Positions 1 to 34,979 of a DNA stretch of 34,979 nt are shown here, in pieces; position 1 is the stretch's first letter, and each line of letters begins with the position of its first letter. Below the pieces are notes generated by a model. The model ran no database searches and was not told where the DNA came from. It worked only from the letters and a program-made list of their open reading frames with translations. The translations under genes were made by a program, and so were the position numbers. The stretch covers positions 1 through 34,979 of the forward strand of contig JAURWR010000100.1 in the NCBI GenBank assembly GCA_030654805.1. The letters run 5' to 3'. This DNA comes from Burkholderiaceae bacterium (GTDB taxonomy: Bacteria; Pseudomonadota; Gammaproteobacteria; Burkholderiales; Burkholderiaceae_C).

Positions 1-32
1 CCTATTCCGGCACGGCCGAACAGGCCGCCTGA
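1..32 (+). CDS. 3' end of an upstream gene (possibly nifB), partial
   Basis: The frame beginning at base 3 reads a short tail (Tyr-Ser-Gly-Thr-Ala-Glu-Gln-Ala-Ala) and stops at TGA 30-32. A gene directly upstream of this ferredoxin is commonly nifB in proteobacterial nif clusters, so nifB is a positional guess. The visible tail has no diagnostic motif, and the other frames cannot be excluded. Confidence 0.3.
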
Positions 33-76
33 AGCCCCTTCATTCCGCAACCCGCCCACGTCCCAAGGAGACCCCC

Positions 77-271
77 ATGGCCCTCAAGATCATTGCCTCG
101 ATGTGCACCGGCTGCTCGGCCTGCGAGCCCGAGTGCCCCAATGTCGCGATCCGCGAAAAGGGCGGCACTTTCATCATCGACCCGGCCAAGTGCACCGAGT
201 GCGAAGGTCAGTTCGATTCGCCGCAGTGCATCGCCGTGTGCCCGGTCGACAACTGCATCAAGTCCGTCTGA
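77..271 (+). CDS. fdxN: 2x[4Fe-4S] ferredoxin, nif-associated (FdxN type)
   Basis: A 64-residue ferredoxin. The first cluster motif is C10-x2-C13-x2-C16-x3-C20 followed by Pro. The second is the loop-extended type, C39-x2-C42-x8-C51-x3-C55-Pro, with an extra Cys at 60. Small ferredoxins of this type follow nifB in many nif clusters and supply electrons or clusters during FeMo-cofactor precursor synthesis; that role is taken from the family. The start ATG is preceded by AAGGAG at 64-69, a strong ribosome binding site. It is followed 47 bases later by the A-type carrier gene, which suits a shared Fe-S assembly transcript. The symbol fdxN is used by analogy; cytoplasmic. Confidence 0.85.
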
Positions 272-318
272 CACGGCAATCCACCCGTTCGCCACAAATC
301 CACAACGAGACAAACACC

Positions 319-723
319 ATGCTGCAACCCAACGTCACCGTCACGCCTGCCGCCGAAAAATTCATCCGCCGCATGGTGCGGTTTTCCGAGCATCCCCAGG
401 GCGGTTTCCGCCTGACGGTCTCGGCCGGTGGATGTTCGGGCTACAACAGCGAATTCACGGTCGAGGCGGCGCCCGCGGCCGGTGACAGCGAGTTGCTGGT
501 CAACGGTGTCAAGGTCTATCTGCCCGCCGAAAGCCGGCTGATGCTCGATGGCGTGACGGTGGACTTCGCCGACACGCCCACCAAGAGCGGGCTGACCTTC
601 ATGAACCCGAACGCGGCCGCCTGCGGCTGCTCGACCTCGGGAGATGCGGCTGCGCCGCCGCCCCAGGCGACGGTGTCGGTCAGCTCGATCGGACGCATGC
701 CCACGGCCACCGTCGGCCACTGA
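319..723 (+). CDS. A-type iron-sulfur carrier protein (IscA/HesB family, NifIscA-like)
   Basis: A 134-residue HesB/IscA-family protein. The three conserved cluster-ligating cysteines are visible: C39 in GGCSGYN and C102/C104 in ACGCS. The family core ends near residue 107; the remaining 27 or so residues are a Pro/Ala/Val-rich tail not usual for IscA. A-type carriers accept Fe-S clusters from NifS/NifU or IscU scaffolds and pass them to apo-proteins. Placement between a nif ferredoxin and nifZ/nifS argues for a nitrogenase-dedicated copy. ATG 319 is chosen because the homology starts there, although the purine-rich stretch before it is only a modest ribosome binding site. Confidence 0.85.
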   Translation: MLQPNVTVTPAAEKFIRRMVRFSEHPQGGFRLTVSAGGCSGYNSEFTVEAAPAAGDSELLVNGVKVYLPAESRLMLDGVTVDFADTPTKSGLTFMNPNAAACGCSTSGDAAAPPPQATVSVSSIGRMPTATVGH

Positions 724-743
724 CCCGACGCGAGCACCGCACC

Positions 744-1364
744 ATGGATGCAGTCGACACCCGAGGCGTTCTGGCGACCGCAGACGTCGACTTCGACGAT
801 GCCGTGCTCGGCCACGGATTGCCGCCGGAGGTCGAGCTGGCGCTGCGTGACGCGGGGGCGTTGCGTGACGATCCACCGCGTGCGATGGCGGCCCTGATGC
901 GGGCCCGTTCGCTGGAGCCCGATCACCCGGCCGTGCTCATCGCGTTCTACCGCTATTACTTCTACGGCCATCACCTTCGCCTGGCGCGCACCGTGGCGTG
1001 CGAGGCGCTGGTGGTCGGCGCACGCACGCTCGGCTTGCCGCTGCTCTGGCGCGAGGTGCCGGAGCAGCCTTTGCCGGGTGCCGCAGACCACGTGGCCACG
1101 CGCTTCTACCTGTGGGTGCTCAAGGGCTATGCCTATCTGAGTCTGCGGCTCGGCGATCCGGACGAAGCCCGCGATGCGCTGGCGAAGTTGCGCGCGCTCG
1201 ACCCCGAGGACCGCGTGGGTGCCGCCTTGCTCGAAGCGGTGCGCCAGCGCCGCGAGCGCCATGCGGGCGGCAGCGACGAAGACGAAGGTCCGGCGTTGCC
1301 GGTGTTCGGAGCCGCCGCCTGGGCGCGCGTTTCCGAGACGATCCGCCCATCGGGAACGGTGTGA
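744..1364 (+). CDS. nif-associated helical-repeat (TPR-like) protein, function unknown
   Basis: A 206-residue protein. Its centre (roughly residues 45-160) is alpha-helical with TPR-like spacing: an 'ARSLEPDHP' turn and the 'YLWVLKGYAYLSLRLGDPD' segment followed by 'LRALDPED' both look like TPR helix pairs. No catalytic motif, signal peptide or membrane segment is seen. The stop overlaps the start of the next gene by one base (TGATG at 1362-1366), so the two are translationally coupled. The neighbour is the 4Fe-4S leucine-rich-variant protein, and such gene pairs occur near nifZ in other diazotrophs. A scaffold role in nitrogenase maturation is an inference. Confidence 0.65.
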   Translation: MDAVDTRGVLATADVDFDDAVLGHGLPPEVELALRDAGALRDDPPRAMAALMRARSLEPDHPAVLIAFYRYYFYGHHLRLARTVACEALVVGARTLGLPLLWREVPEQPLPGAADHVATRFYLWVLKGYAYLSLRLGDPDEARDALAKLRALDPEDRVGAALLEAVRQRRERHAGGSDEDEGPALPVFGAAAWARVSETIRPSGTV

Positions 1365-2161
1365 TGACGATCGCCGAGCACACCGACTGGAACGACATCC
1401 CGGCGTTGCACTGGCAGGGCGGCGAACTGGATTGCGCTCGCTGCGAGCATGCGGCGCTGCGTGCCGCGGGTGGCTGCGAACCGGGCCGCCAGTGCATGCA
1501 GGACGTCTACGCGCGACGCATCGATCGCTTCTTCCGCACGCATCCCGAGCTGGCCAACCAGCACCTGGCGCATGCGTATTTCGAGGTGCGGGCCATCGCG
1601 GCGCGCTACGCCGATGTGTTCCGGCTGCCGTCGCTGATGGACGATCCCGACGAGACGGTGCGGCTGCAATTGGCGCTGCGTCTGCCGCAGCGCCAGCTGA
1701 TGCGCATGCGCGAGGATCCGCATCGCGAAGTGCGCATCCGCGTGGCGCAGTGCCTGGCCGTCGATCAGGTCGCCTCGATGCTCCACGACGAGGACTACCA
1801 CGTGCGCGCCACGGTGGCGCGCCGCCTGCCCGAGGCCCTGTTGCCGCAGATGATCTCGGACCCCGACCTGATGGTGCGCCGGGAAGTGGCGCGGCGGGTT
1901 CAGATGCCGGCACTGTGGCGCATGACGACCGACCGCGAGGCCGAGGTGCGCCGCATCGTCGCCGAGCGCCTGCCCGCGCCGCTGCTCGACGCCTTCATCG
2001 ACGACGCCGATCTGCTGGTGCGCTGGGAAGTCGCCGCTCGCGCCTTGCCGCCGCTGCTCGAACGGCTGACCCGCGACCCCGAGTCCGAGATCCGCGAGCG
2101 CGCCAGCGCACGCCTGACGCAACTGCAACGCAAAACTGCACCGGAGCCCGAACATGGCTGA
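1364..2161 (+). CDS. 4Fe-4S-binding leucine-rich repeat variant (LRV) protein
   Basis: A 265-residue protein. An N-terminal cysteine cluster (C-x2-C near residues 22-25, two more Cys within the next 17) can hold a 4Fe-4S centre. It is followed from about residue 75 by tandem repeats of about 24 residues with the pattern 'D-(P/D)-x-x-x-VR-x-x-(L/V)A-x-R-L-P-x-x-x-L-x-x-(L/M)', the LRV signature known from the Azotobacter vinelandii nif region. LRV solenoids are thought to be protein-binding. It starts on the overlapping TGATG and ends 5 bases inside the next gene (nifZ ATG 2154), so it is coupled on both sides. The substrate is unknown; a client-binding role in nitrogenase assembly is plausible. 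Confidence 0.85.
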   Translation: MTIAEHTDWNDIPALHWQGGELDCARCEHAALRAAGGCEPGRQCMQDVYARRIDRFFRTHPELANQHLAHAYFEVRAIAARYADVFRLPSLMDDPDETVRLQLALRLPQRQLMRMREDPHREVRIRVAQCLAVDQVASMLHDEDYHVRATVARRLPEALLPQMISDPDLMVRREVARRVQMPALWRMTTDREAEVRRIVAERLPAPLLDAFIDDADLLVRWEVAARALPPLLERLTRDPESEIRERASARLTQLQRKTAPEPEHG

Positions 2162-2489
2162 CATCAACCGAGACGACGACGCCATCGAGGTGGCCTCGCC
2201 CCCGCGTTTCAACATGGGCGAGCGCGTCATCAGCCGCACCGTGATCCGCAACGACGGGACCTACAACGGCAAGGACATCGGCGAGGTGCTGGTGAACAAG
2301 GGCGAGATCGGTTTCATCACCTCGATCGGCACCTTCCTGCAGCAGTTCTACATCTACGCCGTCGAGTTCGTCGACTCCGGCCACCGCGTCGGCATGCGCG
2401 CCAAGGAGCTGTGCACGCTCGACCACCTGCCCGACGAGGTGCTGGCCCAGCTCGGCGAGAAGGCCGGCCAGCTGCAAGAGCTGCGCTGA
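2154..2489 (+). CDS. nifZ: NifZ, nitrogenase P-cluster maturation protein
   Basis: A 111-residue protein with the diagnostic NifZ core: 'GEVLVNKGEIGFI' followed by 'SIGTFLQQFYIYAVEF' around residues 46-75. NifZ helps form the second P-cluster of the MoFe protein; this is known for the Azotobacter protein and assumed here. It overlaps the preceding LRV gene by 8 bases and is followed by a second NifZ-family gene. Length is typical of the shorter NifZ proteins. Confidence 0.92.
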   Translation: MADINRDDDAIEVASPPRFNMGERVISRTVIRNDGTYNGKDIGEVLVNKGEIGFITSIGTFLQQFYIYAVEFVDSGHRVGMRAKELCTLDHLPDEVLAQLGEKAGQLQELR

Positions 2490-2529
2490 CGCCTGGTTCC
2501 TTCACGACAACCCTGCGAGAACCACCACC

Positions 2530-2814
2530 ATGATCGACCAACGTCCGCCCAAGTACGAATGGGGTCAAACCGTGAGGGCTGCCGTCGATCTGTACAACGA
2601 TGGCAGCCACCCTGACGTTCCCGAAGAGCAGTTGCTGGTGGTCGCCGGCGGACCGGGCGAGATCGTGCAGATCGGCCACCATGCCGAGGCCAACGTGCCG
2701 GTCTACATGGTGGACTTCGGGGTGGCCGTGATCGGCTGCCTGGAAGAGGAAATCGCCGCCGAAGGTGACGCCGTCAGCGCGTCGGCGCAGCCCAGTGGAG
2801 CGCTGTCCGCATGA
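2530..2814 (+). CDS. second NifZ-family protein
   Basis: A 94-residue protein with NifZ-fold features: 'PKYEWGQTVRA' near the N-terminus, then 'GPGEIVQIGHH', then 'PVYMVDFG', matching the pattern of beta-strand and glycine turns in NifZ. It lacks the 'TFLQQFYIYAVEF' sequence of the upstream paralogue. The region from residue 78 is an Ala/Ser-rich tail. An intergenic gap of 40 bases separates it from nifZ. Tandem NifZ-family genes suggest either a split or duplicated NifZ with divided function; this is inference. The DUF3024-like gene begins 55 bases after its stop. Confidence 0.75.
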   Translation: MIDQRPPKYEWGQTVRAAVDLYNDGSHPDVPEEQLLVVAGGPGEIVQIGHHAEANVPVYMVDFGVAVIGCLEEEIAAEGDAVSASAQPSGALSA

Positions 2815-2869
2815 GCCCGTCGGGCTGTACCGCGGGGAGACGCCGCAGTGCGGAGCACGGAGGTGGCCT

Positions 2870-3271
2870 GTGCCTGCGTTGAAGGCGCCCGCCAGGCGGC
2901 GCCGCTCGCGCGGCTCGGCCGATGGTTCGACCGAGCCGCCTTCGGTGCAGGCCACGGGCCGGGTGCTGTCGCTCGATGCGCGCCGCATCGAGAAGGCGCT
3001 GGACGCGCGCACCCGCTACAAGTACGTGCACCCGCGTGTCGAACGAGAAGGCCTGGGCTGGAAGATCGTCAGCCCCAACTGCTCGCGCAACATCGATGCG
3101 GAAGGCGGCGAGATCGACATCGCCTGGCTGGTGCCGCACAACGGCGGCGGCTGGCTGCTGTTCTCGCGCAACCATGCACAGGACTGCTGGCAGATGCGCC
3201 ATCACGGCGACTCGCTCCCCGCCGTGCTCGCGCACCTGTGCGCCGATCCGGATCGGGAGTTCTGGCAATGA
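2870..3271 (+). CDS. DUF3024-like nif-associated protein
   Basis: A 133-residue protein of unknown function. The conserved part runs from about residue 33 to the end and includes 'RRIEKAL', 'RYKYVHPRV', 'WKIVSPNCSRNI' and 'GEIDIAWL', a pattern I associate with DUF3024-type proteins next to nifS. A longer ORF starts at 2765, but GTG 2870 is preferred: GGAGG lies at 2859-2863 with six bases spacing, and residues upstream of it read as repeat-like arginine-rich translation that overlaps the nifZ-like gene. The first 30 residues are basic and low-complexity. Its stop overlaps an ATG (ATGA at 3268-3271) that opens a repeat-encoded mini-ORF leading into nifS. Confidence 0.6.
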   Translation: MPALKAPARRRRSRGSADGSTEPPSVQATGRVLSLDARRIEKALDARTRYKYVHPRVEREGLGWKIVSPNCSRNIDAEGGEIDIAWLVPHNGGGWLLFSRNHAQDCWQMRHHGDSLPAVLAHLCADPDREFWQ

Positions 3272-3275
3272 GCAC

Positions 3276-3332
3276 GCTCCCCTCGGGGGACGGCGCGCAG
3301 CGCCTGGGGGCTCCGTTGAGCACGGTGCCGAG
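3276..3332. repeat. 57-bp direct repeat, copy 1 (G/C-tract hairpin element)
   Basis: Copy 1 runs from GCTCCCCTCGGGGGACG to GGTGCCGAG. It matches copy 2 (3351-3407) at 55 of 57 positions by eye. It shows the C-tract, short GC-rich dyad, G-tract architecture of the dispersed family seen elsewhere in the window. Confidence 0.9.
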
Positions 3333-3350
3333 CCGCCTCAAGCCGTGCTC

Positions 3351-3407
3351 GCTCCCCTTGGGGGACGGCGCGCAGCGCCTGGGGGCTCCGTTGAGCACGC
3401 TGCCGAG
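3351..3407. repeat. 57-bp direct repeat, copy 2 (G/C-tract hairpin element)
   Basis: Second copy, 75 bases downstream of the first with an 18-base spacer. The two visible differences are C/T in the CCCTCGGG versus CCCTTGGG turn and G/C near the 3' end (CACGGTG versus CACGCTG). It ends 12 bases before the nifS start. Confidence 0.9.
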
Positions 3408-3419
3408 TGGGGAGTCCCC

Positions 3420-4595
3420 ATGAACGAGCTGGTCTATCTGGACCACAACGCCACGACCCGGCCCTGTGCCGAGGCGGTCGAGGAAATGCTCGGCAGCCTG
3501 CAGGCCGTCTGGGCCAACCCGTCGTCCACCCATGCGCCGGGCCAGGCCGCACGCCGTGCGCTCGTCGATGCACGCGCCCGCGTCGCCGCGTTTCTCGGTT
3601 GCCAGGGGGCGGAGCTCGTCTTCACCAGCGGAGCCACCGAAGCCAACCACATGGCGGTTCTCGGCGCGCTCGAACTCGGCAGCCCGCAGGGCCGCAGGCG
3701 ACTGGTTCTGAGCGCGGTCGAACACCCCGGAATGCTGGCACTGGCTGCTCGCCTGAAAGCGCAGGGGGTCGCGGTCGACCTGATCCCGGTGAACGCGCAG
3801 GGGCAGCTCGATCTCGACGCGGCGCGGTCCCTGATCCGTGACGACGTGGCCCTGGTCAGCGTGATGGGCGCCAACAACGAAACCGGCGTGCTGATGCCGA
3901 CCGCCGATCTGGCGGTGCTGGCGCACGCGGTCGGCAGCCCGTTGCATGTCGATGCGACCCAGCTCGTGGGCAAGACGGCGCTGCGCTTCGATGCCAGCGG
4001 CGCCGACCTGTGGTCGGTGTCGGCGCACAAGGTTCACGGCCCCAAGGGCATCGGCGCGCTGATCGTGCGCAAGGGATTGGCGTGGCCCGCGCTGTTCAGC
4101 GGTCGCCAGGAGCGTCAGCGCCGCGGAGGCACCGAGAACATGCCGGGCATCCTGGGCTTTGCCGCCGCGGCCGAGCGTGCCGGTCTGACGCTGGCCCGCG
4201 ACCTGACCCACATGCGTCATCTGCAAGCCCGGCTCGAAGCCGGGCTGTGCGCGGCGCTGCCCGAGGTTCATCTGTACGGCGCGCAAGCGGATCGGCTGCC
4301 CAACACCAGCTGCCTCCGGTTCGGCGTGCTCGATGCCGAGCAGGTGCTGGGCAAGCTCGAGCGCGCCGGCGTGATCGCGTCGTCGGGAGCGGCCTGCGCC
4401 GCCGGCGGCACCCTGCCTTCGCATGTGCTGACGGCGATGGGCGAAGACGCGGTGCATGCCAAGGCGAGCGTGCGGCTGTCGCTCGGCCGGGACACCGGCG
4501 TCGACGAGATCGATCGCGTGATCGCCGCAACCGTGCAGGCGCTCGGCCCGTTGCTCGAATCCACGCGTGCGCCGGCCGACTCCGTGGCGGCCTGA
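3420..4595 (+). CDS. nifS: NifS cysteine desulfurase
   Basis: A 391-residue PLP enzyme that removes sulfur from cysteine to give alanine and an enzyme persulfide, supplying sulfide for nitrogenase Fe-S clusters. Visible landmarks: 'YLDHNATT' at residues 5-12, 'TSGATEANH', 'ANNETG', the PLP lysine K204 in 'SAHKVHGPKG', 'RRGGTEN', and the catalytic cysteine C326 in 'SSGAACAAG' of class I desulfurases. Length is normal. The start is the ATG in the ATGA at 3420; upstream in-frame sequence is repeat-derived. nifT follows 75 bases after the stop. The partner scaffold NifU is not in this window. Confidence 0.96.
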   Translation: MNELVYLDHNATTRPCAEAVEEMLGSLQAVWANPSSTHAPGQAARRALVDARARVAAFLGCQGAELVFTSGATEANHMAVLGALELGSPQGRRRLVLSAVEHPGMLALAARLKAQGVAVDLIPVNAQGQLDLDAARSLIRDDVALVSVMGANNETGVLMPTADLAVLAHAVGSPLHVDATQLVGKTALRFDASGADLWSVSAHKVHGPKGIGALIVRKGLAWPALFSGRQERQRRGGTENMPGILGFAAAAERAGLTLARDLTHMRHLQARLEAGLCAALPEVHLYGAQADRLPNTSCLRFGVLDAEQVLGKLERAGVIASSGAACAAGGTLPSHVLTAMGEDAVHAKASVRLSLGRDTGVDEIDRVIAATVQALGPLLESTRAPADSVAA

Positions 4596-4670
4596 CATGA
4601 CGGCCCCGACCTCGCTTCGCCTGTGCCCCCGGCTGAAGACCTTTTCCTTGACCCACGGAGTACCCCGACC

Positions 4671-4889
4671 ATGAAAGTGATGATCCGCCGAAGTTCCGCC
4701 GGGGTGCTCTCCGCCTACGTGCCGAAGAAGGACCTTGAAGAACCGATCGTCGCGCAGGACAAGGCGGATCTGTGGGGGGGCACGGTGACGCTGGCCAACG
4801 GCTGGGTGCTGTCGCTGCCGGAGATGGCCGACGGCACCAGCCTGCCGATCACGGTGGAAGCACGTCGCCTGTCGGGCGACGTCGACTGA
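4671..4889 (+). CDS. nifT: NifT/FixU protein
   Basis: A 72-residue protein matching NifT/FixU: 'MKVMIRR' start, 'YVPKKDLEEPIV' and 'LWGGTVTLANGW' motifs. Function is unknown; the gene is conserved in nif operons and usually dispensable. A longer ORF opens at 4623, but ATG 4671 is the family start and has GGAG at 4657-4660 (10 bases upstream). The next gene begins 11 bases after the stop. Confidence 0.93.
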   Translation: MKVMIRRSSAGVLSAYVPKKDLEEPIVAQDKADLWGGTVTLANGWVLSLPEMADGTSLPITVEARRLSGDVD

Positions 4890-4900
4890 GGCGGCCTGCC

Positions 4901-5155
4901 ATGGACGCCCACATCGTCACCGAAGCCCTCGCGCTGGCCGAATCCGCCGCCAGCGTGCGCGAAGCCGCGCAGGTGCTGCGCGAACACTACGCGCAGCTGC
5001 GCGTCGTCGTCGTCGATGCCTTCGACATGCGCGACGAACACCCCGCCGCAGCCGGTCCGACGCGCACGCTGTACTACGGCGCGAGCGACGGTCACTGCTG
5101 GCAGGTGACCAGCGATCCGGCGCAGGCGGCCGGCTTCTTCCTCGCCGAGGCCTGA
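4901..5155 (+). CDS. small nif-associated protein, function unknown
   Basis: An 84-residue protein. The first 50 residues are helical ('EALALAESAASVREAAQVLREHYAQLRVVVVDAFDM'-like region, residues 8-43). The second half has 'RTLYYGASDGHCWQVTSDPAQAAGFF', reading as a small beta-strand end. No catalytic motif. It sits between nifT (11 bases upstream) and the DegT-like gene (4 bases downstream), so it belongs to the operon. Similar small proteins occur beside nifT in other diazotrophs, but I cannot name the family with confidence. Confidence 0.6.
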   Translation: MDAHIVTEALALAESAASVREAAQVLREHYAQLRVVVVDAFDMRDEHPAAAGPTRTLYYGASDGHCWQVTSDPAQAAGFFLAEA

Positions 5156-5159
5156 ACCG

Positions 5160-6362
5160 ATGAGTGCCTTGGCCGTCATGGATGAAGCCCCGGTCGAAGC
5201 GCCGGACCTCGACCTGCCGGACGACTGGCTGATGCTGTCCGACCCCGACCTCAGCGAGGTCGAACTCGAACTCGTGCAGGCGGCGATGGATCAGCCAAAC
5301 CTGTCGGCCGGCATGATGGTCCGGCATTTCGAAAACAACTTCGCGCAGTGGCTGGGCCGCAAGCACGCCGTGGCTGTGGCCAGCGGCACGCTGGGCACCT
5401 GGCTCGCGCTGCGCGCCCTGGGCATCGGCGAGGGTGACGAGGTCATCGCCTCGCCTTACGGCTGGCACCAGGTGGCTCATGCGGTGAACCTGACCGGAGC
5501 GCGCGTCGTGTTCGCCGACATCAACTACTGGACCGGCTGCCTGGACCCGGTGCGCGCGGCCGCGCAGATCACGCCGGCCACCAAGGCCATCCTGGTCGGC
5601 AACGTCAACGGCCACCCGGCGGCGTGGAAGGAATTCCGCGCGCTGGCCGATGAACGCGGCATCCGCCTCATCGAGGACTCGACCGAAGCCATCGCCTCGC
5701 GCTACCAGGGCCGCATGGTCGGCAGCTTCGGCGATCTTTCGGTGTTCGACTTCTCGCAGCCCGCAGCGCTGTGCTGCGGCGAGGGCGGCATGGTCGTCAC
5801 CGACGACGACGGCCTGGCGATGGAGCTGCGCTACCTGCGCTCGCGTTCGATCCGCGACCGGCGTTCGGTGTCGGTCGGTTCGCGGGTGCCGATGCAGGCC
5901 TCGATCAGCGAACTCACGGCAGCGCTGGGCGCCGGCCAGCTGGCCCGCATCGACGACATCCTGGCCAAGCGCAAGCGCGTCGAAGCCCACTACCACGAGC
6001 AGATGCAGAGCTTCGAGGGCATCAAGCCGCCGTACGTGGCGACCGATGTCGACGAGGTGCACTGGATGATCTACACGGTGCACCTGGGCAAGCGGTTCTC
6101 GGTCAGCACCTGCGAACAGATCATCGACGACATGGCCTCGCAGTACATCGAGGCCGTCCTGTACTGCCAGCCGCTGCACCAGCAGTTTCACTACATCCAG
6201 CAGGGCTACAAGCGCGGCCAGTTTCCGCTGGTCGAGCGCATCGCCGACCGCGCGGTGGCCCTGCCGTTCCACACCCACCTCGAAGCCGACCACGTGAAGT
6301 TCATCGTGACCACGATGAATGACAGCTCGGTCAACGTCGGCGCCGGTGCCGCCATCTACTGA
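5160..6362 (+). CDS. DegT/DnrJ/EryC1/StrS-fold protein lacking the PLP lysine
   Basis: A 400-residue protein of the sugar-aminotransferase (DegT) fold. Visible: 'HAVAVASGTLGTWLALRALGIG' (substrate/PLP phosphate region, about residues 69-91), 'DEVIASPYGWH', the PLP N1-binding aspartate in 'LIEDSTEA', 'GSFGDLSVFDF', and 'GEGGMVVTDDD'. In active members the segment before the GEGG turn carries the Schiff-base lysine (pattern TKNLTTGEGG). Here it reads Q200-P-A-A-L-C-C-G-E-G-G, so the lysine position falls on A202. The protein therefore probably cannot do transamination by the usual route; it may bind PLP, act as a dehydratase-like variant, or be structural. It starts 4 bases after the upstream stop and is 16 bases ahead of the SIR2-like gene. 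Confidence 0.85.
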   Translation: MSALAVMDEAPVEAPDLDLPDDWLMLSDPDLSEVELELVQAAMDQPNLSAGMMVRHFENNFAQWLGRKHAVAVASGTLGTWLALRALGIGEGDEVIASPYGWHQVAHAVNLTGARVVFADINYWTGCLDPVRAAAQITPATKAILVGNVNGHPAAWKEFRALADERGIRLIEDSTEAIASRYQGRMVGSFGDLSVFDFSQPAALCCGEGGMVVTDDDGLAMELRYLRSRSIRDRRSVSVGSRVPMQASISELTAALGAGQLARIDDILAKRKRVEAHYHEQMQSFEGIKPPYVATDVDEVHWMIYTVHLGKRFSVSTCEQIIDDMASQYIEAVLYCQPLHQQFHYIQQGYKRGQFPLVERIADRAVALPFHTHLEADHVKFIVTTMNDSSVNVGAGAAIY

Positions 6363-6378
6363 AGCACAAGGACAGCCC

Positions 6379-7296
6379 ATGCCTTACGCCACGCTCGACT
6401 CCCTGCCCGATGCCCTGATCGACGGCCTGCAGGCCGGCACGCTCGCACCCTACCTGGGCCCGCTCGTGCTGAGCCTGTGCCCGGCGGTGCCGGTGCCGGC
6501 CACGCCGCTGGACCTCGCGACCTTCCTCAACGCGAAGACCTCGGTGCCCGGCAAGATCCGCAACCGGCTGACCGCCGTCGCGCAGTTCATCGAGAACTTC
6601 AAGCATCGCAAGACGCTGGTCACGGCGATGAACGAGGCCTTTGCCGCCACGCCGGAACCGTCGCCGCTGCACCGCTGGCTGGCCGCGCTGCCGTCGCCGG
6701 TGATCGTCGACACCTGGTACGACGACACGATGCGCGGCGCGCTCGCCGCTCGCAGTGGAACGGTGCCCCCAGACGCCTGCGGCGTCGCCCCCCGAGGGGG
6801 TGTCAGCGCCTTGGGGCGGCCCGGCGCCGCTGACTGGGCCGAGGTGCAGGGGCTGTCGCAGTCTGAACACTTCGGCACCTGGACCGGCTGGTACACGGCC
6901 GCCGGCGAACTGAGCCCGGACCCGATCGAGACGACCACGGTGCTCTACAAGCCCTGGGGTGCGCACGGCCCGGCCAGCAACTACCTGGTCTCGGACACCG
7001 ACTACGTCGAGGTGCTGACCGAGATCGACATCCAGACGCCGATCCCGGCGCTGGTGCAGCAGCGGCGTGCCGAGTTCGGGTTCGTGTTCCTCGGCTGCCG
7101 CTTCAACGACCAGCTGCCGCGTGCCTTTGCGCGCCAGATCATGAAGCGCTCGAAGGGCCCGCACTACGCCGTGCTGCCCGACGAACCGACGCGCATGGAA
7201 GCGCGCTTTCTCGAAGAGCAAGGCATCACCCGCATCGCGATGCCGCTGGCCGACGTGGCGGCGCAGCTCACGGCGGGCGTGGCCGTCGCTGCCTGA
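6379..7296 (+). CDS. SIR2-like protein (SIR2_2 type) with an in-frame repeat insertion
   Basis: A 305-residue protein resembling prokaryotic SIR2_2 proteins: a glycine turn 'YLGPLVLSL' near residue 14, 'PSPLHRWLAALPSPVIVDTWYDD' around 94-116 (the usual TTNYDD position reads D-T-W-Y-D-D), 'YKPWGAHGP' where family members have KxHG, 'LVSDTDYVEVL', and 'FGFVFLGCRFNDQLPRAF' (the LFLGYSxxD motif). Catalytic-site residues look altered, so NAD hydrolysis or deacylation is uncertain. Residues about 126-151 (6754-6831) are translated from the dispersed hairpin repeat and interrupt an otherwise normal sequence without breaking the frame. ATG 6379 is chosen over the upstream in-frame start because it follows AAGGA and clears the preceding stop. 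Confidence 0.7.
   Translation: MPYATLDSLPDALIDGLQAGTLAPYLGPLVLSLCPAVPVPATPLDLATFLNAKTSVPGKIRNRLTAVAQFIENFKHRKTLVTAMNEAFAATPEPSPLHRWLAALPSPVIVDTWYDDTMRGALAARSGTVPPDACGVAPRGGVSALGRPGAADWAEVQGLSQSEHFGTWTGWYTAAGELSPDPIETTTVLYKPWGAHGPASNYLVSDTDYVEVLTEIDIQTPIPALVQQRRAEFGFVFLGCRFNDQLPRAFARQIMKRSKGPHYAVLPDEPTRMEARFLEEQGITRIAMPLADVAAQLTAGVAVAA
6763..6831. repeat. dispersed G/C-tract hairpin repeat inside a coding sequence
   Basis: The segment has a C-tract, a perfect 6+3+6 hairpin (GACGCC-TGC-GGCGTC at 6772-6786), then CCCCCCGAGGGGG. The hairpin plus flanks (AGACGCCTGCGGCGTCGCCC, and three further C) is identical to the reverse complement of bases in the 32962-32990 copy. It lies in frame within the SIR2-like gene. 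Confidence 0.85.
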
Positions 7297-7372
7297 ATGC
7301 ATGCCTGAATGCGCGCCTGCGCCCCCCGGCATTTCTGACCCCATCCCACCTGTCATTTCAAGGAGACCTTCC

Positions 7373-7672
7373 ATGACCACACTCACCATCCTCCCGTCCG
7401 GCAAGACCTTCGAGTTCAGCGCCGGTGCCAACCTGCTGCAGTCCATCCTCGACGCCGGTGAGAAGCTCGTCAGCAAGTGCGGCGGGGAGGCCAAGTGCGG
7501 TGCCTGCCACCTCTCCGTCACCGAGGGCCGCAAGGGCGTCTCGAAGATCACGGCGGCCGAGAACGCCAAGCTCGACACCCTCGTGGGCATCGGCAGCAAG
7601 TCGCGCCTGGCCTGCCAGATCACGCTGCTGGGCACCGAGCCCGTCACGGTCGAACTGCTCAGCGGGATTTGA
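7373..7672 (+). CDS. 2Fe-2S ferredoxin, nif-associated
   Basis: A 99-residue plant-type ferredoxin. Ligands are C36-x5-C42-x2-C45 and C81 (in 'SRLACQ'), the canonical fold pattern. It starts at ATG 7373 with AAGGAG at 7360-7365, a strong ribosome binding site. In-frame ORF extension upstream to 7301 is not supported. It likely carries electrons to nitrogenase maturation or to neighbouring flavoproteins: the genes that follow encode an FAD enzyme and an Fe-S oxidoreductase subunit. Which partner it serves cannot be seen. Confidence 0.9.
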   Translation: MTTLTILPSGKTFEFSAGANLLQSILDAGEKLVSKCGGEAKCGACHLSVTEGRKGVSKITAAENAKLDTLVGIGSKSRLACQITLLGTEPVTVELLSGI

Positions 7673-7676
7673 GAGG

Positions 7677-7745
7677 GCCCCCACGTCGCTGCGCTCCTGC
7701 CCCCCGAGGGGGCGCCTCCTGGTCGCCCGGGGAACCCGGGCTTGG
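7677..7745. repeat. dispersed G/C-tract hairpin repeat (variant)
   Basis: Downstream of the ferredoxin stop the sequence reads GGGCCCCCACGTCGCTGCG, then a CCCCCCGAGGGGG turn (near 7702-7714), then CCCGGGGAACCCGGG, a perfect 6+3+6 dyad. The architecture matches the other copies, but the internal dyad differs. It fills part of the 159-base gap before the FAD enzyme gene and could act as an attenuator. Confidence 0.65.
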
Positions 7746-7831
7746 GGAGTGGCTTGAGGGGGCGGACTCGCTGCGCTTCGTCCTTCGTGCTCTGGGCTGG
7801 GTCGGTCGTATTGTTTTCGTTGGGAGATTTC

Positions 7832-9529
7832 ATGCTCGACGTTGCCATCATCGGTGGAGGGCTGTGCGGTCTGGCGCTGGCGCACAGCCTGCAGGCGCGC
7901 GGGTGCGACTGGCGCCTGTTCGAGGCGCGTGAACGACTGGGCGGCCGGGTGCTGACCGCGAAGGCGGGCGACGGCACACCGGTCGATCTGGGCCCGACGT
8001 GGTTCTGGCCGCACACCCAGCCCACGATCACGCGGCTGGTCGCCGACCTCGGGCTCACCAGCTTCGAGCAGCTCGACGACGGTCGGGTGCTGCATCTGTG
8101 CGACCCGAACCGTGTGCCGCAAACCGTCTCGCTGACCGAACAACTGGTGCCGGCCGACGACCCATCGACGCCCGCCACGGCCGGGGCAGTGCACGGCGGT
8201 GCGCGGCGTGTGGCCGGGGGTGTCGGCGCGGTGATCGATGCGCTGGCCCTGCCGTTGCCAGGCGCGCGCCTGCGTGCGGGTCATCGCCTCGAAGCGGTCG
8301 TCGACCACGGCGATTTCGTCGAGCTGCGTCTGCGTTTCGGGGAAGCGTCCTACTCGGTCAACGCGCGTCGCGTGGTGCTCGCGCTGCCACCGCGAGTGGC
8401 CGACGCCAGCGTGCAGTTCGTTCCCGATCTGGCGCCGGACGTCCGTGCCGCCTTGCAGGCCACGCCGACCTGGATGGCCACCGCCGCCAAGGCCGGATTC
8501 ACCTACTCACGCGCGTTCTGGCGTGACGGTGGCCACACCGGCAATGCCTGGGTGAGCCACGCCCAGGCGATGCTGTCCGAAGTGTTCGACGCCTGCGATC
8601 CGCCCGAGGGCGCGGCTCGCTCACCCGGCGCCGCGCTGGCCGGTTTTGCCGCGTTGAATGTCGCGCAGCGAGAGAGCTTCGCGCGCGGCCGCGACCTGCT
8701 GCTCGAAAGCCAGATGGTCCAGCTCTTCGGGCCCGAGGCGGCCGACCCGGCGCTGCAGCCGCAACGGTTCTGGCACGACTGGGCGCTCGACACCGAAACC
8801 TGCAGCCCGATCGATCGGGCCTCGGACGCGCTGCCGGTCGGCAGCCACCCGCACCATGGCGATCCGGTGCTGGCCGAAGCGCACTGGGACGGAAGGCTTC
8901 ATTTCGGTGGCTCGGAGACCGCGCGTCAGGGCGGCGGCTATCTCGAAGGGGCGCTGGTCGCCGCAGGCCGGCTGCGCCGCCAGTTGCTGGCCGGCACGAT
9001 GGACACGTTCCGACCTCGCGAAGCCGCCAACGACAGGCTCGACGTCAGCGAGCGGGATGCCGGCAACGAACAGCACCTCGAACGCTTCGCTGCCTGGGTG
9101 GCCTCCGAACACGGCCACGCGATGGCGCGCTACCGCGAGCGCGTGCACCAAGCCCTGTCGCAGCAGGAAGCCGACGGCCTCACGCAGCGGTCGGTCGTGT
9201 CGTCGATCGAGTCGATCTATGTCGCTGCCCTGCAGCAGCTCGACACGCTGCCGCTCGTGACTGCGCACCTGTCCGTCGAGAACCCCGGCCGCTGTGCGCT
9301 GACGCCGCGCGTGCTCGAACTGTTCACCGGTCGGGCGGACCAGTTGCTTGCCGACGCGGTGATTTTCAACAACACCTCGTGCGCGCTGTCGAATTTCCCG
9401 TTCGAACATCGCCCCAGCGGTGACTACGTTCGCAGCATCCGCCGCGATCTGGCCTCGGCCTGGCAGTCGTTCAGCGCGGCGGCCAACGAGCGCCTGCTGG
9501 CCAAGGCGCGCAGCGTCGTGTCGGCCTGA
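7832..9529 (+). CDS. FAD-dependent amine-oxidase-type oxidoreductase with extra C-terminal domain
   Basis: A 565-residue protein. Residues 1-395 are a flavin amine oxidase: dinucleotide-binding 'AIIGGGLCG' at 5-13, 'LFEARERLGGR' ending the second strand, and near the end 'LHFGGSETARQGGGYLEGAL', the FAD pyrophosphate-binding motif. From about residue 396 to the end lies an additional mostly helical region ('ANDRLDVSE...' to 'KARSVVSA') that standard amine oxidases lack; it contains 'NNTSCALSNFPFEHRPSGDY'. Start ATG 7832 follows GGGAG at 7821-7825. No signal peptide is seen, so it is cytoplasmic. The downstream Fe-S protein starts 7 bases after the stop, which suggests the two form an electron-transfer pair. 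Substrate unknown. Confidence 0.8.
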   Translation: MLDVAIIGGGLCGLALAHSLQARGCDWRLFEARERLGGRVLTAKAGDGTPVDLGPTWFWPHTQPTITRLVADLGLTSFEQLDDGRVLHLCDPNRVPQTVSLTEQLVPADDPSTPATAGAVHGGARRVAGGVGAVIDALALPLPGARLRAGHRLEAVVDHGDFVELRLRFGEASYSVNARRVVLALPPRVADASVQFVPDLAPDVRAALQATPTWMATAAKAGFTYSRAFWRDGGHTGNAWVSHAQAMLSEVFDACDPPEGAARSPGAALAGFAALNVAQRESFARGRDLLLESQMVQLFGPEAADPALQPQRFWHDWALDTETCSPIDRASDALPVGSHPHHGDPVLAEAHWDGRLHFGGSETARQGGGYLEGALVAAGRLRRQLLAGTMDTFRPREAANDRLDVSERDAGNEQHLERFAAWVASEHGHAMARYRERVHQALSQQEADGLTQRSVVSSIESIYVAALQQLDTLPLVTAHLSVENPGRCALTPRVLELFTGRADQLLADAVIFNNTSCALSNFPFEHRPSGDYVRSIRRDLASAWQSFSAAANERLLAKARSVVSA

Positions 9530-9536
9530 GCAGTCC

Positions 9537-11029
9537 ATGCCGTTCCAGGCACTCGATCTCCAGCTCGACTGGACCCCTTACTACAGCTACGGCGAGGGAG
9601 ACGCCTACGCCGCGCTGCCGGCGCACGGCGCCGGGTTCGGCAAGGCCGCCGCGCTGTGCATCGGCAGCCGCCAGTGTCAGAAGGCCATCGGACAAGCCGG
9701 CGAGAAGGGGGTGATGTGTCCGAGCTTCCGCGTCACGCAGGACGACCTGCACAGCACGCGCGGACGGGCGGCGCTGCTGCGCGATGCGTTGAACGGCACG
9801 CTCGGCGATCGGCCCTTCGTCGATGGCGCACTGGACGCCGCGATGGCACTGTGCGTGGCCTGCAAGGGCTGCAAGCGCGAGTGTCCGAACGGGGTCGACA
9901 TGGCTGCGCTGCGCGCCGAAACACTGGCTCAGCGCTGGGCCGGCGGGCAGCGGATGTCGCTGCGCGCGCGTCTGTTCGCGGACTTGCCGCACTGGTTGCC
10001 GCGTCTGCGGGCCTGGCGCTGGGCCGTCCTGCCCGCACTGGCGTTGCGCGAACGGATCCCCTTGCTGGCACGCGCCGTCGAACGCGTTCTGGGCATCGCG
10101 GCGCGGCGCTCGCTGCCGCGGCCGGCGGCCCGGCCTTTCCTGACGCACGCCACGGCCTCGGTGGCGCCGAGCGAGGCGTCGTTGCCGGAGGTGGTGCTGC
10201 TGGTCGACTGCTTTGCCAATCACCTGGAGCCCGATGTCGCGCATGCCGCACTGAGCCTGCTCGAATCGAGCGGCAACCGAGTGCACCTGCTGCGCCCGAC
10301 GGACGGCGGTGCGGCGCTGTGCTGCGGCCGCACCGCGTACTCGTCGGGACGCATCGATGCGGCGCGGGCACACGCGCAGCGTCTGCTCGACGCGCTGGCC
10401 CCGCATGTGGCGGCGGGGCGCAGCGTGGTCGGCCTCGAACCCTCGTGCCTGAGCATGCTGCGCGACGAAAACCACCAGCTCGGGCTCGACGCGTCCCGCG
10501 TCCAGGCCGTGTCGAAGGCGTCCTTGATGCTCGAAGAATTCCTGGCGCGTGAGCTGGAGGCCAAGCGCTGGGTTCCGGGAACCCCGAGGCCTTCGGCGTT
10601 GACCGATCCCCGGAGCGCGGAAAGCGGTGCAGATCCAGATCGGCCCGCGCCAGACCGGGCGCAGCCCGGCGCTGATCAGCCGCCCATCCAGGTGCTCGTC
10701 CACGGCCACTGCCACCAGAAGGCGTTCGGCACGCTGAAGGCGCTGCGCAAGGTGCTCGGCGCGTTGGCGGGCGTGCAGGTCGACTGGGTCGAGTCGAGCT
10801 GCTGCGGCATGGCCGGCAGCTTCGGCTACGAGGCCGAGCATTACGACCATTCGATGCGGATGGCCGAGCTGGCGTTGCTGCCGGCCGTGCGCGCCGCGCA
10901 GCCCGAGGCGCACGTCGTCGCCAGCGGCACCAGTTGCCGGCAGCAGATCCGCGATGGCGCCGGGCGCGACTCGCTGCACCTGGCGCAGCTGCTGCATCGG
11001 CTGCTGGCCGCGCCCAGCGGATCCGTTCG

Positions 11030-11033
<4 letters not shown>
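9537..11033 (+). CDS. Fe-S oxidoreductase with two CCG domains (GlpC/GlcF/HdrD-like)
   Basis: A 498-residue protein. A first cysteine cluster near residues 40-62 ('CIGSRQCQKAIG' to 'VMCPSF') and a second, 'CVACKGCKRECPNGVD' near 105-120, bind 4Fe-4S clusters. Two CCG domains follow: 'VDCFANHLEPD' to 'ALCCGRTAYSSG' to 'EPSCLSM', and 'VHGHCHQKAFG' to 'ESSCCGMAGSFGYE' to 'SGTSCRQQI'. This is the layout of the Fe-S subunit or domain of glycerol-3-phosphate, glycolate and D-lactate dehydrogenases. Residues 343-383 are a Pro/Arg/Asp-rich linker between the CCG domains that looks foreign. It starts 7 bases after the flavoprotein stop and overlaps selO by ATGA (11030-11033). Confidence 0.82.
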
Positions 11034-12475
<1,442 letters not shown>

Positions 12476-12491
12476 TGCCCGGAGCCCCGAC

Positions 12492-14231
12492 ATGAAACTG
12501 CAACTCGACCGCCCCCACGTGCTGGCCCTGGCGGGTCGATTCCCCGCGCTCGGCGAGGGCCTGCAGGACCAGCTGCGCTTTGGCCACCGCATCGAGCTGC
12601 GTTCGCACACCCTGCCGATCGAGGCGCTCGAATTTCTCGCCCGGCTCTATGAGGACGCCGGCGCCGCGCTGGCCGGTCGCGCCGCGCCCTCGCACGATCT
12701 GCTCGGGCGCGCCTCGCAGGTGCGCGGCCTGGTCGCAGCGCTGCGCAGCGAGTCGCCGCGCTTCGGGCCCGGTGATGCGCTCGAAGCCGTGCTGCCCGCG
12801 GTGGTGCGCTACCTCGCGCAGGACAGCGCGCGCGGCTGGCTGTTCGCGGCCAACGTCGCCGGCAAGCCGCTGGCGTGGGTGCCCACGCGCATCGACTTTG
12901 TCATCGGCTCGTCTGAAGAGCTGGGCAAGGTCATGGTCGAGCTGAAGGCGAACGCGCGCGGCGCGCTGATCTCGCAATCGCTGCGCTTCACCGAGGCCGA
13001 CCTGAACGGCAAGACGGTGGCCGAAATGCTGGCGTCGAAGGGTTTCCTGAAAGAGACGCCGGAGCTGCTGGCCGCCTACGACGCTTCGGCTGCGCGCTAC
13101 TTCGACTGGCGCGGGCACTACGGTGGCCAGTTCGCGGGGCAGGGCGTCGCCTTCCTGGCCGAAGACCCGAGCGCCACGCACCGCGACTCCGACTGGACCC
13201 GCAAGGACCAGGTGATCCTGAGCGCCGGTGGCAATGCGGCACGCCTGGTCAACGACGAAGGCATCCTGCCGCCGCGCAGCACCGGACTCGAGTCGCCCGG
13301 CGACATCCTCGCGCCGTACCTGCGCCGCGCCGCGAAGAGCAGCGACTACGACTGCGAAGAGGAGGTCAAGGCGCTCGACGCCAGCCTGCCCGCACACCTG
13401 TTCAAGCAACTGCCGGTGCAGGCGTACCTGTTCCTGTTCCACCTCGAACTGCACCAGCACCTGTGGGTGCACGTCGACGACATCGCGCCCTACGTCTACC
13501 AGCCGATGCTCAAAGACAAGCTGGTGCTGCCCCCCGAGCAGACCGAGCTGATCGACATCCTGACCGCCGAGATGGACGTGCTGCAGGACGACGTCGTGGC
13601 GGGCAAGGGCGGCGGCACCACCGTGCTGTGTGCGGGCCCACCGGGCGTGGGCAAGACGCTCACTGCCGAGGTCTATGCCGAAGTCACCGGCCGGCCGCTG
13701 TACCGCGTCCACTCCGGACAACTCGGGTTGAGCGTCGGTGCGATGGAGACGGCATTGAAGGAAGCGCTGACCCGTGCGCAGCGCTGGGGCGCGGTGATGC
13801 TGATCGACGAGGCCGATGTCTATATCCGCAAGCGCAGCGACGACATCGCTGCCAACGCGGTGGTCGGCGTGTTCCTGCGCGTGCTCGAATACTTCGATGG
13901 CCTGTTGTTCCTGACCACCAACCGCATCGACGACATCGACGAGGCCATCGTCTCGCGCTGCATCGCGCTGATCCGCTACCACTCGCCCGATCAGCTGGCG
14001 CGCGAACGCATCTGGCGCGTGATGGCCGAGCAGTTCGGGCTGGCGCTCGACGACGCGCTGATCACCACGCTGGCCGCCTGCTACCCGCAGGCCAGCGGTC
14101 GCGACATCAAGGGTCTGGCCAAGCTGGTGGCCAAGTTCTGCGTCCACAAGGCGGCGCTGCCGACGCTCGACGTATTCGCCCGTTGCGCGATGTTCCGTGC
14201 ACTCGATGCCAACCCGGTCGAGGCGGATTGA
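12492..14231 (+). CDS. AAA+ ATPase, nif-associated
   Basis: A 579-residue protein. Residues 1-350 are an unrecognised N-terminal region, probably a substrate-binding domain. The AAA+ module follows, with Walker A 'GPPGVGKT' at 382-389 (K388), Walker B 'VMLIDEAD' with D439/E440, 'FLTTNRIDDIDEAIVSRC' carrying sensor 1 and the arginine finger, and 'ASGRDIKGLAKL' as sensor 2. Such ATPases remodel or unfold partners. The start ATG is 16 bases after the selO stop, and the stop overlaps the next start by one base (TGATG 14229-14233). A role in moving or remodelling a nif factor is inference. Confidence 0.85.
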   Translation: MKLQLDRPHVLALAGRFPALGEGLQDQLRFGHRIELRSHTLPIEALEFLARLYEDAGAALAGRAAPSHDLLGRASQVRGLVAALRSESPRFGPGDALEAVLPAVVRYLAQDSARGWLFAANVAGKPLAWVPTRIDFVIGSSEELGKVMVELKANARGALISQSLRFTEADLNGKTVAEMLASKGFLKETPELLAAYDASAARYFDWRGHYGGQFAGQGVAFLAEDPSATHRDSDWTRKDQVILSAGGNAARLVNDEGILPPRSTGLESPGDILAPYLRRAAKSSDYDCEEEVKALDASLPAHLFKQLPVQAYLFLFHLELHQHLWVHVDDIAPYVYQPMLKDKLVLPPEQTELIDILTAEMDVLQDDVVAGKGGGTTVLCAGPPGVGKTLTAEVYAEVTGRPLYRVHSGQLGLSVGAMETALKEALTRAQRWGAVMLIDEADVYIRKRSDDIAANAVVGVFLRVLEYFDGLLFLTTNRIDDIDEAIVSRCIALIRYHSPDQLARERIWRVMAEQFGLALDDALITTLAACYPQASGRDIKGLAKLVAKFCVHKAALPTLDVFARCAMFRALDANPVEAD

Positions 14232-14587
14232 TGTACCACCGCTCGCTCTACGACATCGTGATGGAGACCGGCCGCTCGATCGGCCTGCTGACGAAGGAAA
14301 TGCAGGGCGAGGACGAGCTGTTCGCCAGCGCGCTCACGCTGCGCGCGGTCGAGGCGCAGCTGCTCATCATGGCGCACACGCTGGGCAACGTCACGCCGGC
14401 GCTGCACCAGCGCCTGATACAGGTCGACTGGATCGGCTGGGCTGCGTTGCACGACAAGCTGCGCAACGGCGTGCAGCCGCGCCGCGAAGAAATCTGGTAC
14501 GCCGTCAACGGCCTGGTGCCGCAGACGATGGCCCTGTTGCTGGCGCTGCGGCGCAAGCAGCCGGTGTGGTTCGAAGTCGGCTACTGA
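14231..14587 (+). CDS. degenerate HepT-like protein coupled to the AAA+ gene
   Basis: A 118-residue all-helical protein. The pattern of helices, 'LYDIVMETGRSIGLL' at the start and 'VDWIGWAALHDKLRNGV' followed by 'EEIWYAVNGLVPQTMALL', resembles HepT-type (DUF86) proteins, where the central motif is R-x4-H-x-Y. At the corresponding place this protein has H74-x4-N79-x-V81, so none of the three active residues is kept. It is therefore not expected to be an RNase, and it has no nucleotidyltransferase antitoxin beside it. It is coupled by TGATG to the AAA+ ATPase and may be its adaptor. The HepT relation is my pattern reading and could be wrong. Confidence 0.5.
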   Translation: MYHRSLYDIVMETGRSIGLLTKEMQGEDELFASALTLRAVEAQLLIMAHTLGNVTPALHQRLIQVDWIGWAALHDKLRNGVQPRREEIWYAVNGLVPQTMALLLALRRKQPVWFEVGY

Positions 14588-14604
14588 GATTGAAGGACAC
14601 GGTC

Positions 14605-15582
14605 ATGGCAACTCCCCGACTCGGCTATCTGTGCCTGTGCGAAAACCCCAGCGCCGAAGACGGCCGCGCGCTGATCCGCCAGTTCGTGCTGGTGCGCGAG
14701 GCCGACCGCATGGGCTACGACGACATCTGGCTCGGCGAACACCATCATGACCGTGCGTGGCCGAGCGGCGCGGTCACGGCCCTGCTGGGCCACCTGGCGG
14801 CCGTCACCTCGAAGGCACGCATCGGGTCGATGGTGCTGGCGCCGGCCACGCGCGATGCGTTTCAGCTGGCCGAGGACGTGGCCACGATCGATCTGCTGTC
14901 GAAGGGCCGATTCGAGTTCGGCGTGGCCCGCGGTCTGGCGTGGGCCGGCAGCCCGAACGCCGCGCCCGCCGACGCGGTCGAAGCGCGCAGTCGCCTGCGC
15001 CGTGCGATGGCGCTGATCCAGGACCTGCTGGCCGGCCAGCCCGTGCCGGGCCTGGCCGGTGTCGCGCCCGTGACCCTGGTGCCGACCCCGGCGCAGCAGC
15101 CGTTACCGGTGTGGGTCGCCAGCGGCGACGAGTCCCTGCTGCGCCACGCGGCCGAGCGCGGCTGGGGCCTGATGGCGGCCGCCACGCACAGCCGGGCGCG
15201 CGTGCAGCGCGCGGTGCAGATCTACACCGACGCCAGCGGCGGCCGTGCACCGGCGCTCGTACTGGCGCGCTTTGCCTGCACCGCGCCCACGCGCGACGAA
15301 GCGGTGGCGATCGCGCAGCCGTATTTCGATACCTTCGCCGCGCGGGCGCGGGCCACCGGATGGGGCGCGAATCGCGATCGCTCGATCGCCTGCGATGCGC
15401 AGGCGCTGCTCGACGAGTCGCTGATCGGCAGCCACGCCGAAGTGGCCGCGCAGTTCAAGGCGCTGGCAGACACTTGTGGCGCGAGCCGCGTGGCCATCGT
15501 GCCCACCAGCGCGCAGTTCGACACCCACAAACACATCCTGGCCGACTTCGTCGACGAGGTGCGGCCGCTGTTCGAGGAGTGA
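14605..15582 (+). CDS. LLM-class (luciferase-like) flavin-dependent oxidoreductase
   Basis: A 325-residue luciferase-like monooxygenase-fold protein. Visible: 'YDDIWLGEHHHDRAWPSGA' (the E-H-H motif typical of the family, about residues 38-55), 'IGSMVLAPATRDAFQLAEDVATIDLLSKGRFEFGVARG' (FMN-binding strand and loop), and 'LPVWVASGDESLLRHAAERGWGLM'. These enzymes use FMN or F420; FMN is likelier in a betaproteobacterium. LLM enzymes are known passengers of nif clusters, but the substrate is unknown. It is 17 bases after the HepT-like gene and is the last gene of the tightly packed operon. Confidence 0.85.
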   Translation: MATPRLGYLCLCENPSAEDGRALIRQFVLVREADRMGYDDIWLGEHHHDRAWPSGAVTALLGHLAAVTSKARIGSMVLAPATRDAFQLAEDVATIDLLSKGRFEFGVARGLAWAGSPNAAPADAVEARSRLRRAMALIQDLLAGQPVPGLAGVAPVTLVPTPAQQPLPVWVASGDESLLRHAAERGWGLMAAATHSRARVQRAVQIYTDASGGRAPALVLARFACTAPTRDEAVAIAQPYFDTFAARARATGWGANRDRSIACDAQALLDESLIGSHAEVAAQFKALADTCGASRVAIVPTSAQFDTHKHILADFVDEVRPLFEE

Positions 15583-15708
15583 CGCCGGCGGCCGGCCTTG
15601 CCGGGCGGCACCTCGACCCAGCGTGCGGGGGTAGGCAATCGCCAGTGCCTCGGTCGCGGAGCGCGGCGCATACTGCCTGAGGCGAAAGAGACGCCATGGA
15701 GGCCGTGC

Positions 15709-18700
15709 ATGCCCTTACAGCCTGAAGACGATGTCGCGGGTTCGATCGAGCCCAGGCGGGCCCCCTGGTGGCGCAGTCTCTCCGCCTACGCCGTTGCGGT
15801 TCTGTTAGCGCTGGTCACGCTCTGGCTTCGGTATGAGTTTTCGGCGTCGCTCGGCGGGCGGCCGCTGCTGATCCTGTTTGTATTTCCGATCCTCCTCAGC
15901 GCGATGCTCGGCGGGGTGGGTCCCGGGCTGGTGGCGACTGCGGTGTCTGCGGCTGGTGTCACCTTCTTCTTCATGCCCCCTTATGGCAGCTTCGCCATCG
16001 CCGGGGGACTTGATTTTCTGCAGTGGTGCATGCTGGTCGCCATCGGCGTGTTGGCGAGTGGGCTGAGCGAGGCCCTGCACCGTTCGAGGCGGCGCGACAC
16101 CACGCGCTGGCAGGAACTGGTCCGCGCGCAAGCCGAGTTGCGGCGCAGCGAGGCCCGTCTCGGGGCGGTCGTTTCGTCGCTCAACGAGGGCGTGCTGGTG
16201 ACCGACCTGCACGGCGCAGTTCAGGTCTGCAACCCTGCGGCCGAACGCATCCTCGGCATCTCTCGTCGTGAGTGGGCCGGGCATTCGATGCCGCCGCCGG
16301 GCTGGACCCCGTTGCGGTCCGACGGGACGGCCCTGCCAGCCGATCAGACGCCCACACGCCGGGTGCTGGCTGGCGGCCCGGCCGAGAACGAGGTGCTGGT
16401 GCAGGCGTTGACCCCGGCAGGCGAGGCGACCTGGCTCGAAGTCAGCGCCCAGCCGATGACCCACCCTGATTCGGGCCAGTTGATCGGCGCGGTGACCTCG
16501 TTCTCCGACGTGACCCAGCGCAAGCGACTCGACGACGAGCTGGCGCTGCACCGTCACGATCTCGAGGCGTTGGTGGTGGCACGCACCAACGAACTCGAAG
16601 CGGTCAATCGATCCTTGGCAGCGCAGCAGAAGTTCATCCGCTCGGTCACCGATGCGACGCCCGCGATGATCAGCTACTGGGGCCCGGACGGACGCTGTCG
16701 ATTTGCCAATGCGGCTTACGCGGGGTGGTTCGGCATGTGCTCCGAGGACGTGGTCGGCGTCGGCGTCAAGGAGCTGCTGGGCGAGGATCTGGTCACGCTC
16801 AACGAGCCCCACATCAGGGCCGCCTTGGGCGGCGAGCGGCAACAGTTTCAGCGAACCGTGGTCAAGCGCGACGGCTCGACGCGGCACACCCTGTCCAGTT
16901 ACGTCCCTGACATGGTCGACGGTCAGGTGCAGGGCATCAGTGTCGCGATGTCCGACATCACCGAGCTCAAGACGGTCGAGCTGCAACTCGCCGCACTCAA
17001 CGAAGCGCTGGCGCTGCGCGCCGACGAAGCCGAGGCGGCAACCCGCTCCAAGAGCGCCTTCCTCGCCAACATGAGTCACGAGATCCGCACGCCGATGAAC
17101 GCCATCATCGGCCTGACGCACCTGATGACGCGCGACACGCGCGATGCCCTTCAACGCGAACGCCTGGGCAAGGTGGACCGTGCGGCCAAGCACCTGTTGC
17201 AGGTCATCAACGACATCCTCGACCTGTCCAAGATCGAGGCGGGGAAATTGGTGCTCGACGACGCCGAGTTTTCGCGTGACAACCTGTTTTTAAACGTTTT
17301 CGAGTTGGTCAGCGAAAGCGCCAGCGAGAAGGGGCTCGAACTCGTTCTCGACACCGATCACCTGCCGGATCGCCTGCGGGGCGACGCCAAGCACCTGGCG
17401 CAGGCGCTGATCAACCTGCTGGCCAACGCGGTCAAGTTCACCGACCGCGGCTGGGTTCGTCTGCGCGCCGAATTGCTGGCGGAAGACGGTGAGCGCCTGC
17501 AGATTCGCTTCGAGGTTCGAGACACCGGGATCGGCATCTCGCCCGAGCACCAGGCGCGGCTGTTCAACGCCTTCGAGCAGGCCGACGGTTCAACCACCCG
17601 CCGCCACGGTGGCACCGGGCTCGGACTCGCGTTGACACGCCATCTTGCGGTCAAGATGGGTGGCGAGGTCGGCGTGGCGAGTGAGCCGGGTGTCGGCAGC
17701 ACGTTCTGGTTCACGGCCTGGGTCGGCCGTGCCGGCGAGGCCGTCGATCATGCGATGCCGATGGCGGTGAAGGGTCTGCGCGCGCTGCTGGTGGACGACC
17801 TGCCCGAGGCGGTGAGTGCGATCAGCGAGCGCCTCGGTCTGCTGGGCCTGAAAGTCGATGCTCAGTACAGCGGCAGCGCTGCCGTCCAGCGGGTGGGCTC
17901 CGAGATGGCGGCCGGCAAACCGTACGACGTGATGCTGATCGATTGGCGCATGGACCCGATGGGGGGCATCGAGACGCTGCTGCACCTGCGAAAAATCCTC
18001 GGCCCCGCCACACCGCCGAGCATCCTCGTGACAGCGCACAACGAAACCGTGATGTGGCAGCAGGCGCGTGAGGCGCGATTCGACGCCGTGCTGGTCAAGC
18101 CGATCACGCCGTCGGCGCTGCACGACACACTGGTGCGCGTACTGCGAAAAGACGCTGCGATCCAGACGGTGGAGCCGATCCCGGCGGGCGAGTCCGAACG
18201 CGTGCTGCGGCAGCGGCACGCCGGGCAGCGCGTGCTGCTGGTGGAAGACAACCCGGTCAACCAGGAAGTGGCTGGCGAACTGCTGTCCTCGGTCGGCCTG
18301 ACGGTGGAGATCGCCAGCGATGGGGCCCAGGCGGTCCAGCTGGTCCTGACCCGCAACTACGACCTGGTGCTGATGGATGTGCAGATGCCGGTCATGGACG
18401 GCTTGGCGGCCACGCGGGCGATTCGCGAACGCGCGGGCCGCAGTCTGCCGATCATCGCCATGACGGCCAACGCTTTCGGCGAGGACCGCACCGAATGCCT
18501 GGAGGCGGGCATGAACGACCACGTGGGCAAGCCCGTCGATCCCGTGCTTCTGTATGGCACCTTGCTGCGTTGGCTCCCCATGCCCTTGGCGCATGTCGAC
18601 GCTGCGGTGTTCCGACGGGCGAAATCGTGCGAGGCTGCTGCGACGGCGTTTCCGTGCAACCTGTCCACCATCGAGGGATTCGATTGTTCGCAAGCCGTTC

Positions 18701-19011
18701 ACAACGCGGGCGGAAACATCCAGACGATGGAGCGCGCGTTGCGCAGCTTTGTCAACAACTGTTCCGAACGCACGTGGGACCTGTCGGAGGCGCCGTTGGC
18801 GGAGCAAATTCCGCGCTGGCGGGCGACCTGTCATTCGCTGCGCGGCGCCTGCGGCGCCATCGGCGCGGTGTCACTGCATGACGAGCTGCTGGATTTCGAG
18901 CGTCGCATGGACAGTGCCACCGACGCACGCGAGCTGACCGAGCAGGTTCACCGGTTGCGCGACCACCAGCGCTTGCTGGTCGACCAACTGGGCGCCGCGC
19001 TGGGAGGCTGA
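15709..19011 (+). CDS. hybrid sensor histidine kinase (DUF4118-PAS-PAS-HisKA-HATPase-REC-REC-Hpt)
   Basis: A 1100-residue membrane-bound kinase. Residues about 20-125 hold four hydrophobic segments of the KdpD-like DUF4118 sensor. Two PAS domains follow (about 145-265 and 305-425), then HisKA with H457 in 'SHEIRTPMNA', a HATPase with 'DTGIGIS' and 'GGTGLGLAL', REC1 (D745 in 'LIDWRM'), REC2 (D890 in 'LMDVQMPVMDG') and a C-terminal Hpt with H1042 in 'CHSLRGACG'. All phosphorelay residues are present. ATG 15709 is preferred over upstream starts because GGAGG lies at 15698-15702, six bases away. It separates the LLM gene from the glycosyltransferase gene; hybrid kinases are not usual nif components, so it may be a later arrival. 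Its signal is unknown. Confidence 0.9.
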   Translation: MPLQPEDDVAGSIEPRRAPWWRSLSAYAVAVLLALVTLWLRYEFSASLGGRPLLILFVFPILLSAMLGGVGPGLVATAVSAAGVTFFFMPPYGSFAIAGGLDFLQWCMLVAIGVLASGLSEALHRSRRRDTTRWQELVRAQAELRRSEARLGAVVSSLNEGVLVTDLHGAVQVCNPAAERILGISRREWAGHSMPPPGWTPLRSDGTALPADQTPTRRVLAGGPAENEVLVQALTPAGEATWLEVSAQPMTHPDSGQLIGAVTSFSDVTQRKRLDDELALHRHDLEALVVARTNELEAVNRSLAAQQKFIRSVTDATPAMISYWGPDGRCRFANAAYAGWFGMCSEDVVGVGVKELLGEDLVTLNEPHIRAALGGERQQFQRTVVKRDGSTRHTLSSYVPDMVDGQVQGISVAMSDITELKTVELQLAALNEALALRADEAEAATRSKSAFLANMSHEIRTPMNAIIGLTHLMTRDTRDALQRERLGKVDRAAKHLLQVINDILDLSKIEAGKLVLDDAEFSRDNLFLNVFELVSESASEKGLELVLDTDHLPDRLRGDAKHLAQALINLLANAVKFTDRGWVRLRAELLAEDGERLQIRFEVRDTGIGISPEHQARLFNAFEQADGSTTRRHGGTGLGLALTRHLAVKMGGEVGVASEPGVGSTFWFTAWVGRAGEAVDHAMPMAVKGLRALLVDDLPEAVSAISERLGLLGLKVDAQYSGSAAVQRVGSEMAAGKPYDVMLIDWRMDPMGGIETLLHLRKILGPATPPSILVTAHNETVMWQQAREARFDAVLVKPITPSALHDTLVRVLRKDAAIQTVEPIPAGESERVLRQRHAGQRVLLVEDNPVNQEVAGELLSSVGLTVEIASDGAQAVQLVLTRNYDLVLMDVQMPVMDGLAATRAIRERAGRSLPIIAMTANAFGEDRTECLEAGMNDHVGKPVDPVLLYGTLLRWLPMPLAHVDAAVFRRAKSCEAAATAFPCNLSTIEGFDCSQAVHNAGGNIQTMERALRSFVNNCSERTWDLSEAPLAEQIPRWRATCHSLRGACGAIGAVSLHDELLDFERRMDSATDARELTEQVHRLRDHQRLLVDQLGAALGG

Positions 19012-19066
19012 GGGGCAGGATGCTCGCACCTGCGCCCGCACGGCGCAGAACTTGCGGCTTCCGTTG

Positions 19067-20485
19067 ATGACCATTCCCGCGCGCCCGAGCGGCGCTTCGA
19101 TGAAGCACTACGCCCGCAGCCGCGCCTGGTGCGAGTGGGACGACTTCGACGCGTGGCAGCTGCCGGCGTTGCAGGCTTTGTCGGATCCGGATGTGGCGGC
19201 TTTGTCGCCTTTCCACCTGTTGTCGCTGCCGGGCATCACGGCCGCCCAGCAGCAGACATGCGCCACGCGGTGGATGGTGGATCGTCTGCACGCGAGCACG
19301 GTCGACCGGGCCTTGCTGGCCGCCGAGTTCGCGGCCGAGGCGGTCGTGCTGGCACTGCAATCGGCCGCACCGCACGACAGGATCCGCATCGGCTACCTGT
19401 CCTGCGATTTCCACCAGCACGCCACCGCGCTGCTGATGGTCGAGATGCTCGAAGCCCATGATCTCGACCGCTTCGAGCTGCACGCCTACAGCTACGGCGC
19501 CGACGACGGCCTGGGCATGCGCCAGCGGCTGACGCTGCCGTTCGAGCGCTTCAACGACATCACGGCCCTCGACGACGTGCAGGCGGCGCGCGCGATCCAT
19601 GCCGACGGCATCGACATCCTGGTCGATCTGAAGGGCTACACGGCCGGCACGCGCACCGCGCTGCTCACCTACCGGCCGGCGCCGCTGCAGGTGAGTTTCC
19701 TGGGCTATCCCGGCACCCTCGGCGGCGGCTTCTGCGACTACCTCGTCAGCGACCGCTTCATCACTCCGGCCAGCGCCGACGCCGACTACAGCGAAGCGCT
19801 GGCCCGGATGCCGCACAGCTACCAGCCGCACGGCCGCGGCGCCGCCATCGGCCCCGCGCCGACACGCGAACAGGCGGGCCTGCCCGCCGAGGGCCTGGTG
19901 TTGTGCTGCTTCAACCAGGCCTACAAGTTCACGCCCGAGGTCTTCGACATCTGGTGCGACCTGCTGGCGCAGACGCCGGGCAGCGTGCTGTGGCTGCTGC
20001 GCACCGAGCAGGCCGAAGGCAACCTGCGCCGCGAGGCGATGCAGCGCGGCATCGCGCCGCACCGTCTGGTGTTTGCCGACGACTGTCCGCAGGCCGAGCA
20101 CCTGGCGCGTCTGCAGCTGGCCGATCTGGTCCTCGACACCTTGCCGTACAACGCGCACACCACCGCGAGCGATGCGCTGTGGGCCGGCGTGCCACTGGTG
20201 ACCTGCGCCGGCGACACCTTCGCGTCGCGCGTGGCGGGCAGCGTGCTGCACGCGGTGGGCTTGTCGGAGCTGGTCACGCACAGCCTGGGCGAGTACGCCG
20301 CGCTGGCCGCCGCGCTGGTGGCCGACCCGCAGCGCCTGCACCTGCTGCGCGCCAAGCTGGCGAGGCAGCGCCTCGCGGCGCCGCTGTTCGACGTGGCGGC
20401 CTACACGCTGGACCTCGAATCGCTGTACGCCGGCATGTGGGCACGGCACTGCGCGGGCTTGCCGCCGCAGGCGCTGGGGGCCTGA
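19067..20485 (+). CDS. O-GlcNAc transferase-like (SPINDLY/GT41) protein without TPR domain
   Basis: A 472-residue protein covering the GT41 catalytic region: 'CEWDDFDAW' N-terminal marker, 'IGYLSCDFHQHATALLM' with the conserved His, 'HAYSYGADDGLGMRQRL', 'ILVDLKGYTAGTRTALL' followed by 'RPAPLQVSFLGYPGT', 'CCFNQAYKFTPEVFDIW' with the UDP-binding lysine, and 'LDTLPYNAHTTASDALW'. Family members usually have an N-terminal run of TPRs that selects protein substrates; here almost nothing precedes the catalytic domain. Start could also be ATG 19100. GT41 genes occur in nif clusters of other diazotrophs. Transfers a sugar, probably from a UDP donor, to an unknown acceptor. Convergent with the downstream GST-like gene. 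Confidence 0.85.
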   Translation: MTIPARPSGASMKHYARSRAWCEWDDFDAWQLPALQALSDPDVAALSPFHLLSLPGITAAQQQTCATRWMVDRLHASTVDRALLAAEFAAEAVVLALQSAAPHDRIRIGYLSCDFHQHATALLMVEMLEAHDLDRFELHAYSYGADDGLGMRQRLTLPFERFNDITALDDVQAARAIHADGIDILVDLKGYTAGTRTALLTYRPAPLQVSFLGYPGTLGGGFCDYLVSDRFITPASADADYSEALARMPHSYQPHGRGAAIGPAPTREQAGLPAEGLVLCCFNQAYKFTPEVFDIWCDLLAQTPGSVLWLLRTEQAEGNLRREAMQRGIAPHRLVFADDCPQAEHLARLQLADLVLDTLPYNAHTTASDALWAGVPLVTCAGDTFASRVAGSVLHAVGLSELVTHSLGEYAALAAALVADPQRLHLLRAKLARQRLAAPLFDVAAYTLDLESLYAGMWARHCAGLPPQALGA

Positions 20486-20500
20486 TACGGTGTGACTCCT

Positions 20501-20517
20501 TCGGCTGCACGAGCCGA
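20501..20517. terminator. possible bidirectional terminator hairpin
   Basis: A perfect TCGGCT-5-AGCCGA inverted repeat lies in the 43-base gap between two converging genes (stops at 20485 and 20529). No T-tract follows on either strand, so the call rests on position and dyad only. Confidence 0.3.
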
Positions 20518-20528
20518 TCCGGCGTTCG

Positions 20529-21173
20529 CTATCGATAGCCTTCCTCGCGCAGCACGCGTTGCACCACCGGCCGTGCGCGCACGCGCTGGTAGTGCGCGGC
20601 GCAGCGCGGCGGCAGCGTGAGGCCGATCTTGTCGGCCCAGAACTCGACATAGAACAGCGCCGCATCGGCGACCGAGAAATCGGCGCCGGCCGCGTAGCCC
20701 GCGTCGGATAGACGCGCATCGATGATCGCGAAGCCCAGGCCGACGATCTCGCGCCCGCGCGCTGCAATCGCCTCCTGCCAGCCGGCGCGCTCTGCGGGAT
20801 CGAGTCCGGGCGGCAGGTAGCTGTCGGTCGTGAAGATGCGCGTGTAGCCCTGGCCGTGCACCGTGCCCACCACGTGGTCCATCAGCTCGATGGCGAACGC
20901 GGCCTGCAACGGGTCGGTCGGCAGCAGCCGCGCGCGGGGATGGCGGCAGGCGAGCCAGTACGCGATGGCCTGGAACTCGGTCAGCACGCGGCCATCGTCC
21001 AGACGCAGCGCCGGGATCGAGCCCTTGGGATTGAGCGCCAGGTAATCGGGACGGCGGTGATCGCCCGCCGGCAGGTTCAGCACCGTCACCTCGAACGGCA
21101 GTTCGAGCTCTTCGAGCAGGATGTGGATGCCGGTCGAGCACGAGCCCGGCGTCATGTAGAACATCAGCGTCAT
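20529..21173 (-). CDS. glutathione S-transferase-family protein, nif-associated
   Basis: A 214-residue GST. Thioredoxin-fold N-terminus: 'MLFYMTPGSCSTGIHILLEEL'-like region (first 20 residues, with S/C-x-x-S of beta-class type), 'NPKGSIPALRLDDG' with the cis-proline, and 'LTEFQAIAYWLA' (glutathione gamma-glutamyl contact; active-site E-S becomes E-F). The C-terminal helical domain includes 'FSVADAALFYVEFWADKIG'. GSTs of this type occur in nif regions and may protect against oxidants. Start ATG 21173 is picked by homology, with AAGG upstream. The gene is divergent from the DUF2779 gene (124 bases) and convergent with the glycosyltransferase gene. Confidence 0.85.
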   Translation of the reverse strand: MTLMFYMTPGSCSTGIHILLEELELPFEVTVLNLPAGDHRRPDYLALNPKGSIPALRLDDGRVLTEFQAIAYWLACRHPRARLLPTDPLQAAFAIELMDHVVGTVHGQGYTRIFTTDSYLPPGLDPAERAGWQEAIAARGREIVGLGFAIIDARLSDAGYAAGADFSVADAALFYVEFWADKIGLTLPPRCAAHYQRVRARPVVQRVLREEGYR

Positions 21174-21297
21174 GACGGTGGCCTTGCAAGATGCATGACA
21201 GCCCCGCCAGGGCATCGCGTCTGCCTCTGCACGGCGATTGCTACACAGGGAATATCCAACCCCGTCCGGCGTGACCTCGTGTCGCGTTTGTCCGCTT

Positions 21298-22860
21298 ATG
21301 CCCCTGCTTGCCGACGACTCCTTGCTGAACGACGACGACCTGCGCCGCTGGCGCGCCTGCGAGCGGCGCTTCTGGCTGCACCGCCGCGTGGCGATCGACC
21401 GTCCCGGGCCCGCTGCGATCGAGGTCCGCGCCGATCTCACCGGCGAAGCTGCGGTGGTCTGCGGCCCGCAGCCCGGCGATGCCTTGCGAGCCACGTTTCC
21501 CGGCGCGGTCGTCATCGACGCGCCGACCACGCCGACCGGCTGGCAGGCGGCCGTGCAGCACACGTCGGACTGCCTGCGCGACAAGCGCATGCAGGCCGAA
21601 GGGCGTGCCCTCTTCGGGGCCTGCCTGGTCAGCGACGACGGCGTGCAGGTGCGCATCGACGTGCTGGCGCGCGGCGAACACGGCCTGCGGATGTTCAAGG
21701 TCCGCCACGCCACGGTGGGTGACGAAGCCGATGTCGATGACGTGGCGCTGTGGGTGCACGTCGCGGCGCGTTGCGGGTTGCGCCTGGAGAGTGTTGGCCT
21801 GTTGCTGGTGGACACCGATTTCGTCTACCCCGGACACGGCTGCTATGCGGGGCTGTTTCGGGAAGTGGATCTGAGTCCGGTGCTGGGATCGCGACCGGTG
21901 GCCCGCTGGTTGGTGGACATGCGCACCTGCGACCGCGGCTCCGAGCCTGCCGCCGAGTCGGGTGCGAAGTGCCGACTGCACGGCGGCTGCGACTTCGTCG
22001 ACCACTGCCGCGCGCAGGCGCCTCTGGCGGCGCAGACGGGCATCGACAGCGCGGGCCCGGCCCAGCTGGAGATCGTCGGCCGCGAACAGGCGGTCGACTT
22101 GCGCCGCGAAGGGCATGCCGATCTGTACAGCGTGCCGCCCGAGCGCCTGGCCGATGCGCGGCATCGCCGCGCGGTGCGTGCCACCCAGCAAGGCGCGCCG
22201 ATCCTCGAGCCGGCCGTCGCGGCGCTGATGCGCGCGCATCCGTATCCGCGCCACACGCTGCGCTTCGACACCATCGGCTTTGCCGTGCCGGTGTGGTCCG
22301 GCACGCAGCCCTACCAGGTGCTGCCGTTTCAGTGGACCTGCGATGTCGAGCCGGCACCGGGCGAGCGGGTGCGGCACGCCTTCCTCGCCGATCGATACGG
22401 CGATCCGCGCCGCGCTTTCGCACTGACGCTGTTGCAGGCGCTGGGCCGCAGCGGGCCGGTGTTTGCGTACAACGCCGGGTTCGAGCGCAACCGCATCCGC
22501 GAGCTGGCGCAGCACTTCGAGGACCTGAGCGAAGCGCTCGAAGCGCTGCTGCCACGGGTCGTCGACCTGTTCCAGATCGCCCGCACGCATTACTACCACC
22601 CGGCGATGCGTGGCTCGTGGTCGTTCAAGTCGGTGTTCCGCTCGATCGCGCCCGAGCTGGACGCGACCCGCTTCGACTGCGCCGGCGAGACCTCGTCCCA
22701 GGCGGCCTTCGCCCACTACCTGCAACCCGGACTCGACGCCACCACGCGAGAGCGGCTGCGCCAAGCGCTGCGCCTGCACGGCGAACGCCAGATCGAGGCC
22801 TTGCACCGCATGGTCGCGATGTTCGAGCGCGCGGACTCGGGTTCTGCGCCGGTGGCCTGA
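21298..22860 (+). CDS. DUF2779 nuclease-like protein
   Basis: A 520-residue protein. The first half looks like a Cas4/AddB-style nuclease domain ending in C225-x5-C231-x5-C237, a possible Fe-S site. The second half matches the DUF2779 DnaQ-like fold: 'RFDTIGFAVPVWSGTQPYQ', 'LPFQWTCDVE', 'AYNAGFERNRIRELA', 'VVDLFQIARTHYYHPAMRG' and 'SWSFKSVFRSIAPEL'. Family members usually read D-F-E at the first catalytic strand; here it is R322-F-D324, so metal binding may be reduced. ATG 21298 is used; an in-frame TTG at 21238 gives 20 more residues that lack homology. DNA processing is a family guess; no link to nitrogenase is evident. Confidence 0.7.
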   Translation: MPLLADDSLLNDDDLRRWRACERRFWLHRRVAIDRPGPAAIEVRADLTGEAAVVCGPQPGDALRATFPGAVVIDAPTTPTGWQAAVQHTSDCLRDKRMQAEGRALFGACLVSDDGVQVRIDVLARGEHGLRMFKVRHATVGDEADVDDVALWVHVAARCGLRLESVGLLLVDTDFVYPGHGCYAGLFREVDLSPVLGSRPVARWLVDMRTCDRGSEPAAESGAKCRLHGGCDFVDHCRAQAPLAAQTGIDSAGPAQLEIVGREQAVDLRREGHADLYSVPPERLADARHRRAVRATQQGAPILEPAVAALMRAHPYPRHTLRFDTIGFAVPVWSGTQPYQVLPFQWTCDVEPAPGERVRHAFLADRYGDPRRAFALTLLQALGRSGPVFAYNAGFERNRIRELAQHFEDLSEALEALLPRVVDLFQIARTHYYHPAMRGSWSFKSVFRSIAPELDATRFDCAGETSSQAAFAHYLQPGLDATTRERLRQALRLHGERQIEALHRMVAMFERADSGSAPVA

Positions 22861-22887
22861 CCAGCGTTAGGCACTCTCTGCGCTGCC

Positions 22888-23007
22888 TAGAACCCTTCTT
22901 CCTTGCTCCCCCACGGGTGGTTGCAGGGCACCAGTCTGGCCTGGATACCGGCCGTTCGAGCGCGGCCAGGTCCTCGTAGAAGGTGGCCTCGTGCATCAGG
23001 ATGCCGC
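22888..23007 (-). pseudogene. broken copy of the small gene at 28941-29204
   Basis: The reverse strand reads 'LMHEATFYEDLAALER', then after a one-base loss near 22949-22952 continues in another frame as 'AGIQARLVPCNHPWGSKEEGF' and the same TAG stop. The intact gene at 28941-29204 carries both pieces in one frame with closely related DNA. The 5' half is absent. This is a truncated, frameshifted duplicate. Confidence 0.85.
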
Positions 23008-23406
23008 CCGCTCGGGGCTGGCAGATGACGAGGCACTTCAGGGCGCTTCAGCAGGCGACGATCCTGGAGCTTCGACTCATCGAACCCGTCCCCAATCTGC
23101 ATCATCTCGGTTTGACGGTCTGCCCAAAGCGGCGCTCTGCTGACCCAGCGTGCCGCAATCAGATCACCGAGTGCGTGCCCTGTCTGGTTCCCGGACGCGA
23201 GAGGGACAACTGATCTGCTCATTTTCCGCGACGAGCACAATGAGCCCCAGCGCACAGACGGGTGCCAAGAACGTTGGGATACTCGCAGCTCGACTTCACG
23301 CCCAGTGTTTGATCGACACAGGCGAGTTCTTCGACGCCTCGTACCGCCGGCCCGACAGGCGCCAATCTCCAAGAATGAACACGGCCATGCTGTGAGAGGT
23401 CGTGCG
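23008..23406. other. 399-base stretch with no supported gene
   Basis: Several short open frames exist on both strands, but none has a ribosome binding site or a family I recognise. The reverse frame reads fragments such as 'LIAARWVSRAPLWADRQTEM' that look like a decayed coding sequence. It follows the pseudogene end directly and may be the scar of the insertion boundary. AGAGG just before 23407 is the ribosome binding site of the next gene. Confidence 0.4.
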
Positions 23407-25512
23407 ATGCCCAAGACAGTCCCCGATGCTGGACGACCATGCCGAAAAGCCAAAGTTCGGAGTCCGAAGGTCACGCTCGAAGCAGGTGCGCTTCAGGCAG
23501 CCATCTTCAACAGCGCCAACTTCTCCAGCATTGCCACCGACGCGAAGGGCGTGATCCAGATCTTCAACGTCGGGGCCGAGCGCATGCTGGGCTACACGGC
23601 GGCCGAGGTGATGAACAAGATCACGCCGGCCGACATTTCCGACCCGCTGGAAGTGGTCGAGCGCGCCAAGACGTTGAGCACCGAGCTCGGAACCGACATC
23701 ACGCCGGGCTTCGAGGCTCTGGTGTTCAAGGCCTCGCGCGGCATCGAGGACATCTACGAACTCACCTACATCCGCAAGGACGGCAGCCGCTTCCCGGCAG
23801 TGGTCTCGGTGACCGCGCTGCGAGACGAGGGCAACGCGATCATCGGTTACCTGCTGATCGGCACCGACAACACGGCGCGCAAGCAGGTCGAGGCAGAACA
23901 AAGGAAGCTTGACCAGCGCCTTCGCGATCAGCAGTTCTATACGCGCTCGCTGATCGAGTCGAACATTGATGCGCTGATGACGACCGACCCTTCGGGCATC
24001 ATTTCGGACGTCAACAAGCAGATGGAACTGCTCACGGGGTGCACCCGCGACGAACTGATCGGTGCGCCGTTCAAGAACTTCTTCACCGATCCCAATCGGG
24101 CCGAAGCGGGCATCAGGCGGGTGTTGAACGAAAACAAGGTCACCAACTACGAGCTCACGGCGCGCGCGCGAGACGGCAGGGAGACCGTCGTGTCCTACAA
24201 CGCGACGACCTTCCATGATCGAGACCGGACGCTGCAGGGCGTATTTGCAGCAGCGCGTGACGTCACTGAACGCCAGTTGCTGGACAGGGCGCTGCGGGAA
24301 ACCAACATCGCCCTGGAGGGCGCCAAGTCTGCGGCGGAAAAGGCCAACCTGGCAAAGTCTGACTTTCTGTCCAGCATGAGCCACGAGCTGCGTTCCCCGC
24401 TCAACGCCATCCTCGGCTTCAGTCAATTGATGGAGTCAGGTCCGCCGTCGCCCAGCCCGGCCCAGAAGGAGAGCATCGACCAGATCCTTCAGGCGGGCTG
24501 GTACTTGCTGGAGCTGATCAACGAGATCCTCGATCTCTCGTTGATCGAGTCCGGCAGGCTGTCCCTCTCCCCTGAGTCCATGTCGCTGGCCGAGGTGCTC
24601 GACGATTGCCAGGCCATGATCGAGCCGCAGGCGCAAAAGAGCGGGATCCGCATGCGCTTTCCCACCTATGGCGACCCCTACTACATCAAGGCAGACCGAA
24701 CGAGGGTCAAGCAGGTTCTCATCAACCTGCTGACCAATGCCATCAAGTACAACAGCGTGGATGGCACGGTCGATGTAAGTTGCGATGCGAGCATGGCGGG
24801 GCGGGTTCGTGTCAGCTTTCGTGACACGGGACACGGCTTGTCGGCCGCTCAACTGGCGCAGCTATTCCAGCCATTCAACCGCCTCGGACAAGAGGCTGGC
24901 GCCGAGCAGGGTACCGGCATCGGGCTGGTGGTGTGCAAACGCCTGACGGAGTTGATGGGCGGCTCGATTGGCGTGGAAAGCACTGTCGGCGTCGGCAGCG
25001 TGTTCTGGATCGAGTTGATTGCAGCGGAGCCGCCGCAGCTGGTCACGCATGATGACGCGGCCGAATCGTTGGCGTCTGCGCCGATGCAGTCCGGTTCAGG
25101 GCGGCGGACCGTGCTCTACGTCGAGGACAACCCGGCCAATCTGCTGCTGATCGAAAAACTCATCGCGCGCCGGCCGGACATCCGCCTGTTGACAGCGACC
25201 GACGGCAACCGCGGTATCGAGATTGCCCGCGCGGCACGGCCTGATGTCATTCTGATGGACATCAATCTACCCGGCATCAGCGGAATCGAAGCGATGAAGA
25301 TCCTTGCCAACGACCCGGTGACTGCGCAAATACCGGTCGTTGCGCTCAGCGCCAATGCGATGCCTCACGACATCACCAGAGGCCTGAGCGCCGGGTTCTA
25401 TCGCTACCTGACCAAACCGATCAAGGTAGACGAACTCCTGGACACGCTGGACGTTGCGTTGAGCGGTCGCGGGGTGCCACCCACAGTTGAGCCTGAATTG
25501 GAGCCCGAATGA
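23407..25512 (+). CDS. PAS-containing hybrid sensor histidine kinase / response regulator
   Basis: A 701-residue soluble-looking kinase. PAS1 (about 25-145: 'SIATDAKGVIQIFNVGAERM'), PAS2 (about 180-300: 'ALMTTDPSGIISDVNKQ'), HisKA with H326 in 'SHELRSPLNAILGF', HATPase with 'INLLTNAIKYN' and 'GTGIGLVVCKRL', and a C-terminal REC (D618 in 'ILMDINLPGISG'). No transmembrane segment, so the signal is cytoplasmic. ATG 23407 is used because of the AGAGG upstream; the longer ORF from 23305 is unsupported. The stop overlaps the next start (ATGA 25509-25512), so it is cotranslated with the response regulator. Base composition is visibly more A+T-rich than the nif genes. Confidence 0.9.
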   Translation: MPKTVPDAGRPCRKAKVRSPKVTLEAGALQAAIFNSANFSSIATDAKGVIQIFNVGAERMLGYTAAEVMNKITPADISDPLEVVERAKTLSTELGTDITPGFEALVFKASRGIEDIYELTYIRKDGSRFPAVVSVTALRDEGNAIIGYLLIGTDNTARKQVEAEQRKLDQRLRDQQFYTRSLIESNIDALMTTDPSGIISDVNKQMELLTGCTRDELIGAPFKNFFTDPNRAEAGIRRVLNENKVTNYELTARARDGRETVVSYNATTFHDRDRTLQGVFAAARDVTERQLLDRALRETNIALEGAKSAAEKANLAKSDFLSSMSHELRSPLNAILGFSQLMESGPPSPSPAQKESIDQILQAGWYLLELINEILDLSLIESGRLSLSPESMSLAEVLDDCQAMIEPQAQKSGIRMRFPTYGDPYYIKADRTRVKQVLINLLTNAIKYNSVDGTVDVSCDASMAGRVRVSFRDTGHGLSAAQLAQLFQPFNRLGQEAGAEQGTGIGLVVCKRLTELMGGSIGVESTVGVGSVFWIELIAAEPPQLVTHDDAAESLASAPMQSGSGRRTVLYVEDNPANLLLIEKLIARRPDIRLLTATDGNRGIEIARAARPDVILMDINLPGISGIEAMKILANDPVTAQIPVVALSANAMPHDITRGLSAGFYRYLTKPIKVDELLDTLDVALSGRGVPPTVEPELEPE

Positions 25513-26354
25513 ATTTCAGTACCGCCGATATTCTTGGCGCGAGCATCCTGATCGTCGACGACCAGGATGCCAATGTCCTGCTGCTCGAACGCCTGCTGCG
25601 CGAGGCCGGCTACACGAATGTGACGTCCACGAAGACACCGCAGGACGTGGCAACTCTGCACCGCCAGAATCGCCATGATGTGATTTTGCTGGACATCCAG
25701 ATGCCTGGGATGGATGGATTCGAGGTCATGGAGATCCTCAAGGCAGAAGTTCAAGACAGCTACCTTCCCGTCATCGTGCTCACGGCACAACCCGCCCACA
25801 AACTGCGTGCCTTGCAGGCGGGTGCCAAGGACTTCATCAGCAAGCCGTTTGACTTGCTCGAAGTCAAGACGCGCATCCACAACATGCTTGAAGTGCGGCT
25901 CTTGCACAAGAAGCTCGCGGCCCACAACGAGGCGCTGGAGCAGGCCGTCCAGGAACGCACAGCCGAACTTCGACAGAGCGAGGAGCGCTTTCGGCGCCTG
26001 ACCGAACTGGCCTCCGACTGGTATTGGGAGCAGAACGAGAGCGGGAGCTTCACCGAGGTGTCCGGCCCGGTGTTCGAGACCCTGGGCATTGGAATGAGCG
26101 CCTTCCTGGGTCAACCCAATGGCGGTGAGGTGGTGGGCTGGAATGATGCGGAGCGGGCACAGCTTCAAGCAAAGATTGCCGCGCGGCAACCCTTCCTGGA
26201 CTTTGCGTTCAGCCGCGTCGACGCCAGCGGCTCGCGTCAGCACTACCGGGTGAGCGGCGAGCCGATGTTCGACGAGGCATGTCGCTTCACCGGCTACCGT
26301 GGCATCGGTGTGGAAGTCGGCCCAGGCGACCACCCTCAAGAGCCCCGCGCCTAG
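25509..26354 (+). CDS. response regulator with PAS domain, output domain missing
   Basis: A 281-residue protein. REC domain residues about 10-125 with phospho-acceptor D62 in 'ILLDIQMPGMDG' and the conserved lysine in 'ISKPF'. A short coiled-coil linker follows (about 130-160), then a PAS domain ('LASDWYWEQNESGSFTEVSG' to 'TGYRGIGVEVG'). In related proteins this PAS usually leads into GGDEF or kinase output; here it ends within 11 residues at TAG. It therefore has no visible DNA-binding or enzymatic output. It is coupled by ATGA to the kinase and 2 bases ahead of the Crp-family gene, so the three form one unit. Confidence 0.85.
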   Translation: MNFSTADILGASILIVDDQDANVLLLERLLREAGYTNVTSTKTPQDVATLHRQNRHDVILLDIQMPGMDGFEVMEILKAEVQDSYLPVIVLTAQPAHKLRALQAGAKDFISKPFDLLEVKTRIHNMLEVRLLHKKLAAHNEALEQAVQERTAELRQSEERFRRLTELASDWYWEQNESGSFTEVSGPVFETLGIGMSAFLGQPNGGEVVGWNDAERAQLQAKIAARQPFLDFAFSRVDASGSRQHYRVSGEPMFDEACRFTGYRGIGVEVGPGDHPQEPRA

Positions 26355-26356
26355 TC

Positions 26357-27073
26357 ATGCTGCAGCAGCACAGCCCTGGTCAGAATCGCCTGCTCGCCGC
26401 GCTGTCGACCGGCGAAATGGAGCGTCTGTTTTCACACTTGGAACTGGTCCAGATGAGGCTCGGCGACATCGTCTATGAGCCCGGTGAAAAGTTGCAGTAC
26501 GCCTATTTCCCGACGACGGCGATTGTGTCTCTTCACTACGTGACGGAGTCTGGCGCGACGTGCGAAACGTCTGGAGTCGGCAGCGAGGGTGTTGTCGGTG
26601 TCCCCTTGTTCATGGGTGGGGACAGCACGCCAAGTTCTGCTGTCGTGCACACCGCTGGACACGCGTATCGGCTTCAGCGCCACATGATGAAGCAGGAGTT
26701 CGATCGTCACGGCTTGATGGGGCGTGTGCTCCTGAACTATGTCCAGGCATTGATCACTCAAATTTCGCAGACCGCAGTTTGCAATCGACACCACTCAGTG
26801 GAGCAGCAGGTGTGTCGCTGGCTGTTGATGACGCTCGACCGAATCCCCTCGGGCGAATTGGTCATGACGCAAGAACTGATCGCCGGCGTGCTCGGTGTGC
26901 GCCGGGAAGGCATTACACAGGCTGCGGGGAAACTGCAACATGCTGGCTACATACGATATCGCCGCGGCCACCTCACCGTGCTTGACCGGACCGGACTGGA
27001 GACCCACGCTTGCGAGTGCTACAGCGTGGTCAAGAAGGAGCTTGGCCGACTTGCGGTGGTGCCAAGGCATTGA
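26357..27073 (+). CDS. Crp/Fnr-family transcription regulator
   Basis: A 238-residue regulator. The cyclic-nucleotide-binding fold spans about 15-125 ('GDIVYEPGEKLQYAYFPTTAIVSL'-like region, residues 36-59). An HTH of Crp type lies about 165-225 ('MTQELIAGVLGVRREGITQAA' recognition region). The N-terminal Fe-S cysteines of true Fnr are absent. The phosphate-binding R of cAMP-binding Crp is not evident, so the ligand is unknown. It starts 2 bases after the response regulator. It belongs to the same lower-G+C block as its two neighbours. Nothing visible ties it to nif control. Confidence 0.88.
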   Translation: MLQQHSPGQNRLLAALSTGEMERLFSHLELVQMRLGDIVYEPGEKLQYAYFPTTAIVSLHYVTESGATCETSGVGSEGVVGVPLFMGGDSTPSSAVVHTAGHAYRLQRHMMKQEFDRHGLMGRVLLNYVQALITQISQTAVCNRHHSVEQQVCRWLLMTLDRIPSGELVMTQELIAGVLGVRREGITQAAGKLQHAGYIRYRRGHLTVLDRTGLETHACECYSVVKKELGRLAVVPRH

Positions 27074-27154
27074 TCTGGCGCAGCCGGAAATCTGAGGCAC
27101 GACAGCATCCCCGCACTGACTCCAGTAGGTTCACTTGCCCTGCCACGGCGCAGG

Positions 27155-28009
27155 ATGCGAAGGATTTCTATGGGCAGACCCCATTGCTTTGGGGCAAGGC
27201 TCGAGCGCGACGAAGGCGACGAGCAGGCGCTGCGCCTGGCGCTGTCACCCAACGAATGGGATGTGTGTGCCGCGCACTGGGGCCTGGTCGACGCGCCCGC
27301 CTTCGAAGGCCGCTACTGGCAGCTGCGCGTGGCGCGACCGGCCGGGACCTTGGCGGCCACCTTGCAGCGACCCGGAGCGATGGTCGACGAACTGATCGCC
27401 TCGGCCCGCGCCAAGCTGCTGGCCGTGCGCGAACAGCGCGACTCCGGCGACCGGCCGGCGCGCGACGACAAGCAATTGACCGGCTGGAACGCGCTGATGA
27501 TCAGCGGCCTGGCCCGCGCCGCCGCGGTGTGCCAGCGCGCCGACTGGCTGCAGGCTGCACGTGCAGCACTGGCGTGGCTGAAGTCCGAACGCTGGCACGC
27601 GGGCCGACTGCTGGCGCTGCCCGGCCAGGACGCCTTTCTCGACGACCATGCGCTCCTGCTCGAAGCCGTGCTGGCGCTGCACGCAGCCGACCCGCAGGCC
27701 GACGATCTGCCGTTCGCGGCGGCCATCGCCGAAGCCCTGCTGGCGCAGTTCGAAGACCCGGCCGACGGCGGCTTCTTCTTCACCCGCCACGACGCGCCGG
27801 CCTTGATCCACCGGCCCAAGAGCGGCCTCGATGCGGCCCTGCCATCGGGCAACGGCACCGCCGCGCTGGCCCTGCAGGCGCTGGGCCGCCGACTCGACGA
27901 CCCGCGCTACTTCGCAGCCGCCGACCGTTGCGTGCGGGTCTTCGCACACGCGGTGCGGCACGACCCGGCAAGCCACACCCGCCTGTTGCAGGCGGCGCTG
28001 GCGGCGTGA
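27155..28009 (+). pseudogene. 5'-truncated YyaL/DUF255-type thioredoxin-domain protein gene
   Basis: From about 27207 the frame reads the C-terminal (glucosidase-like helical) half of YyaL/SSP411 proteins: 'ALSPNEWDVCAAHWGL', 'NFEGR'-like 'AFEGRYWQLRVARP', 'RDDKQLTGWNALMISGLARA', 'FLDDHALLLEAVLAL', 'DPADGGFFFTRHDAPALIHR', 'SGLDAALPSGNGTAALAL'. Full proteins are about 600 residues or more and begin with a thioredoxin-like domain that is missing here. The first dozen residues from ATG 27155 are unrelated. I call it a gene remnant joined at about 27200; it returns to nif-like high G+C after the low-G+C regulators. Confidence 0.8.
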
Positions 28010-28144
28010 GCCGGCGGGCAGGGCGGTTGCCGCATCAAGGTGACGACGACGGGCCACAGGATTTGCTTCGAAAGTCGCGAGCCTCGCGGAGGCTGACGGA
28101 CCACCGAGGGTGCAGGCTGCCGATTTCGTCGAGGTTCGCAGTGG

Positions 28145-28173
28145 TTGACGAACCGTATCCCATGGGATACATT
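28145..28173 (+). promoter_or_regulatory. sigma-70-type promoter of the toxin-antitoxin operon
   Basis: TTGACG at 28145-28150 and TACATT at 28168-28173 are separated by 17 bases. The expected transcript start is about 28180, which coincides with the GTG start of the toxin gene, so the toxin may be read from a leaderless mRNA. Confidence 0.6.
28155..28170. promoter_or_regulatory. palindromic operator of the toxin-antitoxin operon
   Basis: GTATCCCATGGGATAC is a perfect 16-base palindrome. It covers the spacer and the start of the -10 box of the promoter above, the expected place for autorepression by the HigA-type antitoxin. The binding protein is inferred. Confidence 0.65.
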
Positions 28174-28178
28174 GCGGC

Positions 28179-28466
28179 GTGCGCATCCAGATCACCGAGG
28201 TCTACCGAGATTGGATCAATGGGCTCAAAGACCGCACCAGCCGAGCCCGCATCCAAGTGCGGGTCGATCGTCTCGCGCACGGCAATCCGGGACAGCATCG
28301 CAATCTCACCGAGGGTGTCTCCGAGCTGAAGATCGACGTTGGGCCTGGCTACCGCGTCTACTACACCGAGAGGGATGGGGAACTCATCGTTTTGCTTGCT
28401 GGAGGCGACAAGTCAAGCCAGCAACAAGACATCAAGGCAGCCATCGCGCTGGCCAGAAATCTCTAG
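28179..28466 (+). CDS. RelE/HigB-family toxin
   Basis: A 95-residue toxin of the HI1419-like addiction-module family: 'WINGLKDRTSRARIQVRVDRL', 'GNPGQHRNLTEGVSELKIDVGPGYRVYY' region and 'VLLAGGDKSSQQQDI' follow the family order. Family members cleave mRNA on the ribosome or are related to such enzymes. GTG 28179 fits the family N-terminus, although no Shine-Dalgarno precedes it and the predicted transcript begins there. The antitoxin follows after 11 bases; toxin-first order is usual for HigBA-like pairs. Confidence 0.88.
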   Translation: MRIQITEVYRDWINGLKDRTSRARIQVRVDRLAHGNPGQHRNLTEGVSELKIDVGPGYRVYYTERDGELIVLLAGGDKSSQQQDIKAAIALARNL

Positions 28467-28477
28467 GAGCAATCAGG

Positions 28478-28795
28478 ATGGCCAAGGCCGCAGCGAAAGC
28501 AACTCTGAAGACGAAGACACTGGCGTACGACGTGGCAGAGCAACTCCGTACTCCCGAAGAAATGGCTGCCTACCTGGATGCCTGGTTCGTAGAGGCCCCG
28601 GAAGATGCTGCGGGAATCGCCCGCGCACTGGGTGATATTGCTCGAGCCAAGGGAATGACCCAAGTCGCGCGCGATGCCGGCCTCAGCCGCGAAAGTCTCT
28701 ACAAGGCGCTCAGTGAAAACGGAAACCCGAGTTTCGCGACGATTCTGAAGGTAGCCCGTGCGCTTGGCGTGCGTCTTCACGCAGAAGCCGCTTGA
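28478..28795 (+). CDS. HigA-like (HI1420-type) antitoxin, HTH protein
   Basis: A 105-residue antitoxin. The first half is the toxin-binding part ('TPEEMAAYLDAWFVEAPED'). The second half is a Cro/CI-type HTH: 'IARAKGMTQVARDAGLSRESLYKALS' region and 'PSFATILKVARALGVRL'. TAGGAG at 28464-28469 is a good ribosome binding site for ATG 28478. It neutralises the upstream toxin and most likely binds the palindrome at 28155-28170. Confidence 0.88.
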   Translation: MAKAAAKATLKTKTLAYDVAEQLRTPEEMAAYLDAWFVEAPEDAAGIARALGDIARAKGMTQVARDAGLSRESLYKALSENGNPSFATILKVARALGVRLHAEAA

Positions 28796-28940
28796 CTCTG
28801 TGGCAGCTAGGCGCCGGTGATGCCCAACCCTTCCATCGAGACGACGTGCCCCAGAAAACCCGACGGTAGTGGCCTGACCTAAACCAATCAGCCTCCACGA
28901 ATTCCAGGGCGGTTCACCCTAGAACTTCGAGCGCACCGTC

Positions 28941-29204
28941 CTAAAACCCTTCGTCCTTGCTCCCCCACGGGTGGCTACCGGGCACCAGCGCCGCGTGGAT
29001 GCCGGCGCGTTCGATCGCGGCCAGGTCCTTGTAGAACGTGGCCTCGTGCATCAGGATGCCGCTCTTCGTGTTGACGCCGACGTAGCGCGCCTTGGTGTCG
29101 ACATCGCAGACGTAGCCGCCGCCCGGGTCGGTGGTGGTGCGGACGTTGCCGTTCCAGTCGACGAAATAGCCTTCAGGGGTGGTCGGCGTCGCGGTGGCGC
29201 TCAC
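28941..29204 (-). CDS. small conserved protein, function unknown (intact copy)
   Basis: An 87-residue protein with 'GYFVDWNGNVRTTTDPGGGY', 'DVDTKARYVGVNTKSGI', 'MHEATFYKDLAAIERAG' and a C-terminal 'HPWGSKDEGF'. I do not recognise the family. GTG 29204 is preferred to GTG 29219 because GGAGG lies 8 bases before it. It is the last gene of the minus-strand operon, 58 bases after the Ohr gene. A broken duplicate of its 3' half sits at 22888-23007, so this gene marks the right edge of the putative insertion. Confidence 0.7.
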   Translation of the reverse strand: MSATATPTTPEGYFVDWNGNVRTTTDPGGGYVCDVDTKARYVGVNTKSGILMHEATFYKDLAAIERAGIHAALVPGSHPWGSKDEGF

Positions 29205-29262
29205 TGGACTGCCCTCCACGCTGCGCGCTCCGGGATGAGCGCTTGGGAGCGGCCCGGCCCGC

Positions 29263-29700
29263 TCATGCGGTCACCGGCGTGTCGAGCACGGCCTGCAGGT
29301 TCAGCGTGACGTTGTTCTTGGTCGCGTCGACGTAGGGGCAGATGCCCTTGGCGCGTTCGAGCAGGTTGTCGGCGTCGGCCTGTTCCAGCGCGCCGGCCAT
29401 GTGCACGGTCAGCGTCAGCGCCATGCGGTAGGCGTCTTCGTCGGTGACGAACATCGACAGCGCGGCCTCGACGTAGCAACCGCGCAAGGGCACGTGGCCC
29501 TTCTTCGCGATGTGGCGCACCGAGTGCTCGAAGCACGCTGCGAAGGCGCCGGCGAACAGCTGTTCGGGGTTCGGTCCGTCGCCCTTGCCGCCCATCGAGG
29601 CGGGCACCGCGAGCTTGATCTTGACGCTGCCGTCATCGCTCTGGATCGTGCCGCTGCGGCCGCCCTGGCTCAGCATTTCGGCCTTGTAGACGAGGTCCAT
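29263..29700 (-). CDS. organic hydroperoxide resistance protein (Ohr/OsmC family)
   Basis: A 145-residue thiol peroxidase. Peroxidatic C56 in 'AACFEHSV' and resolving C121 in 'GICPYVDATKNN' are both present, as are R15 ('GGRSG') and E46 ('NPEQLFAG') that shape the Ohr active site. It reduces organic hydroperoxides. Nearby ArsC-like, rhodanese and haemoglobin genes suggest protection of nitrogenase under oxygen stress. It lies 16 bases from the FmdB-type gene on the same strand. Confidence 0.92.
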   Translation of the reverse strand: MDLVYKAEMLSQGGRSGTIQSDDGSVKIKLAVPASMGGKGDGPNPEQLFAGAFAACFEHSVRHIAKKGHVPLRGCYVEAALSMFVTDEDAYRMALTLTVHMAGALEQADADNLLERAKGICPYVDATKNNVTLNLQAVLDTPVTA

Positions 29701-29716
29701 CGTGTGCTCCCCTGGG

Positions 29717-29953
29717 TTACTTGATCAGCTTGGCGCGTTCGGCCGCACTGAAGTTGCTGAAATGGCCTTCGCGCGCCGCCTGTCGTCGGTTCGACGCGCG
29801 TATGGCTTCGATCTTTCCGGCCGGCGCGATGCGCGACACCACGCGCTCCAGCTCGGTCGCGCCGCACTGCCGGCAGGCGGGCACGGTGCTGGCGCGCACC
29901 AGCAGTTCGAAGTCGGCATCGCAGGCCTTGCAGTGGTACTCGTACATCGGCAT
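29717..29953 (-). CDS. FmdB-type zinc-ribbon protein
   Basis: A 78-residue protein. The N-terminus 'MPMYEYHCKACDADFELL' with C8-x2-C11 and a second pair C27-x2-C30 ('CRQCGA') make the FmdB-type zinc ribbon. The rest is basic and helical, ending 'SAAERAKLIK'. Function in nif clusters is unknown. It lies 11 bases after nifO; start ATG 29953 is the family start. Alternative in-frame ATG at 29947 would cost two residues. Confidence 0.88.
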   Translation of the reverse strand: MPMYEYHCKACDADFELLVRASTVPACRQCGATELERVVSRIAPAGKIEAIRASNRRQAAREGHFSNFSAAERAKLIK

Positions 29954-29964
29954 GGGGGTGCTCC

Positions 29965-30396
29965 TCAGTTCGGGGTGGGACACGCGGCGCGTGGCGCGAC
30001 CGCCGCGCAGCCTTCGAGCGACGCGGGCAGCTTGCCGGCGCCGGTGCCGACGAAGCGCTCGACTTCGGTGGTGTCGAAACCGACCAGGCGCTTGCCGTCG
30101 TCGGTGCGCTGCATCAGCGGGCGCCGGATCAGCAGCGGCTCGGCCAGCAGCAGCGCCAGCGCCGAGGCCGCATCGAGCTGCTCGGGCACGATCTCGCCGC
30201 TCTTGACGCGCGGCGCCGCGCGGTTGAACCACTGCGCCACCGGCAGCGTCGCCAAGAACTCGAGCAGCCGCTCGGGCGTCCACGGCGCGGTCAGCAGGTT
30301 GCGCCGTTCCAGCGTGTGGCCGGCGGCTTCGAGCAGCGCGCGCTGCTTGGCGTTGCCGGCGCAGCCGGGCTTTTCGAAGAAGACGAGGTGCGTCAC
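29965..30396 (-). CDS. nifO: NifO-like ArsC-family nitrogenase-associated protein
   Basis: A 143-residue thioredoxin-fold protein of the ArsC/Spx family. 'FFEKPGCAGNAKQRALLEAAGH' shows the single active-site C12, then 'RNLLTAPWTPERLLEFL' and 'RRPLMQ' follow the nitrogenase-associated branch (NifO). NifO modulates molybdenum or redox handling in Azotobacter; the role here is by family. It starts 12 bases after the rhodanese-ankyrin gene on the same strand. Confidence 0.85.
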   Translation of the reverse strand: MTHLVFFEKPGCAGNAKQRALLEAAGHTLERRNLLTAPWTPERLLEFLATLPVAQWFNRAAPRVKSGEIVPEQLDAASALALLLAEPLLIRRPLMQRTDDGKRLVGFDTTEVERFVGTGAGKLPASLEGCAAVAPRAACPTPN

Positions 30397-30408
30397 GGTG
30401 GCATTCCT

Positions 30409-31158
30409 TCAGGCGGCGTTGCGCGTTGCCGCGCGCAGCAGTTGCAGGCACTCGACGCTCGCGGCCATGTCGAGCGCGGTGTAGTCGTCCTGTGTCAGCA
30501 GGTGCGGGTTCGCACCCAGTTCGAGCAAGGTGCGCGTGATCAGCGGCTTGCTGCTGGAGGCGGCGTACATCAGGCAGGTGGCGCCGGTCAGGTTCGGGTG
30601 ATCGATCGGCACACCGGCGCGCACCAGCGTCGTAACGAGCGCCGGGTCGTTGGCCACGCAGGCCAGCCACAGCGCGTTGTTGCCGTCGCCATTGGTGGCC
30701 GTCAGGCTCACGCCCTGCGCCAGCAGCGCATCGACGGCTGCCGCGTCGCCCCGCCAGGCCGCCTGCATCAACGGCGTGTTGCCGTGCGCGTCGGGTGCTT
30801 CGGGTGTGGGGTGGGTGGCCGCCGAGGGCGATGCGGCGTGCGCGTTCTCCGATTTCTGCCACGCCTCCCAGCCGCCGATGAGATCGAACACGTCGTGAAA
30901 TCCGAAGTCCACGAACATCTGTGCGTAGCTGCGGCTGGCGTTGCCGTGGTAGCAGTAGACGAAGACCGGCCGGCTCTTCGGCTCGCGCATCAGCAGCCGC
31001 TCGTGGTTGCGGCCGTCCAGGCGCAGGCAACCGTCCAGGTGGCCTTGTGCGTGGTGCTGCGCGTCGCGCGCGTCGAGCAGCAGGGCCTGCGGGTGGGCGG
31101 CCAGCCAGGCGGGAACGTCTTGCGCGCTCAGGCGTTGAAAGGGGCGTGGGTCAGTCAT
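30409..31158 (-). CDS. rhodanese-ankyrin fusion protein
   Basis: A 249-residue protein. Residues about 5-105 are a rhodanese domain: 'ALLLDARDAQHHAQGHLDG', then the catalytic loop 'VYCYHGNASRSYAQMF' with C69, then 'VFDLIGGWEAW'. After a Ala/Pro linker, four ankyrin repeats run from about 124 ('DAHGNTPLMQAAWRGD', 'DGNNALWLACVANDP', 'TGATCLMYAASSS', 'DDYTALDMAAS'). The rhodanese part could carry sulfane sulfur, and the ankyrins a binding partner. It overlaps the nitroreductase gene stop by 8 bases (start 31158, upstream stop 31151), so it is translationally coupled. Confidence 0.9.
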   Translation of the reverse strand: MTDPRPFQRLSAQDVPAWLAAHPQALLLDARDAQHHAQGHLDGCLRLDGRNHERLLMREPKSRPVFVYCYHGNASRSYAQMFVDFGFHDVFDLIGGWEAWQKSENAHAASPSAATHPTPEAPDAHGNTPLMQAAWRGDAAAVDALLAQGVSLTATNGDGNNALWLACVANDPALVTTLVRAGVPIDHPNLTGATCLMYAASSSKPLITRTLLELGANPHLLTQDDYTALDMAASVECLQLLRAATRNAA

Positions 31159-32839
31159 GGTCGGGTCCGTCGAATGCGGTGACCGGCGCGCGGCCGGCAT
31201 ACGGGGGCTCGAAGCCGATGCGCGTGTCGGCCAGCGGTGCGCCGACGGTGAAGTGATAGAGCACCTGCACACGGTCGCCGGCGAGGCCCAGCAGCTCGTG
31301 CACGGCATCGTCGAAGTAGCAGCCGATGCCGGTGCCGCGAAAGCCTTCGGCTTCGGCGTGCAGGTAAAGCACCTGGCCGATCAGGCCGGCCTCCTGGAAC
31401 AACTGTCGATAGCGCCACGGAGCGGTGGCCAGCGGGCCATCGAATTCAGCCAGCAGGCTTAGCGCGAAGCAGGCATCGCTGGCAATCGCCTGGTGGCAGC
31501 TCAGCGTGCGCAGGGTGCCGGCCAGCGCCGGGTGCTCGGCGATGCGCTGCAGCGGCAGGCCCGCCGGGGCTTCGGCCACGCGCTGCCAGGGTGCGCCGGT
31601 CTGCAGGGCCCCGGCCAGCAGGTCGGCACCGGCGTCACAGCGCGGCAGCACATAGACCCCCGGCGTCAGGCCGTCGATGCGATGCGCGTACAGCACCGCA
31701 TGCACGCGCGGCCGGTGAGGCCAGGCGTCCCAGGGCACGCCGGCGTCGGGCATCAGGGCGGCAGCGATGCGGAAGAAGGCGGTGGCCGGCAGGCTCACGC
31801 GGCGGTCGAAGTGCTGCGCGCTGCGGCGCTGGCGGATCAGCGTGGCCGCGTGCCGCGTGCCGAGCGGTCCCGGCGCGGTGGCCGCAGGCGCGCCGGCGAT
31901 GGCCGCCGCCGGCGCAGACACAGAAGCCGAAGCCGAAGCCGCGCCGCCGGCAGGCTCGCCGGTCGCTGCGGCCACCTCGGCGATCACCGGCCAGCGGTAC
32001 ATCGGCCGCGCATCGAGGCGGTTGGCGCGGCCGTGCCACCGATCGGTGTTCGTCCACCCGCGCGGAATCGCCGCAGACGCCGCCATTGGTGGCCCGACCT
32101 GCACCAGCAGTTCCGGCTCCTCGGCTTCGGCCAGGCCGAAATCGGCCTCGCGGTCCAGGCCCAGCAGCGCGGCCAGTTCGCTGTGCCCGATGCCGCCGAC
32201 CACGCGGGCCTGCCAGCCCAGCGTGGCCGCGGCATAGCGCAGCGCGCCCAGCGCGTGGCCGGTGTCGAGCTGGCAATAGCGGAACGCTCGCTCGCCGTAC
32301 TTCCAGGCCTCGCGCCACTGGATCGAGCTGAGGCCGATCCACAGCTGCGGCTCGCCGCTGGCGACGCCTGCGACGAGCGGCGTGCGCAACTCCAGCGCGT
32401 GCTCTCGCGGCGCGTAGTGGTACAGGCCGTCGTCCAGGTCAGTGATTCCGCCCGCCAGCAGATAGGCCTCGGTCGGGTGCAGGTTGCCGCTCGACGGATT
32501 CGCGCGCAGCGCCCAGCGGTCGGGGCCTTGCTGCTTCCACGCCGTCAGCCCGAAACTCAATTCGAACAGCGCGCCGATCGAGCGCCGGTTCAGCGGGCTC
32601 GGAGGCACGCCGGTGTGCAGCTCGGACCAGGTCGTGCGCAGCGTGTCGGCGACCAGCGGCAACGGCGTGAGCGGCGCGCCGGCCCAGCGCCGGAACGGGT
32701 CCGGCTGCGCGTCCCAGTCGAGCGTGTCCGGCCCGGCGGCGTAGCGCTGCAACTGGTGCTTGGTGCGTTGGTGATATGTCCGCACGAGCCCGGCGCGCAG
32801 AGCGACATCCGCCGGATCGACCGCCAGGGCTTCAGCCAT
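31151..32839 (-). CDS. double-domain SagB-like nitroreductase-family protein
   Basis: A 562-residue protein of two nitroreductase-fold halves. The first (about 80-270) has 'LNRRSIGALFELSFGLTAW', 'RANPSSGNLHPTEAYLLA' (the SagB-type S-S-G-N-L-H-P-T-E motif), 'LYHYAPREHALELR' and 'TGHALGALRYAAATLG'. The second (about 330-550) has 'RRSAQHFDRRVSLP', 'GVYVLPRCD' and 'FQEAGLIGQVLYLHAEAEGFRGTGIGCYFDD'. They are joined by an Ala/Ser-rich linker. SagB-like enzymes use FMN to oxidise or reduce peptide-derived rings or other substrates; no peptide precursor is visible nearby. ATG 32839 chosen over GTG further out. It precedes the rhodanese-ankyrin gene with 8 bases overlap. Confidence 0.85.
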   Translation of the reverse strand: MAEALAVDPADVALRAGLVRTYHQRTKHQLQRYAAGPDTLDWDAQPDPFRRWAGAPLTPLPLVADTLRTTWSELHTGVPPSPLNRRSIGALFELSFGLTAWKQQGPDRWALRANPSSGNLHPTEAYLLAGGITDLDDGLYHYAPREHALELRTPLVAGVASGEPQLWIGLSSIQWREAWKYGERAFRYCQLDTGHALGALRYAAATLGWQARVVGGIGHSELAALLGLDREADFGLAEAEEPELLVQVGPPMAASAAIPRGWTNTDRWHGRANRLDARPMYRWPVIAEVAAATGEPAGGAASASASVSAPAAAIAGAPAATAPGPLGTRHAATLIRQRRSAQHFDRRVSLPATAFFRIAAALMPDAGVPWDAWPHRPRVHAVLYAHRIDGLTPGVYVLPRCDAGADLLAGALQTGAPWQRVAEAPAGLPLQRIAEHPALAGTLRTLSCHQAIASDACFALSLLAEFDGPLATAPWRYRQLFQEAGLIGQVLYLHAEAEGFRGTGIGCYFDDAVHELLGLAGDRVQVLYHFTVGAPLADTRIGFEPPYAGRAPVTAFDGPDHD

Positions 32840-32907
32840 CACCACACCCAGGCACGCGTGAGCAAGCAAGCGCCAGCGAGCGCCCCTTCAGGCCACGCCC
32901 AAGGCAC

Positions 32908-32999
32908 GGGGGGCTGAGGGCGGCTCCCCTTGGGAGCCACGGAGGGGCCCCTCCGTGGCCCTTGGGGGGCGACGCCGCAGGCGTCTTGGGGGGCGTCAT
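32908..32999. repeat. G/C-tract hairpin repeat with 24-base palindrome
   Basis: The gap between two minus-strand genes holds a perfect 24-base palindrome at 32936-32959 (arms GCCACGGAGGGG and CCCCTCCGTGGC) and the GACGCC-GCA-GGCGTC hairpin at 32971-32985, followed by a G-tract. The latter is the reverse complement of the repeat inside the SIR2-like gene. It could attenuate transcription between the two genes. Confidence 0.85.
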
Positions 33000-33590
33000 C
33001 TAGACGGGGCGGTTTTCGTAGACGTTGCGCACCGGTCCCATCAGCTTGCAGCCTTCCTCGAACGTGATCTTCGGGAAGGTCTGGCTGAAGCTCGCGGCCT
33101 TGTCGGCCACCGCATCGACCTTGCCCGCGGTGTCGAGTTTCTTCAGGTCGTTCTTCTCGAGGTACAGCAGTTCCAGCGTCTCGTTGTAGACCGTGGCCTC
33201 GTCGATCGGCAGCACGTAGAACGTGGTGCCGCCGAACTCCACCTGATAGCGCTTGGAGATGTCGAGGTTGTCGCAGAACAGGAAGTACTTGCCCTTCGGC
33301 GACAGGGCATCGCCCAGCACCTCGGCGAGCAGCTTGATGTACTCGAAGCTGAGCAGGAATCCGGACAGGAACGCGATGTGGGATTCGCCTTCCTGCGCGG
33401 CGGCAATGACCTGCTCGAAGCTGGTCTCGGGCGGGCGCGCCTCGTCGGCCAGCTTGGCCTGGAACTTCAGCGCGAGGTCGCCGCGAAAGCCGATGCGACC
33501 GGCCTTCTTCGTCGGGCCTTTCAACACGCAGTTGAGCAGGCGGCCTTCGGCGTCGAGGCGGCCGAGGGCGGTTTGGTCGATGGTCGTCAT
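33000..33590 (-). CDS. nif-region protein of unknown function
   Basis: A 196-residue soluble protein with no recognised family. It has 'GRLLNCVLKGPTKKAGRIGFRGDLAL' region near the N-terminus, 'ESHIAFLSGFLLSFEYIKLLAEVLGDAL', 'KGKYFLFCDNLDISKRYQVEFGGTTFYVLPIDEATVYNETLELLYL' region and 'FPKITFEEGCKLMGPVRNVYENRPV' tail; alternating charged and hydrophobic segments suggest an alpha/beta fold. ATG 33590 is used. It starts 14 bases after the haemoglobin stop, so it shares the sigma-54 transcript. Its stop TAG (33000-33002) abuts the repeat. It may belong to oxygen protection, by context only. Confidence 0.6.
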   Translation of the reverse strand: MTTIDQTALGRLDAEGRLLNCVLKGPTKKAGRIGFRGDLALKFQAKLADEARPPETSFEQVIAAAQEGESHIAFLSGFLLSFEYIKLLAEVLGDALSPKGKYFLFCDNLDISKRYQVEFGGTTFYVLPIDEATVYNETLELLYLEKNDLKKLDTAGKVDAVADKAASFSQTFPKITFEEGCKLMGPVRNVYENRPV

Positions 33591-33604
33591 GGTGGTGGCT
33601 TTCT

Positions 33605-34033
33605 TCAGGGGTGGGAAGGGGATGAATCGGAATCGGCGTTGCGCATGAAGTCGGCCACCTTGTAGAAGGCCGCGTCGAGTTCGCTGCGCAGGCCCGCGTC
33701 GGCACAGACCTCGTTCAAGGCCTCGCGCATGCACAGCATCCACGCGTCACGGGCCGCGGCATCGATGGCGAATCGCTGGTGGCGGCGCCGCAGCATCGGC
33801 GCGCCGTGCACCGGGCTGTAGAGCTTGTCGCCGCCCATCCATTCGGTCAGGTACTTCACCAGCACGGCCCGCGTCTGATCGAGATCGGGCTCGTGCATGG
33901 CGCGGATCGTGGCGGCTTCCGGTCGGGTGTCCATCGCGCGGTAGAACGCATCGACGAGCCGCACGACCGCCTCGCGCCCACCGAGTCGCACGTAGTGACG
34001 GTCGCTTTCGAGCACGGTCGGTTTCGGGTCCAT
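33605..34033 (-). CDS. group II truncated haemoglobin (trHbO-like)
   Basis: A 142-residue truncated globin. Landmarks: 'LGGREAVVRLVDAFYRAMD' (Y31 at B10), 'YLTEWMGG', proximal histidine H85 in 'LRRRHQRFAI', and W in 'RDAWMLCM' (G8), the group II set. Truncated globins bind O2 or NO and can protect nitrogenase or supply O2. A sigma-54 box lies only 12 bases before ATG 34033, leaving almost no leader, so the true start may be the GTG at about 34015 or the mRNA may be leaderless. It is divergent from nifH across 379 bases with a shared NifA-type site. Confidence 0.88.
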   Translation of the reverse strand: MDPKPTVLESDRHYVRLGGREAVVRLVDAFYRAMDTRPEAATIRAMHEPDLDQTRAVLVKYLTEWMGGDKLYSPVHGAPMLRRRHQRFAIDAAARDAWMLCMREALNEVCADAGLRSELDAAFYKVADFMRNADSDSSPSHP

Positions 34034-34044
34034 GTCGCCGTCAC

Positions 34045-34060
34045 TGCAACCGCCGTACCA
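34045..34060 (-). promoter_or_regulatory. sigma-54 (-24/-12) promoter for the haemoglobin operon
   Basis: On the minus strand the sequence is TGGTAC-GGCGG-TTGC, i.e. GG-N10-GC. It matches the RpoN consensus at the key positions. The expected start is about base 34034, next to the annotated ATG. Confidence 0.65.
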
Positions 34061-34119
34061 GCACGCGCGACGCGAAGTCGAACGCCCGTGTGCCCGGGGG
34101 AAACCGATCCGTTCGCCAC

Positions 34120-34136
34120 ACCGACAGGGTGTCGGT
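34120..34136. promoter_or_regulatory. inverted repeat in divergent control region
   Basis: ACCGACA-GGG-TGTCGGT is a perfect 7+3+7 dyad upstream of both promoters. No known regulator site was matched; a repressor site or a mere hairpin are both possible. Confidence 0.4.
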
Positions 34137-34160
34137 CAACGTCGGCATGCGAGCCCGCTT

Positions 34161-34176
34161 TGTCGGGTTCCGAACA
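34161..34176. promoter_or_regulatory. NifA-type upstream activator site (TGT-N10-ACA)
   Basis: TGT-CGGGTTCCGA-ACA matches the NifA consensus exactly. Its centre is about 90 bases upstream of the nifH -24 box and about 109 from the haemoglobin -24 box, so one site could serve both directions. Confidence 0.75.
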
Positions 34177-34207
34177 AATTCCACGAGCCCGTCGATGGGC
34201 CCTGAAA

Positions 34208-34979
<772 letters not shown>

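Follow-up and report, generated by a model that had tools for sequence, protein, structure and literature searches.

The window, meaning the whole stretch of DNA analysed here, is 34,979 nt long (Burkholderiaceae bacterium, GCA_030654805.1, contig JAURWR010000100.1, positions 1-34,979, forward strand). It holds a run of nine genes, described in a preliminary description as lying on one strand with short gaps or overlaps. This layout holds up: each of the nine frames lies on the plus strand, and the stop/start overlaps ATGA between CCG and SelO (11030) and TGATG between AAA+ and HepT-like (14231) are present. The largest gap inside the run is about 160 bp (7672 to 7832, ferredoxin to AO).

The operon was earlier thought to start at 5160. 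This is not the case, as an 84-aa gene (4901-5155, plus strand) ends 4 bases upstream of the DegT gene. This small gene has no Pfam match above cut-off, and is called DUF6129-like by position, since a Bradyrhizobium nif record names the gene at the same place DUF6129. The genes preceding it, also on the plus strand, are fdxN (match from 77; tblastn with annotated Paraburkholderia nif genes), an IscA/HesB-like gene (103-723; Pfam Fe-S_biosyn), a TPR protein (744-1364; Pfam TPR), an LRV Fe-S protein (match from 1391; tblastn with the same Paraburkholderia genes), two copies of nifZ (2154-2489 and 2530-2814; Pfam NifZ), a nifS-like class-V aminotransferase (2922-4595) and nifT (4623-4889), the last two by Pfam and NCBIfam.

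The nine genes begin with DegT, which has the DegT/DnrJ fold without the PLP lysine (5160-6362; Pfam PF01041, 1.6e-87), and SIR2, which has the SIR2_2 fold (frame 6319-7296; PF13289, 3.9e-18). Homologues of SIR2 start at around 6379, so the overlap of these two frames is probably not real. Then come a 2Fe-2S ferredoxin (frame 7301-7672, domain from around 7373; Pfam Fer2), the monoamine-oxidase-type FAD protein AO (7832-9529; Pfam Amino_oxidase, 1.1e-35), the stand-alone 4Fe-4S dicluster/CCG protein CCG (9537-11033; Pfam and NCBIfam), SelO of the protein adenylyltransferase family (11030-12475; Pfam, 5.6e-108), an AAA+ ATPase (12492-14231; Pfam AAA, 2.6e-18 at residues 378-491), a small HepT-like protein from a family linked to nif (14231-14587; alignment of relatives plus nifH co-occurrence), and an LLM flavin enzyme (14605-15582; Pfam, 3.1e-39).

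Elsewhere in the window, nifH matches from 34413 to the contig end (34979) on the plus strand, preceded on the same strand by a NifA-type upstream site (34161-34176) and a sigma-54 site (34257-34272). On the minus strand, an open frame (20529-21815) encodes a GST-fold protein, with GST domains at about residues 217-416 and 60% identity to the GST of a Methylococcus nif plasmid. In other genomes, such a GST gene often adjoins the AAA+ gene. The window holds no tRNA, and no Rfam family at gathering thresholds.

The first three of the nine genes close a conserved nifB-type operon, with the order fdxN-iscA-TPR-LRV-nifZ-nifZ-nifS-like-nifT-DUF6129-like-DegT-SIR2-Fdx. For DegT and the ferredoxin this nif link was assessed from gene neighbourhood only. 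None of the nine had been thought a classical nif gene, which is true of the names; SIR2 nevertheless lies inside nifB operons of alpha-, beta- and gammaproteobacteria (plasmid records). A Paraburkholderia sprentiae nif cluster has DegT, with SIR2 not annotated. Passages of published work point the same way for SIR2. In Rhodobacter capsulatus the operon reads nifB1-rcc03265-nifZT-rcc03262, and the SIR2-family Rcc03262 was undetected in the proteome of a nifA1-A2 deletion (PMC6925177). In Z. mobilis, ZMO1821 is a nif-cluster member with a SIR2-like domain (PMC8594446) and goes up under N2 fixation (PMC8600466), and a Rhodovulum figure legend places a SIR2-like gene 3' of nifT (PMC9412634).

That all nine genes form one conserved unit is not borne out. 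Around SIR2, 80 loci were compared: DegT is found in 71, ferredoxin in 64, AO in 36 and HepT-like in 28, and then AAA+ in 7, SelO in 6, CCG in 2 and LLM in 1. Gene content 3' of the ferredoxin is highly variable. LLM is beside CCG in one further genome (L182), and is a sporadic passenger or late member. The histidine kinase and GT41 genes that follow it have matches in 3/80 and 1/80 SIR2 loci. One intact nine-gene unit is thus not supported, but eight of the nine genes belong to nif gene sets in other bacteria.

The preliminary description called DegT lysine-less, and it is: the PLP lysine of 3bn1 aligns with Ala202 of the window protein. Over 72 rows this column holds Ser (52), Gly (7), Leu (6), Ala (3) or a gap (4). 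The Schiff-base lysine is absent from all 68 rows with a residue, and from all 12 of another set, the window protein among them. No Lys or His occurs in the surrounding segment of the 68 rows. All the same, DegT passes the DegT/DnrJ/EryC1/StrS family profile. SIR2 similarly is strongly conserved, passes the SIR2 profile and is matched by profile to PDB SIR2 NADases. Its catalytic Asn is replaced by Trp, also in alignment with 9v0g, and its His by Ile, Trp, Leu or Met. In an 81-row set, Asn is kept in 0/80 and His in 0/80 rows with a residue, where the Asn column was set by PDB alignment plus motif and the His column by motif comparison. A wider set of 44 rows keeps His in 12 and Asn in 15 others, and both in none. 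Given the missing lysine, and no SIR2 row with both Asn and His, the two proteins look like pseudoenzymes. The ferredoxin is closest to the Isc type (NCBIfam fdx_isc below cut-off; PDB 3ah7 and 1i7h matched).

The link of these genes to nitrogen fixation, suspected from the start, is well supported. Among 300 genomes, SIR2 is in 47, nifH in 45, and both in 43 (p 7e-46 without G000). Full-length AAA+ is in 18, of which 16 have nifH (p 8e-14 without G000). AO occurs in 14, HepT-like in 16 and stand-alone CCG in 9 of 45 nifH-positive genomes, and each in 0 of 35 nifH-negative ones. These five families are found nearly only with nifH in the sampled genomes, and AO, CCG, HepT-like and AAA+ follow nifH even from separate contigs. 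Conversely, many diazotrophs do without SIR2: in a phylum sample, 24/37 nifH-positive genomes had no match. Within the 45 nifH-positive genomes AAA+ co-occurs with AO (p 1.2e-4) and with HepT-like (p 8.7e-4), as does AO with HepT-like (p 1.2e-4).

AO matches 8p84 and putrescine oxidases by profile, and has an extra C-terminal region. CCG relatives have two 4Fe-4S motifs and keep both CCG motifs in 12/13 rows; in the L101 row the last CCG motif is cut off by the locus end. The CP of the second 4Fe-4S motif reads CA in L165-L167. SelO is common overall, and G000, G286 and G124 hold a second one. A single clade (9/9 rows, 100/99), to which the window's SelO belongs, unites nine SelO encoded at nif or kit loci; kit here stands for AO, CCG, SelO, AAA+ and HepT-like. 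The clade SelO is not always an extra copy, as G206 and G037 hold it alone. In the window and its relatives, the nucleotide- and metal-binding motifs and the C-terminal redox Cys pair are intact. The window SelO falls in this clade, which fits the earlier idea of protein modification.

The AAA+ protein is invariant over 18 rows in GPxGVGKT, LIDEAD, TTNR and SRC (Walker A, Walker B, sensor and Arg-finger region), and its N-terminal 370 or so residues match no known domain. More distant relatives (around 38-43% identity over 82-86% of the length) are on plasmids, with no nif link shown. For HepT-like the reading frame stands, but a Pfam scan at E up to 5 gave nothing for the window protein. Two homologues were scanned as well: one scored 22.8 bits for HepT-like, against a cut-off of 23.5, and the other had no match. 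The HepT RNase motif is R-x4-6-H, and the 20-row alignment has no invariant or near-invariant Arg or His. A HepT toxin identity was rejected on the missing profile match, the missing motif and the defence-system search.

Promoters in relatives were scored as paired sites, meaning TGT-N10-ACA plus a -24/-12 element, upstream of transcript-leading genes. These are on 7/13 AO, 7/9 CCG and 9/18 HepT-like lead genes, against a random-window background of 404/20,000. For SelO (0/6) they are absent, and for AAA+ (1/13) and GST (1/16) rare. AO, CCG and HepT-like often come with a predicted NifA/sigma-54 promoter of their own. Inside the window's nine-gene run there is no such pair. Over the whole window there are 20 sigma-54 matches (18.3 expected) and 3 NifA-type upstream sites (3.6 expected). 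Between 4600 and 16000, 0 sigma-70 promoters were found, and the 6 terminators (3.9 expected) are uninformative.

Several other explanations can be weighed against this. The main guess of the preliminary description was that AO, CCG and ferredoxin form a chain that supplies nitrogenase or a maturation enzyme with low-potential electrons. AO does have CCG as a neighbour in lineages f1 and f48, and in f38, f48 and f50 it adjoins Rieske genes; CCG retains its cluster motifs, and both genes frequently have NifA/sigma-54 sites when leading. Yet among the 45 nifH-positive genomes AO and CCG do not co-occur above chance (p 0.45), amine-oxidase-type flavins are typically high-potential, and SelO, AAA+ and GST are left unaccounted for, which makes such a chain rather unlikely. 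It is improbable too that DegT and SIR2 still catalyse reactions, such as the lysine deacylation of nitrogenase that has been proposed for ZMO1821. The strong conservation of SIR2, the rise of ZMO1821 with N2 fixation (PMC8600466), and the wider-set rows that keep either His or Asn would suit activity; the missing DegT lysine and the absence of any row with both SIR2 residues do not.

The interval from the ferredoxin to the zinc-ribbon/nifO genes could also be a hot spot that gathers unrelated passenger genes. The variable content there agrees with this, as do the few matches for LLM, histidine kinase and GT41. It is however hard to hold for AO, CCG and HepT-like, which along with AAA+ track nifH from other contigs and often have their own predicted promoters, and as a general account we think it a poor prospect. 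An anti-phage defence island, built on SIR2 plus AAA+, is scarcely credible. PADLOC gave part-protein matches (SIR2 to ThsA, 2.4e-4; AAA+ to IetA, 3.8e-13) and no named system; the genes track nifH, SIR2 sits in nifB operons, and the NADase residues are replaced. This candidate was rejected.

We favour a reading in which the kit is NifA-controlled redox, AMPylation and remodelling support for nitrogenase or its maturation proteins. The stretch would then be a fusion of two NifA-regulon gene sets, to which we give an even chance. The nif linkage, residue loss, SelO clade and promoters in relatives have been demonstrated computationally; we infer all the biochemical steps. One set, DegT, SIR2 and the ferredoxin, would be the end of the nifB-nifZ-nifT operon, where DegT and SIR2 probably bind ligands and work alongside NifB, NifZ and NifT as scaffolds or sensors in maturing the nitrogenase cofactor or a cluster. 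The other set would be the kit, which in relatives also includes GST, FAH, Rieske, Grx4 and BolA, a variable collection recruited to nif control with redox upkeep as its likely job. AO with CCG or Rieske could transfer electrons, the nif-linked SelO may adenylylate some target when conditions are oxidising, and AAA+ together with HepT-like might remodel or extract damaged client proteins. More tentatively, and in our view unlikely, this could be a nif-specific AMPylation/remodelling system. In it, the dedicated SelO clade, AAA+/HepT-like remodeller and AO/CCG relay would respond to rising oxygen by covalently switching or rescuing nitrogenase, a maturation factor or a ferredoxin, and DegT and SIR2, as catalytically dead enzymes, would sense metabolites in the nifB operon.

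Which proteins nitrogenase depends on in oxygen-using bacteria is an unsettled question, and one that matters for moving nif genes to other hosts. Several families that behave like nif genes carry misleading enzyme names, or none. AMPylation is a possible new layer in nitrogen fixation, and for the family studied here it is doubtful that, as published for one SIR2 member, the protein is a deacetylase. The open-licence literature searched held no description of DegT, SIR2 and the kit grouped with nif, none of DegT with nifB and nifZ, and none of SelO, amine oxidase, DegT, AAA ATPase and nif cluster combined. For SelO and nitrogenase, a passage found there has selO as a single item in a list of rpoN-mutant transcripts. 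Passages of PMC8305402 and PMC3912193 say nothing on DegT or SIR2.

Among known systems, R. capsulatus rcc03262 is like the window SIR2 a gene 3' of nifZ-nifT in a nifB operon (in a passage of PMC6925177), compared by position and family. According to parts of PMC6925177 and PMC8600466, its expression is NifA-dependent and that of Z. mobilis ZMO1821 is N2-induced. A passage of PMC8600466 suggests a deacetylase for ZMO1821, whereas every row of the SIR2 family examined here is missing one or both catalytic residues. CCG shares its 4Fe-4S and CCG motifs with the YdiJ/GlpC/GlcF Fe-S subunits, and resembles GlpC and the C-terminal half of YdiJ; it is nif-linked and encoded by itself, lacking YdiJ's FAD domain. 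The PMP-dependent DegT-fold dehydrases (ColD; CDP-6-deoxy-hexulose-3-dehydrase E1) resemble DegT in combining this fold with the absence of a Schiff-base lysine, and E1 also uses a 2Fe-2S cluster. These dehydrases carry His in place of Lys, unlike the DegT column, which is mostly Ser, Ala in the window, with no His nearby. The window SelO shares motifs and redox Cys pair with the SelO protein adenylyltransferase, but its clade is separate from other SelO, and all 9 of its tree members are from nif clusters or kit loci. DraT/DraG control nitrogenase by ADP-ribosylation. What SelO would share with them is a covalent nucleotide-based modification linked to nif, by a family that carries out AMPylation instead.

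The window is a single contig of a 3.87-Mb draft assembly. It covers a nif region, and the contig stops inside nifH. The nine genes (5160..15582, forward strand) encode DegT* and SIR2*, which are DegT- and SIR2_2-fold proteins with replaced catalytic residues, a ferredoxin, an amine-oxidase-type flavoprotein (AO), a stand-alone 4Fe-4S/CCG protein (CCG), SelO, an AAA+ protein, a HepT-like protein and an LLM flavin enzyme. On their 5' side are fdxN, an IscA-like gene, a TPR gene, an LRV Fe-S protein, two nifZ, a nifS-like gene, nifT and an 84-aa gene. On the 3' side there are a histidine kinase, GT41, GST, DUF2779 and further regulators, then a zinc ribbon, a nifO-like gene, ankyrin, a truncated haemoglobin and nifH. 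The preliminary description treated the nine genes as one accessory operon; its frames and its ATGA and TGATG overlaps hold when checked in the window. Its operon start at DegT was set too late, given that the 84-aa gene stops 4 bases upstream.

There is good support for a link to nitrogen fixation for eight of the nine genes. The evidence is neighbourhood in the case of DegT* and the ferredoxin, and the clade in the case of SelO.

DegT*, SIR2* and the ferredoxin close the nifB operon. When an 84,980-species collection was scanned for SIR2*, at least 594 pattern matches came up, at least 566 of which encode a relative, and the best 80 loci were kept. Within these 80 best of at least 566, several of the 80 being cut by contig ends, tblastn (E<=1e-5) finds nifT at 74, DegT at 71, the 84-aa gene and the nifS-like gene at 70 each, and ferredoxin at 64. 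Paraburkholderia has the gene order of the window, as does Methylococcus, except that there the ferredoxin lies 5' of SIR2. On a Bradyrhizobium plasmid SIR2 follows nifT, with a separate, unannotated DegT match in two pieces. Plasmids of Rhizobium tropici and Sinorhizobium terangae read nifA-nifB-fdxN-nifZ-nifT-SIR2, without DegT. Among 72,556 plasmid records, 75 match SIR2*. For DegT*, the top four records (63 to 52% identity) all lie within nif clusters, and one of them, P. sprentiae, is without an annotated SIR2; the fifth reaches only 34%.

SIR2* and nifH were also searched for in two genome samples, where misses are possible since in many genomes only some first-look candidates were scored (8 of 18, for example): of 300 genomes from the order, 47 have SIR2* (E<=1e-20), 45 have nifH above the curated cut-off and 43 have both, while for 398 genomes from the phylum these numbers are 17 (E<=1e-8), 37 and 13, with 24 nifH-positive genomes lacking SIR2*. 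In the order sample, SIR2* is found without nifH above cut-off in G030, G135, G161 and the window's own assembly G000, where nifH is severed by the contig end. The reverse is seen in G111 and G132. Eleven genomes of this sample have a distant SIR2* only (E 5.6e-29 to 1.1e-21), and all eleven are nifH-positive.

The AAA+ protein (E<=1e-60) is present in 22 of the 300 order-sample genomes, in 18 of them over most of its length (E<=1e-241). These 18 consist of 16 nifH-positive genomes, G000 with its severed nifH, and G135, which has SIR2*. In the remaining four, all without nifH, mainly the ATPase part is matched. On plasmids there are 330 AAA+ records, the best being the Methylococcus nif plasmid (61%); among the others are records at 38-43% identity with no nif link seen.

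AO, HepT-like and CCG were searched in all 45 nifH-positive and 35 nifH-negative order-sample genomes, using profiles built from nif loci, which favour nif relatives, and scoring at most 18 candidates per genome for AO and CCG. AO (E<=1e-30) is found in 14/45 versus 0/35, two of the 14 being weaker (E ~1e-85), and HepT-like (E<=1e-26) in 16/45 versus 0/35. Weak HepT-like matches (E 1e-6 to 1e-8) occur in G201 and in the nifH-negative G015 and G002. Stand-alone CCG (frames of 444-716 aa) is present in 9/45 and 0/35, the zero arising because matches in nifH-negative genomes are frames of 986-1178 aa or a single one of 136 aa. Within nifH-positive genomes, and with AO taken at E<=1e-148 (12 genomes), co-occurrence gives p values of 1.2e-4 for AAA-AO and AO-HepT, 8.7e-4 for AAA-HepT, 0.0057 for HepT-CCG, 0.039 for AAA-CCG and 0.45 for AO-CCG, which are only a guide because lineages are not independent. 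The AO C-terminal region of some 165 aa (window 9032-9526) has no Pfam match, and the AO match stops short of it in 5/6 f35 and 1/2 f38 genomes (two lineage groups) having AO.

AAA+, AO, HepT-like and CCG make up a variable kit with SelO, and with GST, FAH, Rieske, Grx4 and BolA in relatives; kit genes adjoin one another in shifting order. Counted by lineage, with f1 and 'other beta' as pooled groups defined in the analysis, tblastn matches at most 1200 bases apart (SelO only at >=52% identity, CCG at >=45%) give AAA-GST 5, AAA-HepT and AO-HepT 4 each, SelO-HepT and AO-Rieske 3 each, and AO-CCG and SelO-AAA 2 each. At the AAA+ loci L131, L132 and L137 no further kit gene was seen. In the nearest relative, the Rhizobacter MAG L027, the order is AO-CCG-SelO-AAA-HepT, without LLM; LLM is found at one locus (L008) of the best 80 of at least 566 relatives. 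At L182 (G058:C8), on a different contig from that genome's SIR2*, CCG adjoins a diverging LLM flavin enzyme with 53% identity to that of the window.

SelO is common, with 34 matches in 29 of 34 genomes searched. A tree of 26 proteins includes 22 of these matches, the other 12 being in G226, G005, G029, G003, G023, G059, G046, G128, G016 and G012, plus second copies of G047 and G014. Also outside it are short end pieces at L043, L054 and L075, as is L134, a duplicate of L155. In this tree, where nifH-negative genomes supply three rows only (G002, G007, G049), nine SelO from nif clusters or kit loci form one clade (support 100/99): the window, L027, L045, L070, L102, L141, L155, L160 and L164 (a 323-aa piece). 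Hosts are Sphaerotilaceae, Comamonadaceae, lineage groups f35, f38 and f50, and Methylococcus. A second SelO is present in G000, G286 and G124, and none in G206 and G037. The best plasmid match is again the Methylococcus nif plasmid (55%, runner-up 46%). The nucleotide- and metal-binding motifs and the C-terminal Cys are kept. Known SelO enzymes adenylylate redox proteins.

NifA/sigma-54 promoters were sought as TGT-N10-ACA paired with a -24/-12 element (>=9/11 letters) 40-200 bases away, in loci other than L088-L100, L103, L120 and L121. This gave 284 paired sites, multiple upstream sites per promoter counted separately; three block shuffles averaged 7.3. The 284 include many expected sites, preceding nifH, nifB and fixA, and 404 of 20,000 random 500-base windows hold a paired site, real nif promoters among them. 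For lead genes, those whose 250 upstream bases contain no mapped gene on the same strand, the site precedes nifH in 46/53 and nifB in 64/75, AO in 7/13, CCG in 7/9 and HepT-like in 9/18 (one gene twice, L160 and L174). It is infrequent for SIR2* (4/34), AAA (1/13) and GST (1/16), and absent before lead SelO (0/6), DegT (0/8), ferredoxin (0/16), Rieske (0/6) and LLM (0/1), as before the controls HK1 (0/13), HK2 (0/7), MoABC (0/24) and DUF2779 (0/8). In the window, nifH and the gene for truncated haemoglobin are the only ones preceded by paired sites. Expression of the nine genes would rely on the nifB promoter, expected upstream of the contig start.

The haemoglobin gene (33605-34060) reads in the opposite direction to nifH and has a sigma-54 site of its own; such a site precedes 24/29 lead haemoglobin genes in the loci scanned. 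The DUF2779 protein (21238-22860) is found again at 8 of the 80 nif loci, the best 80 of at least 566 relatives. A lower-GC stretch at 23000-29000 (0.61 at 23-27 kb), with a histidine kinase, a response regulator, a Crp-type regulator and an addiction-module antidote, is perhaps a later insertion within the nif region. At L120 (G000:C92:1-10841) and L121 (G000:C57), G000 also carries a second nifB-to-AAA cluster, with 57-81% identity to the window proteins, and a second nifH piece. One explanation is a pair of nif clusters in one organism, the other a second organism within the assembly (contamination 3.87%).

The genes from AO to HepT-like, with their companions in relatives, most likely serve as a kit for the redox upkeep of nitrogenase or of the proteins that mature it. 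GST, Grx4 and BolA suggest roles in glutathione metabolism and the handling of Fe-S clusters, AO could transfer electrons together with CCG or Rieske, and AAA+ may act in remodelling.

DegT* and SIR2* are most likely pseudoenzyme scaffolds. The DegT* column facing the 3bn1 lysine holds Ser 52, Gly 7, Leu 6, Ala 3 and gap 4 in a 72-row alignment; neither Lys nor His occurs in the surrounding segment of any of the 68 whole rows. For SIR2*, Trp occupies the catalytic Asn position in 80/81 rows, the remaining one having a gap, and the counts at the His position are Ile 36, Trp 33, Leu 8, Met 3 and gap 1. A wider set of 44 rows, in which eight genes are present twice, has Trp 28, Gly 1 and Asn 15 at the Asn column and His at the His column in 12, with both together in 0/44. 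A distant clade (L105-L119, 24-27% identity) keeps Asn and has Leu or Met in place of His; 10 of its 15 loci have a nif gene mapped in the stretch analysed, and 4 carry a NifA/sigma-54 site of their own.

PMC8600466 suggests a deacetylase role for the Z. mobilis SIR2-family protein ZMO1821. Such a role appears doubtful for the SIR2* family because none of the rows aligned here, ZMO1821 being outside them, has both catalytic residues. The SIR2* profile matches SIR2 NADases including KomC, ThsA and 9v0g, and its Trp aligns with the Asn position that is Ala in 9v12.
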